IMG/VR virus record: IMGVR_UViG_3300036823_000389
Span: 1 to 64,000 of that record
Source of the DNA: a virus
Length of the DNA stretch: 64,000 nucleotides
Direction: 5' to 3' (one strand)
The notes beneath the pieces are model-generated. The model saw nothing but the letters and a program-made list of their open reading frames with translations, did not search any database and was not told the origin of the DNA. The stretch's first letter is position 1; each line of letters starts with the position of its first letter. The translations under genes and the position numbers were made by a program. This document shows, piece by piece, positions 1 to 64,000 of the stretch.

Positions 1-789
1 TCAGCTCGTTCCCATCACACCCGCCAGATGCGCCGGCACGTCGCCGCTGTCGATGTGGGCGCCCGGCACGGCGAATTCCTGCGGAAAGGCCTTCTGCAAC
101 AGCGCGTCGATCGCCGCCGCGATGTCGTCCACCGCGCCCTTGGGATCGACGCCCAGCGCCGTCAGCCCGTCGCGCGATTTGGCGCCGATACTGCCGTCAA
201 GATCGCCGATCGTCTGGCCCAGCCGGATGAGGCCCGACTGGATGTAAGCGGACTTCACATCCTTGCCCAGTGCATCGACCGGCTGGCCGAGCGAGACGAT
301 GCCGCTCGCCGCCATCGCGGTGTACGGGCTCTTGAAATTGTCGCCCTTGCCGGCCTTGTAATAGTCGTAGACGAGCTGGTGGCTGCCGCGGCAATCGAAA
401 TGCCACGCCTCGTTCTTGGTGATGTCCGGCGCGTCGAGGATCGGGGTGAAGCCATGCTTCGCGGCGATCGGCCAGAACTTCGTCAGCCCCATCGCCTTGA
501 TGAACTCGAGGTCGAGATCGATGGCGCGGCCGGCTTCGTGCATGCTGCCGCCGGCGGGCGGGCTGTAGGCCGTCTTCTTCTTGTTGACGTAATCGAGATT
601 CGCCTGGTGCTGCATGTCGTAGGAGCGGAACATGTCGCTGAGTACGAGGTCGGAATGGATCGTCCGCAGCTCCGCCTTGAGCGCGAACGCCGCCGCGTAC
701 ATGTCGGGGGTGCATTTGGCGAGGCGCGGCGGCAGCGGCGCGTGCTTGTAGATCGAATCGATCGTGATCGGCAGCAAGGGCGAAAACAT
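1..789 (-). CDS. M15-family (VanY-like) peptidoglycan peptidase
   Basis: 262 residues; the stop codon is the first three bases of the window. It carries the M15 zinc-peptidase signature: SMHEAGRAIDLD (the SxHxxGxAxD motif) and, about 45 residues on, EAWHFD, which supplies the last metal-ligand histidine. The family cuts peptide cross-links in peptidoglycan (D,D- or L,D-carboxypeptidase or endopeptidase). The C-terminal 80 residues resemble a small helical wall-binding region. No signal peptide is evident, which fits a phage-type endolysin as well as a cytosolic enzyme. The start is the ATG after GGAGATT at 787-789; the reading frame stays open further upstream but lacks a better site. It is separated from the prophage by host-like genes, so its phage origin is unproven. 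Confidence 0.8.
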   Translation of the reverse strand: MFSPLLPITIDSIYKHAPLPPRLAKCTPDMYAAAFALKAELRTIHSDLVLSDMFRSYDMQHQANLDYVNKKKTAYSPPAGGSMHEAGRAIDLDLEFIKAMGLTKFWPIAAKHGFTPILDAPDITKNEAWHFDCRGSHQLVYDYYKAGKGDNFKSPYTAMAASGIVSLGQPVDALGKDVKSAYIQSGLIRLGQTIGDLDGSIGAKSRDGLTALGVDPKGAVDDIAAAIDALLQKAFPQEFAVPGAHIDSGDVPAHLAGVMGTS

Positions 790-894
790 TGTAATCTCCT
801 TCGGGCTCAAAATCGTGCGCCGCCGCGGCGGCAAAGACAGTGTTGTGCAAGTCCAGAATACAGTCACGCGAATATTGCAACGGTGTAACATAGC

Positions 895-1413
895 ATGCAG
901 ACTTGGACCACATTCTACGAAATGCTCGGCGGCGCCGCGGCGACTCTGCTGGGGCTTTTGTTCGTCTCGGTGTCGCTCAACGCCGAAGCGATCCTCGGAG
1001 CGGCGCACCAACATACCAAGCGCCTCGCGGAGCAGGCGTTCCAGAACTATCTGTGCGTCCTCCTGATCTCGTTGCTGGTGTGCTTTCCCGGCATGCGGCC
1101 GGCCAGCCTGGGTCAATCGGTGCTGTGGACGACGGGCATCTGGGCGTTCTGGGTGGTCTCGCGCATCTATCTGGTGCTGACGGGACCGGTCGCCGATGAA
1201 TCGCGCATCCGTTCCTTGCGCCGCTACATCACGACCTTCATCGGCTTCGGCGCCCTGATCTGCGGCGGCGTCATGCTGCTCCTGGGACAGGGCGACTACA
1301 CCGATTTCATCGGCATCGGCGCGATCCTGTTGCTGATCTCCGCCACCGTCGTATCGTGGGAATTGCTGATCCGCATCGCCGAGCGGCGCTATGCCCCGCG
1401 CCGGGACGAATGA
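895..1413 (+). CDS. Hypothetical integral membrane protein
   Basis: 172 residues with about four hydrophobic segments: AAATLLGLLFVSVSL near residue 15, CVLLISLLVCF near 53, IWAFWVVSRIYLVL near 82, and two at the C-terminus (FIGFGALICGGVMLLL, IGAILLLISATVVSW). No enzymatic motif is seen. The stop overlaps the ATG of the alkylsulfatase-like gene (ATGA at 1410-1413), so the two are translationally coupled. Function unknown. Confidence 0.75.
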   Translation: MQTWTTFYEMLGGAAATLLGLLFVSVSLNAEAILGAAHQHTKRLAEQAFQNYLCVLLISLLVCFPGMRPASLGQSVLWTTGIWAFWVVSRIYLVLTGPVADESRIRSLRRYITTFIGFGALICGGVMLLLGQGDYTDFIGIGAILLLISATVVSWELLIRIAERRYAPRRDE

Positions 1414-3290
1414 CACACCGGGAGACCACCGTGACCGCCATGGACGAAGCCCGCGCACTGGTCGCGGCCGACGACCGCCAGGATTTCGACTTCGCCGCCC
1501 GCGGCTTCATCGCGACGCGCAAGGACCCCGTCATCGCGCGCGCCGACGGCCGCGCCGCGTTCGATCTGTCGTCCTATGATTTCCTCAAAGGCCCGGCGCC
1601 GGCCACCGCCAACCCCAGCCTGTGGCGCCAGGCGCAGATCCTGACCCAGCACGGCCTCTTCAGGGTCGCCGAACGCATCTACCAGGTGCGCGGCTTCGAC
1701 GTCTCCACCATCTCGTTCATCGACGCCGGCAGCGGCTGGATCGTGGTCGATCCCCTGACCACGGTGGAGGTCGCGCGCGCCGCGTATGATCTCGTCACCG
1801 AGCATCTCGGCCGCAAGCCCGTCGCCGCGGTGATCTATTCGCACAGCCATGTCGACCATTATGGCGGCGTCGGCGGCGTCGCGACCGCGGCGGAGGCCGC
1901 GTCCGGCGCCATCACGGTGATCGCGCCCGAGGGCTTTCTCGAGCACGCGGTATCGGAGAACATCATCGCCGGCCCCGCGATGTCGCGCCGCGCCCGCTTC
2001 CAGTTCGGGCTCACGCTGCCGCGCGGCGCCCAGGGCGAGATGACCTCCGGCCTCGGCCCCTGCCCTTCGCTCGGCTCGCTGTCGCTGATCGCGCCGAACC
2101 TGCTGATCACGCAGACCGGCCAGGAGGTCACCATCGGCGACGTGACCATGGTGTTCCAGCTGACGCCCGGCACCGAGGCGCCGGCGGAGATGAACTTCTA
2201 CCTGCCGCAATTCCGCGCCGTGTTCATGGCGGAGAACGCCAACCTCACCATGCATAACCTGTTGCCGGCGCGCGGCGCGCTGGTGCGCGACGCCAAGGCG
2301 TGGGCCGACTACCTCACCGAGGCGATCCGCCTGTTCGGGGCCAAGAGCGACGTGATGTTCGCGGCGCACGGCATCCCGCGCTTCGGCCAGGCTGAGATCG
2401 TGCGCTTCCTCGCCAATCATCGCGACGCCTACAAATTCCTCCACGACCAGACCGTGCGGCTGATGAATGCCGGCTTCACCGGGCCGGAGATCGCCGAGGT
2501 GCTGAAGCTGCCCGACATCCTGTCGAAGCAATGGTTCAACCGCGGCTATTACGGCACGATGAGCCACAATTCGAAGGCCGTGTATCAGCGCTATATGGGC
2601 TGGTACGACGCGAACCCCGCCAACCTCAACCCGCTGCCCCCCGAGCCCGCCGCCAAGCGCTATGTCGAAGCCATGGGCGGCGCCGATGCGGTGCTGGCGC
2701 TGGCCGAGAAAGCGGTGCGCGGGGGCGAGCCACGCTGGGCCGCGACCCTCCTCAACCATCTCGTCTTCGCCGACGAGCACAACAAGCCGGCGCGCGAGGC
2801 GCTCGCCAAGGTCTACGCCCAGCTCGCCTTCGAGTCCGAGGCCGGCACCTGGCGCAACATCTATCTCACCGGCGCGCAGGAACTGACCACCGGCGTGGTC
2901 AAGCTGCCGCCCGCCGGCCTCAGCCCCGACGTGCTCTCGGCCACGACGACACCGATGCTGCTCGACTTCGCCGCCGTGCGCGTCAATCCGGAGAAGGCGG
3001 CCGCCGCGGCGTTCAAGATCAATATCGAGCTTACCGATCGCGGCGAGACGCATCTCGTCACGGTGGAGAACGGCGTGCTGATCCACGAAGCCGGAATTTC
3101 CGATCGGGAGGCCGGCGCCACCGTGCGCCTCGCGCGCCCGGCGCTGCTGATGACCCTGTTCGCCGGCGTGCCGGCGGCGGGCCTAGTGTCATCGGGTGCG
3201 ATCGCGATCACCGGCGATGCTGCGCTCTACGACGCGCTGGTCAGCCTGATAGATCCGATCGTGCCGAACTTCCCGGTGGTGACGCCGTAG
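1410..3290 (+). CDS. Alkyl sulfatase, SDS-hydrolase type (metallo-beta-lactamase fold)
   Basis: 626 residues, close to the usual length of SdsA/YjcS-type alkylsulfatases. Domain order is a metallo-beta-lactamase domain with the zinc motif HSHVDHYGG near residue 145, a helical dimerisation domain (about 390-500) and a C-terminal SCP2-like lipid-binding domain. The family hydrolyses primary alkyl sulfates such as SDS to alcohol plus sulfate. There is no obvious export signal, whereas several relatives are periplasmic. The ATG at 1410 is chosen because it overlaps the preceding stop codon; a second in-frame ATG lies at 1440. Probably a host gene outside the prophage. Confidence 0.88.
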   Translation: MTHRETTVTAMDEARALVAADDRQDFDFAARGFIATRKDPVIARADGRAAFDLSSYDFLKGPAPATANPSLWRQAQILTQHGLFRVAERIYQVRGFDVSTISFIDAGSGWIVVDPLTTVEVARAAYDLVTEHLGRKPVAAVIYSHSHVDHYGGVGGVATAAEAASGAITVIAPEGFLEHAVSENIIAGPAMSRRARFQFGLTLPRGAQGEMTSGLGPCPSLGSLSLIAPNLLITQTGQEVTIGDVTMVFQLTPGTEAPAEMNFYLPQFRAVFMAENANLTMHNLLPARGALVRDAKAWADYLTEAIRLFGAKSDVMFAAHGIPRFGQAEIVRFLANHRDAYKFLHDQTVRLMNAGFTGPEIAEVLKLPDILSKQWFNRGYYGTMSHNSKAVYQRYMGWYDANPANLNPLPPEPAAKRYVEAMGGADAVLALAEKAVRGGEPRWAATLLNHLVFADEHNKPAREALAKVYAQLAFESEAGTWRNIYLTGAQELTTGVVKLPPAGLSPDVLSATTTPMLLDFAAVRVNPEKAAAAAFKINIELTDRGETHLVTVENGVLIHEAGISDREAGATVRLARPALLMTLFAGVPAAGLVSSGAIAITGDAALYDALVSLIDPIVPNFPVVTP

Positions 3291-3292
3291 CG

Positions 3293-3511
3293 TCAGACGC
3301 ACGCGGTCAGCAACACCGTCGCGGCGAGCGCCACGGCGCCGTAAGCGCCGATCTCGCTCCAGCTGCGCAACGGCTTGAGGCGGCGCTCCCACGGCGCGTC
3401 GCGCGAGTTCAACGATTGCGTGCGGGGAAAATGAAAATCGGCATGCCGGTAATCGGCATGCGCGCTGATGACGCGCGAGGGGCAAGCATTGGCGATTCCA
3501 ACAGCAGACAT
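3293..3511 (-). CDS. Small hypothetical protein with C-terminal hydrophobic segment
   Basis: 72 residues, convergent with the alkylsulfatase gene. The only notable part is the C-terminal YGAVALAATVLLTACV, preceded by a basic stretch. It could be a tail-anchored peptide, but there is no good ribosome-binding site and no recognised family. It may be non-coding. Confidence 0.25.
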   Translation of the reverse strand: MSAVGIANACPSRVISAHADYRHADFHFPRTQSLNSRDAPWERRLKPLRSWSEIGAYGAVALAATVLLTACV

Positions 3512-4603
3512 GGCGGCATTCCCAAACTTGGCCCCTCCTTGGTTGCAGAACGCCGGCCCCGATGGCCGGTTCCAAAATCCGGAAGATCGCGTCACGCCGT
3601 GTCATCCGAGTCACATCCCTTGCGGCCCAGGACAAAAAAAGAGCGGCTCGCGCCACTCTGCTTCGACGATAGGGAAGATTTGGATGGTAGGCCGGGAGGG
3701 GCTTATCTTTTATAGATATTTCAATGAGTTAGGAAGACTGGGAGCAAATCTCGGTGCCATTGTTTCATAAGGCTTATTTCGAAGAATGCTCCCACACCGC
3801 ATGATGGCAACAGGCGTGACCCAGCCGCGTAACATCGCCGTCGGTTTGATCGGTCATGGTGGGTCTCCTTGAGGGGCGGGCCGGCGGATGGGCGTTTTTC
3901 GGGGATATCGGCGACGGCTTGAGGCGGTGGACAATCTAGGGCAAAAGTCGCCCCCCCCCCCGCCCGCGAGGGATGGAATGGAGCTGTGGCCGAGAGGCTG
4001 AAGGCGGCGGCTTGCTAATTCGCCAGCGCCAAGCATTTCTACGGTTTTTCTGACAACATTACCCGATTGTTGGCCTTTTCTTTGCCGTTTGTCAGAATAG
4101 CGGCTCGACTATTCTTTGGCTGTTCGCTCGGCTTAAATCAAGCACAGGTTACCGGTGTCGGGCGGCAGACGAAGCGCGTAGACCTCTTGGCAAAACGCGC
4201 GAATACGGCGACAGTCGTTTCATGCCACCAGAGGTTCTCGTGGTTAACCCACTTCCGCCGCTCCGCGTCGCCGCCGCCTCTGCCGAAATCGCGCTGATTT
4301 CTGTGGCCAGATGGGCGTTTGCCGATTGCCGCGCGCGGCGCTCCGCGCCTAAGCTCTGCCGACATCTCATCCATGTCAGGGCTTCTGGGGACTGCGTCGC
4401 GGGGCGGGATGGGCGTGGATACGGATGCCAGTACCGCGCGTATTATGGGGGGAGACGAACATGATCACGCTTTTCGGGCGCGGCGGCGGCCGTCGCGGTA
4501 GTTGGGCTTCGCCCCGCTGCTTCGGAGCCATGAGTTCGGTTGTTGACCGTTATTCGACAGCGGCCTTGAACCCGTCCACTTCCTCCACTACATCCCCTCA
4601 CCC
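3512..4603. other. Gene-poor region, about 1.1 kb
   Basis: No convincing gene is visible. It includes an AT-rich stretch (about 3690-3790), a run of 11 cytosines at 3951-3961, and the tRNA-Ser-like fragment at 3980-4024. Short open frames at 4067-4607 look like chance frames in GC-rich DNA. The position between host-like and phage-like genes makes it a candidate for an old integration boundary. Confidence 0.5.
3980..4024 (+). pseudogene. tRNA-Ser(GCU)-like 5' fragment
   Basis: The stretch reads like the 5' half of a tRNA-Ser: GTGGCCGAGAGGCTGAAGGC matches the usual D-arm region, followed by TTGCTAA with a GCT anticodon. The anticodon stem pairs imperfectly, and no T-arm (GGTTCGAATCC-like) or long variable arm follows. 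It is therefore at best a tRNA remnant, not a functional gene. Confidence 0.3.
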
Positions 4604-5161
4604 ATGAGCCAGCCAATTACCCGCGCCGTCGTCGTCAACCCCGAGCTCGTCGAGTATCGGGCTCTTGTCGCGCGCATGATGCAGGAGGCCCTTCGGGACC
4701 GCCAGCGCCGTGTGCTGCTGAACAAAGGCACCGATCACGCCAAGGTCGTGATCGACAACATGCTTGAGAATGCGCGCGGCGACGTCTCAGTCTTCGCGCG
4801 CAAACTTACGATCTCTGTCTTCGACCCACAGGTCATCCGCACCCTTTTGGAGCGGCTTCCGAGCGCGAATGTGCGCGTAGTGGTCAGCGAAGCCGACGCA
4901 CTCTCTGCGCCCGATTCGGCGCTGTCGCAGCTCGGTGATGTGATCGCGACCGGCCGCATCAAAGTCGCGACCAATCTAGCCGCGCACGAGAGCAACAACG
5001 TCTGCGTCGTGGACAAGCTATTCACACGGCTCGAGAAGAACCCCGTGACCCGCGAGGCGACCGTGGTTTTTGGCGATCCAGACTATGCCCAAAGCGCCCT
5101 GAACTACTTCGAGCGCATTTGGACTCCGGCGACAAAACACCAACCGGAGCCCCGGGCGTAG
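4604..5161 (+). CDS. Unknown soluble protein, first gene of a two-gene unit
   Basis: 185 residues. Alternating strands and helices (RRVLLNKGTDHAKVVIDNML, ISVFDPQVIRTLLERL, NVRVVVSEAD, VFGDPDYAQSALNYFERIW) are reminiscent of stand-alone phospholipase-D-like or NYN-like domains, but no HKD motif is present. Base composition is lower in GC than its neighbours. The next gene, 79 bp downstream, encodes a membrane protein, so the two are probably co-transcribed. No strong ribosome-binding site precedes the ATG. Function unknown. Confidence 0.65.
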   Translation: MSQPITRAVVVNPELVEYRALVARMMQEALRDRQRRVLLNKGTDHAKVVIDNMLENARGDVSVFARKLTISVFDPQVIRTLLERLPSANVRVVVSEADALSAPDSALSQLGDVIATGRIKVATNLAAHESNNVCVVDKLFTRLEKNPVTREATVVFGDPDYAQSALNYFERIWTPATKHQPEPRA

Positions 5162-5240
5162 TTTCTCCATACCTGTAAGCGCGCCGTGCCGATGAGTTTG
5201 CGGCGCGCCCTTCCCGACTAGCCAATTCGCGAAAACGGTG

Positions 5241-6137
5241 ATGGTAAAAGAAACCCGCAACTGGGTCACACGATCGTTTGTGCTTATCGCCTTGATGGCG
5301 ATAGCTGGTGGAATTGCGTCGATTCAGCCACTGAAAGGTGGCGGACCATTTATTCCGATGGACGAGCTACTCGCGGTAGTGATCGCGGTGACCGGCGTGA
5401 CGGTCCCGCTGATCATCGTCTATCGCGCGAGCATGTTGACCGAAATTCGCAACACTGTTGCGACGGCCATTGAATCTTTTTTCTCATCGAAAGGCATGGC
5501 GGTTGACGACTTTATGGAAGCCTACACGCAGGCCTTGGGCGACCTCCAGGAACAGCAACGCCCTGCGAACGGCGTCATGGCACATGACGTTCCCCCGGTT
5601 CTGCAACCCGAACCCATCCTGATCGCGTTGGGCCGCGCGTACCGCGCCCGTGACCGCTACGACCATATCAATCATGTGTTCATGCCCTTCCCGGAAGCAC
5701 CCCGAACTTGGCTGATCGGTAGCGACAAAACGGTCAACAGGCATTTTGTTCGAATCTATGATGAGCAGGAAGATCGGCCTGTATCGGTCTGGCTGTTGTG
5801 GGTGCTGTCGGCTTTGGTCCTCATCTGTTTCAGCGATCTGTATGCGATGCATCTGGGATTCTTGGAGCAATACAAGGCTTGGGGATGGCAATCCGCCGAC
5901 CGTTGGCTCGTCATCTACACCTTCGTAGTGAATTTACTGACTTACGTCGTGCTGGGCTGGTTCGTGACGCGTCGCGCCTTTTTCGAAGCGAAGATCGAGG
6001 AAGAGGTTTGGCGCCTTTGCCCGGAGACGCTGAAGGAGGTCAAAGCGTCGCGGCAACGCCGAGAGTCCCAGGCAGACGTTGATCAAAAACAGCTTGAGCC
6101 GCAACTCCCTGTTCCGAACGGAACCCCGAAGCAGTGA
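5241..6137 (+). CDS. Unknown membrane protein, second gene of the pair
   Basis: 298 residues with four hydrophobic segments: two near the N-terminus (FVLIALMAIAGGIASI; ELLAVVIAVTGVTVPLIIVY) and two after residue 175 (VWLLWVLSALVLICF; WLVIYTFVVNLLTYVVLGW). They flank a cytosolic domain of about 110 residues, and the C-terminal tail is charged. A GTG sits directly in front of the ATG used here. Lower GC than the flanks suggests transfer. The pairing with a soluble partner resembles two-gene effector systems, but no family was recognised. Confidence 0.7.
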   Translation: MVKETRNWVTRSFVLIALMAIAGGIASIQPLKGGGPFIPMDELLAVVIAVTGVTVPLIIVYRASMLTEIRNTVATAIESFFSSKGMAVDDFMEAYTQALGDLQEQQRPANGVMAHDVPPVLQPEPILIALGRAYRARDRYDHINHVFMPFPEAPRTWLIGSDKTVNRHFVRIYDEQEDRPVSVWLLWVLSALVLICFSDLYAMHLGFLEQYKAWGWQSADRWLVIYTFVVNLLTYVVLGWFVTRRAFFEAKIEEEVWRLCPETLKEVKASRQRRESQADVDQKQLEPQLPVPNGTPKQ

Positions 6138-6161
6138 GAATATCTCGCGTGGCGGAGCGGA

Positions 6162-6425
6162 TTATTGGCGTCGCGCTTTCGTCGATGGCAGAATTCGCGG
6201 CCCATACCGGTCCTCGATATCCGCCAGCGCGTCCCGCGCCGCGATCGCGCGGTTCATCGCCGCCACGCGCGCGATGTCTTCCGGGTACAGGATCAGGTGG
6301 ACGTTGGGGGGCTGGGTGAAGCTCATACAACCATGGCCGGCCGGAGCTTCGAAGGCGCGCGGAACGGCCGCCGGCGGCGGCGGGCCGAGCAGCGCCTCGG
6401 CGTAGCGCGTGAACGGCGCCTTCAT
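6162..6425 (-). CDS. Small hypothetical phage-type protein
   Basis: 87 residues, proline-rich N-terminus then a helical part (EDIARVAAMNRAIAARDALADIEDRY). The start overlaps the upstream gene's stop as ATGA, so it is the last gene of a three-gene leftward unit (7368 to 6162). No known domain. Confidence 0.6.
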   Translation of the reverse strand: MKAPFTRYAEALLGPPPPAAVPRAFEAPAGHGCMSFTQPPNVHLILYPEDIARVAAMNRAIAARDALADIEDRYGPRILPSTKARRQ

Positions 6426-6928
6426 TCCACGACTTTGAGATCGCGGACGCTGTCGCGCATCAGGCGCGTGTGTTCGCGCAGCCAGTAGCGATCGCGGCCT
6501 GGGCGAAGTGTCTTGAGCTTCATGTCGAACGCGATATGCGCGAGGTCGAGATCGCGGGTCAGTGTGCGTGTCTCGAAGACGTCTCCTGCGGGATCGATGG
6601 ATTCAATCTGGAAGATGAACTCCGAACGCGGTGGTTCGATATAGCTGGCCGGCACGTCCGACATCGGCCTGTCCTGGTTGACCCAGTCGCGCGGCGTCGG
6701 CGCGTACCAAGGGAAGATCACCCAGAGCTTCTCGCGGCAGCGCCGACATTCGCGCTTGCCGATCAGCCGGCCGAACGAGATCGCGCCGAACACGCCGAGC
6801 GCGGTGCGCGCATCAGCCTCGAAAGATCTTGAGCAGGTCCAGCACCACAGGATAACGCGCTCGTCGCGTCCGGCAGCGTCGGCAAGATCGGTGGATGGTC
6901 GCAAGACGGGAAGGCGCGCGACGGACAT
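6422..6928 (-). CDS. Zinc-ribbon hypothetical protein
   Basis: 168 residues from the ATG at 6926-6928. An N-terminal CWTC and a CRRCREK pair, about 32 residues apart, form a plausible four-cysteine zinc ribbon. The rest is charged and soluble. It overlaps the next gene by four bases. The open frame extends further upstream, but the extension resembles a shadow of the neighbouring gene. Role unknown. Confidence 0.65.
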   Translation of the reverse strand: MSVARLPVLRPSTDLADAAGRDERVILWCWTCSRSFEADARTALGVFGAISFGRLIGKRECRRCREKLWVIFPWYAPTPRDWVNQDRPMSDVPASYIEPPRSEFIFQIESIDPAGDVFETRTLTRDLDLAHIAFDMKLKTLRPGRDRYWLREHTRLMRDSVRDLKVVE

Positions 6929-6948
6929 GGGACACCCACGGCGTGTGA

Positions 6949-7368
6949 TTATGCCGCGCGAGCGCTGAGCATCTCGGCGATTTCCCGAGCCGCGCGCGAC
7001 TGCTTTTCTGTGACTCTCAGCTTCAACGCCGCCGGCGACGGCACGCTTGCATCGTGCTCGACGATCGATAAGCCATGCCACACCTGCTCCCCCGCTTTGC
7101 GCATGATATCCGCCCGCGCAACCTCGTCATCTGGGTTGGCTGAGCGGAAGCAATCCCTGCCGACGTAGTCGATAGGCAAATGCTGGCGCGGCTCATCTGC
7201 AAGGATGTGCAGGTCCATGATGCCATCCGGGGCGCGCGCGAACCGATAGTGGGTCACCGTCCGCGCCATCAGCATCGCAAAGGCTTCCGGCAGCGAGAGC
7301 CGGAAACCGACGATTTCGATCTCGCTTGGCGCGGCGGGAATCCCATAATTGCAGACGGCGTAGGGCAT
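6949..7368 (-). CDS. Hypothetical protein
   Basis: 139 residues, first gene of the leftward trio. Acidic middle region (DLHILADEPRQHLPIDYVGRD) and a basic helical C-terminus. No recognised domain or signal. The genes from here to 6162 look phage-like in size and packing and may mark the late end of the prophage. Confidence 0.55.
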   Translation of the reverse strand: MPYAVCNYGIPAAPSEIEIVGFRLSLPEAFAMLMARTVTHYRFARAPDGIMDLHILADEPRQHLPIDYVGRDCFRSANPDDEVARADIMRKAGEQVWHGLSIVEHDASVPSPAALKLRVTEKQSRAAREIAEMLSARAA

Positions 7369-7459
7369 GGCGTCCTCATTTCACTGTGAGAACATTAGAA
7401 GAACAAATCCGGAGACGAGTCTAGAGGGGAGCCAAGTTCCGTGCCGGACGTTGACGGAC

Positions 7460-7657
7460 ATGACCCGGTCCGACGCGCCCCGAAAACCAGCCAAACCCTT
7501 GAAAAAGGTGGTGCCGATGCCCGCTTACGATATCGTGTGGAACGACGACCGTGGCCGCTTCGAGGTGATGGTGGCGGGCCAGATGGTCGGCTTTCATCGT
7601 CTCCGCGGCGGTGCGGAGGCGCTCGGTGCACGTGTCGTGGCCAAGCCGACCCGCTAA
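7460..7657 (+). CDS. Small basic hypothetical protein
   Basis: 65 residues. The conserved-looking part is the last 46 residues, starting MPAYDIVWNDDRGRFEVMVAG (internal ATG at 7517), which may be the true start. It ends 32 bp before the SRAP gene and is probably co-transcribed with it. Function unknown. Confidence 0.5.
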   Translation: MTRSDAPRKPAKPLKKVVPMPAYDIVWNDDRGRFEVMVAGQMVGFHRLRGGAEALGARVVAKPTR

Positions 7658-7689
7658 GATGCCTACCTTGCAACCCATCGGAGCTTGCC

Positions 7690-8394
7690 ATGTGCCGCGA
7701 CTATGAACGCGAACGCGCCTGGCGCGAGCATCAGAAGCTGCTGGAGCAAGAGTACCAGCGCCGCCAGCGCCAGCAGCTCAAGATCGTGTCGCCGGCAGCC
7801 GAGCCGAATACCTATCAGGCCTCGGACACCGCCCCGACCGATCCCGCGCCGATCATCCGCGCAGCCGAGAGCGGCTATGGCTGCGAGCTGGCCACCGCGC
7901 GCTGGTGGTTCGTGCCGGACACCTATCGCGGCACGCTCGACGACTTCCGCAAGAAGGAGAAGCTCAGCACCTTCAACGCGCGGAGCGACCGCATCGCCAA
8001 GTCACCCACCTTCCGCAAGGCCTTCGTCTCCGGCCGCTGTCTCGTACCGGCGTCTGGCTGGTACGAATGGACAGAGCCGCCGGGCTGGAAAAAGGGCACA
8101 CCCAAAACCAAATGGCGCTTCACGATAGGAGACCACGAGCCGATTTTCCTCGCGGGCATCTGCAGCCATATCCAGAACGGCGGCGATCCGACCTTCACCT
8201 TCGCATTGGTGACGCACGCGGCTGGCGCCGGCGTCGACGCGTATCATGATCGTGCGCCTTTCGTGCTGCCACCCGAGACATGGGCCGATTGGCTTGATCC
8301 AGGCTACGACGCGCCGCTCGATCTCATACCGGAAGCGAGCGCGCCCGATGCATACCGGGTCGAATACGTCAGTGGGACAGGGCCGGCGGACTAA
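7690..8394 (+). CDS. SRAP-domain protein (HMCES/YedK family)
   Basis: 234 residues. The initiator Met is followed directly by Cys2, the residue that in this family becomes N-terminal and forms a thiazolidine crosslink with abasic sites in single-stranded DNA. The other active-site elements are present: FNARSD, then GWYEW with the catalytic Glu, and YHDRAPFVLP in the position of the family's H-x-R-M-P. The N-terminal insertion (residues 5-60) is longer and more glutamine-rich than in YedK. SRAP genes are common in phages of Alphaproteobacteria. It is followed by palindrome A and a bidirectional terminator. Confidence 0.9.
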   Translation: MCRDYERERAWREHQKLLEQEYQRRQRQQLKIVSPAAEPNTYQASDTAPTDPAPIIRAAESGYGCELATARWWFVPDTYRGTLDDFRKKEKLSTFNARSDRIAKSPTFRKAFVSGRCLVPASGWYEWTEPPGWKKGTPKTKWRFTIGDHEPIFLAGICSHIQNGGDPTFTFALVTHAAGAGVDAYHDRAPFVLPPETWADWLDPGYDAPLDLIPEASAPDAYRVEYVSGTGPAD

Positions 8395-8414
8395 CTCCGC
8401 CAATTGGCGGAGTT
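8393..8414. repeat. Palindromic element, copy A
   Basis: A perfect 22-bp palindrome with core CCGCCAATTGGCGG, followed by TTTC. It lies immediately after the SRAP stop codon. The same core with the same GTTTC flank recurs at 33308, 34584 and 44310, where it falls inside genes. Confidence 0.85.
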
Positions 8415-8425
8415 TCAGAAACGGA

Positions 8426-8457
8426 AAAGGCCCGGCGGCTTGCGCCACCGGGCCTTT
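8426..8457. terminator. Bidirectional terminator hairpin
   Basis: AAAGGCCCGG-c-GGC, loop TTGC, GCC-a-CCGGGCCTTT: a 13-pair stem with one mismatch, with A-tract and T-tract ends in both directions. It sits between the convergent SRAP gene and the leftward gene ending at 8479. Confidence 0.8.
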
Positions 8458-8478
8458 CCAAGTTGACGTGAAGATCGT

Positions 8479-8709
8479 CTAGCCGCCGCGCAACTCCGGC
8501 CAGTCGTTGGTGTCGCCCTCGTTTGCACGGAGCAGAACTCCGGTGTTGATGGCGCTCAGCGTCTCCTTGGCGTCGTCGGGCCGGCGACCATAAGCGCTCT
8601 GCAGCGAGACGTTGCAGAAGTCTTCCGAGCCATTGGAAAGCTGGGTGATGACGGCGGGGATCAGAACTTTGTCGCCGACCTTGAGCGGCCGGCTTTTGGC
8701 GTCATGCAT
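8479..8709 (-). CDS. Small hypothetical phage protein
   Basis: 76 residues from an ATG preceded by AAGGAG. The N-terminal part (LKVGDKVLIPAVITQLSNG) looks like a small beta-barrel (SH3- or KOW-like). It is the last gene of the lysis-type cluster. Function unknown. Confidence 0.65.
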   Translation of the reverse strand: MHDAKSRPLKVGDKVLIPAVITQLSNGSEDFCNVSLQSAYGRRPDDAKETLSAINTGVLLRANEGDTNDWPELRGG

Positions 8710-8755
8710 TGTAGAACTCCTTAGAGGATATGCCGGAATACGCCGGCTCGCTGAA

Positions 8756-9070
8756 CTACGGGTTTTTCCAGATCGCGGCGCGCGCGTACTCCCAGAACGC
8801 GATCGCCAGCCCGCCGGCGGCAAGCCCGACGATCGTTGTCCAGATCCTGTGGCCGGTGACTTCCGACAGCTTGCGACCGCGGCGCGCCCATTCCAGATCA
8901 TCGCGAAGCGATTGCATGTCTTTAAAGTCGGCGATGTTGACGCCGAGCAGTGCGAACTGCTCACTCATCGTTTGACGGACAGCCTCTTTCGCTGCCGCGA
9001 GAGCAATGCTCGAGGCTTCCTCGCGCGTGATGAAGTGACGGCGCTGATCGTCATCGTCGCTGGGCGGCAT
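8756..9070 (-). CDS. Membrane-anchored helical protein, possible lysis accessory
   Basis: 104 residues: an acidic start (PPSDDDDQ), a helical central part, and a single C-terminal transmembrane segment (TTIVGLAAGGLAIAFWEYARAAIW). Small one-helix proteins in this position often act with holins or as tail-anchored lysis factors. This is inference from context only. Confidence 0.6.
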   Translation of the reverse strand: MPPSDDDDQRRHFITREEASSIALAAAKEAVRQTMSEQFALLGVNIADFKDMQSLRDDLEWARRGRKLSEVTGHRIWTTIVGLAAGGLAIAFWEYARAAIWKNP

Positions 9071-9158
9071 GTTTGTCTTCGCCTTCGCTGAAAACCTGGT
9101 CTGGCCGCGAGGCGGCGAGCGTCACCGTGCTCGCCGCCCTTCGGCAGGTATGCCACGC

Positions 9159-9452
9159 CTACTGAGCCGTGCTGTCTTCGAGCTTCTGCACGTCGGCATC
9201 CGTCTGCGCGTCGAGCGATGCCCACTGCTCGGTCGTCGGGTCGCTCGTGCTGTCCGCGAGGGCCTGCATCTTGGCGATGTAGTCGGCGGCGTCCTGCGAG
9301 CCAGCCGCAGCCGCCTTGCCGATGTCGGAAAGCTTATCGAGAGCGATGCCGGCGACGGTTGCGCCGGGCTCGACGATCGATGCGGCGGAAGCGATCGCGG
9401 ACGCGATCTGCAGCGCCTTGTTGATGTCGGTGATGATGGTCTGTGCGTTCAT
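9159..9452 (-). CDS. Hypothetical phage protein
   Basis: 97 residues, alanine-rich N-terminal helix (IASAIASAASIV) and an acidic C-terminus. No cleavable signal is clear. It lies between lysis-type membrane genes. Function unknown. Confidence 0.6.
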   Translation of the reverse strand: MNAQTIITDINKALQIASAIASAASIVEPGATVAGIALDKLSDIGKAAAAGSQDAADYIAKMQALADSTSDPTTEQWASLDAQTDADVQKLEDSTAQ

Positions 9453-9497
9453 GTCGGTCTCCGATGTGATGAGATTTTGAGGGGTGGCGTAGTGGCG

Positions 9498-10307
9498 CTA
9501 AGAGCCGGAGCTCGAGCTGATCGGCACCCCAAGCTTCGCCAGCGCCCCGGCGAAGTCGAGGTTCGAGGCGTTAAGCGACGCGAGCAGCGTGGCCGTTGCC
9601 GCATTGGTGCCGCTCTCGGCGGCCCCGCGCGCCGCCTTGTTCACCGCTTGCGCCTTCAAGACGGCGTCATGGATCGCCGACTTCTGCGCCGGCGTCGCGA
9701 GCCCGGTGTCGACGAAGTGCTGCGCCTGGCGGACGAGGAAGTCGAACGTCAGCTCCGCGCCGAACACCGTCTTCGCCTGGCCGGGGACGGGAGTATTGGC
9801 AACCGTCGCAACCGCGACGTTGCCGAGCGTGTCCACGATGTCGTCGGTCGAACATGCCGAGAGCCCCAGCGCTCCCGCGAACATCAGGCTGGCAAGGATG
9901 ACGGGAGCGGCGCGACCCGCCGCCGCGATGATCATGCCGTTGCTCGGCACGATACCGTTCGCCTTGTTGAGCGCATGACCGAGCGAACCGAAGCCCGCGG
10001 CGCCGAGGATCGCGAACACGCCGTCCGGGATCACAATGCCGAACGCCGGCGCGGCCGACGACAGCGCGAGGATCAGCGCGGTGGCATAGCTCTTCCAGCC
10101 CGTGCCGGCGCCCGCGGCCGTGAGATCGACGCGGAAGACGGTGATGCCGAGCGCGCCGGCGAGCGGCAGCGTGACGGGTAGGAACCAGGGCGGAAGGGGA
10201 TGGCCGGTCAGGCTGGGCCACAGCACCTGCAAGGCGACCAGCAACGCGCTGGCGACCGGCGCCAGGTAGAGCTTGTACTTGTTCCAGATGTCGGTGAGCG
10301 ATTTCAT
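9498..10307 (-). CDS. Holin-like membrane protein with internal lipobox region
   Basis: 269 residues. The first 115 contain three hydrophobic segments (LYLAPVASALLVALQVLW; WFLPVTLPLAGALGITVF; ATALILALSSAAPAFGIVI), as in holins. From Met124 the sequence restarts like a lipoprotein signal: basic residue, ILASLMFAGALGLSAC with an LSAC lipobox, then a soluble helical tail of about 115 residues. It is either a fused holin and outer lipoprotein (spanin-like) or an internal start makes a second product. An ATG start with good spacing precedes the full frame. Confidence 0.65.
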   Translation of the reverse strand: MKSLTDIWNKYKLYLAPVASALLVALQVLWPSLTGHPLPPWFLPVTLPLAGALGITVFRVDLTAAGAGTGWKSYATALILALSSAAPAFGIVIPDGVFAILGAAGFGSLGHALNKANGIVPSNGMIIAAAGRAAPVILASLMFAGALGLSACSTDDIVDTLGNVAVATVANTPVPGQAKTVFGAELTFDFLVRQAQHFVDTGLATPAQKSAIHDAVLKAQAVNKAARGAAESGTNAATATLLASLNASNLDFAGALAKLGVPISSSSGS

Positions 10308-10446
10308 TGGGTCTTCTCCGGGTTAGATGCGGGACCGCCGCATCGGAGAGCCCGCCCTGGCCATACACACCGCACATAAGCGCGACACGCGCCGACCCGG
10401 AGGGGCGGCGGACAGGGCAGGCTCACCGATAAGGCGTCGCTTGGGG

Positions 10447-10632
10447 TTAGAGACGGGCGATCAACGGCGATGCGAACCAGATGACCCCGGCCGCCGTCAT
10501 GACCACGCCGGCAACCAGCATGATTGCTGTCCCGCCCGCACTATCGTCGCCATATGTCGGCTTCGAAGTCAGCGGACCGATCACGAGCAAGACGCCGATG
10601 ATGGTCATCGTCAATTGAATCGCGAATTTCAT
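10447..10632 (-). CDS. Two-helix small membrane protein, possible holin
   Basis: 61 residues with two transmembrane helices (LTMTIIGVLLVIGPL; AIMLVAGVVMTAAGVIWFA) and a short linker, the layout of a small class II holin. It lies between the tail fibre gene and the larger holin-like gene. The start follows a G-rich ribosome-binding site. Confidence 0.6.
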   Translation of the reverse strand: MKFAIQLTMTIIGVLLVIGPLTSKPTYGDDSAGGTAIMLVAGVVMTAAGVIWFASPLIARL

Positions 10633-10661
10633 TGCGCCCCCGAGGATCATTTTGAACTTGG

Positions 10662-12254
10662 TTAGGCGAGCTCCCTGACTATGAGCGACAGCAATTGAAT
10701 TGTGTTTGTCCCCGTGCCCGCGGTGTCCCATTTCGTTGCGATCTGCAACACCTGCGATGCGTTTGTGGCGACGATCACGGGCTGCAGGACCGTGTTTGCC
10801 GCGGCCGGTGCGTTCGTCTGATTGGTCGCCGCGAAAGCCGACGCAATCACGCCCACAGATGCACCGGGTGCGCCTGTCGAATGGATGAGGTAGCGATAGG
10901 TGATCGAGTGCGCAGTTTGGCTGGCTGTCGGCGTCGCCGGGTCCCAACTGCCAAGCACTGTGCTACCCATCAGCAACTGGAAATGAAGTACCGGAGGGGC
11001 CGAACCAGATACGATCTGGAATGTTGCAAGGACTTCGATGGCCTTGTTGTTCGTCAGATACGACGCGCCAAGCGTCAAATTCGGCGTCATGTTGATGAAG
11101 GCACCGGAACCGCTCGCCGAATTGTTGGTGCTTCCGGTGTTGGCCGCCGAGAGCGGCATCGGAACTTGGACACCGCCGGCAAAGAGCGATACGGCGTTCA
11201 CCGTTCCAGAGCCCATGTTACCGCCGGTCGGTGACCCAGCGATGAAGCTCAAGGCATTGAAAACCCCATCCGTCGCAAGCACGCTGACATTTTGCCGATA
11301 CAAGCTGATGTCATACCCGCTGTCTGACGTGGACTCGGCCTTCCACGCAAACACGGCACCTTTGGTGGCGTCGTACTTGACGGTGAAGAGCGGCGTGGCC
11401 GTGGCCGAGGTCGCGCCATCACCGGGCCCCAGGAGACGCAGGAAGCGTCCATCCGCGATCGAGCCGAGCGGCGCCACGCGTAATTCAGCGCCGCACTGCA
11501 CGTCATTCCACACCGACAGCATGCAGGGATTGGAGCTCGCCGGATTGAACGTCGTATCTTCAGGCGTGCCGCCGGCGGTCTTGACGCCGGACACGATGAC
11601 CGCAGTGCAGGTGGAGATGCCGCCGGCGTCGATATAGTGCAGAAGTGTATCGGCCGATTGGCCGCTCGTGTGATCGAAACACTTCAAAAACTTGCTGCCG
11701 CTGCCAGAGCCGAGCGGCTTCCAGGCTTCAATAAGACCATAGGGGTGATTGTTCGCGGAGATTTTTGCCGTGACGCGAAAGCCACCGTCATACAGTCCGT
11801 CCGGCGTTGTAATGTCGAGCGAATATTTCCGGCCCGCGTAGGTGCCGTTGCCATCGGTGCCGTTGATGACCGGACTTGTTACTGTCGGATTGGTCTGCCG
11901 CACGAGCGAACCTGTGCCCGTTGGAGGAAAGCTTCCGAGATACTGCACGACATACCATTTCGACGTGTCGAGCGACGCCCCCGTCGTAAAAGGTAGCGCT
12001 GCCGGTATCGGCGCATAGACGATGCTCGAGCTGAGCACCGTTTGCGTGAGCGCCGTGATGGAGAGACCTGTCGTGTAGTTGACAGGAGCCTGGTAGGCGA
12101 TCGCGCTGACAATCGAGTCCAAGCCGGTCATCGTTGGCTTCGTATTGCCAAGCCGCGTCGTCATCGTGGAGTTCGAGGAATTGAGGAACTCCTCAAGGCT
12201 CGCTGCGTCGATCGCAGCATTGACCTGCTGCGTCCGGGTGATCGGATCAGTCAT
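10662..12254 (-). CDS. Tail fibre / receptor-interaction protein
   Basis: 530 residues. The N-terminus (TRTQQVNAAIDAASLEEFL) resembles virion-attachment regions of phage fibres; the rest is rich in Gly, Ser, Thr and Asn with short beta repeats, including a jelly-roll-like segment near 330-500. It follows the tip protein, the usual position for a fibre. It is not the DGR target: its C-terminus shows no similarity to the template repeat. Confidence 0.7.
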   Translation of the reverse strand: MTDPITRTQQVNAAIDAASLEEFLNSSNSTMTTRLGNTKPTMTGLDSIVSAIAYQAPVNYTTGLSITALTQTVLSSSIVYAPIPAALPFTTGASLDTSKWYVVQYLGSFPPTGTGSLVRQTNPTVTSPVINGTDGNGTYAGRKYSLDITTPDGLYDGGFRVTAKISANNHPYGLIEAWKPLGSGSGSKFLKCFDHTSGQSADTLLHYIDAGGISTCTAVIVSGVKTAGGTPEDTTFNPASSNPCMLSVWNDVQCGAELRVAPLGSIADGRFLRLLGPGDGATSATATPLFTVKYDATKGAVFAWKAESTSDSGYDISLYRQNVSVLATDGVFNALSFIAGSPTGGNMGSGTVNAVSLFAGGVQVPMPLSAANTGSTNNSASGSGAFINMTPNLTLGASYLTNNKAIEVLATFQIVSGSAPPVLHFQLLMGSTVLGSWDPATPTASQTAHSITYRYLIHSTGAPGASVGVIASAFAATNQTNAPAAANTVLQPVIVATNASQVLQIATKWDTAGTGTNTIQLLSLIVRELA

Positions 12255-12312
12255 CTCGGTTACCTTTGGATATATCTGGATACAGGTGCGCTAGCACCGC
12301 GCGCCGGCACCG

Positions 12313-14874
12313 TCAGACTGGATCGATGGTGTCGTTCTGGTAGTAGCGGCGGTCGTAGTTAATGACGGAAAGCTTGTAGGTTGCCGCGTCGTTTGGCGTC
12401 TTCTCCGCCACCAGAAAAGCTCTCCCGAGATCGGTGTCGATATCGGGCACAATCCAGTAGGCCGCCCGTGCGGCATTCCGGATTTCAATCGACAACGAAC
12501 TCGATGGCGCTTCCGCGAGCAGGACAGTTTTAGGGCTCGGACCTGGCACTATGGAGATCACATCCACAGTACCATCTGGAATCTGCAGCATGATCAGATA
12601 GTCGGTCTCCGGTGCGAAGATCGGCTTGCGGCTGAGTGTGAGGGCCAAGCCATCTTGGTCGATCACTTCTCCATCCTGTGTACCGGGCCGCGTGTTGTCG
12701 GCATTCAGGATCCGTTCGCTCTGTGCGACTACGGCCGCCTGCTCGGTCGCGTCGAATTCGACGGCGAGCCGCTGCAACTGGGATTTCCAATAGGCGCGCC
12801 ACGCCAACCAGGCCGCCGGCCGAAAGTTTCGAACTCCGACAGTATCGATCTTCTGCGGGTTGCCGGCAGAGCCATCCGTCGGAATACGGTATGTAGCGGC
12901 GGCGTCGAAATTTCCGCTATCGACATAGTTCAACTCGACGCCATCGTAGTCCTTCAGCGCGCCAAACCGCATGGTGCGTTTTTCCGAGCCCGGCAGCTTG
13001 TTGCGATGGTTGAACAGCATCGAGCTGTCCGGCGTTTCGCTTTCGAAGACGAGTTCTAGGACTGCGCCGCGCCGAAGCGCCGTGCAGAATATCGCCTGCG
13101 CAACCGATGTCAGTTCCTCTTCCGCCGGCATCTGATCGTCGTCGAAGCTAAAGCCAAACTCCATGACGGAAGTGTCGCCGAAATAGGCCCCCACGGCAGC
13201 CACGGTGTCGTAAATCTGTGCGACGTTGAGCTCGGCGAGGCTCCGCCGGCCATTGTAAGGGTCGAGTGCTAGCGCGCAGAAGACATCAGCGGCGTTCTTG
13301 GACGCGGCTAATGTGTCCAAGAACCCATCGCCGTCGCGTACCGCAACGCGTCGGCAAACCAACGCGGTGAGTTTGCGCTCTTTGACGCCGAGAGCTGTCG
13401 GCGTTACCCGTGTCAGGCTGAGCATCGTCGTAATATTGCCGAAATCCTCCATCGCCACCGGCGCAGTCGCGAAGAGATCGCGCCATTTGATCTCGTCCGT
13501 CACGGTACCCTTGTAGAAATAGTCCGTTGGGGTCGTGCGCCAGGCGCGAAGACTGGACCGTCCTGACAGCGTAAGCGCCGCGCTGGCCGCCCGCTGCGTC
13601 TTGTCGACGCCCGAGCCTGGAAGCGTGATGTCGGTCGTCACCTCCGGACCGGTCGGCGCTCCTGATGCATCAACTGGGGTGACACCAAATCTTACTGTCA
13701 CTGCGACGGGAAAAGAGTCTGACCCGTCCGTTTTGAAGCTGCCGCCCGGTTGGACAAGGTTCGCGATCGCGCCGGTGACCGTGGCGTCATCGACGATGAC
13801 CGGTCCAACCACCTTAGTGGTGAGCCCTGACGCATCCAGGGTACAGCTCGGGATCACCGGCGTCTGATGGCTGGCCATAGCGTTGACGATGGTCCAATCG
13901 GAATTCACCGACGCGGGGCTGACCAGCGTCATTTCCGCATTCGAGACCGTGTCGATCGTGTAGGAACCGTCGAGATTGACCACATGGCCACTCCCATCGT
14001 CGGCGTGGGCGCCGCTGAGGACAATCCCGGCGCCCGCCTCGGCGAATTTTGTGAAGTTGAGATTGTCATCGTCGGTGCTGATGATGAAGTTCGGGTAGCG
14101 GAAGCGCAGGACAGGCGCCGTCGCGTCGCTCGTGTAGCTCTTGTAGTTCGGCGGATAGAGTGTCTGGCCGTTTATCCCATTCGATTTAAGGACCGTGACG
14201 ACGCCCATTCCGATCGGGTTGCCGACGCGAAGCTGCGGATCGTCACCCGAGTTGGGCGAGGTGAACGGCGCGTAGACCTCGACGGTCTCACCCTCGATTT
14301 CAGATACAAGCGTGTCGCCGTCGCGGATGTCCGAGACGTCAAGTTCGCCGCGTGACACACCGAAATAGGACAATTCGCTTTCGTTGCCGCTGCTGTCGAA
14401 TATTCTGAGCGGGACCATCAGATCGTCCGGCGTGCTGCGTTTTTCGCCGAAGATGTCCGGTATCCGGCCCAGCAGCCGCGCCTTGTTCTGGCGATCCCCG
14501 AGCTGGTTGTTGCTGCTATTGACGTTCTGGTTCAGCGCCGCCGGCTTCGGCACCAACAATCCGAGCAGCGCATAAAATGGTGCCAAAAGAACCGAAGCGA
14601 CATCCTGCCAAGACCCGGGGCGTTGCTCGAGAAAGAACGGCCCGGGGAACGCGTTCAGTGCTTCCAGATCGCAACGATCACTCGGAGTCACGTCGCAATC
14701 TTGCGCGAAAGCGCGGTGATAGAGCCGCGTATTCTCCGGCCATGACCAATGCCTGCGATCGCCGCTCCACCGTCCGACGTTGAGCGCGAGAAAATCGGCG
14801 ACGTCCTCGACCTCGTGTTGCTGCCAGCTGGAGCGGTCAAAAACGTCGCGCGTGATCGTGACGGTCTTGGTCAT
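12313..14874 (-). CDS. Tail tip / host-specificity protein (TipJ-like)
   Basis: 853 residues from the ATG at 14872-14874, which overlaps the NlpC/P60 gene stop. The N-terminal section (PGSWQDVASVLLAPFYALLGLLVPKP; NNQLGDRQNKARLLGRIPDIFGEKRS) matches the start of lambda gpJ-type central tip proteins, including the R-x-G-x-R-IPDIFG region. The middle carries several beta-rich modules. Its place directly after the tail peptidase gene supports the assignment. Confidence 0.78.
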   Translation of the reverse strand: MTKTVTITRDVFDRSSWQQHEVEDVADFLALNVGRWSGDRRHWSWPENTRLYHRAFAQDCDVTPSDRCDLEALNAFPGPFFLEQRPGSWQDVASVLLAPFYALLGLLVPKPAALNQNVNSSNNQLGDRQNKARLLGRIPDIFGEKRSTPDDLMVPLRIFDSSGNESELSYFGVSRGELDVSDIRDGDTLVSEIEGETVEVYAPFTSPNSGDDPQLRVGNPIGMGVVTVLKSNGINGQTLYPPNYKSYTSDATAPVLRFRYPNFIISTDDDNLNFTKFAEAGAGIVLSGAHADDGSGHVVNLDGSYTIDTVSNAEMTLVSPASVNSDWTIVNAMASHQTPVIPSCTLDASGLTTKVVGPVIVDDATVTGAIANLVQPGGSFKTDGSDSFPVAVTVRFGVTPVDASGAPTGPEVTTDITLPGSGVDKTQRAASAALTLSGRSSLRAWRTTPTDYFYKGTVTDEIKWRDLFATAPVAMEDFGNITTMLSLTRVTPTALGVKERKLTALVCRRVAVRDGDGFLDTLAASKNAADVFCALALDPYNGRRSLAELNVAQIYDTVAAVGAYFGDTSVMEFGFSFDDDQMPAEEELTSVAQAIFCTALRRGAVLELVFESETPDSSMLFNHRNKLPGSEKRTMRFGALKDYDGVELNYVDSGNFDAAATYRIPTDGSAGNPQKIDTVGVRNFRPAAWLAWRAYWKSQLQRLAVEFDATEQAAVVAQSERILNADNTRPGTQDGEVIDQDGLALTLSRKPIFAPETDYLIMLQIPDGTVDVISIVPGPSPKTVLLAEAPSSSLSIEIRNAARAAYWIVPDIDTDLGRAFLVAEKTPNDAATYKLSVINYDRRYYQNDTIDPV

Positions 14875-15230
14875 CGATAGAACCTGGGCGAAGCGTAGCC
14901 ATCGAGTGCCAAGTCGAGCCTCTCGAACCGCACACCCTTTTCTGTGAGGTGGAGCAGGCGACCGCGGAGATAAACGCCGACGTGAGAATCTCCGCCGTTT
15001 TGCTGCCATAGGAGGACCAGGCACGGATCCTGGGGGCCGTCCAGCGCCTCGAAAGCCGCCACATCGCCCTTGTGAACACGGCGGTCCGCGGCCCCCTCGC
15101 GGAGCGCCTTGAGCCGCTCGCCGATGTCCACACCGACATGCGCCTGCCACACGTCCCGCGCGAAGTGCAGGCAGTTGTAAGCATCACCGCGGTGCCGCCG
15201 GGCGAGAAAGGGATCAACGCTCGCCAACAT
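14871..15230 (-). CDS. NlpC/P60-type tail peptidase
   Basis: 119 residues. A Cys in YNCLHFARDVW near residue 19 and a His in SHVGVYLRGRLLHL near residue 82 fit the catalytic Cys and His of NlpC/P60 hydrolases. Phage members sit at the tail tip and open the wall during DNA entry. The start overlaps the DUF1833-like gene stop by one base. Confidence 0.75.
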   Translation of the reverse strand: MLASVDPFLARRHRGDAYNCLHFARDVWQAHVGVDIGERLKALREGAADRRVHKGDVAAFEALDGPQDPCLVLLWQQNGGDSHVGVYLRGRLLHLTEKGVRFERLDLALDGYASPRFYR

Positions 15231-15727
15231 CAGCGGAATCCGGCCAGCATCGGAAAGCGCGCCGCGGTATAGATTTCGCCGGTCCGGCTGGCGTTGAGGG
15301 CCGGCGCTTGGGCGATGAATGACGTTCCTTCCCGCGTCATAGGAAACTCCGGGATCTCGAGTGTGATAGGACCGAGCCGCGGCGTCATGAGATCGTCGGA
15401 GCGGAACATCCAGTAGGTCAGGCTCGGCTTGATCATGAAGCCATCCGCTGCTTCTACGGCGTCCAGTTCCATGGACACGACCTCGCCGAGATCGCCCAGA
15501 TCAATCTGAATGGCGAAATCGAGATCGGCTTTGGTAGGCTGTTCGGTCTTTTGCAGCGGGTAATAGTCGAACTGTGTCGGAACCCCTTCAACGACGGCCG
15601 TCAACCCACCTGGCTTGTTGCGGACGATGTAATAGGCCTTCGTGAAATTGGGGTGCGAAATCTTGAAGCATTCGAACTTTTTCACACGCGATCGCGTGTT
15701 GAGGAACAGTTCGGTGTAGAGGCTCAT
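15230..15727 (-). CDS. DUF1833-like tail protein
   Basis: 165 residues. The pattern GVPTQFDYYPLQ followed by IQIDLGDLGEVV and a late YTAARFPMLAGFR end is typical of DUF1833 proteins found next to tail peptidases. Probably a distal tail component. Overlaps the preceding gene by four bases. Confidence 0.7.
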   Translation of the reverse strand: MSLYTELFLNTRSRVKKFECFKISHPNFTKAYYIVRNKPGGLTAVVEGVPTQFDYYPLQKTEQPTKADLDFAIQIDLGDLGEVVSMELDAVEAADGFMIKPSLTYWMFRSDDLMTPRLGPITLEIPEFPMTREGTSFIAQAPALNASRTGEIYTAARFPMLAGFR

Positions 15728-16206
15728 GGCGCTTCCGGCAGCGCGGCGATGATCTCCGCGAACCCATCGAGATATCCGGAAGGATCGCCGCCAGCCGCCT
15801 CAAAGATGTCGACGACGGAACTGTCGGCGTCCTCGTCCACATCCAGCGGCAGAACTTCCAGTTGTGCGCTGACATATTTGATCACGCCCTTCACGCCGGT
15901 GACCTTGGCCGATCCCGGTATCAGATAGACCGTGAACTCCGTCACCGGCGAGCCATCCAGGACGAGATCGGCCAGGAAAGGTTCACTCCCATCTGCCGCG
16001 CGATTGCGCAGAAACGCCCAGAAATATTGCCACTGCGCCGGGTCGAGAATAAAAGCGACTTGGACGAGGGAAGTGCCCCCTTCGATGTCGGCACGATACC
16101 GTCCCGCACCGCCGTTCAGCGCAACGCGGATGACGCCATCCTGCGGCGGCGTTGTGCTATACCCTGACGCCTGGGCTCGCACGAGCAGCTTATCCAATGT
16201 GGTCAT
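15724..16206 (-). CDS. Distal tail-region protein
   Basis: 160 residues, beta-rich (GGAGRYRADIEGGTSLVQVAFIL; QWQYFWAFLRNR). Directly follows the tape measure gene with a four-base overlap, the position of the L/M-type tail proteins. Specific family not recognised. Confidence 0.65.
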   Translation of the reverse strand: MTTLDKLLVRAQASGYSTTPPQDGVIRVALNGGAGRYRADIEGGTSLVQVAFILDPAQWQYFWAFLRNRAADGSEPFLADLVLDGSPVTEFTVYLIPGSAKVTGVKGVIKYVSAQLEVLPLDVDEDADSSVVDIFEAAGGDPSGYLDGFAEIIAALPEAP

Positions 16207-19142
16207 GTGCGCTTCGTGCGCGCCGTCGTGTGGCGCTCCAACGCCCGAGACGTCGTGCTTTGTGGGTTCGAGAGTTCGGCCCGGAACGACTTCGGCGCCT
16301 CGGCGTGAACGATACCCGGGGTCTTGGCATCGATACGGTCGTCGATCATCACCATCAGCTCATCCGGGCCTACTTGTTGCGTGGTGACCCGAGAGCTGCC
16401 GTTGTTGATGATATTGACCTTCATCCCGCCAGAATTCGAGTTGGCCGGCGCCGCAAACAGCGGCGAGCGAGTAGTCATGCGGTCGAAATTCATGCCCGCG
16501 TTCATCGCAGCCAACGTGTTGATGTTGCCTGGTACGGCGCCGGCGTGCGAGACCCACTCACGGCCGTGGACGACGCCGGCGACGTTATTCGTCGGCATAT
16601 TACCGGTGTAGCCGCCATCTTCGAAGCCGGCGATCTTCGCCACGTTCACGGCCGCCGCGATCCCAACAGCGGCGGCCTCAATATAGTTGAACGGCGGGGG
16701 CGCAGACGCCAACGCCTTCTGCACGGCGAGAATGCCGTCGATAGTCGCTTGCGCGATCGCAGCGGCCTTGCCGATCGCGGCCAACGTCGCATTGCTCGAC
16801 TGCGACATCGTCGCCAAGTTGCTGAACACTTCGCTGGCGAACTGTAAGCGCTGTTGGCCTGCAGCCTCTTCAATGGCCGCACGCTTACGGGCGCCATCCT
16901 CTAGGATCGCGGTCATCGCCGCGTCATGTGCCGCGCCGCTGCCTTGGGTGGCTTGATAATACGCGTCGACAATTTGTTGCCGCTGTTGGATTTCGTTTTG
17001 CAGCACCGCCAACTGCGATTGCTGCGCAACGCCGGCGCCGGTGCCGAAGGGGTCGCTTTCGCCTAGGCCGGTGGCGAGCGAGTTGTAAGCTTGGCCTAGT
17101 CCGGTCTGCCCGATGGCGTATGTCGCCTGCCCCCCGCTGATTTCGCCCGTGCCTTGCTGGCGATGCGCCTCTGCGATAGTGCGCTGGTCTTCACGGTACG
17201 GGTTGATCGAAGCGTCAATACGCGCTTGCGCGGCTAACTGATCGTTTATGGCCTGCACGGTGTGGAGATGCTCCAAGGCGGCATCGGCAACCTCTTTGCC
17301 CCACTTCGCCGATAGAGCCAAATATTGGGCTTCAACGGCACGATCAGGGATACTGGTCGCGAGAAGTGCTTGGCCGCGCGCGATCTGGTCCGTCAGATCG
17401 GTTTGCACAGTATTGGTATCGGAAAGCGTGAGACTATTTTTAATCGCTAGCACCTGCGCATCGCTGAGGTGTTTGACAGCATCGGCATACGTCTGCGAGA
17501 GGTTTTTGGCGGCAACGCCGTGCGCCTTCTCGTCGATTTGCGCGCCCTTGACAATCGCCGCCTGCAGACGCTGCTGTTCCGTGGTCAGCCCCGCGGCAAT
17601 CGCTGCCTGGTCGAGCTGAGCGAGATAGCCGCCGAACGTCTCCTTGACGTGGTCCGCCGCGTCCTGCGCTTTCTTGTCAGCATCGCCCTGGATCTTCAGC
17701 GCAACAGCATGATCGATATCGGACCGCTGCTTGGCCGTGAACTGCTGGTTATAGATGTCGTTGGATTCTGCAAGCCCCAGGTTCTGCGCGCGAATCTCTT
17801 GGCCCATGCCTCTGAGATATGCTTGCGCCGCTTCATAATGTGCGGCCTGCAGTGCCGCCTGGGCAGTGCTTAGCCCCGCAGCGGTGGCGGCCAACTGCTG
17901 TTTTGCGATGAACTGGTCCAACTGATCGTTTTGTAACGTCGAGGTGTTGGCTGCCGCGCCGGTGCCCGTCAGTATCTTGGTATTGTGGAAAAAATCATCC
18001 ACGCCAGCATCTGCAGCGGCCTGTTGGTTGGCGGCATGTTGCCTTGCCGCGTACGCGGCATTCGCCTCGCCTTCCGTCATCAGCATGGCCGAACCAAGCT
18101 TGCTCCAGAAATCCTGATCCGACATTTTGCTCAGCCGGTCGAGTTCGGAAAGGAGATCTGTAATGGCATGCGCAAAAACAGTGATGTGCGGCGTGGCGGC
18201 GATCTCAAGCTGCTCCGACGCCTTGGTGAGTTGCAAGCTGGCCTCTTGTGCCTTTCGGGCGACCTCCTCGTCGAGCACCCGGCCCTGTTCGTGATATTTG
18301 GAGACGAGGTCGCCAGAACTGACGGCCAGTGTCGCGAGTGACGCTCCGACCTCCTGACCCGCGCGACCAAAAAACCGTACCTCTTCAGCGGCACGTTGGG
18401 CGGGGTCCTGGATTTGCGCAATTGCCTGCGTCACCGCTGTAACCGCCGCCTCTATAGGGTTGGATGCGGTCGCCAACTGGCGCCAATCGACGCCGAGATG
18501 GTTGAACTCAGCCCGCGCGGCACTTACGCCAAGCTCAGCATCGCCAAGCGTTTTGGACAACTTTTGCACCAACGTGTCCGCGACATCGGATGCCGCGCCA
18601 CTATCCGCCAGGGCCGCGCGGTAGGCCTGGAGTGCCGACGCAGACACACCAACCCGATCAGCCTGGTCCACCAACGCTGCCGCCGTCTTGAACACGTCCT
18701 CGCCCCATTGGACCACCGAACCGATGCTGAGCGCGATGCCGAACTGGCTGAGCAAGCCGATTCCCTGGCTGATGCCGGCGCGAAAGTCGTCGAGCGCGCT
18801 ATTGGTCTCGTGGTACTTCGTTCCCAACAGCGCCACACGCTGGGCGTGCTGGTCGGTCGTGATAATGCCCTGCTGAAGAGCGGCATCTGCAACCTTCATC
18901 GCGCGTGCCATTTGGTCCTGCTGCCGGGCACCCTCCACCACCGCCAGGGTTTGGCGTGTATAAGCCTGCTGGGCCGAGAGCGCGCGCTTCGCCGCCGTGT
19001 CGGTGACGGTTGCGGTTGTCCCGCTCGTGGTCGCGAGGCGCGTTTGCGCTGCGCTGACATTGTTCAATGACGAGGCCAGGGAGTTGAGGCTTTGCTGCCC
19101 ATCCCCCTGGATCGTCACTTTCCGGAGTAGTTCAACTTGCAT
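16203..19142 (-). CDS. Tail tape measure protein
   Basis: 979 residues. Long heptad-like, Ala/Gln-rich helices fill most of the protein, with hydrophobic stretches typical of tape measures (ISQGIGLLSQFGIALSIGSVV; near the C-terminus, AAAVGIAAAVNVAKIAGF followed by the frequent FEDGGYTG end motif). It fixes tail length, and the size predicts a tail of roughly 130-150 nm if the usual ratio holds. It follows the chaperone frameshift region, as in other siphoviruses. Confidence 0.9.
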   Translation of the reverse strand: MQVELLRKVTIQGDGQQSLNSLASSLNNVSAAQTRLATTSGTTATVTDTAAKRALSAQQAYTRQTLAVVEGARQQDQMARAMKVADAALQQGIITTDQHAQRVALLGTKYHETNSALDDFRAGISQGIGLLSQFGIALSIGSVVQWGEDVFKTAAALVDQADRVGVSASALQAYRAALADSGAASDVADTLVQKLSKTLGDAELGVSAARAEFNHLGVDWRQLATASNPIEAAVTAVTQAIAQIQDPAQRAAEEVRFFGRAGQEVGASLATLAVSSGDLVSKYHEQGRVLDEEVARKAQEASLQLTKASEQLEIAATPHITVFAHAITDLLSELDRLSKMSDQDFWSKLGSAMLMTEGEANAAYAARQHAANQQAAADAGVDDFFHNTKILTGTGAAANTSTLQNDQLDQFIAKQQLAATAAGLSTAQAALQAAHYEAAQAYLRGMGQEIRAQNLGLAESNDIYNQQFTAKQRSDIDHAVALKIQGDADKKAQDAADHVKETFGGYLAQLDQAAIAAGLTTEQQRLQAAIVKGAQIDEKAHGVAAKNLSQTYADAVKHLSDAQVLAIKNSLTLSDTNTVQTDLTDQIARGQALLATSIPDRAVEAQYLALSAKWGKEVADAALEHLHTVQAINDQLAAQARIDASINPYREDQRTIAEAHRQQGTGEISGGQATYAIGQTGLGQAYNSLATGLGESDPFGTGAGVAQQSQLAVLQNEIQQRQQIVDAYYQATQGSGAAHDAAMTAILEDGARKRAAIEEAAGQQRLQFASEVFSNLATMSQSSNATLAAIGKAAAIAQATIDGILAVQKALASAPPPFNYIEAAAVGIAAAVNVAKIAGFEDGGYTGNMPTNNVAGVVHGREWVSHAGAVPGNINTLAAMNAGMNFDRMTTRSPLFAAPANSNSGGMKVNIINNGSSRVTTQQVGPDELMVMIDDRIDAKTPGIVHAEAPKSFRAELSNPQSTTSRALERHTTARTKRT

Positions 19143-19144
19143 GG

Positions 19145-19512
19145 TCAGCTCTTTTTTGCACTCTCGGCATGTCGCTTGACCTGGTCTGCGAGCCAATCGA
19201 GATAGACCACGTCCATCGCCCAGAGCATGCGCGCCAGCAATCGTGCGTCTTCAACGCCATTTCTGGCCGCATATCGCTCTATCGATGACCATGGTATTCG
19301 GCCGGCGCCGCCCATCGCCAAGAGCGGGCGATCGGTGGTGAGTAGGTGCCATGCGTCCCAATACTCGGACGCGACATCCGTCAGTTCAGCGTCGTCCGGT
19401 ATTTCCACGTCCCGAACGAGGGGGACGGCGTCCGCCTCTTCTTCTGCAAGGTCGGCCAAAAATTCGTCTGCGCCCTTCTGCGTCAGATTGTAGTGAAGGG
19501 CGCCTATGAGTT
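19145..19512 (-). CDS. Tail assembly chaperone, frameshift extension (GT-type T part)
   Basis: This frame has no ATG of its own in a useful place; the only initiator candidate is a TTG at 19457-19459. The frame is open back to the slippery site at 19510-19516, so it is best read as a -1 extension of the gene ending at 19504. The extension adds about 122 residues, ending in the helical WAMDVVYLDWLADQVKRHAESA. This layout (short G, longer GT) precedes the tape measure in most siphoviruses. Confidence 0.75.
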
Positions 19513-19920
19513 TTTTTCCGTCACCCCGTCCGCCTCGTCATCTTCCGCATCCACGGCCATTGCGGCGATCAGCACTCCGTCCCGGAACGATGCGTAGTCC
19601 GCCGACGTCAGAAAGACCTTCGCTTGCTCATAGCTGTAGTCGCTCATCTTGCCGTCGTCGCCTTCGACGTTTTTCCAATCGCCAAGCGAGTGGTCGAGCA
19701 GACACACACCCGTGATGCGGTCCAGTTCGACCGGATCGACCACGCCACCCTTGCGCTTCGACGGGGGAAGCGCCCGAATCATCGATTGCATCCGCCGGCG
19801 GTAATCGGGATTGCTTGTGCCGCGCACAAACAACTCGATATCGCCCAGGCCGACAATATCCTTTTGCCAACGGCCCTTGTTGGCGATGTCGGCGTTGTTC
19901 TTGAGGCTTGAAAGCTTCAT
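19504..19920 (-). CDS. Tail assembly chaperone (G-type)
   Basis: 138 residues. It begins MKLSSLKNNADIANKGRWQ, a start seen in DUF-type phage tail chaperones that describe the tail tube or tape contacts, and ends DGVTEKNS at the slippery site. It lies between the tail tube and tape measure genes. The ATG at 19918-19920 has little ribosome-binding sequence; the open frame continues upstream but through a hairpin. Confidence 0.75.
   Translation of the reverse strand: MKLSSLKNNADIANKGRWQKDIVGLGDIELFVRGTSNPDYRRRMQSMIRALPPSKRKGGVVDPVELDRITGVCLLDHSLGDWKNVEGDDGKMSDYSYEQAKVFLTSADYASFRDGVLIAAMAVDAEDDEADGVTEKNS
19510..19516 (-). other. -1 programmed frameshift slippery heptamer
   Basis: On the minus strand the heptamer reads A AAA AAC in the zero frame (codons GAA AAA AAC), two codons before the TAG stop of the upstream chaperone gene. 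A shift of -1 enters the long downstream frame with no intervening stop. This is the canonical slippery type. Confidence 0.8.
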
Positions 19921-19941
19921 TGGGTTCCTCTGTTCGGAGAG

Positions 19942-19973
19942 CGGCAGGCGGCGTCCGAACACACCGCCTGCCG
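19942..19973. terminator. Intergenic hairpin after the tail tube gene
   Basis: Ten-base stem CGGCAGGCGG / CCGCCTGCCG with a 12-base loop. On the minus transcript it follows the tail tube gene and precedes the chaperones. There is no T-tract, so it is more likely an attenuator or mRNA-stabilising hairpin than a full terminator. Confidence 0.5.
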
Positions 19974-20076
19974 GTTGCGTACGCACTCCCCCGCCGCCCG
20001 GACCGAAGGCCGCGCGGTGAAGGTCTTTGCTCCGTTGTTCGGACACGGAGCTGTTCGAATTGGATTGTGGCGGCGG

Positions 20077-21558
20077 CTACGCCTCGAAATACTCAAGACG
20101 ATCCATCAGCACCACGGCGCTCGTGACGGTTTCGTCTTTCGACGCCTTGGCTTCCAGCGAGAGCATGACGTCCTTGTTCTTCGCGTCCGCGTTTGGCGAG
20201 CCGTTGCCGTTGTACGTCACATACGGGAACTGGATGATCACCGCGCGGCTGTCCTTCGCGACACGGCCATTGACCGCAGTCGGTGTGCCGGCGAAGAGTT
20301 TCTGCAGGAACGTATTGTCGCCGAAATAGGTGTTCAGCGTGAGGGTGGCGCCTACCTCGTGGCTTCCGATCCCGGCCGCGCCGGGGACGTCGACCGCATC
20401 TTGCGATGTCAGGACCGGTGACACCTTGAAGCTCAGTTCCTGAAGGAAATTCGGCGCTGCAAACGGAGTGCCGGCCTCTGCCACCCGGCCCACATTGGCG
20501 CCGCAAGCCATCACGCCATAGGTCGTCTGCGACGACACAGGATCCGGGCTCGCGTCCAAGGACGTTCGGCTCTGGCTGACACCAGTCATGCCCTGGAACG
20601 AGGCGCTGCCGGTGATCTTCTTCTTCGCCGTCCAGGTCTGCGAATACTCGCTGGCCACCATGCCAGGCTGCGCGATGTAGGTCGGCAGGGCCTGGGCTTT
20701 GAAACCGCGCTCGATCGTCTGCGCGACTTGGGTGAGGGCGTTCTTGATCTGGTCACCAAACCAGAACTTCATCGTCAGGCCTGTGCCGGTCTCCGTCGCC
20801 CATCCCGCGGGCAGGTTGTCGAGCGTAATCGCGTGCGTGGTGACCGCCACGACGCGCACCCAAGTATTCAAGGCGGTCGTCACGAACCGGTTGCCCGCAC
20901 CGCTGCCGCCGATCTTGAGCCACCGGCCGGGCGTGAGCGCGGCGATGCTCGTAAAGTCGAGCGTCGTCGACTGAAGGCCGCCGGCGGTCGCATTGATGTC
21001 GCCTGCCGCGCCTTGGAACCCGACGCATTTCACGCGCGCGGCGGCGGGCGGCACGGCTTCATCCGTCAGGCCAGCGCCGATGAAGCGCGGGACGGTCGCG
21101 GAACCCGTGGTGCATTTGAACACGCCGTTGTTGCCGGCGACACCAAACCCCGTAAAGCGATAGAGCTCGCTGACCGCGAATGCGGTGCCCGTCACAGCAG
21201 TCAGCACCTCGTTCGTCGTGGCCACAGCAGTGACGACGCTGTCGGCGGTGCCGTCATTGTCGCGCTGGTTCGTGTTGGACCAGGTGTTGTGAAACGCGGA
21301 CTCGATCAGAACCGACTCGGGCGAGAACGGGACCGGATAGCTGAATTCGAAGTTGATCCCGCCGTCTGAACTCTCGCCGTTCATGATCGGCGGGGACGTC
21401 ATCCCGTCATCACGCAGCTCCTCGGAGTCCTCGAACGTCGGGACAGCTTTGAGGCTCTCGCCGGTGATGCGCATCGCGCGCATGCGCGGCGTGGCCGGCG
21501 TCGTGCCGGGCGTCACTTCGCGGACGGAACAGACCTGGGTGCGATTGCTGCTCGTCAT
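20077..21558 (-). CDS. Major tail tube protein
   Basis: 493 residues, longer than the usual 200-350, with added domains. The start (VCSVREVTPGTTPATPRMRAMRITGESLK) and the later FEFSYPVPFSP and MTGVSQSRTS elements match the phage tail tube family of large lambda-like siphoviruses. It forms the tail tube around the tape measure. It is followed by a strong hairpin and is expected to be highly expressed. Confidence 0.78.
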   Translation of the reverse strand: MTSSNRTQVCSVREVTPGTTPATPRMRAMRITGESLKAVPTFEDSEELRDDGMTSPPIMNGESSDGGINFEFSYPVPFSPESVLIESAFHNTWSNTNQRDNDGTADSVVTAVATTNEVLTAVTGTAFAVSELYRFTGFGVAGNNGVFKCTTGSATVPRFIGAGLTDEAVPPAAARVKCVGFQGAAGDINATAGGLQSTTLDFTSIAALTPGRWLKIGGSGAGNRFVTTALNTWVRVVAVTTHAITLDNLPAGWATETGTGLTMKFWFGDQIKNALTQVAQTIERGFKAQALPTYIAQPGMVASEYSQTWTAKKKITGSASFQGMTGVSQSRTSLDASPDPVSSQTTYGVMACGANVGRVAEAGTPFAAPNFLQELSFKVSPVLTSQDAVDVPGAAGIGSHEVGATLTLNTYFGDNTFLQKLFAGTPTAVNGRVAKDSRAVIIQFPYVTYNGNGSPNADAKNKDVMLSLEAKASKDETVTSAVVLMDRLEYFEA

Positions 21559-21639
21559 GAAACTCTCCTGCTGCGCGGCGGTATGCCGGCGCTGTTCGTC
21601 GGTGGAAGCGGTCTGGGCTGCCTATTGGACTGCGATGGG

Positions 21640-21849
21640 CTATTCGCCCTGCAGGTTGCCGATTTGCGGCAGGTGCTCGGCCTCAAGCGCGGCATCGACG
21701 GACGGCGCCGCGCCGTCCCGGACGATGAACCCTTGCGCGACGAGGTTGCCGAACCGGTGGGGCGAGAGATCCTCGTCGGGACCGAGCATCGTGCCCACAG
21801 CAAACCGCCGAACGTGCGTGTTGAATTTCTTCGAAACGGAATAGGTCAT
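21640..21849 (-). CDS. Small hypothetical protein between head-tail and tube genes
   Basis: 69 residues, start preceded by GGAGACCGAC. The body reads like a small head-tail region accessory (HRFGNLVAQGFIVRDGAAPS). No family assigned. Confidence 0.55.
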   Translation of the reverse strand: MTYSVSKKFNTHVRRFAVGTMLGPDEDLSPHRFGNLVAQGFIVRDGAAPSVDAALEAEHLPQIGNLQGE

Positions 21850-21858
21850 GTCGGTCTC

Positions 21859-22314
21859 CTAAGCGTCGATCAGGCGCCACTCGATTGCGAGCGGCAGTTG
21901 AAACCAATTGCCTTCTTCTTCGGCGGCAGCGGTGCCTTCGCCAATGAACGCGTCCATGAATTCCAGTGAACCATCGAGCAGCGTGAGCCCGCGAAAGATA
22001 TCGGCCAATTGCTTGCAGAGATTTCTGGCGCGCGAGGATCCTGTTCCGACCGGAACGAACACCGGCAACCACAGATGTCCTTCTTCATCCCACCTATTTT
22101 GCGCCGCGGTCGGGGCGCCGATCGACACTTGGCCGTAAATGACGCCCGTTAGTGCCATCGATATCCATGGGGCCGGCGGTTCTGGCACGCCGAACAGGTC
22201 GTTCTCGAAGCGAAATGGCGGAACAACAGATGTGTCCGGATCGGCCAGGATCGCCACTACGCTTGCGTCCTGCAGATGGGCCTTTATTGCATCGTAGACA
22301 GCGTCATCGGCCAT
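21859..22314 (-). CDS. Tail terminator-like protein
   Basis: 151 residues. It starts MADDAVYDAIKAHLQDAS and carries the pattern PWISMALTGVIYGQVSIG, then WLPVFVPVGTGSSRARNLCKQLADIF. The size, fold pattern and position between the gp10-like and tail tube genes fit tail terminator (tail completion) proteins. Two bases separate it from the preceding gene. Confidence 0.6.
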   Translation of the reverse strand: MADDAVYDAIKAHLQDASVVAILADPDTSVVPPFRFENDLFGVPEPPAPWISMALTGVIYGQVSIGAPTAAQNRWDEEGHLWLPVFVPVGTGSSRARNLCKQLADIFRGLTLLDGSLEFMDAFIGEGTAAAEEEGNWFQLPLAIEWRLIDA

Positions 22315-22316
22315 AG

Positions 22317-22985
22317 TCACCGCCCGATCGTCACGAAGATTGCTGGAACTCGGGTCTCCCACTCACGTCCGCCGGACCACACCCCGTGCCGCTTTTTGTG
22401 CTGCGATGGTGCGCCGCCGTAAGGCATGAAAGGTGACCGCCATCCGAATTGGACACGGGCAATATTTCCAAATTGGCTGTTCGCCTTCGTCGCCGTGATC
22501 TCGTAGACGCCCTTCGGCGCCTGTGGTGATTCCGGTGGACTGCCTGCGGCGCCCTCAATTTTGCGCGCATACGGCACGCTGCTGAGGAAGACGTATTCTC
22601 TCGCTTCTGGCACCACCACGCCGATCGGCACCTCAGCTCCATCCGCAAAGAGCGTATGGCTTGCCTGATAGCGCCCGCTCTGGACAGGCGACACTTTGCG
22701 CAACTCGTCTCCGATGAATACCAACAGGTCGGCTACCAGTTCGTATTCGCGGACGATCACTCCGTCGGGACGCACGCTGTCGAGCGTCGCGCCTTCAACG
22801 CCGTCCACGAACGTGTGGTTCGGCGGAATTCTGCCCAGCACCCGCCGATTCGTCTCATCCGCTTCGCCCAACGCCGCCCTTGCGGCATCCGCAAACTGCT
22901 TACTCCTGCCTGCCGGCGAAAGTGTCTCGTCGATGATCAGCCGGATATCGCGGTCGATGGGATCGACGCGGGTCTTGACGGCCAT
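22317..22985 (-). CDS. HK97 gp10-like neck protein
   Basis: 222 residues. The central VSPVQSGRYQASHTLFADG and FLSSVPYARKIE elements are characteristic of gp10-type head-tail joining proteins. Position between the head-closure and tail-terminator genes agrees. Confidence 0.65.
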   Translation of the reverse strand: MAVKTRVDPIDRDIRLIIDETLSPAGRSKQFADAARAALGEADETNRRVLGRIPPNHTFVDGVEGATLDSVRPDGVIVREYELVADLLVFIGDELRKVSPVQSGRYQASHTLFADGAEVPIGVVVPEAREYVFLSSVPYARKIEGAAGSPPESPQAPKGVYEITATKANSQFGNIARVQFGWRSPFMPYGGAPSQHKKRHGVWSGGREWETRVPAIFVTIGR

Positions 22986-23003
22986 CGCAAGAGCCTCCGC
23001 GCC

Positions 23004-23330
23004 CTAGCCTTTGACCCTGCAGAGGTGGACCAGTAATACCGTTCCGAGAAACTTTGGCTCATATGCGTCGATGGTTTTGGTTTTTCCGTCGATCACCATC
23101 TGATCGTTGATCTTCGGCGGTCCCGGCCATGTCGCTGCCAAAATCTCAGCATCAGAGAAAATGACGTGGCTCTCGCTCTGTACTACCGAACCAACGAGGC
23201 GCGAGATCATAGCGCCATCGGTCGTCCCGTAGACGGTCACCTCGCCTGTGCCAGAGACCAAGCCGCGGCGGAGAACCATCGGCCGACCGAAGTTCTTGAG
23301 CGCGCTACTGATTGATTCGGCAGCGCTCAT
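23004..23330 (-). CDS. Head closure / head-tail joining protein
   Basis: 108 residues, beta-rich (VLRRGLVSGTGEVTVYG; INDQMVIDGKTKTIDAYEPKFLG), the compact fold expected for a head-closure ring protein. Position after the connector gene supports it. Confidence 0.6.
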   Translation of the reverse strand: MSAAESISSALKNFGRPMVLRRGLVSGTGEVTVYGTTDGAMISRLVGSVVQSESHVIFSDAEILAATWPGPPKINDQMVIDGKTKTIDAYEPKFLGTVLLVHLCRVKG

Positions 23331-23334
23331 ACCC

Positions 23335-23994
23335 TCACCCGATTTGTATATTGCGGTAGCGTTCGAGAGGCGCCGTCACCGCGGCGGGCCAGTCGGTGTC
23401 AGCCTTTGCGCTGTCGAACAACGTGTAGCTGTAGAGGCCGGATAAGATATCCTCGGAGCGCAACGCTGGGTCTCTCGCCGCGTTGAACTTCGCGGCCTTG
23501 ATCAATTCCAACGCGGCCCCCTGGACCGCGTCAGGCAACGTCGGATTTGCGTCGTCTGGGAGCGCGAAACCGACCGCGTAGGAGACGATGACCTTTCGTG
23601 AACGCCAAGCTGACCTGCAATCACCCCGCAGACGAAAAAGAATGCCGGCCGCGACGTCAAGCTCGTAGTCATCGGGTGAAAGAGAAAGCCCATCTTCGTC
23701 GACACTTGCGACCGCGCAATAGTCGCTCAACCCGGATGATCCAGGGTAACCATAGGCCAGAACGAGTTCGTTGGCTGGCGTCGCGGTCCGGAACGTCTGC
23801 GCCACGCTGTCGCGAGCGAATTCCCGGCCACAGTGCCCCACGATGGCCTGAGACGCACGAGCAATGTACCGGCCAATTATTTGATCCGATGGCACAGTTG
23901 ATATTCCGAGTTCCTCCTTGACCACCGCCAGCGAGACGAGATCCCGATTGGTCGCTCGGGCGACCACCGCGATCATGGACGAGTTCATCGCCAT
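23335..23994 (-). CDS. Head-tail connector (gp6-like adaptor)
   Basis: 219 residues. The N-terminus (LVSLAVVKEELGIS, then IIGRYIARASQAIVGHCGREF) matches the helical start of gp6/gp15-type adaptor proteins that bind the portal. C-terminal helices follow a beta insertion. Two close ATGs are possible as starts. Confidence 0.7.
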   Translation of the reverse strand: MAMNSSMIAVVARATNRDLVSLAVVKEELGISTVPSDQIIGRYIARASQAIVGHCGREFARDSVAQTFRTATPANELVLAYGYPGSSGLSDYCAVASVDEDGLSLSPDDYELDVAAGILFRLRGDCRSAWRSRKVIVSYAVGFALPDDANPTLPDAVQGAALELIKAAKFNAARDPALRSEDILSGLYSYTLFDSAKADTDWPAAVTAPLERYRNIQIG

Positions 23995-23997
23995 ACC

Positions 23998-24405
23998 TTA
24001 CTTACCCATGATCAGCACGATCGTGCCGCCCTTGGCGTTGCCGGCGTTCGCGACCGTTGGGTAGAGATTTCCGCCTTCGTGGAAGACGCGCTGCAGTGCA
24101 GTCGTGCCGTCGCCCACTTGCGGCACGCCGATCTTGCGCGTGGCGTTTGAAACATTCGCGCCAGTGCCGGTAAGGAAATCCACGCCGCCGCTGATTGCGT
24201 CGAGCAGCGTCACGTCATAGAGATCCGATGGCTGCGTGCCGCCGCCATCGGGCATGAACTTCACCTGATGGATGTGACCGCGCTTGAATTCGATGGGATT
24301 CTCCGCAACAGCACCGCCGGCAGAGCAAACCCAGGCCATGCTGTACTTCGTGTAGCCGCCGCCCAAGTCGGAACTCGTGAGCGTGACGGAGCCTGCTACG
24401 GCCAT
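23998..24405 (-). CDS. Small capsid-associated protein
   Basis: 135 residues, beta-rich and glycine-rich (GSVTLTSSDLGGGYTKYSMAWVC). It lies in the capsid cluster after the beta-helical protein, separated by a hairpin. Possibly a decoration or accessory head protein. Family not assigned. Confidence 0.6.
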   Translation of the reverse strand: MAVAGSVTLTSSDLGGGYTKYSMAWVCSAGGAVAENPIEFKRGHIHQVKFMPDGGGTQPSDLYDVTLLDAISGGVDFLTGTGANVSNATRKIGVPQVGDGTTALQRVFHEGGNLYPTVANAGNAKGGTIVLIMGK

Positions 24406-24428
24406 GCTGGTCGCTCCCCTGAATGGAT

Positions 24429-24454
24429 GCGGCGCGCCCTTGCGAGCGCGCCGC
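24429..24454. terminator. Intergenic hairpin, capsid cluster 3
   Basis: Nine-base stem GCGGCGCGC / GCGCGCCGC, loop of eight. On the minus transcript it follows the beta-helical gene. No T-tract. Confidence 0.45.
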
Positions 24455-24465
24455 CCCTGTTATGC

Positions 24466-25383
24466 CTAGGCGTCGGTCGACGCCGTGATGTTCGTCTGCA
24501 TCGAAGACTCGCCGGCCAGGTTCACGATATTGATCGGCTGGAAGTAGACGAACGTGGCGCCGGTGCAGGCCTCAGTGATGTTCGCCGCGTTGTCCTGCAG
24601 GCGCAGGTTGAGGTTCGGCCCGATCATTCCGGTCGAGCCTGTGATGGTGTCGATCAGGAAGATGTCGACCGAGTTGCGCGTGCGCGCCCAGCAATCGTGA
24701 ACCTCGAGATCCGTGGTCGCGGTGGTGCGGATATCGATCACACCGACCGAGAAGTTGCCATCGAAGCGGCAGTTCTTGATCTCAATACGATCGCCGCCCA
24801 CCAGCGCGATCGCCGCGCCGGTGCCGGCCGCGGTATCACCGTCATAACGAAGGCCGTCGACCACCATGCGATCCGCGCCGGCGGTCGTGAGCAAGAAGAC
24901 GGTAACCTGGCCGGTCACGTCGCGATATTCGCAGTCCTTCAGCAGGAAGTCGGCCGCAGACACCACGAAGGCCGATACGACCGCGTCGATGGCACCGATA
25001 AACAGCAGGTTGCGGATCGAGGAGTTGGCGGCCGAGACGGCCACAGTGCCCGCGGTCGCGGTGAAATTGATTTTGGGACGCACTGCACCGGTGCCGATGC
25101 CGATGATCTCTACGCCCGCAACATCCAGTGCCAGCGCCGCGGCGGTGCCGATCGTTTCGACATGGCCGGGCATCACATAGATGCGGTCGCCCTGGTTGGC
25201 GGTGCACAGACCGATCGCATAGTCGATCGAGGCGCACGGCGCATCGGGGTTCTGACCGTAGCCGGCGCCGTCCGTGCCGGTCAGCGAACAGACGAAGAAG
25301 ATATTGCCGGTGGTGAGCGAATTGTTGACCACGGTGAACATGCCGCCCGACTGCTTGCGGACAAAGAGTTCGGTACGAGACAT
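24466..25383 (-). CDS. Beta-helical virion protein, possible head decoration or fibre
   Basis: 305 residues. Repeating short strands with alternating hydrophobics and Asn/Asp turns (SIRNLLFIGAIDA, FLLKDCEYRDVTG, DRIEIKNCRFDG, DLEVHDCWARTR) indicate a right-handed parallel beta-helix like pectate-lyase folds. A gene in this place, downstream of the capsid gene and bounded by hairpins, is probably a structural head protein. Confidence 0.65.
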   Translation of the reverse strand: MSRTELFVRKQSGGMFTVVNNSLTTGNIFFVCSLTGTDGAGYGQNPDAPCASIDYAIGLCTANQGDRIYVMPGHVETIGTAAALALDVAGVEIIGIGTGAVRPKINFTATAGTVAVSAANSSIRNLLFIGAIDAVVSAFVVSAADFLLKDCEYRDVTGQVTVFLLTTAGADRMVVDGLRYDGDTAAGTGAAIALVGGDRIEIKNCRFDGNFSVGVIDIRTTATTDLEVHDCWARTRNSVDIFLIDTITGSTGMIGPNLNLRLQDNAANITEACTGATFVYFQPINIVNLAGESSMQTNITASTDA

Positions 25384-25430
25384 TTCTTGGGTTCCTTCCA
25401 GTGTGATGCCTGAGGCGGCAGAGCGAAGTC

Positions 25431-25455
25431 ACGGGGCGGCATCCTGCCGCCCCGT
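25431..25455. terminator. Intergenic hairpin, capsid cluster 2
   Basis: Ten-base perfect stem ACGGGGCGGC / GCCGCCCCGT with loop ATCCT, between the gene ending at 25472 and the one starting at 25383 (minus direction). Confidence 0.5.
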
Positions 25456-25471
25456 TTGCGGCAGACGGCGA

Positions 25472-25945
25472 CTACGCGATCGCGGAATCCGGCGGAATGC
25501 TGCTGGCGAACCGCGGGTCGTAGAGTTCGATCAGAATGCCGCCGAGCACCGGATCGTTGACGACTTCGACCGCCTTCAGGCGCAGCCAGGCTTTCGATCC
25601 CATCTTCTGCGGATCGACGTCGATCACGTAGATGTGGTTCGAGCCCGCGGTGGTCGTGAACCCAGCCGTAGTCACCGTTGCCACCGCGCCAGGCAAGTCA
25701 TCGGCGCCCGTATAGGCCTGATAGCTGAACACCACGGCGACCGGATTGTCGCCATTGGCGTTGTCACACGCCTCGACGGTGATCGTCGACGTGCCAAGCA
25801 GGCCGACACCCTTGTGGATGATGAATCGTGCGCCGCCATATTCCGCGATCTTCACGACATCGGAGTAGACGGTGCCCGAGAATGCATCGGCAACGGCCGC
25901 GAGGCCCATCACCGTGTGCAGCAAGCCAAGACGAAGTTTGGACAT
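25472..25945 (-). CDS. Capsid-adjacent structural protein
   Basis: 157 residues, beta-rich, with a short helical N-terminus (LRLGLLHTVMGLAAVADAF). Directly follows the major capsid gene and is bounded on both sides by strong hairpins, suggesting high and tuned expression. Possible decoration protein. Confidence 0.6.
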   Translation of the reverse strand: MSKLRLGLLHTVMGLAAVADAFSGTVYSDVVKIAEYGGARFIIHKGVGLLGTSTITVEACDNANGDNPVAVVFSYQAYTGADDLPGAVATVTTAGFTTTAGSNHIYVIDVDPQKMGSKAWLRLKAVEVVNDPVLGGILIELYDPRFASSIPPDSAIA

Positions 25946-25985
25946 GAGATTAACCCCTTTCAGAGGCCGATGAGATCAGAGGGAA

Positions 25986-26009
25986 GCGCGCCGGCACGTG
26001 CCGGCGCGC
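25986..26009. terminator. Intergenic hairpin, capsid cluster 1
   Basis: A perfect 24-bp palindrome, half-site GCGCGCCGGCAC, 23 bp after the major capsid stop codon. It has no loop bases beyond the minimal turn. Probably limits read-through or protects the capsid mRNA 3' end. Confidence 0.5.
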
Positions 26010-26031
26010 CCGATGGTGGTCAAGCGGACTT

Positions 26032-27372
26032 TTAGCCGCGGGTCGCCAACGTGATGAACGTCGACTGTTTGTCCGTGCCCTTGAACGGCGTGATCGGTTT
26101 GTCGTCGACCGGCTGACCGTCCACCCGATAGATGAACCGGAAGGCCTGCTCATCCGTGACGAACGCGACGTGGATCGAGGTGGCGTACTGAACGTCGCCC
26201 TTGTCGATCATGACGTAGTTGGTGGGATCGGCGAGCACGATATCGCCTTCGGTGCCGAGCGTGTTGCAATACTCGATCGGCATGACAGGACGGCCGAGCA
26301 GCGTACCGAACGGCGAGCCAGACAGGCCACCAGGCGGCAGGAACACGGGCACACCGCCCGTGCCGATCACCGCCTGCAGACCCTGCAGCGCGGGGAACGC
26401 GTCCTGGTTGATCCACCATTCCGAACTCGGGATGGAGCGGGCCGGCAAGCGCGCGAACATCTTGGTGATGTTCTCGTACACCACCGACTTCGCCGCTTGA
26501 CCGGCTTCCTTGGCGACGGTCACCTTGCAACCGGCGTTCATGAAGCCAAGCGGCATCGCCGCGCCGGCGCCCTCGAACATGGCGTCATCGACCATGAACG
26601 AAAACTCTTCCGGGAACGCTTCCGAGATAACGCCGGCGAGCGCCGTGGAATCCTGGAGCATCTCGCTGGTAGCGTATAGCAGCCCGGCCAGTTTCTTCAG
26701 CTGCAGGTTCATCTGGCGGAACTTCGGACGCGTCGGCGTCAGTGAGTCACCCTCACCGATCCAGTAGGTCTGCAAACCGCCCCAGCGCGAGCCGGTGGCG
26801 CGATTGTCGTCCTTGAGCGCATTGATCTTGAGCCCGTTGGACTTGGCCGAGATCGGGATGCGGCGGGCGCGGTTGGCGATGCGCGCCACATCGAACGTGC
26901 GGCGAAGCAGGCCATCCGCGATGTCCTTCTCGACGAGAAAGCCGCCGTCTTCGGCGATGGTCTCGTTGGAACCCAGGGTGGCTTCGACCAAAAGCGGATC
27001 GTGCTGTGCGCCCAGCTTCGAGCGACGCACTGCCATCAGGAAATCGCCGAAGGCCGCGCTCTGCGCGGTGGTCAGGATCTGACCGTCCTGCAGCGTGTGT
27101 GCGCTGGTAGGGAGATTGCGGTACTTGGCCATGAAGCCTTGCACCGCCGGCGCCGTCGGATCGACAACTTCCGGGTCCACCGCCGGAGAAGCCTTCGCGC
27201 CGCGGAGTTTCTGAAGCTTGTCGGCGTTGGCAATTTCCTTGTCGAGAGCTTCGACCTCCACGGCCGCAGCCTCGAACTTCGCCTGGCGATCTTCGCTCGT
27301 CAGCGCGAGCGCGGCCTCCATGGCTGCATATGCCTTCGCGCGGTCCTGCTGAAGGCTCACGATATCGCGCAT
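26032..27372 (-). CDS. Major capsid protein, HK97 type
   Basis: 446 residues. The first 105 are highly charged and helical (DRAKAYAAMEAALALTSEDR), the delta-domain scaffold removed by the protease. The HK97-fold part follows (SNETIAEDGGFLVEKDIADGLLRR; EFSFMVDDAMFEGAGAAMPLGFMNAG; the P-domain and A-domain order is normal). It follows the S49 protease gene. Start ATG preceded by AAGGAGAAC. Confidence 0.93.
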   Translation of the reverse strand: MRDIVSLQQDRAKAYAAMEAALALTSEDRQAKFEAAAVEVEALDKEIANADKLQKLRGAKASPAVDPEVVDPTAPAVQGFMAKYRNLPTSAHTLQDGQILTTAQSAAFGDFLMAVRRSKLGAQHDPLLVEATLGSNETIAEDGGFLVEKDIADGLLRRTFDVARIANRARRIPISAKSNGLKINALKDDNRATGSRWGGLQTYWIGEGDSLTPTRPKFRQMNLQLKKLAGLLYATSEMLQDSTALAGVISEAFPEEFSFMVDDAMFEGAGAAMPLGFMNAGCKVTVAKEAGQAAKSVVYENITKMFARLPARSIPSSEWWINQDAFPALQGLQAVIGTGGVPVFLPPGGLSGSPFGTLLGRPVMPIEYCNTLGTEGDIVLADPTNYVMIDKGDVQYATSIHVAFVTDEQAFRFIYRVDGQPVDDKPITPFKGTDKQSTFITLATRG

Positions 27373-27473
27373 TTGGGTTCTCCTTTGCTGCGCATGTGAT
27401 GGGCACGAATGCGCCCGACTAACCGCGGCCTTCGCCGTGGAACTGGTTACTGTGCGTGATGGGAGGTGCGCGA

Positions 27474-28364
27474 TTACTTGCGCAACGCGGCGAGCTTCGC
27501 CTGGTTCGCCGCGTGGCGGGCCAGATAGGCCTGTGTGGCTTCCTGCGACTGCACCTTGTCGGCCATGCCGGCCGCGACGGCGGCGGAGCCGACAACAACG
27601 CCGCCCTGCTGGAAATCGCTTTTCACCTTGGTCGCCGTAGTGCCGCGGAATTTTGCCACGTCGGCGATGAACTCGGCTTCCAGTGCGTCGAGCACCGTCC
27701 GGATTTGCGCCTGGCCATCTTCGCTCTCCGGATCCGGGCGCTTGTTCGGAGCATTCGAGCTCACGATCTCAACGCCGATAAAACCTTCAGAATCCGGTTC
27801 GACCTGTTTCGGAACGGCGGCCACAACGCCAATCGAGCCGACGACGGCCGTGCGATCGAGGAAAACCTCTTGAGCAGCCGAACCAAGCCAATATGCGGCG
27901 GATGCCATGCTGCCGGTAACCTGGACGGCCGTGAGTTTCTTCTTCGCGCCCGCGTTGATGAGGGCCGCAAGGTTGGCGATGCCCGGAACTTGGCCGCCAG
28001 GACTATCCACCAGCAGCATGATCGCGCCGACGTCTGGGCTGCCAAGCGCAACTCGGTAGTCTGCCTGTAGGGATGCGACGGACGTAGCCCCCGACATCTG
28101 GGTCATCATGTTGGCCCTCGGGAAGATCGGACCAGTGATCGGGATGACCGCAACACCGTCCTGGATGAACGCCCGCTGAGTGCCGGCGAGCGGCTGCGCC
28201 GACGGGCCCGCCATCAGCTGATAGTCGCGAACCTGCCATTCGGCGGCACGCGCCTGCACCTCGGGGTGCGCATGATCACGCTGTGCCAACGCCGCGAGAA
28301 ACGGCAAGTACGATGGGTCGATCGCCCACGGCTCCGCCGTGAGTGCCCGGAAAACATAGGTCAT
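27474..28364 (-). CDS. Prohead protease, S49 (SppA/ClpP-fold)
   Basis: 296 residues. LLVDSPGGQVPG and, about 40 residues later, GSMASAAYWLGSA with the nucleophilic Ser are the S49 signature; the Lys lies further on. In phages this family matures the capsid by cutting the delta domain. The position between portal and capsid genes is standard. Confidence 0.9.
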   Translation of the reverse strand: MTYVFRALTAEPWAIDPSYLPFLAALAQRDHAHPEVQARAAEWQVRDYQLMAGPSAQPLAGTQRAFIQDGVAVIPITGPIFPRANMMTQMSGATSVASLQADYRVALGSPDVGAIMLLVDSPGGQVPGIANLAALINAGAKKKLTAVQVTGSMASAAYWLGSAAQEVFLDRTAVVGSIGVVAAVPKQVEPDSEGFIGVEIVSSNAPNKRPDPESEDGQAQIRTVLDALEAEFIADVAKFRGTTATKVKSDFQQGGVVVGSAAVAAGMADKVQSQEATQAYLARHAANQAKLAALRK

Positions 28365-28367
28365 GCT

Positions 28368-29657
28368 CTAACCCTTCTTATTTGGATCGACCTGTTTGTC
28401 GTCCGCCGGTGGCACCACTTCTGTGCGGCGGATCGGTACCGTGCCGGCCGGGATCATATTCAGTGGCGTGATGTACTCTTGACCTTGACCATTCGGCAGC
28501 GGCGGCAGGTTGTCCTTGCCTCGGATCGTATCGACGTTGAGCCAGCCCCACTGACGCGCGATCGCATAGGCGGCATAGCGACCTTCAAGATCACCGCGCA
28601 TCAGCGCGTCGAGATTGCACTCGACGTAATATTGTTCGCGCTCGCGCGGCGTAAGACAGGCGACTTCGATCGATGATTCCAGGCACTGCGCAAGCGCGGA
28701 GACCGGGCCAGTCACATAGTCGATGCCTTGGCTCTCGATATTCGTGAAGGTTGCGTTGTCCAGAATGCCAACCTTATGCGGTGGCACGCCGTACATCATC
28801 GCGCAGGCCTTAGCTTGTTCCTTGCGCGTCTCGGTCATCTGGCTCTTCTGAGGATCGAAGGACCACTCCTTCAACTTCAGACCGAGCTCGAGGATCGCGA
28901 CCTTGAACGAGTTGTCCACGCCGCTGTAGACGCGCTCGATGCCAGCTCGAATGCGTTTTGCCACCTCGTCATCGGGCAGTTTCTTGTCCATCTCGAGGAT
29001 GGCCGAAGGTTTCGCGCCGTTCTTGAAGAACTTTGCGGCATAGCGTTCTGCCGCGAGCGCAAGCGCGACTGTTTCCTTGTTGCGGTGGATCGGCGATACG
29101 CCGAGCACGCCACCGTTTACTGCGCACTCGTTCGTCGCGCGGTACGGAACGTGGATGATGTCCTGCCATGAGAGATTCTGCTGCAGCGTGCCGTTCTCGA
29201 CAACATCGAAGAACGGTTCGCCGTCAGTTTGCCAACGATGCGTGGTCGCCCCGGGTTGGATCAACGTCAGCCGATCGAGAAACGCGCCACCAGGACGATG
29301 CACTCGAGAATAGCCATTCCCGCGTGACAGCGCATTTGAGAGCAGTACACGACGCCAAGCATATGACGAGAGCCACGGCGCAGGCCCATATTTGAGCAAC
29401 TTGTAGAGCGGATGATCGACGGCTTCCTCGCGCGCCGCGCCCGCCTTGTACAAGACGAACGGGACCTTGGCGAGATCTTCGGACAGTACGTTCACGGAGC
29501 CGGAGATCGCCGGCACTGTCATCGCTTCCTCGACGGTTATGCGAAGGCCGGTCGAACTCAGCGTGCCGCCGTCATCAAGCCCGCGGAGCCAGTTATCGAT
29601 ATAGCGATCCTGACCATCGCCACCATCGCTACCGAGAATTCGTCCGAGGTACCCCAT
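28368..29657 (-). CDS. Portal protein, HK97 family
   Basis: 429 residues. Typical elements are VPFVLYKAG, HPLYKLLKYGP, DIIHVPYRA, EQAKACAMMYGVPPHKVGIL and the late MRGDLEGRYAAYAIARQWGWL. It forms the dodecameric DNA gate. Its ATG overlaps the stop of the 58-residue membrane protein gene. Confidence 0.93.
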   Translation of the reverse strand: MGYLGRILGSDGGDGQDRYIDNWLRGLDDGGTLSSTGLRITVEEAMTVPAISGSVNVLSEDLAKVPFVLYKAGAAREEAVDHPLYKLLKYGPAPWLSSYAWRRVLLSNALSRGNGYSRVHRPGGAFLDRLTLIQPGATTHRWQTDGEPFFDVVENGTLQQNLSWQDIIHVPYRATNECAVNGGVLGVSPIHRNKETVALALAAERYAAKFFKNGAKPSAILEMDKKLPDDEVAKRIRAGIERVYSGVDNSFKVAILELGLKLKEWSFDPQKSQMTETRKEQAKACAMMYGVPPHKVGILDNATFTNIESQGIDYVTGPVSALAQCLESSIEVACLTPREREQYYVECNLDALMRGDLEGRYAAYAIARQWGWLNVDTIRGKDNLPPLPNGQGQEYITPLNMIPAGTVPIRRTEVVPPADDKQVDPNKKG

Positions 29658-29833
29658 CAGCGACCGGCTCTCATCTCGCCAACGACGGCGATCGCAAGCA
29701 GCAGAACGCCTACTACGATGAAACCGGCGGGTGGATAGATCAGCCAGCTACCGAAGCCGGTCAATCCAATTCCACTGACACCCATTACAAGGCGCGTTGC
29801 GTCGGCAGGATCCGGCATCTTGGGCAGCTTCAT
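29657..29833 (-). CDS. Small one/two-helix membrane protein between terminase and portal
   Basis: 58 residues. A hydrophobic region (LVMGVSGIGLTGFGSWLIY, FIVVGVLLLAIAVVGEM) spans the membrane once or twice. The start lies three bases after the terminase stop and the end overlaps the portal start as ATGA, so the gene is tightly coupled. Small membrane proteins at this site occur in many siphoviruses of Alphaproteobacteria; role unknown. Confidence 0.75.
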   Translation of the reverse strand: MKLPKMPDPADATRLVMGVSGIGLTGFGSWLIYPPAGFIVVGVLLLAIAVVGEMRAGR

Positions 29834-29836
29834 TGC

Positions 29837-31531
29837 TCATCCCCATACCGGCAGCTGATAGTCCTTCGAGAACCCGTCTCGGGCTTCGGGATTCAGCGCC
29901 ATCAGCGCCGCGGCATCGAAGAGCGCCATCAGAGGGTCGATCTTTCCAAATCCGGACTCGTCGCGAACGATGCGCATTCCGGTTGGTGTCGGCTGCACGA
30001 TCGCGTTGCCGGCACACCAGCTCATGAGCGCTTGGTTGGGGTGCTTGAACGAGCCATCAGCAAGTTTGCGCTCAATTGTTTTGATAGCGCCCATTAGCCC
30101 GAAACCCTGACGCACACCTATCAGGTTGTCGTCCGTTTCAGTTGTGATTTCGATCTCAGCCAAAGCGTCCACAATTACGCCTAACCCTGCTGGATCAACG
30201 CCGACCTTTGCCAAGAGCCCCGACGCTTTAACCTGTGCGACTACCTCCACGAGTGCCGCCACGTCCTGAGGGAGCGTCTCGACGTAGACGAGCTCGCCAG
30301 CATCGTTGAAGCCGTCGTAGGCAGTTCGATTGGCTTGCCTGCGTTCTAGCCCCTCGGGGGAAATGAACGCCCTCGCCCAACCGAGCCAGCGCTTGGTGTC
30401 CTTCTCCCGTCCAATAACGGCGATACCAAGAAGATCATCTAGACCACCGCCATCGATGCCTACCGTGACGACTTCGCAACGTAGCAGCAGCGTTTCCAGC
30501 GTAAGCGTCAGATCGACCCCGCGGGGCCAAAGCGCCGCTCCTGCCCAGCCGTCGGACCTGGTGCCTTGGCCAATCTCGACATTGAGATGCTTTGCAAAGA
30601 ACCCGGCCAGCGAACCACGCCCCTTGCCGCGCTCCTCCTCCAATTTATCGAGCAAAAACTGCTCATCAACCGCGCCGCCGAGGCTGGGATTGGTGACGTA
30701 GAAATTTCCGGGCTGCTCGTAAGCCTTCGATTCGAGCATCGCCTTCGGAAATTCGTAGAGGATACCGAGGGAGCGTCGCGAGACGATCAGACCATCGCGG
30801 ATATCGCGGAACCGTTTCAGCCACTGCTTGAACACGCCAACCGGTGGTTCGTTGCTCATCGTGGAGAGAGCGACGACAAAGCCTTCCTTTCGGCTGGCCA
30901 ATCCACCGGTGGCCTCGCGAAGCATGTCCTCCGCTTTGGCCGACTTGCCGAAGAGCCAAAGCTCATCAATCAAAACAAAGCCTGCCTTCTTGCCACCGAC
31001 GGTCTCTGAATCCGCTGCTACGATCTTGAGCTTGGCCTTTGTGACCCGGTGCTCGATCGTCCGTTCGTGTGGTATCGGCTTTAGGATCGTGAGCAACTCT
31101 TCGTCGTTTTGCACCATGCCCATCGCGGGGTCTGCAGAGTTCTTTGCGATCTCGATCGTCGGCGCGAGAATGATCAGTTCGTTCAGATTGCGCCAATTCC
31201 GTATCAGCGCAGTGACCATGATGCCGGCGGCGATGGTCGACTTGCCGTTCTTCTTCGAAATCAGAAGGAAGAATTCATTGATGAGCCGGCGACCGCTTTC
31301 AGCATCATAGGCACCGAAGATGGCCGCTACGAAATCGAAAACCCACTGATCGCATATTTCGCCAAACGTTGGCGTTCCCGCCACGTCCATCACCTTCAGC
31401 GACTTGAACACCTCAAGGGCCGCAGCGGCCTCACCAGCAAACAGAGGCGCACATGGAAGGAGCGATTCTCGCGCGACGATCCGGCGCTCCCAATCGGGAC
31501 ACGCCGTCGTCCATTGTGGCGGGGCGGTCAC
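29837..31531 (-). CDS. Terminase large subunit
   Basis: 564 residues of the Terminase_1 type. ATPase: SKKNGKST (Walker A variant) near residue 93, FVLIDELWL (Walker B) near 186, then the coupling motif STMSN. The nuclease part begins with VGIDGGGLDDLLG and includes VGVDPAGLG, with acidic metal ligands. It cuts and packages DNA with the protein from 31528-32118. Confidence 0.93.
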   Translation of the reverse strand: MTAPPQWTTACPDWERRIVARESLLPCAPLFAGEAAAALEVFKSLKVMDVAGTPTFGEICDQWVFDFVAAIFGAYDAESGRRLINEFFLLISKKNGKSTIAAGIMVTALIRNWRNLNELIILAPTIEIAKNSADPAMGMVQNDEELLTILKPIPHERTIEHRVTKAKLKIVAADSETVGGKKAGFVLIDELWLFGKSAKAEDMLREATGGLASRKEGFVVALSTMSNEPPVGVFKQWLKRFRDIRDGLIVSRRSLGILYEFPKAMLESKAYEQPGNFYVTNPSLGGAVDEQFLLDKLEEERGKGRGSLAGFFAKHLNVEIGQGTRSDGWAGAALWPRGVDLTLTLETLLLRCEVVTVGIDGGGLDDLLGIAVIGREKDTKRWLGWARAFISPEGLERRQANRTAYDGFNDAGELVYVETLPQDVAALVEVVAQVKASGLLAKVGVDPAGLGVIVDALAEIEITTETDDNLIGVRQGFGLMGAIKTIERKLADGSFKHPNQALMSWCAGNAIVQPTPTGMRIVRDESGFGKIDPLMALFDAAALMALNPEARDGFSKDYQLPVWG

Positions 31532-32118
31532 GAGTCGTTATTTACGATCAGCTTCGGCGGCGCCGGCGGCGCGAAACGTCCACCGCCGCGAACTGCTTCG
31601 TGAGCCGCGGCGCTCGCCTGTTCCTTCTTTCCACGCAACCCGTTCGACGCCGGCTGCATCTCGACCGCCTTTGCGGTCGTACGGTCACCCTGCATGTTCA
31701 AGATGAGCCAAGCCTTCGCGGCGGTTACGTTGCCGGCCTTCATTGAGTTGAAGAGGGACTCGACCCCCTCCCGATAGCCGAACGCCGGACCATCCTGCAG
31801 TTCCTTCGCAAAGCTTGCGTTAAGCTGATCGACCGTGATGCCGATGGAGCTTGCGATGTCCTCCTCGGCGCCATGCGTCGCCGCCATGATCCTCACCGCC
31901 AACCGCTCATCCGGCGTCGGCTGGTAGGGTGGCGGCTTTGGTTCGGTATTTACCGTTTCTCCCGACTTTGCTGCCAGCTGCGGCGCGAAAGCTTTGCGAA
32001 ATGTCTTGCTCGTTACGCCGATGCGTCGCGCCATTTCTTCAATGGCGACAGGAACTTGAATCCACGCGACGACTTGAGAGCACTGCTCGGGCGAGGGCGA
32101 GAATGATGGCCGTCCCAT
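31528..32118 (-). CDS. Terminase small subunit-like DNA-binding protein
   Basis: 196 residues. Two helix-turn-helix-like segments (IEEMARRIGVTSKTFRKAF; EEDIASSIGITVDQLNASF) and a C-terminal basic tail. Its stop overlaps the large terminase start by four bases. The fold and position fit the DNA-recognition subunit. Confidence 0.7.
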   Translation of the reverse strand: MGRPSFSPSPEQCSQVVAWIQVPVAIEEMARRIGVTSKTFRKAFAPQLAAKSGETVNTEPKPPPYQPTPDERLAVRIMAATHGAEEDIASSIGITVDQLNASFAKELQDGPAFGYREGVESLFNSMKAGNVTAAKAWLILNMQGDRTTAKAVEMQPASNGLRGKKEQASAAAHEAVRGGGRFAPPAPPKLIVNNDS

Positions 32119-32285
32119 TTGAACCCTCGGTAATTACCCACCCCAAAACGCCAGGATTTCAGCCCAAAGAAAAAAATCTCTGCGTGCTACCCCATGCGGT
32201 TGGCGTGTCCCTACCCGCCGGAGATTTCACCCCCCCTACCGACGCATGGCTCGGCATGACGTGGTGGCATGGCTCAGGAGAGAGG
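32119..32285. other. Intergenic region upstream of terminase genes
   Basis: 167 bp without a gene, the usual region for a packaging (cos or pac) site. No specific end structure could be recognised from sequence alone. Confidence 0.3.
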
Positions 32286-32627
32286 CTACGCCGCCGCGCG
32301 CCGTGCGCGCTCGCGCGCGGTCTTGAGGCTATGGTGACTTCCACAGAGGCATTGGCCGTTGGCGGGATCGAACGGTGCGCCGCCGTCCCTGCGTTCTTTC
32401 ATATGGTCAGCGAACATGCGGTGCTCTGGAGCCGACTTCGTGCAGCGACGACCGTTCTCCACCCACTCACACCGCATCCCTGCTTTGGCGATGACGGCCG
32501 CAGCCCAAGCGACGTGCTCGGGCATCAGGTAGAACGGATCAACGGTCTTGGGCGGAGGCTTCACGGCTCGCGTGTCGATCGTTGCGATGCGCGCGCCTAG
32601 CATTCGAAGCTTGGCCAAGTATCGCAC
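32286..32627 (-). CDS. HNH endonuclease
   Basis: 113 residues. The core is C-x-W-x4-GRRC, then MFADHMKERRDGG, and NGQCLCGSHHSLKT: paired cysteines plus the His-Asn-His-type order. HNH genes next to terminase are often needed for cos cleavage together with the large subunit. Confidence 0.85.
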   Translation of the reverse strand: MRYLAKLRMLGARIATIDTRAVKPPPKTVDPFYLMPEHVAWAAAVIAKAGMRCEWVENGRRCTKSAPEHRMFADHMKERRDGGAPFDPANGQCLCGSHHSLKTARERARRAAA

Positions 32628-32642
32628 CCACCAGAAAACAGC

Positions 32643-32678
32643 TGCGCCCGGTTCACCTCTTCCGAGGCGCCGGGCGCA
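32643..32678. promoter_or_regulatory. Inverted repeat upstream of HNH gene
   Basis: Nine-base stem TGCGCCCGG / CCGGGCGCA with an 18-base loop, in the 120 bp between the HNH and DUF6456-like genes. On the minus strand it is followed by CTGTTTTC, so it may be a weak terminator separating early from late genes. Confidence 0.4.
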
Positions 32679-32747
32679 AACTCAACTCATGGCGAAAGGG
32701 ATACAAACTGCCGTACAGGATGACAAGGGTATTTACCGAATTATTTT

Positions 32748-33260
32748 TCAGCAGAGGCGATAGTGACGACCGAGTTGATCGAGCGCGCCTCGCAGAACCG
32801 GCAGCGCACCGCGTGCGTTGTACCCCATCTTACCCGCCGCCCTTTCCATCGAAGCTCCATCGATGACAACCAATTCGATGACGCGCCAGTTCAATGGGCT
32901 GATCGCGGCGCGGGCCCTGTTGATCTCGGTCAGAGCATCGCACTTCGCATCGGAGAGCGTGCTGGCGTTGCCGCCACCGCCTCCACCCCCAACCAAAGAG
33001 ACGCCGGCAGATATCTCTGCTTGCTCGGCATGACGCTGCAGGATCCTGCCGGCGGCGTGGTGATGGGGCTCGATCAGCTTGTGCGCGAGCAGCCATTCGA
33101 GACGGTCCACATTGATGTTCTGTGGCCCGTCCGGAGCGTTGCGCTTGCCGATACCTGCAATGTCGCGTGCCGGTCTATGCACGGGCGGTAGCCCGTCGTG
33201 ACCCGGCTTGAGGGCCAGGTGATTACCCGGCGCCCGAGGCTTCCGTCTTGCTTTTCCCAT
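32748..33260 (-). CDS. DUF6456-like HTH protein
   Basis: 170 residues from the ATG at 33258-33260. A seven-glycine linker (residues ~95) separates a basic N-terminus from a C-terminal sigma70-region-4-like helix-turn-helix (LNWRVIELVVIDGASMERAAGKMGY). Members of this group in alphaproteobacterial prophages are thought to be late regulators. It lies just before the late operon, which fits. Confidence 0.65.
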   Translation of the reverse strand: MGKARRKPRAPGNHLALKPGHDGLPPVHRPARDIAGIGKRNAPDGPQNINVDRLEWLLAHKLIEPHHHAAGRILQRHAEQAEISAGVSLVGGGGGGGNASTLSDAKCDALTEINRARAAISPLNWRVIELVVIDGASMERAAGKMGYNARGALPVLRGALDQLGRHYRLC

Positions 33261-33525
33261 GTTCTTCAGCCCGCTTCGTGTTTGTTGTTTTCTTCGACGT
33301 TCGATTAACTCCGCCAATTGGCGGGGTTTCGCCGCGCGCCAGCGCAGCGACACATGCCCTTTCGTGGCTCTTCACGCGCTCGGCGCGCCGTACGCGATAG
33401 ACTTTGTTGGCGAGCGCGTGACACTGATTGCAGTCGTACTGCCCTTGCCGCCGATCTCGTCCACACGCGCAAAGCCCAGGGTTTTTCTGCTCGCATTCCA
33501 CGCTGTCACACGTGAAACAGTTCAT
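33223..33525 (-). CDS. Small cysteine-rich protein carrying palindromic element B
   Basis: 100 residues. Cysteines in CFTCDSVECEQKNPGLCACG and YDCNQCHALA suggest two zinc sites. The ETPPIGG peptide at about residue 72 is encoded by palindrome B. The C-terminus overlaps the DUF6456-like gene by 38 bp. Function unknown. Confidence 0.65.
   Translation of the reverse strand: MNCFTCDSVECEQKNPGLCACGRDRRQGQYDCNQCHALANKVYRVRRAERVKSHERACVAALARGETPPIGGVNRTSKKTTNTKRAEEHGKSKTEASGAG
33308..33329. repeat. Palindromic element, copy B
   Basis: Core CCGCCAATTGGCGG, one mismatch from perfect over 22 bp, followed by GTTTC. Read on the minus strand in frame it gives ETPPIGG inside the cysteine-rich protein. 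Confidence 0.85.
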
Positions 33526-34562
33526 GCCGCCACCTGCTTGACGACATCGATCAGGACATCGTCGCCGAAGGCGCGCCGCATGCGGCGGCCGAATTCGCCT
33601 TGGCTGAGGCGTTCTTGCTGGACCATCTTCGGAACGGTCCACCGCACGGGTGGTCCCCATTCGAACGTCGATCCGCCAAACCAGCCATCGATGTTCGCGG
33701 TGTCGAACCCCGCTTGGCGAAGCCGGCCTACCACGCCTTCCGGCAGCACCGCTGTCGGCTTTCCTGCCTTTCGGTTTTCAACCTCGGTCATCCGGTCGGC
33801 ACGGACAGCATCGAGGAATGCCAAGTATCGTCGATCGCGTATCCAGTTGTCGGGCTGCTTAGGCGATTGCGGCCTGTTCGCCGCGCGGGTGGCGTTGATC
33901 CGCGCGAGGTCGCGACTGTAGGCTTCGACGCACGCGATCAATTCCGGCGCCGTTGGCCGATCATCCCATGGGATCGCTTCCCATCGCTTGCGGGCATCTG
34001 CCTCGAGGATGTCTCCCGATTGGTGTGGTAGCGCGACGAAGGTCGGCCAGACGCTTGGAGGCCAAGCCTTGGGGTCTGGCTTACCCGGTTCTGGTTGTTT
34101 TCCAGCCCAAGGCGGACCGTCATTCTCGCCCTCGGCGTGAGAGTGACGGTTCTCTGACGGTTCAATTGACGGTTCCTCTATATGCATTCCACCTGGTGGA
34201 ATGGTTTTTCCATCCAGTGGAGAAGGGATTCCATCAGGTGGAATCGTTTTGCCGGAACGTTTTGAGATTCCACGAGGTGGAATCGCCTCAGAATTCTCCT
34301 CGGGAAGCGTCAACTGATAGGCCTTAACCACCTGCCCCTTGCGCACGATCTCAGTTGGTACGATCAGACCCATCGATTCCAACGCCGCCAAGTGCTTGTA
34401 GACGGTGGACTGGGCGAGTTCGGTGTGGCTGACCATCAGGTCTATTGACGGCCAGCAGACGCCTTGTTCATTGGCGTTGTCGGCGAGCTTCACCAACACC
34501 AGCTTCGCTGCCGGCGATCCCGTGTGTTGTTTCATTGCCCATCCGACCACTTCTCCGCTCAT
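33522..34562 (-). CDS. Phage replication initiator (winged-helix, O-like) with internal iterons
   Basis: 346 residues. N-terminal winged helix (WPSIDLMVSHTELAQSTVYKHLAALESMGLI, residues ~30-75) of the type found in phage replication proteins. A low-complexity middle (residues ~95-145) repeats IPPRGI, IPPDGI, IPPGGM and coincides exactly with DNA iterons at 34186-34283. The C-terminal half is helical (DNWIRDRRYLAFLDAVRADR) and could bind the helicase. Two genes upstream lie SNF2 and DnaB. It is the natural candidate for an O-type initiator binding its own gene. Confidence 0.7.
   Translation of the reverse strand: MSGEVVGWAMKQHTGSPAAKLVLVKLADNANEQGVCWPSIDLMVSHTELAQSTVYKHLAALESMGLIVPTEIVRKGQVVKAYQLTLPEENSEAIPPRGISKRSGKTIPPDGIPSPLDGKTIPPGGMHIEEPSIEPSENRHSHAEGENDGPPWAGKQPEPGKPDPKAWPPSVWPTFVALPHQSGDILEADARKRWEAIPWDDRPTAPELIACVEAYSRDLARINATRAANRPQSPKQPDNWIRDRRYLAFLDAVRADRMTEVENRKAGKPTAVLPEGVVGRLRQAGFDTANIDGWFGGSTFEWGPPVRWTVPKMVQQERLSQGEFGRRMRRAFGDDVLIDVVKQVAA
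34144..34283. other. Probable phage replication origin (iterons)
   Basis: Four 17-bp copies of ATTCCAyswGGTGGAAT-type palindromes start at 34186, 34207, 34228 and 34267 (spacing 21, 21, 39); the copy at 34207 is degenerate. Next to them are three direct repeats TGACGGTTC at 34144, 34155 and 34167 (spacing 11-12). Helical phasing and location within an initiator gene match the lambda O arrangement. Confidence 0.6.
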
Positions 34563-36265
34563 GGGGTGGGCTCCTGCGGCGCTAACCCCGCCAATTGGCG
34601 GGGTTTCTTGCTGGGCGAGGTCAGATACTTCTGAACCAGCGCCTGCAGCCGGCTGTCGTCGGTGTTGACCACCGTGACGCCCAGATGCGGATCGATGATT
34701 TGCGACGCCTCGCTGGCTTTGAGCCCCAATTGCTCCATCATCGGCGGATCGCTGCCCTCGTCCGTCACGAGGAAGATGGCCGATACCGGGTTCTCTTGGC
34801 CTTCGCGATCGAGGCGGCCGATGCATTGGTGATGGACGCCCGGCGACCAATCGAGCTCGCCGAACACGAGGATGCTGCAGTGGTTCTGCAATCCATCCAG
34901 GCCGGCGCCAGCGCGCAGGCTGATGAACAAGGGCTTTGGCTTGCCCTCGATAAATCGCTGCTTCTCGCGGTCCTTCGCCGCGGGGCTTTCGCTCCCGGTG
35001 TACATGCACGGCTCGAGGTCTTTCAGTTCCTCAAGCCAGATGTCGTACACCTCGCGATGCCAGCCATAGACGATGACGCGCTCACCGGTCTCGACGATCA
35101 ATCGGACGAACGCCGCAACGGTCTTTGCCTTGGCCACGCCGGTCGCCTGGCGCACTCGCATGTCCAATTCGCGAACAGCCTTGCCCCGCTCGGTGAACTC
35201 CGCCGTCGTGGCGCGGATGGCCAGAGCATGGGCGAGCGCATCGACGGAATGCATCTCGTGTTCATCGTAGCCGATACTCTCCACGATCCTGCTGACGGCC
35301 GGTAGTTCTTGCCCGACGTCCTTGCGGGTACGGCGCACGAAGGCGTGCTGCTCGCGCAGATACGTCCCCAAAGCCTTAGGATCGGTGACATGGCCGTCAG
35401 GCGACCACTCGCGTTCGAACTCCTGTTGCGAGCCGAGCAATCCCGGTCGCAGGATGTTCATGATGTTCCAAATCTCGATGCCCCAATTGTAGATCGGGGT
35501 CGCTGTCAGTCCGAGCGTGATGGGATCGGCGTCGTCGATCAGTCGTTTCGCGGATGCGGCCCGATCAGATTGCAGACCGGTGCGAAGTTCTTGCACTTCG
35601 TCGAAGGCGACCGACTTGGGCCGCAGCACCTGCCAGACATCCGCCCAACCGCGCATTTGCGACCAGCGGAAGATGTAAACGTCCGCGTCGCCCGGAAGAC
35701 CATACGGCTTGAGCGTTCTGACCAAATGACACTTCAGCGTCGTGAACCCCTCAATCTTCTCTTTCCATTGGCGCTGGAGATGCGGATAGCAGACGGCGAC
35801 GGCAGGCAGCGCGCCGGGCAGCAAGAACATGCCCGCCGCCTCATAGGTCTTGCCGAGACCAACCTCGTCGCCGCACAGCACGCGACGCGAGAGCCGCACC
35901 ATATCGACCAGCTGCGCCTGATAGGGGCGGAGCACCTGGCCCGACCGCAATCCGGAGAGCAGCGGCGGCGTGTAGTGTGGCGAGAAGAGTCGCTCGATTT
36001 CCGCCTGGTTGTTCTCGAACTGCACGCGGCGCGCGCGCAACGCCATAAGGTCAGAAATGGACGCGGCCAGCGGATAACGCCGCGTAAACCAGTCGAGATC
36101 GGCCGCCACGTCGGGCGCGTCGGGGAAGACGTACGGCGGCGGATCCGTCTTGCGGATGCGCGGGAACAATTGCTTCAGCCGGATGGAGACGTGTGGCGCT
36201 ACATCATCCATCACCCAGAAAGCGCCCCGGCGGGCGAGCGTGCCGTAGGTGGTTGTTACAGCCAT
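34559..36265 (-). CDS. SNF2-family helicase
   Basis: 568 residues. Motif I GDEVGLGKT near residue 130, motif II AFDEVQEL (DEVQ rather than DEAH) near 213, motif III LTATPIYNWG, and motif VI QCIGRLDREGQ near 490. It is a DNA-dependent ATPase, probably helping phage replication or remodelling DNA for the modification enzymes. The start is the ATG at 36263-36265. The final residues are encoded by palindrome C, suggesting the C-terminus was altered by insertion. Confidence 0.88.
   Translation of the reverse strand: MAVTTTYGTLARRGAFWVMDDVAPHVSIRLKQLFPRIRKTDPPPYVFPDAPDVAADLDWFTRRYPLAASISDLMALRARRVQFENNQAEIERLFSPHYTPPLLSGLRSGQVLRPYQAQLVDMVRLSRRVLCGDEVGLGKTYEAAGMFLLPGALPAVAVCYPHLQRQWKEKIEGFTTLKCHLVRTLKPYGLPGDADVYIFRWSQMRGWADVWQVLRPKSVAFDEVQELRTGLQSDRAASAKRLIDDADPITLGLTATPIYNWGIEIWNIMNILRPGLLGSQQEFEREWSPDGHVTDPKALGTYLREQHAFVRRTRKDVGQELPAVSRIVESIGYDEHEMHSVDALAHALAIRATTAEFTERGKAVRELDMRVRQATGVAKAKTVAAFVRLIVETGERVIVYGWHREVYDIWLEELKDLEPCMYTGSESPAAKDREKQRFIEGKPKPLFISLRAGAGLDGLQNHCSILVFGELDWSPGVHHQCIGRLDREGQENPVSAIFLVTDEGSDPPMMEQLGLKASEASQIIDPHLGVTVVNTDDSRLQALVQKYLTSPSKKPRQLAGLAPQEPTP
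34584..34605. repeat. Palindromic element, copy C
   Basis: Perfect 22-bp palindrome with core CCGCCAATTGGCGG followed by TTTC. It lies in the last codons of the SNF2 gene (read there as KKPRQLAGL) and just upstream of the initiator gene. Confidence 0.85.
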
Positions 36266-36690
36266 GCGCGCCCCAACGAGATGAGGAACGCAGGCTTGCC
36301 GCCTATATCGGCGGGCAGGTCCATGGCGCGGTTGGAGACTAGGTACAGCGCGCGCACGCACGGATGTGCGGCATAGCGCGCAAGCTGGCGAACAATGCTG
36401 GCCGGCCGCGCCGCGTTCATCTTGACCTCGATCACCTCGCCGGCGTCGCCCCGCGGCTCCGGCAGCCAGAAGTCGAGGCGCTCATGAGGACTAAGGCGGT
36501 GCTCGCGTTTGTGCTTCACCTCCAGCTCGTCGAGCAATCGGCTGATCGCGGCTTGGGCGGCGATCTCATCGGTCAGCGGAATGCGCGCACTCTGGAGTTT
36601 GCGCGTCAGGAATCCCGCCAACTCGGCATAGGGGTCTCGCGGCAGCGCGAGCACTTGGATAAAATGCTCTGGACGGATGGATTCAGCCAT
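36256..36690 (-). CDS. PD-(D/E)xK nuclease-like protein
   Basis: 144 residues. LDFWLPEPRGDAGEVIEVKMN provides an Asp and an E-x-K pair typical of the PD-(D/E)xK core, and the following KMNAARPASIVRQLARYAAHP resembles the helix after it. It overlaps the SNF2 start by 10 bp. Likely a nuclease partner of the helicase. Confidence 0.6.
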   Translation of the reverse strand: MAESIRPEHFIQVLALPRDPYAELAGFLTRKLQSARIPLTDEIAAQAAISRLLDELEVKHKREHRLSPHERLDFWLPEPRGDAGEVIEVKMNAARPASIVRQLARYAAHPCVRALYLVSNRAMDLPADIGGKPAFLISLGRAWL

Positions 36691-36937
36691 TGCCCATCCC
36701 CAGCAATCGCATGACGCCAGCGAGCGACCACAGCGCGAACTGACCTTTGCCGTAGGCAATGTCTCCGTTGACGCCGTCGGCGAGTTCTTCCGCTATCACC
36801 GGCGCCGCCGGATCGTCGCCGCAGACGCGCTCGACCCGCAGCGGCCGGCCGCGAAAGAGGAAGACCATCCCCCGCGTCACGGTGGCCGGCCGAACAACGG
36901 CGGGCGGTGCGATCGGATTGCACGGCAGCGGGTTCAT
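36683..36937 (-). CDS. Small hypothetical protein
   Basis: 84 residues, beta-rich (GMVFLFRGRPLRVERVCGDD). Overlaps both neighbours (8 bp and 4 bp), so it belongs to the dnaB operon. Function unknown. Confidence 0.6.
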   Translation of the reverse strand: MNPLPCNPIAPPAVVRPATVTRGMVFLFRGRPLRVERVCGDDPAAPVIAEELADGVNGDIAYGKGQFALWSLAGVMRLLGMGNG

Positions 36938-38358
36938 GTTTCCTCCGCCGCGTTGGAGAACCTGGTGAACCGATCATCGAAGAACAGGTCGAGCTTGTTG
37001 GTCGCACCGTGCCTGTGCTTCTCAACCAGGATCTCGGCGCGCCGGTGCGCGCGTTCGCACTTCTCCAGCCACTTCGCATGGTCGGGTGAAGCCGGGTCCG
37101 GCTCGCGGCTCTTGAGGTAGTATTCCTCTCGGTAGATGAACATCACGACGTCGGCGTCCTGTTCGATGGAGCCGGATTCACGCAGATCGGATAGCACCGG
37201 GCGTTTGTCGTCGCGGCTATCGACCGAGCGGCTCAATTGCGACAGGGCCACGACGGGGACGTCGAGCTCCTTTGCCAGCACCTTCAGGCCCTTCGATATC
37301 TCGGTGATTTCCTGCACGCGGTTTTCAGGCCGGCCCGAGCCCGCGACCAGCTGGATATGGTCGATCATGATGCAGCCGATGTTCTTCTCACGCTTCATGC
37401 GCCGCGCGCGCGCCGCGATCTGCGCGATCGAGATGCCGCCGGTGTCGTCGAAGTAGAGCGGCGCCGCGGAGATGCTCTGCATGCATATAACGAACTGTTC
37501 CCACTCGCTCTCCGAGAACTTGCCGTTCCGGATTTTCCACATCTCGAGCTCGGTCTGCTCGGACAGGATGCGTGCGCCCAACTGCTGCGCCGCCATTTCG
37601 AGGCTGAAAAACAGCACTGGCGCGCCGCGCGGCACGTCGGCGCCGGCTTCGACGTCCTGGGCATAGGTGCGCGCCATGTGGAACGCCATGTTCGTGGCCA
37701 GCGAACTCTTTCCCATGCCCGGCCGGCCGGCGAGGATGATCAGATCGGAGGGCTGCAAACCACCCAACAGGCCGTCGATGTCGCTGAACCCAGTCGGGAC
37801 ACCCGATATCCTTCCGCCGCGCGCTTGCGCCTTCTCCGCCAATGCAACCGTGCGGCGGAGCGCCTCGGCGAAGTCCATCGGGCCCCGCCCGTACTTCGCG
37901 GTCTCGCTGACGCGGTAGAGCGCCTTCTCCGCCTCCTCGATCAGCTTTGCCGGCGGGCGGTCGACGTCGGTCTCATAGGACGCGTTGGCCAGGTCCTCGC
38001 CGATCCGCAGCAACTCACGCCGCACCGCGGCTTCGCGAATGACGCGCGCCATCTCCTTGACGTTGGTGATGGAGGGCGCGGCGTCGGCGAGGACGCCGAA
38101 GTAGTCCAGGTTGAGGCTGGAGAGGCCGGGATCGGCTCGCATGATCGCCGAGAGGGTCAGCGGCGTAATCGCCCTGCCCTGCTCCCACACCTTGAGCATC
38201 GTCTCGAAGGTGCGCTGGTGCAGCGGGTCGGAGAAGTCGTCGGCCTTCAGGATGGCGGTCAGCGTCTCCAGGCGGCGGTTATCAACGAGGATGGCGCCGA
38301 GCACGGCTTGCTCGATCTCGACCTCGGCGGGCGCGTGGCGGAAGTCTGGAGCGTTCAT
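36934..38358 (-). CDS. dnaB: Replicative DNA helicase DnaB
   Basis: 474 residues. N-terminal DnaB domain (EIEQAVLGAILVDNRRL), RecA-fold domain with Walker A AGRPGMGKSS near residue 207, then SLEMAAQQLGAR, IMIDHIQLV and the motif SQLSRSVDSRDDKRPVLSDLRESGSIEQDAD. Full-length. It drives the phage replication fork, presumably loaded by the initiator at 33522-34562. Confidence 0.95.
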   Translation of the reverse strand: MNAPDFRHAPAEVEIEQAVLGAILVDNRRLETLTAILKADDFSDPLHQRTFETMLKVWEQGRAITPLTLSAIMRADPGLSSLNLDYFGVLADAAPSITNVKEMARVIREAAVRRELLRIGEDLANASYETDVDRPPAKLIEEAEKALYRVSETAKYGRGPMDFAEALRRTVALAEKAQARGGRISGVPTGFSDIDGLLGGLQPSDLIILAGRPGMGKSSLATNMAFHMARTYAQDVEAGADVPRGAPVLFFSLEMAAQQLGARILSEQTELEMWKIRNGKFSESEWEQFVICMQSISAAPLYFDDTGGISIAQIAARARRMKREKNIGCIMIDHIQLVAGSGRPENRVQEITEISKGLKVLAKELDVPVVALSQLSRSVDSRDDKRPVLSDLRESGSIEQDADVVMFIYREEYYLKSREPDPASPDHAKWLEKCERAHRRAEILVEKHRHGATNKLDLFFDDRFTRFSNAAEET

Positions 38359-38672
38359 TCTGGCCTCCGCGGCTCGAACTCAGGCACCACGCGGCGCGTC
38401 AGGTGCGGTGTCTCGTTGCGCTTGGCGACGGTGCCGAGGAGTATGTCAGCGCGATCGCGCAGCGACTGCGTCAGGCCTGCGGCGACGATCTCACCCAGCA
38501 GCGCGACCATCTTCTGGAAGTGCTTCGCACCGTGCAGGTAGCGCTTGCAGCGGTAGACCTTGAACGTCTTGTCCGGCAGATGCTTCGCGAGACCATCCGC
38601 AACCGCGCGCGCTTCTTCGAGCGTCGTGATCTCGCGTTGGTCATCGGGAAGGACGAGGTAGAACTCGCTCAT
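38355..38672 (-). CDS. Small hypothetical early protein
   Basis: 105 residues, mixed alpha/beta (EEARAVADGLAKHLPDKTFKVYRCKRYLHG). Overlaps dnaB and the next gene by four bases each. Function unknown. Confidence 0.6.
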   Translation of the reverse strand: MSEFYLVLPDDQREITTLEEARAVADGLAKHLPDKTFKVYRCKRYLHGAKHFQKMVALLGEIVAAGLTQSLRDRADILLGTVAKRNETPHLTRRVVPEFEPRRPE

Positions 38673-39178
38673 CGCGGCACCTCGACCTCAATGGCATGCG
38701 TGATGTGCCAACGGCCGTCAGCGCGCGGCACGCACTCTTTGAGGATGTGAGGCACCAACGAGTTCGCCCAAATTACCTCACTGCACCAACCCGTTCCGTT
38801 CCCAATCGCATTGATGTCGAAGATGCCCGTTTCGCCGTTCGATCTGGCGGAACCAACCCAGTGGGTCTGCCGATAGCGCGCCCGCAACGGCACGCCTGGC
38901 TTCGTCCAGGGACCTTCCCACTGGATTCGCGCCAACCCATACCGCGGCCAGCGAACGTCGGTTCTCCGCCAATGCCTGCCGATGCTGCGGAGCGCATCGA
39001 ACATCATGGTAGGGTTCGTGTAGCCCTTGCCTTCGAAGCCGATCATGTGCGGCCGCACCTGTTCGAGCGTCAGGTGCATGATGGCGGCAAGCGCGCCAGG
39101 GCCGCAGTTCGCGCCCCATTCATCGCTTGCGCGGATGGCATCTTCGAGAGTGAACAGTGTCTGGAGCGGGAAGGTCAT
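38669..39178 (-). CDS. Papain-like cysteine-peptidase-like protein
   Basis: 169 residues. WGANCGPGALAAIM places a Cys at a helix start, YRQTHWVGS supplies a His, and IFDINAI an Asp or Asn: the order of a papain-fold (C39-like) triad. Such proteins occur in phage early regions with unknown targets. The assignment rests on these motifs alone. Confidence 0.5.
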   Translation of the reverse strand: MTFPLQTLFTLEDAIRASDEWGANCGPGALAAIMHLTLEQVRPHMIGFEGKGYTNPTMMFDALRSIGRHWRRTDVRWPRYGLARIQWEGPWTKPGVPLRARYRQTHWVGSARSNGETGIFDINAIGNGTGWCSEVIWANSLVPHILKECVPRADGRWHITHAIEVEVPR

Positions 39179-39807
39179 GCGGCCTTCCTCGGAGAGAGGA
39201 AGCTCGGCTGGGATGCCCAGTTCGTAATCTTCCCAACGTTCTTCGCGAATCGCGAGGCGGAGGATCCGTCGACGCTTGAAGCACCGGCTTCAACCGCGAG
39301 GCGCATTCGGCCTCGCGTGTTGACGCGCGCGACGTGATAGTGACAGCCGACGTCCGCACACAGCGCGCCCCAATCGCGCATGCGTTCGATTTTCCACTCG
39401 GTGCTACCTCCTAGAAAGACGCCGACGTGACGCCCGAGCAGGTTGCGAACGTCGGCGGGCTCCATGCCGTCCTGCACAGCAAGCAAGACCAAATCGCTGA
39501 CCGACCGGCATCGGTTCATCCAGCGCAGTGAGAGTTCGAGGCTCTTGATCCCTCCCGCCACGATGTCCGGAAGGACGATCCAATCGGCACAGCTTCCCAT
39601 TTTCTCGATCAGCCGGTCGAAGGTGTCCCCATCGAAAGGGCTTCCCGCTTGAAAATCTGTCCAAGCACCGTTGTCGAGCGCATAGGCGAAGCCTTCGCTC
39701 CGCCACACACCGGCGCGCGACACGAGCAACCGCCAACCAGCGGCGCGCATTGCAGCCAGATTCCTCTTTGTGCCCGTTCGACTTGCATAAAGGATCGGAA
39801 GGGTCAT
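39175..39807 (-). CDS. TIM-barrel-like phage protein, possibly DpdA/TGT-related
   Basis: 210 residues. FAYALDNGAWTDFQAG, then DWIVLPDIVAGG, and LGGSTEWK resemble a barrel with conserved Asp residues, as in tRNA-guanine-transglycosylase-like proteins that phages use for 7-deazaguanine in DNA. I cannot confirm the zinc site, and no queuosine precursor genes are in the window, so this is only a hypothesis. It sits with other modification genes. Confidence 0.45.
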   Translation of the reverse strand: MTLPILYASRTGTKRNLAAMRAAGWRLLVSRAGVWRSEGFAYALDNGAWTDFQAGSPFDGDTFDRLIEKMGSCADWIVLPDIVAGGIKSLELSLRWMNRCRSVSDLVLLAVQDGMEPADVRNLLGRHVGVFLGGSTEWKIERMRDWGALCADVGCHYHVARVNTRGRMRLAVEAGASSVDGSSASRFAKNVGKITNWASQPSFLSPRKAA

Positions 39808-40292
39808 GCCGCCTCCGGAAGCGCGAGAGGCGCTGGCATGGCGGCAGGCAGCATTTGCCACGCGAGCAGGCCGCCCTTGGTTTCGCCGACGGCCACGAAC
39901 CCCGCCTTCTTGAAGCAGAAGCCCTTCACCAACTCGCCGCGCTCATGTACGCCGCGGACCTTCTTCGGATCGACGAAGGTGATGCAGCCAAGCTCGGGGA
40001 TGGGCCACTTGCTCTGCGCGATCGCCAACGCATCGCGGATCATGTCGCTGGCCAGCGGACCCGCGTTCTCGTTGCGGAAGATCGACGTGACCCACGCGCC
40101 CGCCCACGCATGCTTCACATACTCGGCGAACGGCCAGCTGAGGCCGAACACGGCCTTCTGATTCTCGGCGAGCAGCACCATGCACCGACCTGGCGGCATG
40201 AACTGCGGCGAGCCGGGCTTTTGCCGGCTGTAGTGGTTGTCCGCGAGAAGGCGCGCCGGCCGGTGAGCGCGATGAGATGGACGCCAGATCAT
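39804..40292 (-). CDS. GNAT-fold, Mom-like protein (candidate DNA modifier)
   Basis: 162 residues. RPARLLADNHYSRQKPGS at the N-terminus, then a GNAT-type core (CITFVDPKKVRG ... KGFCFKKAGFVAVGET). Phage Mu Mom is a GNAT-like enzyme that modifies adenine, and HYS-containing relatives occur in many phages. Its neighbours are methyltransferases. The assignment is by pattern only. Confidence 0.5.
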   Translation of the reverse strand: MIWRPSHRAHRPARLLADNHYSRQKPGSPQFMPPGRCMVLLAENQKAVFGLSWPFAEYVKHAWAGAWVTSIFRNENAGPLASDMIRDALAIAQSKWPIPELGCITFVDPKKVRGVHERGELVKGFCFKKAGFVAVGETKGGLLAWQMLPAAMPAPLALPEAA

Positions 40293-40516
40293 GTGCAGTC
40301 CTCCCATGGGCGTCCGCGCAACACAGTGAGCGGAGCGGTAGGTCCGCCAGCCATCGCGATCGCTGCGGCGCCGTCCATCATTTGTCTGCGCAGAGCTTGG
40401 GCGCGCCAGAAGTCACATACGGCCACCTGCGCACCGTACGGAATCAGCGGCCGCCCGTCGGCGTGGTCGCGCTTCCAAACAGCCATGAAGCGATTGTATT
40501 GATCCTGCGAGATCAT
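40289..40516 (-). CDS. Small hypothetical early protein
   Basis: 75 residues, mostly helical (QDQYNRFMAVWKRDHADG; ALRRQMMDGAAAIAM). Overlaps both neighbours by four bases. Function unknown. Confidence 0.6.
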   Translation of the reverse strand: MISQDQYNRFMAVWKRDHADGRPLIPYGAQVAVCDFWRAQALRRQMMDGAAAIAMAGGPTAPLTVLRGRPWEDCT

Positions 40517-43017
40517 TCCGCGGCCTCCAGCGGTTGATCGAGGTCGAACAGAGACGGCGCCAGACGCTGGCGCTCCGCCTGCTCCAGATAGAAGGCGCTG
40601 TCCTTGAAATAGGACGGGCTGAGCTCGGACGATTGCCCGAGCCGCCCCATCAACACGGCGCGATAGGGCACGGTCCCAAGCCCACCAAACGGGTCATAGA
40701 CCAACTCGTTTTCCATGCTGAACCGCCGGATGAGCCGGTCGACGATGTCGAATTGGAGCGGGCAGACATGCTGCTCGACATTGCGCTGCGACTGCTTGCC
40801 GTTGAGCGTCTGCATGCGGTTGACGTCGTGCCAGGTATTTTCATCCACGCCGGCTGGCGCCAGCGACATGAAGCTCGACGGCAGAGCCTGCTTAGCCTGC
40901 AGGGCCTCCCCGATGCGCACATGCCACTCGTGGTCGTAGACGTGGTCGCTGGTATAGTTGGTGAATAGCGTCGCCAGCTTTTGCGGACCGTAGCTGGCCA
41001 GTTCTTCCGGCGTCAGCAGGCGGTCACCGCTCGATCTCCAGAAGGCATGGGCGTCGATCTGCCAGCGCGCCAGCGAATACGCCTCCTTCGACTTGACGAT
41101 GGGCGTGTCCGCATAGCTGCGCAACCGATCCGACTGAGGCTTGTGGAAAAGCAGGACGTATTCGGGACAGCCGACGCCGGTCTTGCTGCCGTCCTTGCAC
41201 ATCTCGGTGTAGCCGAGGCGGTAGGTCTGGTTGTTCTCACGCACGACGTCGGTGTTGATGTGCACCATGCCGCAGTAATCGAAACCGTGGCGGCGGTAGT
41301 GCATGATCGCTTCTGCATGGAATGGGCTGATCGTCGGAAGGCCTGCGCCTGTGACGTTGCCGAACAGCACCCGGTCTTTGACGTGGATGCAGGCGAGCCG
41401 GCCCGGCTTCAAGATCCGGAGAAGCTCCGGCGTCAGGAAGTCCATCTGCTTCCAGAAGTGCTCGTTGTTGTCGGTGTGACCGAAGTCGTCAAAGAGCGGC
41501 GTGTACTCGTAGTGATTGGCGAACGGTATCGACGTCACGATGAGGTCGACCGCGTTGTGAGGCTGCAGTCGTGCCTCGGCCACGCAATCGTTGTTCGCGA
41601 TGACGTAGCGCTCGCCGCGAACCTCCTGACGCGTCACGCCGATCGTGCGCTTCAGGCCGAGCTCCATGTCCTTGTGGCTGAGACCGTACCGCTGGATGAT
41701 CTCCGCCATCTTGGCGCGCATCTCGGTGTCGCGCGCCCATTTGTCCATCAGGCCGCGCAGCACCTCGCGCTCGGCTTCGGAGTGGATGATGTCGATGCGG
41801 CAGGCCTGCTTCTGGCCAAAGCGCAGGATGCGGTGCACCGCTTGGATGAAGTCGTTGAAGTCGTAGTCGATGCCCGCGAAGATCGCGCGGTGGCAGTGCT
41901 TCTGGAAATTCGACCCTGACCCGCTGAGCTCGGGCTTCGTCGCGAAGCGGCGCGTCACTCCGTTCTTGAAGTCCGCGAGCCGGACCTCGCGCTTGTCCAG
42001 GTCGAGCGTGCCGAAGATACTCACGACGTCGGGGATCGTAGTCTCGATCAGGCGCCGCTCGTCTTCCAGGTTATGCCAGAGCAGGAAGTGCTCGTCCGGA
42101 TCGTGCGCGACGATCTCCGCCATCTTGGCGATGCGCGCCGGCATGCTGTCGCGCTTCTCGCGCGCCGCTTCCGTCACACCCTTGGCAGGATCGGAAAACA
42201 GCATGCCCTGCCCGTCACGCTCTACGGTGGCGCCGGCGTGGTTGGACTGCACCTCGTGGAAACGGACATCCAGCGGCGGCATGACATATCCGTCGTCGCT
42301 GAATCCGAGGTCGCTGGGCTTCTGGACGAACAAAGCCCAAGAATGGACCCAAAACCAGAACTCCTGCTCTTTGTGAGGGTAGAGCGTAAGATTACCGGCA
42401 TTCTCGCTGTCGCGCTGGAAGAACCGGGTCAGCGCCTGGCCCGTGTCCATCACCCCAAGGAAGCCGGCGTAGTGGATCAGTTCCTTGTACCGGTTCGGCG
42501 ACGGCGTGGCCGTCGCGACGAAGCGATACGGCACCTCCGCGAACAGCGGCATGAACTCCTGATAGGTCTTGCTGCCGTAGCTGCGAAGAACGGACGCCTC
42601 GTCCAGGCTGGCGCCGGCGAACAGGTTGGGGTCGAGCTTGCGCTCGCGGATCGTCTCATAGTTGGTGAGGTGGACGTCGACGTCCGGGTCGATCTCGTCG
42701 GCGTCGCGGATGAACTTTAACCTGCGGCCCATCTGTTTGGCGTCGTCAAGGAACTCACCACGCACCCCAAGCGGGATCACGTTGAGCGTGGGCCGGCCGG
42801 TGCGGCGCTGCACCGCCGTCAGGATCTCGATCTGCTGGCTCGTCTTGTGCAGCCCAAACGCTTCGAACAGTGCACGCCGCCCACCCTTCAAGGCCCATTG
42901 TACCGCGACCGCGGCATGCGGCTTCAACCAATCGTTCAGGTCCTCGCGCGCGACATCGAACCCGCTGAATTCGGCGAGCTTGATTTTCTGCTCAAGGAAG
43001 GCGCGATAGGCGTCCAT
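40513..43017 (-). CDS. Helicase-DNA methyltransferase fusion
   Basis: 834 residues from the ATG at 43015-43017. Residues 1-400 are an SF2/SNF2 helicase with degenerate Walker A (FGLHKTSQQIE), DEAS box (LDEASVLRSYGS), TATPSPNRYKE and motif VI QAVHRILRFGQ. Residues 490-834 are a DNA amino-methyltransferase of circularly permuted order: catalytic motif TSIPF near 515, then the AdoMet motif DPFGGLGTVPYRA near 780. The helicase may remodel DNA ahead of methylation or drive a phage restriction-like activity. The next gene is an MT-A70 protein that abuts it. Confidence 0.82.
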   Translation of the reverse strand: MDAYRAFLEQKIKLAEFSGFDVAREDLNDWLKPHAAVAVQWALKGGRRALFEAFGLHKTSQQIEILTAVQRRTGRPTLNVIPLGVRGEFLDDAKQMGRRLKFIRDADEIDPDVDVHLTNYETIRERKLDPNLFAGASLDEASVLRSYGSKTYQEFMPLFAEVPYRFVATATPSPNRYKELIHYAGFLGVMDTGQALTRFFQRDSENAGNLTLYPHKEQEFWFWVHSWALFVQKPSDLGFSDDGYVMPPLDVRFHEVQSNHAGATVERDGQGMLFSDPAKGVTEAAREKRDSMPARIAKMAEIVAHDPDEHFLLWHNLEDERRLIETTIPDVVSIFGTLDLDKREVRLADFKNGVTRRFATKPELSGSGSNFQKHCHRAIFAGIDYDFNDFIQAVHRILRFGQKQACRIDIIHSEAEREVLRGLMDKWARDTEMRAKMAEIIQRYGLSHKDMELGLKRTIGVTRQEVRGERYVIANNDCVAEARLQPHNAVDLIVTSIPFANHYEYTPLFDDFGHTDNNEHFWKQMDFLTPELLRILKPGRLACIHVKDRVLFGNVTGAGLPTISPFHAEAIMHYRRHGFDYCGMVHINTDVVRENNQTYRLGYTEMCKDGSKTGVGCPEYVLLFHKPQSDRLRSYADTPIVKSKEAYSLARWQIDAHAFWRSSGDRLLTPEELASYGPQKLATLFTNYTSDHVYDHEWHVRIGEALQAKQALPSSFMSLAPAGVDENTWHDVNRMQTLNGKQSQRNVEQHVCPLQFDIVDRLIRRFSMENELVYDPFGGLGTVPYRAVLMGRLGQSSELSPSYFKDSAFYLEQAERQRLAPSLFDLDQPLEAAE

Positions 43018-44666
43018 CAGTCTGCGGCCTCCGGTTTTGGGTTGGTGCGAAGGAGGAACGCGGGGATTTCGTTCGGCTCGCGTTTGGCGACCGCCGGCCG
43101 TGGTGGCGTCGGTGCCGCGGACGTCGGTATTGGCGCAGCATCCTGCAGCACGAGAACATCGGAGACCTTGCGCGCCGTGCTGGGCCCGAAGGGTTTGAAC
43201 TTCCCGCCCACCCAAAGCCCGCCAAGACACGGCGGCCCGTCTCGCTCCTCACCTTCAGGAGTTGCGGCACTCTCTCCGCCCGTCACGACCGTAGAGGTGT
43301 TGCCGACCTCGCTGTCGTTGCGATCCGGTTCGCGCCCGGCTGAACCGGCAACCGTCACTGCATTCTGTCCGTCGAACACCTCACCGGTATCCGGATCGTG
43401 ACTGGATGCGCCTTTCACTGGCGCTTCGTTCCCCCAGGCATCCCAGCCGCGGCGGGCGCCGCGCGCGTTGAGCTCAATCCTCGGCAGATTGGGAAAATGC
43501 TCTTCAACCCATTCGTGCACATCCGGCGGCTTAGCCGAATGTCTGTCGCGCTCGGATTCCGCCAGATGCGGCCGCGCCGCGAAGATAACACTTTCGCCTT
43601 GCGTACCCATGGACGGCGCCGGAACGTGACCTCGCGTGGCAATGATCAGGTGCTCGCTGCGGTCACGATTCCAGAAACCGGTTCCGGCGGGCCCGACTTC
43701 TGCAAACACGCGACCTTTCAGCTCTAAAGCCAATGCGAAATTCGCGGGAACATCGATCGCAACGATGTCTTTGACCCATGTGCGCATGGACTTGAATTTG
43801 AAGCCCCAAGCCTGAACGACACGAAGCGCATCGGGGAGCATTGGGTTGGTCGCCCATAACAGCAGCAAGCAATCGTCGGCTGCGATATCGCCGACAGGGC
43901 GCGCCGCGATATCGTCGGTGGTGCTGGTGGGGTAGTGATTGGCCGCTGCGCGGTCCTGACCGGTTTGTTCGTTGTAGACCTCGAACCGCCATTCGGGGTC
44001 GGCCAAGATGACCCCATATTTTTTCGTCGGAAGTGCTGTCTGTTTGGCACCGAGCGATTGCTCACGCGCCGTGCGCGAGGCGCGCTTCAGGATCGTGCGC
44101 AACACCCTGACGGCGCCGCTCTCCGCCTGCTGCGCGATCTGCATCTGGAACGCTGGCGTGAGCTTCGCGGCCTGCGCCGCCATGTCGACGGCGATTAATC
44201 CGCGCTCCATGGCCGCGGCAAGTTCGGGGGTTGCGTCCCGCTGGACCTGTTTCGCGCGTTCGACAGAGCGCGGCTTGACGTTGAGCATTCGCGCCGCGTC
44301 GGCCACGGAAATACCGCCAATTGGCGGAGTTTCGTCGGAGGGCCGGCCAGGCGTGAGGGTCGATATTCTCGCGGCCACAGACTGCCGCTGACCGTCGGTC
44401 ATGTGCCGACGATGCAGGTTCTCCGAAATGACGAAGTCGAGCGCTTCGCGATACGTCCCATGAAACGTCTCCAGCGGGGTCACGTCCACGTCCGCAGCCT
44501 CGCCGGCACGGTACCGATTGCGGCCGTCGAGTATCAGACCTTCGAACAACCAAATCTTGTTGCGGATGCCATGCTGCTTCACGTCGGCCACGAGATCGTC
44601 GAATGCCGGACCTTCGATCAGTGGGAAGACATTAGCCAATGGGTGAAAACCGAGGGTCTCTCTCAT
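43017..44666 (-). CDS. ParB-like / MT-A70 methyltransferase fusion
   Basis: 549 residues. Residues 1-100 form a ParB/Srx-like domain (LANVFPLIEGPAFDDLVADVKQHGIRNKIWLFEGLILDGRNRY). A HTH and an insertion with palindrome D (ETPPIGG, near 120) follow. Residues 210-400 form an MT-A70 adenine methyltransferase with motif ADPEWRF (variant of DPPW) and LLLLWATN. The C-terminal 130 residues are low complexity. It abuts the helicase-methyltransferase stop. Confidence 0.82.
   Translation of the reverse strand: MRETLGFHPLANVFPLIEGPAFDDLVADVKQHGIRNKIWLFEGLILDGRNRYRAGEAADVDVTPLETFHGTYREALDFVISENLHRRHMTDGQRQSVAARISTLTPGRPSDETPPIGGISVADAARMLNVKPRSVERAKQVQRDATPELAAAMERGLIAVDMAAQAAKLTPAFQMQIAQQAESGAVRVLRTILKRASRTAREQSLGAKQTALPTKKYGVILADPEWRFEVYNEQTGQDRAAANHYPTSTTDDIAARPVGDIAADDCLLLLWATNPMLPDALRVVQAWGFKFKSMRTWVKDIVAIDVPANFALALELKGRVFAEVGPAGTGFWNRDRSEHLIIATRGHVPAPSMGTQGESVIFAARPHLAESERDRHSAKPPDVHEWVEEHFPNLPRIELNARGARRGWDAWGNEAPVKGASSHDPDTGEVFDGQNAVTVAGSAGREPDRNDSEVGNTSTVVTGGESAATPEGEERDGPPCLGGLWVGGKFKPFGPSTARKVSDVLVLQDAAPIPTSAAPTPPRPAVAKREPNEIPAFLLRTNPKPEAAD
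44310..44331. repeat. Palindromic element, copy D
   Basis: Core CCGCCAATTGGCGG with an imperfect outer arm, followed by GTTTC. In the minus frame it encodes ETPPIGG within the ParB/MT-A70 protein, between the ParB and HTH parts. Confidence 0.85.
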
Positions 44667-45046
44667 GCTTGCACCTCTTGGCGCGCGCGCGCTTCGGCCC
44701 AGATGTTCTGTTCGAGCGTCACGCCGGCGCGCGCCATCAGGCCTATGACCGAGCGGGCTGGCTTATCGTTCTCATCTTCACCAAGGACGTGGGCGAGTTC
44801 TTCGATCGAGGCGCCACGCTGAAGTGCGATCGACATCAGCATGCTCGCCTGACGCAGCATCAGCTGTTGGTCGGAGCCAAGCTTTAGCGGCTTGCAGAAC
44901 ACCTCCCGGATTCTTACGGCTGCGTCGAAGCCATAGGTGGCATCGAACTCGACGTCCGGCTGCCCCCGCACGCTGTGCGTCATGTGGATCGTCACCGTGC
45001 GTCGCCGAACCTTGAGCGCGTGACTTCTCTGGAAGGTTGGCGTCAC
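44663..45046 (-). CDS. TSCPD-like hypothetical phage protein
   Basis: 127 residues. REVFCKPLKLGSDQQLMLRQASMLMSIALQRG resembles TSCPD modules found at ribonucleotide reductase C-termini and as stand-alone phage proteins. Lacks the full cysteine set. Function unknown. Confidence 0.5.
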   Translation of the reverse strand: MTPTFQRSHALKVRRRTVTIHMTHSVRGQPDVEFDATYGFDAAVRIREVFCKPLKLGSDQQLMLRQASMLMSIALQRGASIEELAHVLGEDENDKPARSVIGLMARAGVTLEQNIWAEARARQEVQA

Positions 45047-45243
45047 TTGGCGCCTCGCTTCTTCGCCAGCGCCAGGCTGAGGTTAGATTCCAGGAAGACG
45101 CGGCGGCACTCCGCGCCTCTCCTATTGGTCCAGGTGCATTCCCACAGCGGCCCGCTGGCGGTCGCGGCGCCTGCCTTGTCAACCGTCAGGACAAACGGAA
45201 TGCCCTCCGCCATCACCTTGGCGCGCGGCTTGATGGCGCTCAT
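45043..45243 (-). CDS. Small basic hypothetical protein
   Basis: 66 residues, basic at both ends (MSAIKPRAKVM; LALAKKRGAK), with a beta core around a WECTWTNRRG stretch. Member of the tightly overlapped early operon. Function unknown. Confidence 0.55.
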   Translation of the reverse strand: MSAIKPRAKVMAEGIPFVLTVDKAGAATASGPLWECTWTNRRGAECRRVFLESNLSLALAKKRGAK

Positions 45244-45485
45244 GCCGGCTCCTTTGATGGTTCGACGTAAAGCGCGACAGGTGGCTGGCTCCCGACCACG
45301 CGCAAAACAACAGAACCGCCAGCGTTTAGGGCCGCCAATTCATCGGGAGTTGGCTCCCAGGCGCTTTCATAAATGTTGCCGACATGCCGGACCGCGAGGG
45401 GCGCGCATGCCCCGTCTTCCGCTGGCTCCCAACCCGGCGGAGCACCCAGATAGTTCGTCGCACCCAATATCCGTAGAGGCATCAT
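45240..45485 (-). CDS. Small hypothetical early protein
   Basis: 81 residues. The first ATG of an ATGATG pair is used because the preceding stop TGA overlaps it. Contains a short beta region (SVVLRVVGSQPPVALYVEP). Function unknown. Confidence 0.55.
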   Translation of the reverse strand: MMPLRILGATNYLGAPPGWEPAEDGACAPLAVRHVGNIYESAWEPTPDELAALNAGGSVVLRVVGSQPPVALYVEPSKEPA

Positions 45486-46057
45486 GCCGCCACCTGCTCG
45501 GCCACGACGGCGCCGATGTTCTTTGGGATGACGCGGAACTGCACAACCATGCAATCGAGCGACCACAGACCGAGTTCTTCGCCGTATGTCTCGCGGTATC
45601 GGCGGAGAAAGGCAGCTCGAAGAGCGGGCGCCGCAAGAAACCCCAGTCCTTCGGCAACAACGTCGCTATCGGATATTTCTACGACCGGCTTTTGAATCGA
45701 CCCGACAACTTCGACCGTCATACGGGACAGGTTGCGAGACATCTGCTCCGCTTCGCCGGTCTTCATATCCCACCGCCTTACCTGGGCGGGCTTCGGCGTG
45801 AAGCAGGTGGGCGAGTGGCCATAGTCGACATGCTCCATCGCCTGCCAAACACCCTTCCCCTGCCACCAAGTGAACGGTTCGGCCACCCAAAACAGGGCGC
45901 CAGCGACCGCATTCGCGAACGGTCGGTCAGTGGTGATCGGCAGCGGCCGGCCACGCGGAGTCCAGCGCATCCGGAACGGCACGCGCTTTTGCGTCATGCT
46001 GCCGGCAATCATTGCGGCGGCTTCCCATTCCTGAACATGCAGCGGAAGAGGCTTCAT
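45482..46057 (-). CDS. ASCH-like phage protein
   Basis: 191 residues. AAAMIAGSMTQKRVPFRMRW resembles the start of phage ASCH-like proteins, which usually read ...L.G.KTQTRR. The later part is mixed alpha/beta (ALRAAFLRRYRETYGEELGLW). ASCH domains bind RNA or modified nucleosides. Moderate confidence. Confidence 0.55.
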   Translation of the reverse strand: MKPLPLHVQEWEAAAMIAGSMTQKRVPFRMRWTPRGRPLPITTDRPFANAVAGALFWVAEPFTWWQGKGVWQAMEHVDYGHSPTCFTPKPAQVRRWDMKTGEAEQMSRNLSRMTVEVVGSIQKPVVEISDSDVVAEGLGFLAAPALRAAFLRRYRETYGEELGLWSLDCMVVQFRVIPKNIGAVVAEQVAA

Positions 46058-46458
46058 CAGCTACGCCCTCCGAGCCAAAGGCCGCAGGCGACGCCAGAGA
46101 TGAACGCCAAATAATGACGGTCGACGAGCGAGCCGATGCGCCGATAGAGGCTCATCTTTGGTGCGATGGTGCTTTGCTCTCCGCCGCCACAGGGACGTGA
46201 TAGCTCTTCCGTTTGGCTCTCCGCCGGCACAGGGAGGTGATAGCTCTCGATCGGCAATTTGAGCGTGGCGGCGTCGGCGACGTCGTAAAGCACCGCCGCC
46301 GCGTCCTTGAGCCCGTGCATGTCGACAAGCACATCGCCCATCTCGAGCAGATAGCGGCGGGTAAGCGCGACACCTTCGTCGGCACCATAACGCGCATAGA
46401 AGTCCAGCATCGTGTGGCGCATCTGTGCGCCCATCGCGAGAAGTTGGCGCTCGTTCAT
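46057..46458 (-). CDS. Hypothetical membrane-anchored early protein
   Basis: 133 residues. N-terminal helix bundle (ERQLLAMGAQMRHTMLDFYARYG), a linker, then a C-terminal hydrophobic helix (YLAFISGVACGLWLGG). The linker contains a 33-bp imperfect repeat spaced 40 bp apart (from 46176 and 46216), so the two copies are read in different frames. Confidence 0.55.
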   Translation of the reverse strand: MNERQLLAMGAQMRHTMLDFYARYGADEGVALTRRYLLEMGDVLVDMHGLKDAAAVLYDVADAATLKLPIESYHLPVPAESQTEELSRPCGGGEQSTIAPKMSLYRRIGSLVDRHYLAFISGVACGLWLGGRS

Positions 46459-46652
46459 CGCGCGCCTCGCAGTCCGGCGGGATGCTTCACCAAGATCAGA
46501 CACTCGATGATTTCGGATTCGACCGCCTTCTTGAAATCGATCGCGTCATTCACGCGGTCTTCGCCGCCACGATCACCGGCCTGTTCGATCCGCTGGTCGG
46601 CAAAATCGAGCTGACGACGGAAATGGCGGACAGCCTCGAGGATGGCGCTCAT
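46455..46652 (-). CDS. Small hypothetical early protein
   Basis: 65 residues, helical and charged (LEAVRHFRRQLDFADQRIEQAGDRG). Overlaps both neighbours. Function unknown. Confidence 0.5.
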   Translation of the reverse strand: MSAILEAVRHFRRQLDFADQRIEQAGDRGGEDRVNDAIDFKKAVESEIIECLILVKHPAGLRGAR

Positions 46653-49078
46653 GCGGCCCTCGCAATTGTGGTATTGGGCTTCTTCTTTGAGCGCGGCGCG
46701 GCGTCCGCCATGAGCGCACCGACCTCGGCCTCCATCATGCGCACGGAGACGGCGTTGCCGATCTGCTTGATCTGTTCGGTCTTGGTGCCGGCGAACTTGT
46801 AGCCGTCCATGCCCATCGCGGGCGCCAGCTCATGCGGCTCCAACATCCGGAACAGGATGTCGTATTCGCGGCCATCAAAGGCGGCTGTCACCACGCCGTG
46901 CGCCAGGTCAACATGGCCTGTGGCGGCAATGGTCGGTGTGGGAGCGTCGATGCTGTGGACGCGCGGCTCCTGGCCTTGGCGCTCGCCGTGCTGGGCGGTG
47001 ATAAAGGCAAGATCGCCGCGATTCGCCCCGGTCACTGTGGGAAGCGGGCTTTCGTTCGGGTCCTGCACGCGGTCATGACCGCCTTCGTGCGTGACGGGCA
47101 CCACAAGGGCGAATTCGCCACCCTTTGCGGTGGTCATCGTCGGGACAGGATCCTCGACGCTGCGGGCGATCGGTCCGCCACCCCCATTGGTGACAGGAAC
47201 GACCATGCCGAACCGTGACTTCGCGGTAACTGTCGGCAGCGGTGCTTCCGCGCTTTGGCAGGTCTCGCCCGAACCCGAACCGTAGTAGGGCGAGATCAGG
47301 ACATGGGACTGCTTGGCAACCTGTGTCGGCGTCGGTTCTTCGATCGACCGCGGTGCGCCGCCGGCATGGCGAGAGAGGACGAAGGGCTTGATCAAGTAGC
47401 CGGCACCGCGGCAGTCCAATGTCGGCGATGGCTCTTCGACGGAATGCGCCCGGACGCCACCATTTTCGCCGTGCCGGTTGAGAATAAACGGTTCGATGAC
47501 AGCGTAGGCGCTGCCGTCGCCATGGATTGTCCCCAGCGGTTCGTCGATACTGTTGGCGCGGCGCGCGTTCGGGTTCTTCTCGCTCGCGTCATTGCCATGC
47601 GCCACCGTTGCAATGAATGGCCCGACCAACACATGACGCGCGCAGCCAGGGTGATCGCCCGTGCCCGCGCCGCCGGTGGTAATCGTCGGCAGCGGCTCAT
47701 CGGTCGAGCGCGGCGAGCCGCTATTCTGTTGCGACAAGACAAAAGGTTCGGCGAGCCATACCCCACCTTTTGTGTCCAGGGTGGGAACGGGGTCGGTCGA
47801 TACAGATTTCGCCTGGTTGCCCTTGCGGCCGTTCATGATAACCGGTTCGGCAACGGCTATGCCGCCGTCGGTCGTGATGGTCATGAGCGGATCCTCGACA
47901 CCGCGCGCACCGGGCGACAGGCGTCCATGCATGTTTGTTCGAACGATCACTGGTTCGGCTAGGCCTATGCGCGCTTCCGTCATGATTGTCGGTGCCGGGC
48001 TGTCGACGCTCACCGAATCTCGACGGAAGTTCTGCTTGAGCATGATCGGCTGCGCCAAACCGATGTGGTTGCCGTTTGCCGCAATAGTTGGCGCCGGTGC
48101 ATCCACGCTCGACGCCGCCATGTGGTTGCGCAGCGTGATCAATGCAGGGTCGGCAGAACGCGCCGCATCCCATTCCGGGGTTCTAGGCTGGACCAACCCT
48201 GCCACCTCCCTCTCTCGGATGTATGACGTTTCGGGTGCTGCGCGTAGGCCGACGGCAACCTCCATGTGCTTTCTGAGTGCTTCCTTGAACGGCTCTGGCC
48301 AGTTGAACTTGACCGCGCCGGCATAAATGCGCGCAAGCGTCTTTGCAGCGAGCGGCTTTTTGCGATTGAAGATCGACTTGCCTTTAAGCTTCCAGTCGAT
48401 GATCTCGCGCGCCGGCCGCCATGGTTTCATGCCGGGAAAGAGATCGAGCTTGCCCTCCTCACGCTTGTGGTGGGTCAGCGGCGCCCATGCCATCGACTTG
48501 CCGTCGAAGCGGATTTTCATGATGAAGCGCTGACGCGTGGTGGCTTCGCCATAGTTAGCGGCGTTCAGCTTGCGCCACTCGACGCTGGTGGCGCCGAGCT
48601 TCCAAATCGTGTCGACCCAGGCGCGGAAATACTCACCCTTACGCGATAGGATCGGCTTTCCGGTGCGCGTATCGACAGGTCCCCAGCTAGTGAATTCCCA
48701 CACGTTCTCGATGATTGCGGTCTTGACGCGCAACTCGGTGAACCACGGGATGATGTGCCATGGGTCGCTGCGCTGTTGATCGCTGGTAGGTTTGCCGCCC
48801 CTTGCGACGGAATGATGGGTGCATGTCGGTGACGCCATCAGGAGGTCGAGATATCCCTCGGGCACGATCAGATGTGGCCGCACCGTCGCGATGTCCTGTA
48901 CGTAGTGGCGAGCCTTCGGATGATTGAGCTCGTGGGTCTTGATCGCGGTCGGCCAGTGGTTGAGACAAACCAGCTCCATCTCGAGCCCGAGCGTCTTCAA
49001 CGCCTTCTCTGCGCCGGTGGATGATCCGCCCGCACCGCAGAGCAGGTCGGCAACAAGGATCTTGCGTTGACGCTTCAT
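46649..49078 (-). CDS. C5-cytosine DNA methyltransferase with 12 internal repeats
   Basis: 809 residues. The catalytic part is normal in order: motif I (LLCGAGGSSTGAEKAL), motif IV (ASPTCTHHS, with the nucleophilic Cys in a PTC rather than PPC setting), motif VI (IENVWEF), motif VIII (RQRFIMK), and motifs IX/X (QIGNAVSVRM near residue 780). Between VIII and IX, about residues 310-725, lie 12 repeats of 30-43 residues, consensus S-V/I-D-x-P-x-P-T-I ... L-x-x-P-x-V/I. These occupy the target-recognition position. Usual phage enzymes are 350-500 residues. Probably a broad- or multi-specific methylase protecting the phage from host restriction. Confidence 0.9.
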   Translation of the reverse strand: MKRQRKILVADLLCGAGGSSTGAEKALKTLGLEMELVCLNHWPTAIKTHELNHPKARHYVQDIATVRPHLIVPEGYLDLLMASPTCTHHSVARGGKPTSDQQRSDPWHIIPWFTELRVKTAIIENVWEFTSWGPVDTRTGKPILSRKGEYFRAWVDTIWKLGATSVEWRKLNAANYGEATTRQRFIMKIRFDGKSMAWAPLTHHKREEGKLDLFPGMKPWRPAREIIDWKLKGKSIFNRKKPLAAKTLARIYAGAVKFNWPEPFKEALRKHMEVAVGLRAAPETSYIREREVAGLVQPRTPEWDAARSADPALITLRNHMAASSVDAPAPTIAANGNHIGLAQPIMLKQNFRRDSVSVDSPAPTIMTEARIGLAEPVIVRTNMHGRLSPGARGVEDPLMTITTDGGIAVAEPVIMNGRKGNQAKSVSTDPVPTLDTKGGVWLAEPFVLSQQNSGSPRSTDEPLPTITTGGAGTGDHPGCARHVLVGPFIATVAHGNDASEKNPNARRANSIDEPLGTIHGDGSAYAVIEPFILNRHGENGGVRAHSVEEPSPTLDCRGAGYLIKPFVLSRHAGGAPRSIEEPTPTQVAKQSHVLISPYYGSGSGETCQSAEAPLPTVTAKSRFGMVVPVTNGGGGPIARSVEDPVPTMTTAKGGEFALVVPVTHEGGHDRVQDPNESPLPTVTGANRGDLAFITAQHGERQGQEPRVHSIDAPTPTIAATGHVDLAHGVVTAAFDGREYDILFRMLEPHELAPAMGMDGYKFAGTKTEQIKQIGNAVSVRMMEAEVGALMADAAPRSKKKPNTTIARAA

Positions 49079-49839
49079 GCCGCCGCGTCCTCCGGCCAAA
49101 GTACTTGCTCGCCCTTACCGGCTCCTTCGAATTCCCAATTCCAGACGGATGGCTTGCCGGTGACGATTTCTAGATAGGAGCCATCGACCTTTTCCCGCCG
49201 TACGAACTTGGCGACGAAGTTGAACTCGCCACGCGTCTCGCAGCGCCAAACAGCGCCCTCTGGTGTTTCGAGTGCGCCGTGATGCCCGAATGGCCCCAAG
49301 GCCTTCAGAGCGTCCTCAACGGCGAAGGCCGGACCATCCGACAACACCGCAGCTGCGCGCAGATCACACTGCTTGAATAGCTCGCGCGCGCCGTCGTGGT
49401 TGTGCCGCGACTTTCCGCAGATCAGGTCGAACGCGACCAACAGTTCGCCCTCGTCGGCGATCAAGTATCGCGTGCCGTGCGCCTGGGCGAGCCATTCGCC
49501 GGCGATGCGCGCACCTTTTGGAATGTGGCGCGAGAATCGAGCAGCGCGTTCCTGCACCCATTCGGCGAAGCGATGGTGCTGCACATAATGAGAATCAGCG
49601 GCGTGATAGCCAGCCCGGGTCAGCGGCACGATCGCGCCGTCGATGTTCGCGATAGCGACACACGAACCGTCGAGCTTCTCGGTCACGATGATGCGGTCAT
49701 GCCGGTCGCGGATCCTGTCGCACAGGATCGCGGCCTGGCCGGCGCCGATGCTCCAGTCTCCTGGACCCAACCGGCTGTTCGGCAGATGCGGGATGCTGCC
49801 GTATGCCTTTCGCGCGAGCGGTTTGCTGGGCTTGTTCAT
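49075..49839 (-). CDS. RNA ligase
   Basis: 254 residues. Nucleotidyltransferase motifs appear in order: EKLDGS (K55 as the adenylated Lys), GARIAGEW (motif III), LLVAFDLI (IIIa), EGAVWRCE (IV) and FVAKFVR (V). The family repairs RNA, for example tRNAs cut during antiphage responses. It overlaps the C5 methyltransferase start by four bases. Confidence 0.85.
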   Translation of the reverse strand: MNKPSKPLARKAYGSIPHLPNSRLGPGDWSIGAGQAAILCDRIRDRHDRIIVTEKLDGSCVAIANIDGAIVPLTRAGYHAADSHYVQHHRFAEWVQERAARFSRHIPKGARIAGEWLAQAHGTRYLIADEGELLVAFDLICGKSRHNHDGARELFKQCDLRAAAVLSDGPAFAVEDALKALGPFGHHGALETPEGAVWRCETRGEFNFVAKFVRREKVDGSYLEIVTGKPSVWNWEFEGAGKGEQVLWPEDAAA

Positions 49840-50177
49840 CGCGCCCTACCAGCCATCATTCGTGCGAGCGACGGTGGTTTGATCGTTGACGACATCGCAG
49901 CGGTGGCTGGGGTCGGCCTGACCGGCAGGCGCGCGAATTCGCCTTGGGCGACCTTCAAGAGGTGATTTCGGTTGGCGAGATGCAACAGGGCGCCGGCGAT
50001 CGTCATCGTGCTGCAGCTGTCGCCACCAGTTCCAACCATGAAGGCGCGCAAGTCTTTGGCGCGAAAACTCGTGTGAGCGGCGCCATAGAGATTGGCGGCG
50101 AGCAAGACGCGCTCATGCACAGGGCCGAGCGCTTCAACGCTCTTCGCCTGCGGTAGTCGATGGAACGGTGTTCCCAT
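49836..50177 (-). CDS. Hypothetical HTH-like protein
   Basis: 113 residues from the ATG at 50175-50177. A helical middle (SCSTMTIAGALLHLANRNHLLKV) resembles a small DNA-binding domain. Overlaps both neighbours. Function unknown. Confidence 0.5.
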   Translation of the reverse strand: MGTPFHRLPQAKSVEALGPVHERVLLAANLYGAAHTSFRAKDLRAFMVGTGGDSCSTMTIAGALLHLANRNHLLKVAQGEFARLPVRPTPATAAMSSTIKPPSLARMMAGRAR

Positions 50178-50731
50178 CAGCGCGCACCCCTTAATTCCAT
50201 GAACCGGTACGACCAGGCCTGCGCTGCATCGTTCGGCAGGAGAGGAACGAGCTCGCCCTCGACAGCCTCGTATCGTTCTAGGTTCCAATCACCGCATGGG
50301 TGCATGAGATGTTGACGCTCGAAGCGCAGAGCGCGGACGTCCGCGTATTTGACGTCTTTCGGCCAAGGGAAACTCAGACCGAACTTGCGTGCGATCACTC
50401 GCTCGATCCGCTGTTCGATCGTCTTGAAGTTCGGTAGATATTGTTTCAACGGCGAGACGACGTCGCCGACATAAGCTTCCGCAGCGTCGTGCAGGAGACC
50501 CGCCAAAGCGAACTCGCGCGGGACCAGCTTGCTGACCAGGACGCAGTGCTGCGCGACCGAATAGAACTCGCGGGTGTGACCCGCGAAGCGGCAGGTATTC
50601 GCCAAGCCGCGCGCGATATCGATCTCGACAACCATGTCGACGGTAGGTCGCATGATGTCGAAATACCGGCCCGACGACGTGAGGATCGTCGAACCCTTCA
50701 CGCCGGCAGGTGCTGCTGCGGAGCGGCTCAA
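50177..50731 (-). CDS. HD-domain phosphohydrolase (YfbR-like)
   Basis: 184 residues. The metal motif H...HD is visible: [19 protein letters not shown], then [15 protein letters not shown] and a later YADVRA Asp. Relatives dephosphorylate deoxynucleoside monophosphates; in phages they adjust nucleotide pools, for example around modified bases. Confidence 0.85.
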
Positions 50732-50979
50732 GACTTCATCCCCAGCGCGCTGAGGTAGAGGTCGAGCATCGCCTCTTGCTCTTGGCGGTCGGCACTTTCC
50801 ATTTTGCGAAGGCGGATGACCTGGCGCAGGATTTTGGTGTCGAAGCCGGTGCCCTTGGCCTCGGAGTAGACTTCCTTGATGTCGTCGGCGAGTGCCTTCT
50901 TTTCCTCCTCAAGCCGCTCGATGCGCTCGCAATAAGCGAGCAAATGTTCTTTCGCAAAACCTGACTTGGCCATATCCAT
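50728..50979 (-). CDS. gapR: GapR family nucleoid protein (DUF2312)
   Basis: 83 residues. The pattern [26 protein letters not shown] followed by [16 protein letters not shown] is the GapR/DUF2312 signature. GapR binds overtwisted AT-rich DNA ahead of replication in Alphaproteobacteria, and phages of this class carry copies. Here it lies at the beginning of the early operon, so it may act in phage replication or in host takeover. Confidence 0.9.
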
Positions 50980-51009
50980 CCCCTTCTTGCCCGCCCTGGG
51001 CGTGATCGT

Positions 51010-51456
51010 TCACGCCGCCAATTCGACGCGTGTGTCCTTCATGCGCAGCGGGATGCCCCAGCTGCGGATATGTGCGATTGCTTCGTCGATGTTCCGCGCC
51101 ACGGCGCTCGGCATGCCGATTGTCGCGAGGTCCGCGTGCGCTTGGATCTGGTTGTCGTCGAGATCGCAGTCGTTGGTTTTCAGCTCAAGCCCATACGCGG
51201 CGCAGACGATGGCGTCGCCGAACTGCAAACGATGCAGGAACACCACATCGTGCATGCCGGGCTTGATACCCATGGCCTTGAGGATTCCGGCTTCGGCACG
51301 CGTGCGGTATCCGCCGTTCGGGACGTGGAAGAAACGCGTCGCCGGCGTGAGGATCATGTCGAGCAACCGCACGAGCGCGATCTGAAAGTCCTGTTCAGTG
51401 CGGCGGCGGTTGCGGGCCGGCGACCGGCCTTGGCGGACTTTGACTGCCGCGCTCAT
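51010..51456 (-). CDS. VRR-NUC nuclease
   Basis: 148 residues. RRTEQDFQIALVRLLDM, FFHVPNGGYRT, GIKPGMHDVVFL and YGLELKT show the VRR-NUC core, with the E-x-K-type ELKT motif. These are structure-specific nucleases in phage replication or recombination. Confidence 0.8.
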   Translation of the reverse strand: MSAAVKVRQGRSPARNRRRTEQDFQIALVRLLDMILTPATRFFHVPNGGYRTRAEAGILKAMGIKPGMHDVVFLHRLQFGDAIVCAAYGLELKTNDCDLDDNQIQAHADLATIGMPSAVARNIDEAIAHIRSWGIPLRMKDTRVELAA

Positions 51457-51719
51457 AGCGACAAATCCTTCTCGGCAATCATGCCGAACAAACGGCACAG
51501 GCCGATCAAATAGGCTGCGCGCGCGGGCTCGGAGATTGCGGTGCAAGCGGCCAGATCGGCGTGCACGCGATGGGCGTTGATCCCACGGAACGTCTCGCTG
51601 CGTGGCATCTTGCTGGCGTCGAGCCATGAAATGCAGATCGCGCGAAAGCCCTCACCCGACGGCGTCTCAGTAACCTTTATGCCGGCGATATCTTGGGCAC
51701 AGGGCAGGAGAGCGGTCAC
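51453..51719 (-). CDS. Small hypothetical early protein
   Basis: 88 residues, mixed alpha/beta. Overlaps the VRR-NUC and the next gene by four bases each. Function unknown. Confidence 0.55.
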   Translation of the reverse strand: MTALLPCAQDIAGIKVTETPSGEGFRAICISWLDASKMPRSETFRGINAHRVHADLAACTAISEPARAAYLIGLCRLFGMIAEKDLSL

Positions 51720-52225
51720 CGCGCACCTCCGAACAGCTCGGTCATCGCGTCATCGCAGGCTTCGCCAGCGTGATGCTCAGCACAGTCCGACGCTTGCTGC
51801 TGGCGCGTAAAGAAGTCGGCGACCTGGCTCATGCCCTCCATGAATTCCGGGTCGGTCATCGGACCGGTCAGGCCGATCAGACGCGCGACGTGGGCGCGGA
51901 CGCGCGCATTGCGGCGCGCCCAGTTGATCAGCCGCACGGTCTGGATGGCGCTCTCGCCGTTTTTCTGGCTCTCGATGGCGCGCGGGGTCGATCCTTGTTC
52001 TTCGGCGGCGCGTTCGGTGCCGAACTCCAGCACGATCAGCTGGGTCTCCCGGATGAGCTCGTTGTTGGTGATCGGCGGGAGCGAAGTCTCCTTCGCATTT
52101 TCCACGGAAGACTTCCGGGCGCCCAGCCCCACAAAAGTTCCGCGCGCCTGCTCGGTAAGAGTTGCGGGCGCCCGGCGCGGAAGACCGTTGCTGAATTTTC
52201 CCGATTGGAATGCAGCCGCGCCCAT
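51716..52225 (-). CDS. Hypothetical early protein
   Basis: 169 residues. Mostly helical (TQLIVLEFGTERAAEEQGSTP; IQTVRLINWARRNARVRAHV), with a polar N-terminal extension. No family recognised. Confidence 0.55.
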   Translation of the reverse strand: MGAAAFQSGKFSNGLPRRAPATLTEQARGTFVGLGARKSSVENAKETSLPPITNNELIRETQLIVLEFGTERAAEEQGSTPRAIESQKNGESAIQTVRLINWARRNARVRAHVARLIGLTGPMTDPEFMEGMSQVADFFTRQQQASDCAEHHAGEACDDAMTELFGGAR

Positions 52226-52332
52226 TCAAATCTCCCCGCGCGGTGCAACGCCGCGTGTTCGATTACCCGCCGACTTGGCGCCGTGCTCGAGGGCTCGGCG
52301 TCCTTTTTGAAGAGGGATTTGAGATGCCACGT

Positions 52333-52608
52333 TCATCGCGCACCCATCAGTTCGGCCTGGGATGCTTTCCGAAGCCGGCTCTGCATTTGCTCGTGATGGC
52401 GCTCGACGGCGCGCGCGGAACGCTGCCGCTGCAAGGCCTCGCGACCCTTCGGCGTGATCGAAACGGACACGCTGAGCAGCCCGCGAGCCGCGAGATGGGC
52501 GATCGTCTCGTGCCCGACGAACGCGGGAAACGCGGTGAACGCGACAGGCTTGTCGATCGCACCGGCCAGGTTGAGCGCGCCGAGTTGCTTTTTGGAGAAG
52601 CCGCTCAT
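52333..52608 (-). CDS. Small winged-helix-like protein
   Basis: 91 residues. FVGHETIAHLAARGLLSVSVSITPKGREALQRQ resembles the wing and recognition helices of a small winged helix. Its ATG overlaps the stop of the 42-residue peptide upstream, so it is translated as a coupled pair. Confidence 0.6.
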   Translation of the reverse strand: MSGFSKKQLGALNLAGAIDKPVAFTAFPAFVGHETIAHLAARGLLSVSVSITPKGREALQRQRSARAVERHHEQMQSRLRKASQAELMGAR

Positions 52609-52733
52609 GCACCATCACCACCGGTTTCGTCGGCCCACGCCTGGACAGGTGGCGAGCCGGCCGGAGCCTTGACGGTTCGGCCGGACTCGCCGTCCGCTGC
52701 GGTTGTCGAGACACACAGCGAAGGAGAATTCAT
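52605..52733 (-). CDS. Tiny peptide, GES-TVK-AGSP family (left copy)
   Basis: 42 residues. It contains GESGRTVKAPAGSP, closely similar to GESDGTVKETAGSP in the peptide at 55681-55803. Its stop overlaps the next start codon as ATGA. Its ATG shares a CATG with the oppositely directed gene at 52732. Confidence 0.45.
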   Translation of the reverse strand: MNSPSLCVSTTAADGESGRTVKAPAGSPPVQAWADETGGDGA

Positions 52734-52971
52734 GCCCGCCCCCATCGGAACGGACCTGCACGTCGTCGCAGAATGGAGCGTTGGTCCGAAGACGGATCGA
52801 CCGGGGATCATTCTGATCCTCCAGCATCTTTCGCTCGCCGACTTAAGCCCGGGAGCAGCGCTGACTCAGACAGCGGTGATTCTGACACCGCAGCAGGCGA
52901 GCCTGCTCGCGGCTGACTTGGTACGAAATGCTGCGCTATTTCCGTCAAGTCCCAGCAGCGCGACCAACTAG
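52732..52971 (+). CDS. Small hypothetical protein, antisense in early region
   Basis: 79 residues after a good AAGGAG site. LILQHLSLADLSPGAALTQTAVILTPQQASLLAADLVRNA looks like a genuine helical protein. It overlaps the 3' end of the leftward gene 52808-53122 by 164 bp, so at least part of this region is double-coding or one of the two is false. Confidence 0.5.
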   Translation: MPAPIGTDLHVVAEWSVGPKTDRPGIILILQHLSLADLSPGAALTQTAVILTPQQASLLAADLVRNAALFPSSPSSATN

Positions 52972-53122
52972 GGCCGGCCGAAATCAGATGGGGTGGCAAA
53001 CCAAAGAATTTGGCGATGTCGGCGATGGCAAACTTGCGAACGTCGAGCGCGGCGGCATCACCAACGGACAAATCCAGCGGTGCGAAGGCGACGGGCGCGG
53101 CGATGTCGTGAGGGACGCTCAT
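52808..53122 (-). CDS. Portal-motif peptide in the cro operon
   Basis: 104 residues. LDVRKFAIADIAKFFGLPPHLIS matches the RKF-x2-x-IA-x-x-FG-V-PPHLI stretch of HK97-type portal proteins, but the rest is not portal-like and ends in a Ser/Ala-rich tail. It overlaps cro by four bases, so it is co-expressed. It may be a portal fragment reused as a small regulator, or the resemblance may be chance. Confidence 0.5.
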   Translation of the reverse strand: MSVPHDIAAPVAFAPLDLSVGDAAALDVRKFAIADIAKFFGLPPHLISAGPSWSRCWDLTEIAQHFVPSQPRAGSPAAVSESPLSESALLPGLSRRAKDAGGSE

Positions 53123-53349
53123 GCTGCCCTCCGTGGTTTGGAGGTAGGGCGCACAACTGCGGGAATTTCAAAAAAATCGTTGGGCGTTACGTCGCCCTCG
53201 GTAAGTTCGGTGAGCTTTTGCAGCACCGCCGGTTCTGGAACCCTGTCCCGCTCGTACCGGCCAACTGCAACGGAACTTACGCCCAGCAAAGAGCCGAGTG
53301 CCTCTTGGCTTAGTCCCTTTTCAACACGCCATGCTTTCAGTCGGCTCAT
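53119..53349 (-). CDS. Cro-like repressor
   Basis: 76 residues: a helix-turn-helix of the Xre/Cro type (RVEKGLSQEALGSLLGVSSVAVGRYE) followed by a short tail. It faces the S24 repressor across a three-operator region. The ATG at 53347-53349 is almost at the predicted transcription start, so the message may be leaderless. Confidence 0.8.
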   Translation of the reverse strand: MSRLKAWRVEKGLSQEALGSLLGVSSVAVGRYERDRVPEPAVLQKLTELTEGDVTPNDFFEIPAVVRPTSKPRRAA

Positions 53350-53356
53350 GCAGCAT

Positions 53357-53384
53357 GACATAACCAATACGGTATATTTGTCAA
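53357..53384 (-). promoter_or_regulatory. Leftward early promoter
   Basis: TTGACA (53384 to 53379, minus strand), 16-bp spacer, then TATGTC (53362-53357). The operator at 53362-53374 fills the spacer and that at 53383-53395 overlaps the -35 box, so repressor binding would block it. Confidence 0.65.
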
Positions 53385-53421
53385 CCGATACGGTTATTGC
53401 AACGCTTGAACCGGTGCGGTT
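53362..53421. promoter_or_regulatory. Operators O1, O2 and O3
   Basis: Three 13-bp palindromes of consensus AACCG-N3-CGGTT: AACCAATACGGTA (53362-53374), AACCGATACGGTT (53383-53395) and AACCGGTGCGGTT (53409-53421), spaced 21 and 26 bp, between cro and the S24 repressor gene. Confidence 0.8.
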
Positions 53422-53430
53422 CCTTGGCGC

Positions 53431-54051
53431 ATGAACGCGATTGCCCAATTACGAGCGGAGCGCGGCTGGTCCCAAGAGGATCTAGCGGAAAAGCTCAACA
53501 CGACTGCGGTCTCAGTCGGACGTTATGAAAAGCAGGATCAACGGCTGACGCTGCCACTTATGCGAAGGGTGGCGAAGGTTTTTCGCGTTTCGGTCGCCCA
53601 AGTAGCTGGCGAAGCAAGCAGCACGCCGCTCGACCACACTGGCGTGCCTGTCTACGACGTCCGTGCCGCCGCCGGCGCTGGAGCTTTTTTAGTGGATGAA
53701 CAGAGCGAGCCATCGCACTACCTAATGTTTCGCGAGCAATGGTTGCGGCGAGTCTCGCGCGATATTTCACAGCTTATAGTGCTGGAGGTGTCGGGTGATT
53801 CAATGTGGGATACACTCCATGATGGTGATCACGCTTTAGTTGATCGGTCACAGCTTAACCCACGTAGAGAAGGCCTTTACGTCCTAAGAATTGACGACGT
53901 GCTCCAAGTCAAAAGGCTTTCGATGCACCCCGTATCAAAGCTTCTGACAATCAAGAGTGATAACGCGAATTACCCGACTTATTCCGACATAAATCCCGAC
54001 GATATTGCGCTGGTTGGCAGAGTTGTTTGGATAGGGAGGGCACTGGGATGA
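53431..54051 (+). CDS. CI-like S24 repressor
   Basis: 206 residues. N-terminal HTH (RGWSQEDLAEKLNTTAVSVGRYE). The S24 peptidase domain has an Ala-Gly cleavage region (AAAGAGAF, 79-86), Ser124 (SGDSMWDTLHDG) and Lys161 (VLQVKRL). LexA-like self-cleavage triggered by RecA would link induction to DNA damage. No ribosome-binding site precedes the ATG. The stop overlaps the next gene. Confidence 0.92.
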   Translation: MNAIAQLRAERGWSQEDLAEKLNTTAVSVGRYEKQDQRLTLPLMRRVAKVFRVSVAQVAGEASSTPLDHTGVPVYDVRAAAGAGAFLVDEQSEPSHYLMFREQWLRRVSRDISQLIVLEVSGDSMWDTLHDGDHALVDRSQLNPRREGLYVLRIDDVLQVKRLSMHPVSKLLTIKSDNANYPTYSDINPDDIALVGRVVWIGRALG

Positions 54052-54683
54052 GTGCACGCACACCGCTTTTCTCAACTTTGGCAATTCTAATCGTGCTCGG
54101 TTGCTTTGCTAGCGCGCAGGGAGCTACAGACTTTGGGAAATTGGGTCATGTGACGGGCAACGGGTTTATTGCCACCTTCGCGGGCAAAACCGCCGATGGA
54201 TATACATTTTCGATAGACCGCGATGGCATAGGTTCGGTCCGCGGTCCGGGAATAGACGATTACTGGACGGTTCATTGCAGAACCGACCAGATGACCGATC
54301 AGCGCATTTGCATTCTCGATTGGGAATTCAGCCTGTTTCTGCGCTTTGCGTTTACATATCCGGCCTTCCCCGCTGAAATCTGCGTCACCAACACTGATTA
54401 TATGATCGGCCGTCCGATGATGAGGATAGACGAGCATTTGCCGTTTGAAGGCAGTCCAGGCGCTTGTTTCAAACGAGAGCAAATCCCACAGATAATGAAC
54501 GCTATGCACTCGGAGAATCGCATACGGGTGCGCACGAATCACATTGCGAACACGCGCATTGTTGACGTGGATGGGCGTGCTACGAGGGCCTATGCGATCG
54601 CGCGCGACCTAGTTCAATTTCTATTCTATAAATCAGACGCGGGAATTTTATGGCGCCGCCTCCCGGCCCCGCACCATATATAA
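54048..54683 (+). CDS. Secreted protein co-transcribed with the repressor
   Basis: 211 residues with a cleavable signal peptide (LFSTLAILIVLGCFASAQG-A). The mature part is soluble with a few cysteines (HCRTDQ, RICILDW, EICVTN, ACFKREQ). It overlaps the repressor stop as ATGA, so it would be expressed in the lysogen. It is a candidate lysogenic conversion or superinfection-exclusion protein. No family recognised. Confidence 0.7.
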   Translation: MSARTPLFSTLAILIVLGCFASAQGATDFGKLGHVTGNGFIATFAGKTADGYTFSIDRDGIGSVRGPGIDDYWTVHCRTDQMTDQRICILDWEFSLFLRFAFTYPAFPAEICVTNTDYMIGRPMMRIDEHLPFEGSPGACFKREQIPQIMNAMHSENRIRVRTNHIANTRIVDVDGRATRAYAIARDLVQFLFYKSDAGILWRRLPAPHHI

Positions 54684-54720
54684 CCGTATCGGTTGACATA
54701 TAACCAATACGGTTTATAAC
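54682..54720 (+). promoter_or_regulatory. Rightward early promoter with operators O4 and O5
   Basis: TTGACA (54693-54698), 16-bp spacer, TATAAC (54715-54720). O4 AACCGTATCGGTT (54682-54694) overlaps the -35 box and O5 AACCAATACGGTT (54702-54714) exactly fills the spacer. Repressor binding would block the rightward operon that carries the DGR. Confidence 0.75.
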
Positions 54721-54758
54721 GTCTCCCAACCCCGCATCGACGGGTTTGGAGAGACGGA

Positions 54759-55019
54759 ATGGCAGACCATGATCGCGTCGCTGAAAATGTCGGCTGCAAT
54801 GGCAGCCCCGGTATCGAGGCCGAGCTTTCGCGCTTGACGGCAGAGTATGCCGGCTGGTGCGAAGCACAGGGTCTCAGCCTCGGAAGCGCCGACGAACACC
54901 TTGACGACGAAGACTTGAGCGATGCTCAGCGCACGTGGTTGTGTAATTTCAACGCTCGCTGGGAAGCGGCGTCTCCAGTTCACACGGGTCGCGGCTTTGT
55001 CCGTCAGGGCGATCTGTGA
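54759..55019 (+). CDS. Hypothetical protein, first gene of the rightward operon
   Basis: 86 residues, acidic (SADEHLDDEDLSDAQRTWLC). It follows the operator-promoter region by 39 bp. The stop overlaps the next ATG. Position suggests an immediate-early role. Function unknown. Confidence 0.65.
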   Translation: MADHDRVAENVGCNGSPGIEAELSRLTAEYAGWCEAQGLSLGSADEHLDDEDLSDAQRTWLCNFNARWEAASPVHTGRGFVRQGDL

Positions 55020-55552
55020 TGTTTGGCGCCGCACCGAGAACTGCGCCGACACCGGAAGACCTCCGGATATTCCAGCGCAACATGCGCCGTATCGAGCGCT
55101 GGATCGATGATACCTGTCCGGACATCTCGCCTGACCACATGCCTGGGCTGCGCGCGGTCTTGGAACGCGCCATGCGAGATTACCTGCAGTTCGCGCCCAG
55201 CGACGACGCGGAACTCATCGATCTCCATAGCGAAGACGCGTGGCTGTCATTCTTAGCGGACAACCGCGAGGGATTGGAGGCTTGTGGGTTTTCGTCGGAC
55301 CACGCGCGCTGGATGGCGGTTGAAAGGGGCGGCTTGGTCATCGGCGGCGGCGCCGCACCGCTCTATCGCGTTCGGCTGAAGATCGAAGACGCCGCCGAGC
55401 GCTGGAAAGCCGACGCCGCTGCATTTTGGGCGACACCCGGAACACCCCTGGTCAACGCTCAAGAAGTGCAACCCATCGCTCCAATTCAGCAAGCGTTGAA
55501 CGATGGGCCGAGCCCGGCGCCGTCGCGACAGCCTGACGGAGGCGTTCGGTGA
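55019..55552 (+). CDS. Hypothetical protein
   Basis: 177 residues. Helical N-terminus (IFQRNMRRIERWIDDTC) and an aromatic C-terminal part (AAERWKADAAAFWATPGTP). Coupled to the first operon gene by an ATGA. Its last 100 bp overlap the oppositely directed gene 55452-55694. Confidence 0.65.
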   Translation: MFGAAPRTAPTPEDLRIFQRNMRRIERWIDDTCPDISPDHMPGLRAVLERAMRDYLQFAPSDDAELIDLHSEDAWLSFLADNREGLEACGFSSDHARWMAVERGGLVIGGGAAPLYRVRLKIEDAAERWKADAAAFWATPGTPLVNAQEVQPIAPIQQALNDGPSPAPSRQPDGGVR

Positions 55553-55694
55553 TGTCGCGAGCGACGTCGGCGCGCATGTTTCCGATTCCTGTGACGATGG
55601 CCAACAGGCCCATCGAGCAGGCCTCGATCCGAGCTTCCAACGTCTTCTGGTTGGTCTCCAGCGCCATCAAGCGGCGCTCGATGTCATCAGCCAT
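55452..55694 (-). CDS. Small coiled-coil protein on the opposite strand
   Basis: 80 residues from the ATG at 55692-55694. ERRLMALETNQKTLEARIEACS forms a leucine-repeat coiled coil. It is convergent with, and overlaps, 55019-55552 by 101 bp. Codon pattern looks coding, but it is antisense to the operon, so it is uncertain. Confidence 0.45.
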   Translation of the reverse strand: MADDIERRLMALETNQKTLEARIEACSMGLLAIVTGIGNMRADVARDITERLRQAVATAPGSAHRSTLAELERWVALLER

Positions 55695-55803
55695 CGCATT
55701 TTCTCTTTCGTTGGGCTTCGCAACTCCAACGAAGGGCGAGTCGGACGGCACCGTCAAGGAAACGGCCGGCTCGCCCACTTTCTGCGGGGCGGCGCCGCGA
55801 TGA
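55681..55803 (+). CDS. Tiny peptide, GES-TVK-AGSP family (right copy)
   Basis: 40 residues, containing GESDGTVKETAGSP, similar to the leftward peptide at 52605-52733. The stop overlaps the next start as ATGA, so it may regulate translation of the small membrane protein. Overlaps the 5' end of the antisense gene. Confidence 0.45.
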   Translation: MSSAIAFSLSLGFATPTKGESDGTVKETAGSPTFCGAAPR

Positions 55804-55922
55804 ACGCCATGTCCAACTCCTGCACATGGGCGGCGCGCCTGCGGTTCGCAGCATTCGTGATCGCGTCGGCGCTGCTGACGCTGGCCTTGGGCTACTACCT
55901 GCTCACCGAGGGCGCGATATGA
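55800..55922 (+). CDS. Small one-helix membrane protein
   Basis: 40 residues with one transmembrane helix (AAFVIASALLTLALGYYLL). Coupled at both ends by ATGA overlaps. Function unknown. Confidence 0.55.
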   Translation: MNAMSNSCTWAARLRFAAFVIASALLTLALGYYLLTEGAI

Positions 55923-56146
55923 TCCGGCGCCTACTCATCTTCTGCTGTCTCCGTCTCACCGCATACTTGAGCGGCTGGCGCATCGATGCTGACGGATGGT
56001 GGACGCGCCCGCTACGCAAGGGCGACACGCCTATTGGTGACTCCGCGATTGGCTTTCTCGCAGATCATTCTCTGCCAGGCGAGCCAGCCGGACCGTATGT
56101 CCGCACGGCGGCTTTGGCACTCGCATATGACGGGGCCGCAGCATGA
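55919..56146 (+). CDS. Small hypothetical protein
   Basis: 75 residues. Short hydrophobic N-terminus (MIRRLLIFCCLRLTAYLSGW), then a polar part (GDSAIGFLADHSLPGEPAGP). Start and stop overlap neighbours. Function unknown. Confidence 0.55.
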   Translation: MIRRLLIFCCLRLTAYLSGWRIDADGWWTRPLRKGDTPIGDSAIGFLADHSLPGEPAGPYVRTAALALAYDGAAA

Positions 56147-56271
56147 GCTCGGACCTCCACAAATCTCCACCCGTCTTCATGCCAATGCAGCTCAAGCTGC
56201 TTATCGCCGGGTTGGTGATCTTGTTTGTCGGTGGCGCGGCAATCGCTGTTTCAATTTTAGCGAAAGGCTGA
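56143..56271 (+). CDS. Tiny one-helix membrane protein
   Basis: 42 residues with a transmembrane helix (LLIAGLVILFVGGAAIAVSIL). Coupled to the preceding gene by an ATGA. Function unknown. Confidence 0.5.
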   Translation: MSSDLHKSPPVFMPMQLKLLIAGLVILFVGGAAIAVSILAKG

Positions 56272-56275
56272 CGCC

Positions 56276-56554
56276 ATGAAGAGACGCCGTTCCAATGCGA
56301 CCGCGCCAAAACCCTCTCTTGCCCTCACGCAGATTCGTCATCGCCAGAGCCTGATGACGTCCGACGAGGTGGACGACGAGTTGGTGAAGACGATCATCCA
56401 GGCGATCGAAGATCGCGGCACATTGCAGGATTTCGACCTCAAGCGCGCCGACGTGCTTCCCGAACTCATTACCAAGGATCGCATCAAGCGCTGCATGGTG
56501 CTCGCCGAAGATCGCGTGCCGCGGCTGCGCCACATGCGCCGGGAGGCGGCATGA
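56276..56554 (+). CDS. Small basic hypothetical protein
   Basis: 92 residues, basic N-terminus (MKRRRSNATAPKPSLA) and charged helices. Four bases after the previous stop. Function unknown. Confidence 0.6.
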   Translation: MKRRRSNATAPKPSLALTQIRHRQSLMTSDEVDDELVKTIIQAIEDRGTLQDFDLKRADVLPELITKDRIKRCMVLAEDRVPRLRHMRREAA

Positions 56555-56697
56555 GCGCGCGCAAACCGACACAGGCGTGGCTTTGGACGACGGACGCCAT
56601 CGCCGGCGCCGTGACGCTGGGCATCATCTACGCCGTCATCTGCTGCCTGCCGCTGATCGCGCCATACGGAATCGTGGACCGGTTCAGCACACCATGA
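56551..56697 (+). CDS. Tiny one-helix membrane protein
   Basis: 48 residues with one membrane helix (AVTLGIIYAVICCLPLIAPYG). Overlaps the previous stop by four bases. Function unknown. Confidence 0.5.
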   Translation: MSARKPTQAWLWTTDAIAGAVTLGIIYAVICCLPLIAPYGIVDRFSTP

Positions 56698-56707
56698 GGG
56701 CACTTCA

Positions 56708-56908
56708 ATGACGATCGAGCGACAAGCCGCGCGCGAAGCCGCCCTTAAGGAACACATCATGTCGATGCCGGCGGAGCTGTTGCGCGCCTATCTGTGCGAG
56801 CACGTCGACGGCGCCGCCGCGATCACCGTGGAGACGCTGATCGTGGCGCTGCACGGTCAGTCGAAGATGCCGGCCATCGCATCCAACACCGGGGCGGCGA
56901 GCCCATGA
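56708..56908 (+). CDS. Small hypothetical protein
   Basis: 66 residues, helical, acidic middle (LKEHIMSMPAELLRAYLCEHVDG). Probably co-transcribed. Function unknown. Confidence 0.55.
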   Translation: MTIERQAAREAALKEHIMSMPAELLRAYLCEHVDGAAAITVETLIVALHGQSKMPAIASNTGAASP

Positions 56909-57099
56909 CCCGCCGCCGACCCAGGATCTCCATCACCCGCGGCGGATGCGAGAGATGCACCGCGACCTGGCAAGGCGAGAACGCTCACATGCTCGCGGCG
57001 CGGCACCACGAGCTGATGGGACACCCGACATGGTCGCAGACATCGGGCGGGAACCGCCATTGCTACCCGACCGCCGGGCAACCGGAGAGGCTGCTCTGA
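56905..57099 (+). CDS. Small zinc-finger-like protein
   Basis: 64 residues. CERCTATW followed by HMLAARHHELMGHP gives a C-x2-C and His set spaced like a single C2H2-type finger. It overlaps the previous stop and the next tiny frame. Possible DNA- or RNA-binding regulator. Confidence 0.6.
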   Translation: MTRRRPRISITRGGCERCTATWQGENAHMLAARHHELMGHPTWSQTSGGNRHCYPTAGQPERLL

Positions 57100-57167
57100 T
57101 GATCGCTAACCGCAACCGACTGCGCAATGCATCGGAATCCGAACCGTTTCATACCCGCCGGCACTGA
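57099..57167 (+). CDS. Very short open frame before the first DGR target
   Basis: 22 codons, coupled by an ATGA to the gene before it. Too short to judge; may only serve translational coupling. Confidence 0.25.
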   Translation: MIANRNRLRNASESEPFHTRRH

Positions 57168-57194
57168 TACCGGCCAACCTTGGAGCCTGAGACC

Positions 57195-58112
57195 ATGAAC
57201 GCACACGTAAAGCCGCATGCCACAGCGCCGACGCTGATCAGACCGGACGCGAGTTCGCCCGTCTTCAAGGTGACCGACCGCGACAGCCTAGTCGTGAAGG
57301 CCGGAACGACCTTCGCCGCTCACACCTTCGCCGGAGACACTGCGGTTCCGCTTCACCTCAACGCCGGTGCCGAGCCCGGGTATGTCCCGGGCGCCGATTA
57401 TGTCGTCAACTTCGATGGCACCACTCTGTCGGTCGCGCGCCTGACCGGTATCCCGGATGGCGAGACGTTGCTCGGTGGCTTCCACTACGCGCCAGGCGGC
57501 AATGCGCCAGCGCGCAGCGGCGGCGACGATATCCCCGCGATCAATCCCTTCTCGCTGTGGGACATCGCATTCCGGCCCTCCTGCCCCGACCCGCGCGGGA
57601 TGGCGCTGGTCGAGACGCCCAGTGGCTGCTTCTGGTGCGACATTTACCTGACCGGATCGAATCATCTGGCCGACGGCACGAGCAAGTTCGGCGTGACCAT
57701 CGCCGATGGCAATGACCCGCCGCACGATGCCAATGGCACGAAGTACAGAAGGTTCGACTTTGCGACGGCGCAGGCCGCGATGGTGTCGCATGGCAAGGGG
57801 TTGCTCAGCATCGAGGAGTTCTTCGGCGCGGCATTCGGCGTCACCGAGAAAACGGCGGCGGCACGCGACCCGAAAACCACCGGCCTCGACGCAGCGCGCA
57901 CTAGCCGCTTCGGCCTGATGCAGGCGACGGGCAATCTGTGGATCTGGGGCCACGACGCCGACCCCGACATGCCGCGTGCTTCGCTCTTCGGCGGGTCCTG
58001 GCTCGGCGACGAGGACGCGGGCTCGCGCTACGCGGACCTCGGCTACTGGCCGGGCGACTCGGACGGCGGCGTCGGCGCGCGCGGGCGCAGTGACCACCTG
58101 CAGCTTGCATAG
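57195..58112 (+). CDS. DGR target protein 1 (variable protein, C-type-lectin fold)
   Basis: 305 residues. The N-terminal 95 form a beta-rich domain. The second half shows the DGR-target hallmarks of Mtd-like C-type-lectin domains: LWDIAFRPSCPDPRGMALV, FWCDIYLTGSNHL, FGVTEKTAA, FGLMQATGNLW, then FGGSW, AGSR and a final GARGRSDHL. Residues 259-300 are encoded by VR1 and contain 13 sites where template adenines were replaced. No signal peptide, so display is expected on the virion or by a phage-specific route rather than by the Sec system. The ATG at 57195 is used; an upstream TTG in frame is less likely. Confidence 0.9.
   Translation: MNAHVKPHATAPTLIRPDASSPVFKVTDRDSLVVKAGTTFAAHTFAGDTAVPLHLNAGAEPGYVPGADYVVNFDGTTLSVARLTGIPDGETLLGGFHYAPGGNAPARSGGDDIPAINPFSLWDIAFRPSCPDPRGMALVETPSGCFWCDIYLTGSNHLADGTSKFGVTIADGNDPPHDANGTKYRRFDFATAQAAMVSHGKGLLSIEEFFGAAFGVTEKTAAARDPKTTGLDAARTSRFGLMQATGNLWIWGHDADPDMPRASLFGGSWLGDEDAGSRYADLGYWPGDSDGGVGARGRSDHLQLA
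57969..58094 (+). repeat. DGR variable repeat 1 (VR1)
   Basis: 126 bp aligning without gaps to the template at 59482-59607. It differs at 14 template adenines and one other base (T to G at 57995). Ends with the GC-rich stretch GGCGCGCGCGGGCGC plus AGTGAC, identical in TR (the IMH region). Confidence 0.93.
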
Positions 58113-58130
58113 AAGCCGCGACAGCGGCTT
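58113..58130 (+). other. Target-site hairpin after VR1
   Basis: AAGCCGC, loop GACA, GCGGCTT: a perfect 7-bp stem with a GRNA-type tetraloop, 18 bp after VR1 and just past the stop codon. Bordetella-type DGR targets carry similar stems with GRNA loops just downstream of the IMH. Confidence 0.75.
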
Positions 58131-58154
58131 CCCAAAACTCTCAACAGGGACACC

Positions 58155-59072
58155 ATGACCATGAAAAAGCGGATCACGAAGAAGAAGGCAGGCGCGCCGA
58201 AGGCGATGCTCGTCAAACGCGACAAAACAAGCCCTGCAATCAAGGCTGCCGGTCTCAGCGCTATGCTGCGGGCGGGCGTCACGTTTCGCGGGGTCGCCTT
58301 CAAGAAGGACACGGCCGTCAAGGCGCCTGCCGTGGGCTATGCGGTGGGCTTCGATTACATCGTGACCATCGTGCGCGGCGCGCCGGTTGCGCAGCTGATG
58401 GAGACGGCCCGCATTCCCGCAAACGCGATCGGAGGCTTCCACTTTGCCCCTGGTGGCAATGCCACGGGCAAAGCTGGCGGCGACGGTACGCCGGCGATCA
58501 ATCCTCATTCCATTTGGGACCGGAATTTTCGTCCGGCCTGCGGTGATCCGCGCGGCATGACGCTGGTGAACGTACCCGGCAAGAGCCGCGTCTGGTGCGA
58601 TATCTACCTGCTCGGCAAAGACCATCTCGAGAACGGCACGAGCCGGCATGGAGCGACAATAGCGGACGGCACGGACCTGCCGCAAAACCCCGCTGGTGGC
58701 TATTTTTCGCGGTTCGATTACGCCGCGGCATGCGCGGTGATGAACCATCACGGCAAGCAGCTTCTCGGTGCCGAAGAGTTCTTCGCAGCAGCTTATGGCG
58801 TCACCGAGAAAACCGCTGCGCAGGCGGAGCCGAAAACAACGGGCCTCGATGCGCTACGAACGAGCCAGTGGGGCTTGATGCAAGCGACGGGCAACATGTG
58901 GTCATGGGGCACAGACGGTCACCCCGATATGCCGCGTGCTTCGTTCTTCGGCGGTTCCTGGCTCTCCGACGAGGGCGCGGGCTCGCGCTTCGCGGCCCTC
59001 GCCAGCTGGCCGGACTACTCCAGCGACTACATCGGCGCGCGCGGGCGCAGTGACCACCTGCAACTTGCATAG
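58155..59072 (+). CDS. DGR target protein 2 (variable protein, C-type-lectin fold)
   Basis: 305 residues, same length as target 1 and with the same domain plan; the N-terminus is more basic (MKKRITKKKAGAPKAMLVKRD) and the N-terminal domains have diverged. Conserved core: IWDRNFRPACGDPRGMTLV, VWCDIYLLGKDHL, FAAAYGVTEKTAA, WGLMQATGNMWSWG, FGGSW and GARGRSDHL. Residues 259-300 come from VR2. The two proteins look like paralogues able to be varied from one template. Confidence 0.9.
   Translation: MTMKKRITKKKAGAPKAMLVKRDKTSPAIKAAGLSAMLRAGVTFRGVAFKKDTAVKAPAVGYAVGFDYIVTIVRGAPVAQLMETARIPANAIGGFHFAPGGNATGKAGGDGTPAINPHSIWDRNFRPACGDPRGMTLVNVPGKSRVWCDIYLLGKDHLENGTSRHGATIADGTDLPQNPAGGYFSRFDYAAACAVMNHHGKQLLGAEEFFAAAYGVTEKTAAQAEPKTTGLDALRTSQWGLMQATGNMWSWGTDGHPDMPRASFFGGSWLSDEGAGSRFAALASWPDYSSDYIGARGRSDHLQLA
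58929..59054 (+). repeat. DGR variable repeat 2 (VR2)
   Basis: 126 bp aligning without gaps to the template. It differs at 13 template adenines and one other base (G to C at 59021). Ends in the same IMH region as VR1 and the template. Confidence 0.93.
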
Positions 59073-59091
59073 CCGACGCGACAGCGGCGGC
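59072..59091 (+). other. Target-site hairpin after VR2
   Basis: GCCGaCGC, loop GACA, GCGgCGGC: an 8-bp stem with one A-G mismatch and the same GACA tetraloop. Same position relative to the VR as the first hairpin. Confidence 0.7.
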
Positions 59092-59107
59092 ACGAGATTT
59101 TCGCGCG

Positions 59108-59479
59108 ATGATCACCAGGGATGACAACACCAGCACCGACGCCCTGGCGATCGTCGAGAAATACGAGACGTTTGTGAAATATCTGTACCCGATCGTTCAG
59201 CGAAGCCCAAAGCACCACGGCGTCCTCCGGGACGCCGTGATTGCGGAAATGTTCGTCACGGTCGGCGATCTCTATCACGCTGCAAAGTCGCGGCAGCTCT
59301 CACGGCTCTACCAGGTCGATGCGCGCTTCGCGACGCTGCGTTCCTATCTGCGCTTCCTCGCCAGCCACGAGATACGCGTCCTCACGCCGAAGAACAACGC
59401 TCATGCCTTGAGCCTGCTCTCGGAACCGGGGCGCATGCTCGGCGCTTGGCAAAAGAAGCTCAGAGGGCAGAAGGGGTAA
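59108..59479 (+). CDS. avd: DGR accessory variability protein (Avd-like)
   Basis: 123 residues. IVEKYETFVKYLYPIVQRSPKHHGVLRDAVIAEMF and the later FATLRSYLRFLASHEIRVLTPK are the four-helix-bundle signature of Avd, which forms a positively charged pentamer and works with the reverse transcriptase in cDNA synthesis. It lies between VR2 and TR, the common DGR order. Its stop is three bases before TR. Confidence 0.92.
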   Translation: MITRDDNTSTDALAIVEKYETFVKYLYPIVQRSPKHHGVLRDAVIAEMFVTVGDLYHAAKSRQLSRLYQVDARFATLRSYLRFLASHEIRVLTPKNNAHALSLLSEPGRMLGAWQKKLRGQKG

Positions 59480-59481
59480 GT

Positions 59482-59607
59482 ATGCCGCGTGCTTCGATCT
59501 TCGGCGGTTCCTGGCTCAACGACGAGAACGCGGGCTCGCGCTACGCGAACCTCGACAACTGGCCGGACAACTCGAACGACAACATCGGCGCGCGCGGGCG
59601 CAGTGAC
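59482..59607 (+). ncRNA. DGR template repeat (TR)
   Basis: 126 bp with 25 adenines and seven AAC codons in the VR reading frame, typical of DGR templates because adenine changes in AAY codons give wide amino-acid range without stops. Both VRs derive from it. It is followed after the identical GC stretch by GACCGGAAT, where the VRs have CACCTGCA (IMH* versus IMH). The template RNA probably continues into the reverse transcriptase gene. Confidence 0.93.
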
Positions 59608-59793
59608 GACCGGAATACGACGCGGCGGCGATTACGGTCCCGCCGGTCTTCCACGGCCGCGCGTAAGCGGTTTCGGTGGTCAGCCCATCTGTCCTGCTTC
59701 GGCGAACACACTCCAAGGTCCGGCATAGCGGGGCGTAGCGGAGCAACCCGTCGAGACCCGCGGCCGGCTTTCTTTTCAATAGGAGGCGACCAC

Positions 59794-60795
59794 ATGACCA
59801 GGCGGTTCAGGAATCTGATCGGCAAGATCGTCTCCCAGGCGAACATGGCCGAAGCCTATCGCCTGACCTGCGCCGGCAAGCGGCAGACGCCCGGCTATCT
59901 TGAGTTCAAGGAATATGCATCGCTCAACCTCGCAGACCTCGCTCGGGACATGGCCGAAGGGAGATACGTCGCCGGCGCGCCCTATGAGTTCCATGTGTTC
60001 GATCCGAAAAAGCGTTTGATCTCGGCGCTGCCGTTCCGCGATCGCGTCGCTCAGCAGGCGTTGTGTCTCGTCATCGGACCGATCTTCGAAGCTGCACTCT
60101 TGCCTCGGACCTTCGCCTGCCGTCCAGGCAAGGGCGTGCATGCCGGTGTCGTGCAACTGCAAAGCGAGATGCGCCATCTCACGCGGGGCGGCTCAGCGCT
60201 CTATTTCCTCAAGACCGATTTCCGCGGCTATTTCGCTTCGATCAATCGCACGATCCTATGGCGGCTGATCGAAGCGAAGATTTCCTGCCGCGCGACGCTG
60301 CGGCTGATCGAGACGATGGTCCCTCGCAAGGGCGTTGGCTTGCCGATCGGAAGCCTGACATCGCAGATCTTAGCCAACCTCTATCTGGGCGCGACGCTCG
60401 ACCGTCACCTGCAGCAGACGCTCGGCGAGCGCGCCTGGTATCGCTACATGGACGACATCGTTGTGCTCGGCGCCGATCCCGATCATCTGCGAAGCCTTAA
60501 GACATCGATTGAGGCCTACGCGCGCGACCGGCTCGGCCTCGCCTTTTCGAAATGGAGCATCGCCAGCGTCGCGCGCGGGGTAAATTTCCTCGGCTATCGG
60601 GTCTGGACTACCCACAAGCTGCTGCGCAAGGCCAGCGTCACGCGGGCGCGACGGAAGCTCAAGGCCTATCGCGCGCGCGGCGATGCGGAACGGCTACGGA
60701 AGTTCAAGGCCGCATGGCTGGGCCATGCGAGCTGGGCCGACAGCGCCAATCTGATCAAGAGCTTGGGCCTGCAGAATCCAGAGAGGCGCACATGA
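59794..60795 (+). CDS. DGR reverse transcriptase
   Basis: 333 residues from the ATG after AGGAGG (59781-59786). An earlier in-frame start would translate TR and is not used. Motifs: ALPFRDRVAQQALC, LKTDFRGYFASI near 140, GVGLPIGSLTSQILANLYL with the DGR-type SQ (190-191) in place of the usual QG, and RYMDDIVVLG (catalytic YMDD, 218-221). C-terminal thumb ends AWLGHASWADSANL. It makes adenine-mutagenised cDNA from TR that replaces VR. Confidence 0.95.
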   Translation: MTRRFRNLIGKIVSQANMAEAYRLTCAGKRQTPGYLEFKEYASLNLADLARDMAEGRYVAGAPYEFHVFDPKKRLISALPFRDRVAQQALCLVIGPIFEAALLPRTFACRPGKGVHAGVVQLQSEMRHLTRGGSALYFLKTDFRGYFASINRTILWRLIEAKISCRATLRLIETMVPRKGVGLPIGSLTSQILANLYLGATLDRHLQQTLGERAWYRYMDDIVVLGADPDHLRSLKTSIEAYARDRLGLAFSKWSIASVARGVNFLGYRVWTTHKLLRKASVTRARRKLKAYRARGDAERLRKFKAAWLGHASWADSANLIKSLGLQNPERRT

Positions 60796-60842
60796 TCCAT
60801 CGCAGCAGAGAAATCCAACGTCAGACCGAGCGAGAACCCTGA
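60792..60842 (+). CDS. Sixteen-codon bridging frame
   Basis: Begins at an ATGA overlap with the RT stop and ends with a TGA whose A is the first base of the next ATG. Probably only couples translation of RT to the next gene. Confidence 0.25.
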   Translation: MIHRSREIQRQTEREP

Positions 60843-61975
60843 TGTCCGACACAAAGACACCCAAACATGGGACCGGAATTGAATGGACCAAGCGACCCGG
60901 AACGCGTGGCGAGACCCTCAATCCAATCCGGGCGCGCAACCGCGAAACGGGCAAGCTCGGATGGTTCTGCATCCACGCTAACCCCGACTGCATCAACTGC
61001 TATGCCGAGACCCTGAACGTGAAAGGCGGCGATTCCGGCGGCAATGGCATCGCGTACAAGGCGCAGCTAGTCGACCGCGTTGAAATCTCCCTGGACGAGG
61101 ACCGCGTGACGCAGCCGCTGCGGTGGCGCCAGCCGCGCACGATCTTCCTCTGCTCGATGACCGACCTTTTTGTGGACTTCGTTCCATTCCCGTGGATCGA
61201 CCGCGTCTTCGCGGTCGCAGCGCTGGCGCCGCAACATACTTACATCATTTTGACGAAGCGCCCGAAGCGGATGCGAGATTATTTTAATGGCACGCCGCAG
61301 CCGCGCTGGATGGCTGCAATGCGAGAGATCGCGCCGCCGGCCGACAGCCGCGGCGTTCCGCTCGACACCAAAAATGGCGCGTTGCCAAATGTCTGGCTCG
61401 GGACGAGCTGCGGCACGCAGAAGACTGCCGATGAGTTCATTCCCGATCTGCTCGCCACGCCGGCGGCCGTACGATTTGTATCGGTTGAGCCGATGACCGG
61501 GCCTGTCGATCTCTATAATGGCGACCCGGATCCTCGTCTTGGCGGGCATCAGGCGACGCAGACGTTCTTGGGAGAATGGTGGGAGCCCGGCGCCGCGAAG
61601 AATTCGCCGCCTCACCACGGGCTCGATTGGGTGATCTGCGGCGGCGAGAGCGGCCCCAAGGCGCGGCCGATGCATCCGGAGTGGGCGCGGTCGCTCCGCG
61701 ACCAATGCGCCGCGGCTGACGTTCCGTTCTTCTTCAAGCAATGGGGAGAATGGGCCCCGGGCGAGAACAGCGATCGCGCCCAGACCCGCACCGAGCGAAC
61801 GGCGTCCTGGTCCGTTGACGCATGGACGTTCGAAAACATCACCGCGAGCTATTCGCAGGAGATGCATGCCGACGACGAGCCCGATCTGTGGCGCCTTGGG
61901 AAGAAACAGGCCGGCCGGATGCTCGATGGACGCACACATGACGAATTTCCGCTGGTCCGAGGTTGTCGAACATGA
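60842..61975 (+). CDS. Phage Gp37/Gp68-like protein (DUF5131)
   Basis: 377 residues. GIEWTKRPGTRGETLNPIRA, CIHANPDCINCYAE and ILTKRPKRM mark the DUF5131 family, whose fold and three-cysteine start recall radical-SAM enzymes, although the classical CxxxCxxC is not exact. Later WVICGGESGPKARPMHPEWARSLRDQC is also family-specific. Function unknown. Confidence 0.85.
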   Translation: MSDTKTPKHGTGIEWTKRPGTRGETLNPIRARNRETGKLGWFCIHANPDCINCYAETLNVKGGDSGGNGIAYKAQLVDRVEISLDEDRVTQPLRWRQPRTIFLCSMTDLFVDFVPFPWIDRVFAVAALAPQHTYIILTKRPKRMRDYFNGTPQPRWMAAMREIAPPADSRGVPLDTKNGALPNVWLGTSCGTQKTADEFIPDLLATPAAVRFVSVEPMTGPVDLYNGDPDPRLGGHQATQTFLGEWWEPGAAKNSPPHHGLDWVICGGESGPKARPMHPEWARSLRDQCAAADVPFFFKQWGEWAPGENSDRAQTRTERTASWSVDAWTFENITASYSQEMHADDEPDLWRLGKKQAGRMLDGRTHDEFPLVRGCRT

Positions 61976-62211
61976 CCGTCCGGATCACAGCGTGGAAAAA
62001 GACGATCGACGGGCTGCTGGCATGCGAGCCCGGTGACATCTTGGCCGTTGCCTGGGATGTCCGCTATCCGGGCTCCTTCTTCGGAATGCCGCTCCAATTC
62101 GAGGATCGTCACCAGGCAGAGCGGATTGCACATGCGCTTTCGGTGGCGTTCCGGGCCGGCGGCGAAGCCAAGCTCCGCGAGCTGCGGCAGTTCATAGGGA
62201 TATTGCCATGA
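61972..62211 (+). CDS. Small hypothetical protein
   Basis: 79 residues from the ATG in an ATGA overlap. ITAWKKTIDGLLACEPGDILAVAWDVRYPG and a helical C-terminus. Coupled to the next gene. Function unknown. Confidence 0.55.
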   Translation: MTVRITAWKKTIDGLLACEPGDILAVAWDVRYPGSFFGMPLQFEDRHQAERIAHALSVAFRAGGEAKLRELRQFIGILP

Positions 62212-63092
62212 CGCCCGCGGCTGCGCTTCGCCATTGGGTTTGCGAGCGGGAAGCAATTAGGCTGCGCCGGGAGACAGGCACGCTGACGCCGTGGACCGAT
62301 GATCCGATCCTCGCGAAATACCGCTTCTGCAATGTGCGGCGCGAGGACGACAGGGTCACCATCTGGATACGCGAAAACATCCGCGAGAAGTTCGCCGATC
62401 ATCCCCACCTCTGGTTCATGTTGGCGATTGGGCGCTGGATCAACTGGCCGGACACGCTTGTGGAGCTGATCGGTAGCATCGACCCGGGCCAAGCTTGGCC
62501 CAGCGGCCCCGGCTTCACGCTGCGCCACCTTTCTGACGTCCTGCATCGGCGCGAGGCGCGCGGTGAGAAGGTTTGGACGGGCGCCTACACCATCAATGCG
62601 CCGTCGAAGAAAGGCGGCTCGAAGATCGACCATGTCGCGATGACGGTGCTGGGCGGGGTATGGCTTGCGCGAGACCGTATCAGCCGCATGCTGGAGGGCG
62701 TTCGCACGCCGGCGACGTTACGCGCCGCACATGCGGAGTTGTTGAGCTATCCGGGCTGGGGCGCGTTCATGGCCTATCAGCTCGTGGTCGATCTTCGGTT
62801 CACGCGGTACCTCGCCGGTGCCGAGGACATCGCGACCTGGGCCGCGGCGGGGCCCGGCACCATTCGCGGCCTAAATCGCATCGCCGGCCGGCAACTCGAC
62901 TACCGGTTGGAGCAGTGGCAAGCGCTTAACGAAATGCGCACGCTGTTCGCTACGATCCAAGGGGAGATTGGCGTCGCGATGGATTTCTCCGACGTGCCTA
63001 ACATCCTCTGCGAGACCGATAAGTATCTGCGAGTGCTGAACGAGGAAGGAACGCCGCGCGCACTGTACCATCCGCATGGGGGACGCTTATGA
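62208..63092 (+). CDS. Putative DNA base hypermodification protein (aGPT-Pplase type)
   Basis: 294 residues. HWVCEREAIRLRRETGTLTPWTDDPILAKYRFCNV followed by REDDRVTIWI is the signature of proteins proposed to act on 5-hydroxymethyluracil-derived pyrophosphates in phage DNA hypermodification. The later WGAFMAYQLVVDLRFTRYL is also typical. It would need a hydroxymethyl-pyrimidine synthase not seen in the window. Coupled by ATGA. Confidence 0.75.
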   Translation: MTPAAALRHWVCEREAIRLRRETGTLTPWTDDPILAKYRFCNVRREDDRVTIWIRENIREKFADHPHLWFMLAIGRWINWPDTLVELIGSIDPGQAWPSGPGFTLRHLSDVLHRREARGEKVWTGAYTINAPSKKGGSKIDHVAMTVLGGVWLARDRISRMLEGVRTPATLRAAHAELLSYPGWGAFMAYQLVVDLRFTRYLAGAEDIATWAAAGPGTIRGLNRIAGRQLDYRLEQWQALNEMRTLFATIQGEIGVAMDFSDVPNILCETDKYLRVLNEEGTPRALYHPHGGRL

Positions 63093-63097
63093 ACGCG

Positions 63098-63691
63098 CTA
63101 AAGGCACGCTGGAGGTGGCGCGGGAGCGAAGGCGTTGAGAGCTACGCGTACGATGTTGAGTTCGGCACGGATTTCATCGTGCCTGGTACGAATCCAAGCC
63201 GTAAGGCGCTGCAGATCGTCGGCGCTGCTCGTCGCCTCGGCGACGTAGGACCGGTTGAATTGCTCGACCTTGTAGAGCAGCAGCACGGCCCGGCGGGCCA
63301 ACGTCGGGGGCAGCGCGTCGAAATCTTCGTAAAGGTTGTCGCTCCACCCTACCTTGATGGAGAGTGCAGGAAGCCAGGTCTCTTTCGCTGGCACGCCCGC
63401 ACGCGCCAGACTGCTCCGAAGCTGGTAGAGCTGCGTGCTATTTGTGCTGATCCCGGCAAGATGATCGAGTCCGCGGAGGATTTCCTCGACGACAGGAATC
63501 AGTCGAAAGGCAGCAATATTTGCGCGGGCGTCACGCGCGGCGCCCTCGCGGGCGCGATCCACGTCTTTAAGGTCCAGCGCTTGCCTTGCCTGATCGCGCG
63601 CGACGCTCACCGTAAACCGAATGGCGGCACCGGTCGCGCAGGTTTGGGCCACCGCCGCAAACGCAATTACCCAGTTAGGATCAAAGCTCAT
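63098..63691 (-). CDS. Hypothetical membrane-anchored protein
   Basis: 197 residues from the ATG at 63689-63691. One N-terminal membrane segment (WVIAFAAVAQTCATGAAIRFTV) then a cytosolic helical domain (VVEEILRGLDHLAGISTN). It is on the strand opposite to the rightward operon and faces it. An overlapping plus-strand frame of similar length looks like a shadow. Function unknown. Confidence 0.6.
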   Translation of the reverse strand: MSFDPNWVIAFAAVAQTCATGAAIRFTVSVARDQARQALDLKDVDRAREGAARDARANIAAFRLIPVVEEILRGLDHLAGISTNSTQLYQLRSSLARAGVPAKETWLPALSIKVGWSDNLYEDFDALPPTLARRAVLLLYKVEQFNRSYVAEATSSADDLQRLTAWIRTRHDEIRAELNIVRVALNAFAPAPPPACL

Positions 63692-63720
63692 CTTGTAAAC
63701 CTTAGCACGGTGAGGAGGGC

Positions 63721-64000
63721 ATGAGCATCCCTGTTCGACTGAGGCTCTCCCGCCGCAAGGGCTTCCGCCTCCAAACATTGAGCTTGGCGACCAATGGGCT
63801 TGCAGCGGTCGTCGTTACGCGGGCGAGCAAGAAATGGGGCAACCCGTACTATGTCGGCATGTTCCGCGACTATGACCGCGCGGACGCCGTGCGAGATTTC
63901 AAGAAATGGATCGACGGCGACCACGGCGCGCGCGCATGGGCCGGCGCGCCGCCAACTGACACCGAGATAAGAGCCTCGCTGCGCGGCCATAATCTAGCCT
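63721..64000 (+). CDS. DUF4326-like protein, partial
   Basis: At least 93 residues, running off the right edge. Start ATG after GAGGAGG. VRLRLSRRKGFRLQ and KWGNPYYVGMFRD, then RDFKKWIDG, match DUF4326 phage proteins. The C-terminus is missing because the window ends. Confidence 0.7.
   Translation, partial: MSIPVRLRLSRRKGFRLQTLSLATNGLAAVVVTRASKKWGNPYYVGMFRDYDRADAVRDFKKWIDGDHGARAWAGAPPTDTEIRASLRGHNLA

Follow-up and report, generated by a model that had tools for sequence, protein, structure and literature searches.

The diversity-generating retroelement (DGR) of Bordetella phage BPP-1 has the gene order mtd-avd-TR-brt, with a single target gene encoding the receptor-binding protein Mtd and a template repeat (TR) that is out of frame with the gene of the reverse transcriptase (RT), Brt. 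BPP-1 requires a hairpin behind its VR, and GC-rich stems of 7–10 bp with a GRNA loop are common to phage DGRs (PMC3240598). Multiple VRs were found in about 1/7 of the DGRs in one survey, which lists Magnetospirillum and Rhodomicrobium (PMC3521204), and in 28.6% of those in another (PMC6642488). The gut phages nd4 and nd12 (tentaclins) similarly combine one TR with two targets, although these differ in architecture (PMC10743442). Finally, a paper on the ACA phages states that translation of the TR there extends the RT at its N terminus, an arrangement it calls not common (PMC10612066), and DiGReF lists cassettes with the TR overlapping one end of the RT ORF (PMC3521204).

We analyzed a window of 64,000 nucleotides, positions 1 to 64,000 of an IMG/VR virus record that is 65,431 bases long in full. 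From open reading frames and the sequence at 56–62.5 kb, we located all parts of a cassette on the plus strand in the order target 1, target 2, avd, TR, spacer, and RT; by these parts it is a complete, apparently intact BPP-1-type DGR of a known kind. An earlier sequence-only reading had proposed a complete DGR here. Its features are the following:

57195..58112, +, target gene 1, Mtd-like C-type-lectin protein, 305 aa (PHROG, Pfam, and PDB matches)
57969..58094, +, VR1, 126 bp, 3' end of target 1 (ungapped TR match)
58112..58131, +, hairpin/cruciform behind VR1, 8-bp stem, GACA loop (z −6.1)
58155..59072, +, target gene 2, Mtd-like C-type-lectin protein, 305 aa (PHROG, Mtd match, AlphaFold)
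58929..59054, +, VR2, 126 bp, 3' end of target 2 (ungapped TR match)
59072..59091, +, hairpin/cruciform behind VR2, 8-bp stem including one mismatch, GACA loop
59108..59479, +, avd, accessory variability determinant, 123 aa (Pfam bAvd, PDB)
59482..59607, +, TR, 126 bp, 25 adenines (repeat alignment)
59641..59768, +, DGR spacer RNA (Rfam RF03022 Phage_DGR)
59794..60795, +, RT core, 333 aa (Brt and 8ub7_A matches)
59482..60795, +, unbroken TR-spacer-RT frame, 437 aa (sequence)

The cassette shares with BPP-1 the order target-avd-TR-RT, the Avd protein, the spacer RNA, and the GRNA hairpin behind the VR (PMC3240598), with 54% identity to Brt and about 38% to Mtd. It differs in having two targets instead of one, in lying away from the tail genes, and in the TR being in frame with the RT. 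Our main reading, which we hold with a probability of about 95%, is that this is a BPP-1-type DGR of a probably temperate phage and that its one template diversifies two Mtd-like, receptor-binding-like proteins. As a well-preserved cassette with two Mtd-like paralogues, it is a further example of the type outside Bordetella.

The three copies TR, VR1, and VR2 were recovered by a repeat search, and both VRs align to the TR without gaps. Among the 25 template adenines, 14 are changed in VR1 and 13 in VR2, while the only other differences within the 126 bp are a silent change at one T in VR1 and at one G in VR2. Such a concentration on adenines has a hypergeometric chance of 4e-11 for VR1 and 4e-10 for VR2; the first base past the end of the TR also differs in both VRs. 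The two VRs are altered differently, often at the same adenines, and the changes affect 12 codons in VR1 and 10 in VR2, 13 overall. The counts of replaced adenines and affected amino-acid positions in the sequence-only reading, and its description of the other bases as almost unchanged, were thus correct. The TR has seven AAC codons, and an A-to-N change cannot create a stop in any of its codons. A search for further VRs across the 65,431-base record returned none.

The same reading had suggested examining whether the VR differences of relatives concentrate at adenines. Target 2 as a query retrieved 42 viral loci and 5 genome loci; with an RT profile, 80 loci were obtained, some of them overlapping with these. 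In 51 TR-VR pairs from the relatives and the window, 623 of the 1,188 template adenines were changed (324 to G, 168 to T, and 131 to C, with 565 unchanged) in comparison with 18 of the 4,991 other bases; the pair finder favors A-specific pairs and these numbers are descriptive, whereas the window pair was tested free of that bias. At TR position 10, the TR and both VRs of the window have G while the TR and second VR of the closest relative have C, as is expected if each VR is rewritten from its own TR.

By sequence and predicted fold, both targets are homologous to Mtd, the receptor-binding protein of BPP-1. Each matches the tail protein family PHROG 11262 over nearly its full length (3.9e-75 for target 1 and 5.4e-77 for target 2) and the Mtd structures in PDB (8e-47 and 2.4e-45, respectively), and target 1 additionally has a Pfam mtd_2nd match. 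The AlphaFold model of target 2 (pLDDT 82.5) has a TM-score of 0.82 to Mtd 1yu0. Pfam, PDB, and AlphaFold together show an Mtd-type architecture of a beta-sandwich and a C-type lectin domain with the VR at the C terminus. The alignments start at Mtd residue 54–56 and the N-terminal domain of Mtd, its first ∼50 residues, is not matched by the targets; because of this, we call them Mtd-like rather than Mtd. We regard the two as putative tail or receptor-binding proteins, their tail location being suggested by the analogy with BPP-1. Outside (before) the VR, they are 52% identical and, as they do not group together in the tree of target proteins, the pair does not reflect a recent duplication. 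Being paralogues, they are unlike the two targets of nd4 and nd12.

The sequence-only reading considered two adjacent targets per template uncommon for such an element, which our data and the published surveys contradict. Among 32 deduplicated related cassettes with a recognized TR (target 2 set), 14 had one recognized VR, 17 had two, and 1 had three; 18 of the 32 thus have multiple VRs, and the surveys with their shares of about 1/7 to 28.6% include alphaproteobacteria. As judged from these sequences, the two-target layout is common within the clade, and paired targets are ordinary there. A closely related group is an alphaproteobacterial clade of Mtd-type DGRs (for example, L004, L045, L047, L048, and L049), known from sequence alone, that has 64–80% RT identity to the window, one to three targets per TR, and the same hairpins and spacer RNA core; unlike the window, some members have one target, and a Rhizobiales isolate (L048:6117-8906) has three tandem Mtd-like targets with one TR. 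In the middle VR of the latter, 13 of the 15 adenine changes are to G.

The remaining components also appear intact. Avd matches Pfam bAvd (1.9e-25), the PHROG "Avd protein of DGR," and, in PDB, the solved Bbp7 and Avd chains (4dwl/8ub7_B). Aligned over 96%, the RT shares 54% identity with Brt of BPP-1, and its best solved match is 8ub7_A (1.7e-108), an RT that was solved together with Avd. A YMDD RT with the DGR-type SQ motif had been claimed and is indeed present, with YMDD at residues 218–221 and IGSLTSQ at 185–191, the key residues of both being invariant in a 13-sequence alignment. The spacer at 59641–59768 is detected by Rfam RF03022 Phage_DGR with 73.4 bits (gathering threshold 50), and the same family is detected in BPP-1 and its relatives.

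Behind VR1, we found the hairpin GAAGCCGC-GACA-GCGGCTTC (58112–58131) and, behind VR2, GCCGACGC-GACA-GCGGCGGC (59072–59091), the stem of the latter having one mismatch. The TR flank in the window contains no hairpin of the GRNA type. The same asymmetry is seen more widely: the mean stem score was 6.8 in 49 VR flanks, 3.8 in TR flanks, and 3.0 in shuffles, and a score of 6 was reached by 69%, 6%, and 2% of them, respectively. Among the VR stems scoring at least 6, the loops fit GRNA in all 34 cases.

By analogy with BPP-1, the RT-Avd complex would bind an RNA spanning the avd end, the TR, and the spacer, and reverse transcription of the TR, error-prone at adenines, would yield a cDNA. This would then replace VR1 or VR2, with the shared GC-rich 3' sequence and the hairpin that follows each VR as guides. 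As the VR would form the ligand-facing end of the Mtd-like protein, one template could yield two independently varied receptor-binding-like proteins and, as in BPP-1, possibly allow switching of the host range. Counting against this explanation are that the data are a snapshot of one genome, the missing first ∼50 residues of Mtd, the distance of ∼26 kb from the tail block, and the mismatch in the VR2 hairpin.

Beyond the canonical parts, the RT frame of the window is open back to the start of the TR and not just from ATG 59794. An ATG at 59482, two bases past the avd stop, starts a 437-aa frame in which the TR is read as it is in the targets. The Pseudoalteromonas ACA1/ACA2 and Vibrio VP58.5 DGRs likewise have an in-frame TR extending the RT N-terminally from the avd stop (PMC10612066 for ACA), but they have one target in the stretch examined and RTs only 33–35% identical to that of the window. 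A fused frame is found in 3 of 10 other phage records (VP58.5, ACA1, and phiARM81mr); two of the ten are of BPP-1 type, and BPP-1 itself lacks the fusion.

To place this in the clade, we surveyed 47 nonredundant loci selected for an RT identity of 60% or more, with the window counted among them, assigning the VR frame by protein motif. The conserved spacer core was found in all 47 loci. The TR is in frame with the RT in 39 loci, with the frame open throughout in 37, and out of frame in 8; a subclade of L010, L031, L047, and L094 is out of frame. While the distance from the TR to the core varies from 74 to 213 nt, the core is in a single frame relative to the TR in 42 loci; the spacer indels keep the frame and the length differences are mostly in threes. 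Five loci show a shift of the core frame, for which well-supported branches of the RT tree require at least four changes; four of the five shifts are compensated before the RT, although one of these loci (L084) contains a stop. When the two frame steps were permuted, P was 0.002, with kinship ignored. Within the spacers, the RT frame has 8 stops in total, and the two other frames have 66 and 44; in a shuffle test of openness alone, also ignoring kinship, 41 of the 47 loci were open in comparison with 19.9 expected. In 31 loci, a start of the form ATGA or GTGA is found in frame close to the beginning of the TR, and in many of these it overlaps the avd stop. The spacer peptide is weakly conserved, with a pN/pS of 0.70 when read in frame with the RT, as compared with 0.89 and 1.24 for the two other frames. 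A functional peptide encoded by the spacer has little support, as the value of 0.70 compares with 0.18 in the RT itself.

We considered two alternatives to the reading of a working DGR with one template and two targets. The VRs could have been diversified in the past by an element that is no longer working, which a snapshot of a single genome and the one non-adenine difference in each VR would allow. We consider this unlikely, given that the RT, Avd, TR, spacer RNA, and both hairpins are intact and that the non-adenine changes amount to one silent change per VR and, across the relatives, to the 18 of 4,991 noted above; with so few of them, the rewriting of the VRs appears recent relative to drift. 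The other alternative, an additional adenine-to-guanine process such as deamination acting on VR1 beside the DGR, was raised by the 12 changes to G among the 14 in VR1, in comparison with 5 of 13 in VR2, and by the overdispersion of the G fraction among the 51 VRs (P = 0.008). Yet G is the most common replacement across the clade (52% in the 51 pairs), as it should be with dC as the predominant misincorporation, and dC misincorporation is 59% in a rebuilt BPP-1 system (PMC12875486); the VRs are moreover under selection. A second process is not needed to explain the excess in VR1, and we think it very improbable.

The fused frame is harder to interpret. TR-RT fusion is known from single cases, and its prevalence among the close relatives suggests selection on the frame; we found no description of it as a near-rule in such a clade in the limited collection of literature searched. 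One possibility, which we rate as less likely than not, is that the TR of this clade is a translated, frame-policed part of the RT gene, ribosomes entering at or near the avd stop and reading the TR and spacer into the RT. The frame could instead be inherited by chance and have no role, the RT being made from the internal ATG 59794 alone, which we rate as a serious possibility not far short of even odds. It would agree with the AGGAGG upstream of that ATG, a good ribosome-binding site, with BPP-1 lacking the fusion, with the eight out-of-frame relatives, and with the nearest relative, whose RT has its own start behind extra sequence containing stops. It does not readily account for the 37 in-frame and open loci, the spacer lengths differing in threes, the compensation of four of the five shifts, the scarcity of stops in the RT frame, or the starts at the avd end or TR start in 31 loci. 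If the translated TR is real, a master template that is otherwise unselected could not take up a nonsense or frameshift mutation without silencing the RT, and one RNA would act as message, as template, and as the structured RNA bound by the RT. A functional fused frame would help explain how the template is kept readable though selection acts on the copies alone and, for annotation, the RT genes of this clade may begin ∼100 codons before the start suggested by RT homology.

The closest relative, L001, has ∼318 extra nucleotides and a small ORF between the spacer RNA and the RT (2230–2555), which break its TR-RT frame.

The phage is probably temperate, as suggested by a tyrosine integrase domain at 65132–65377 of the record, past the end of the window, and a CI-like repressor encoded at 53431–54051; a resolvase-type integrase was looked for in this phage and not found. 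The terminase, portal, protease, capsid, tape-measure, and tail genes are on the minus strand, the DGR targets lying ∼26 kb away from the terminase/tail block and on the opposite strand. Kin of the DGR sit in contigs of Rhizobium, Mesorhizobium, a Rhizobiales isolate, and an Alphaproteobacteria MAG, making an alphaproteobacterial host plausible. Of the "alphaproteobacterial prophage" of the sequence-only reading, both the host and the prophage state are thus plausible, although the record itself is an IMG/VR virus.

Several other genes of the record deserve mention. On the plus strand 3' of the RT (60842–63092) are a DUF5131 protein (PF07505, 1.5e-78), also matching PADLOC candidate models, and a protein containing the helical domain of 5-hmdU DNA kinase (PF18723, 7.6e-49), a possible sign that thymine is hypermodified in the phage DNA. 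The minus strand encodes a cytosine-C5 methylase (46649–49099), the middle part of which is a long degenerate repeat array of the type SxxEPxPTI, and two more DNA methylases (40513–44666), one with a helicase and an N6/N4 methylase domain and the other an MT-A70 methylase with a ParB-like N-terminal part. Close to the left end of the record, an alkyl sulfatase of the metallo-beta-lactamase fold (1356–3290, +; PF14863/PF14864), matching phrog_8061, is possibly cargo or a host gene, and a SRAP (SOS response associated peptidase) domain protein (PF02586, 2e-39) is encoded at 7441–8394 (+).
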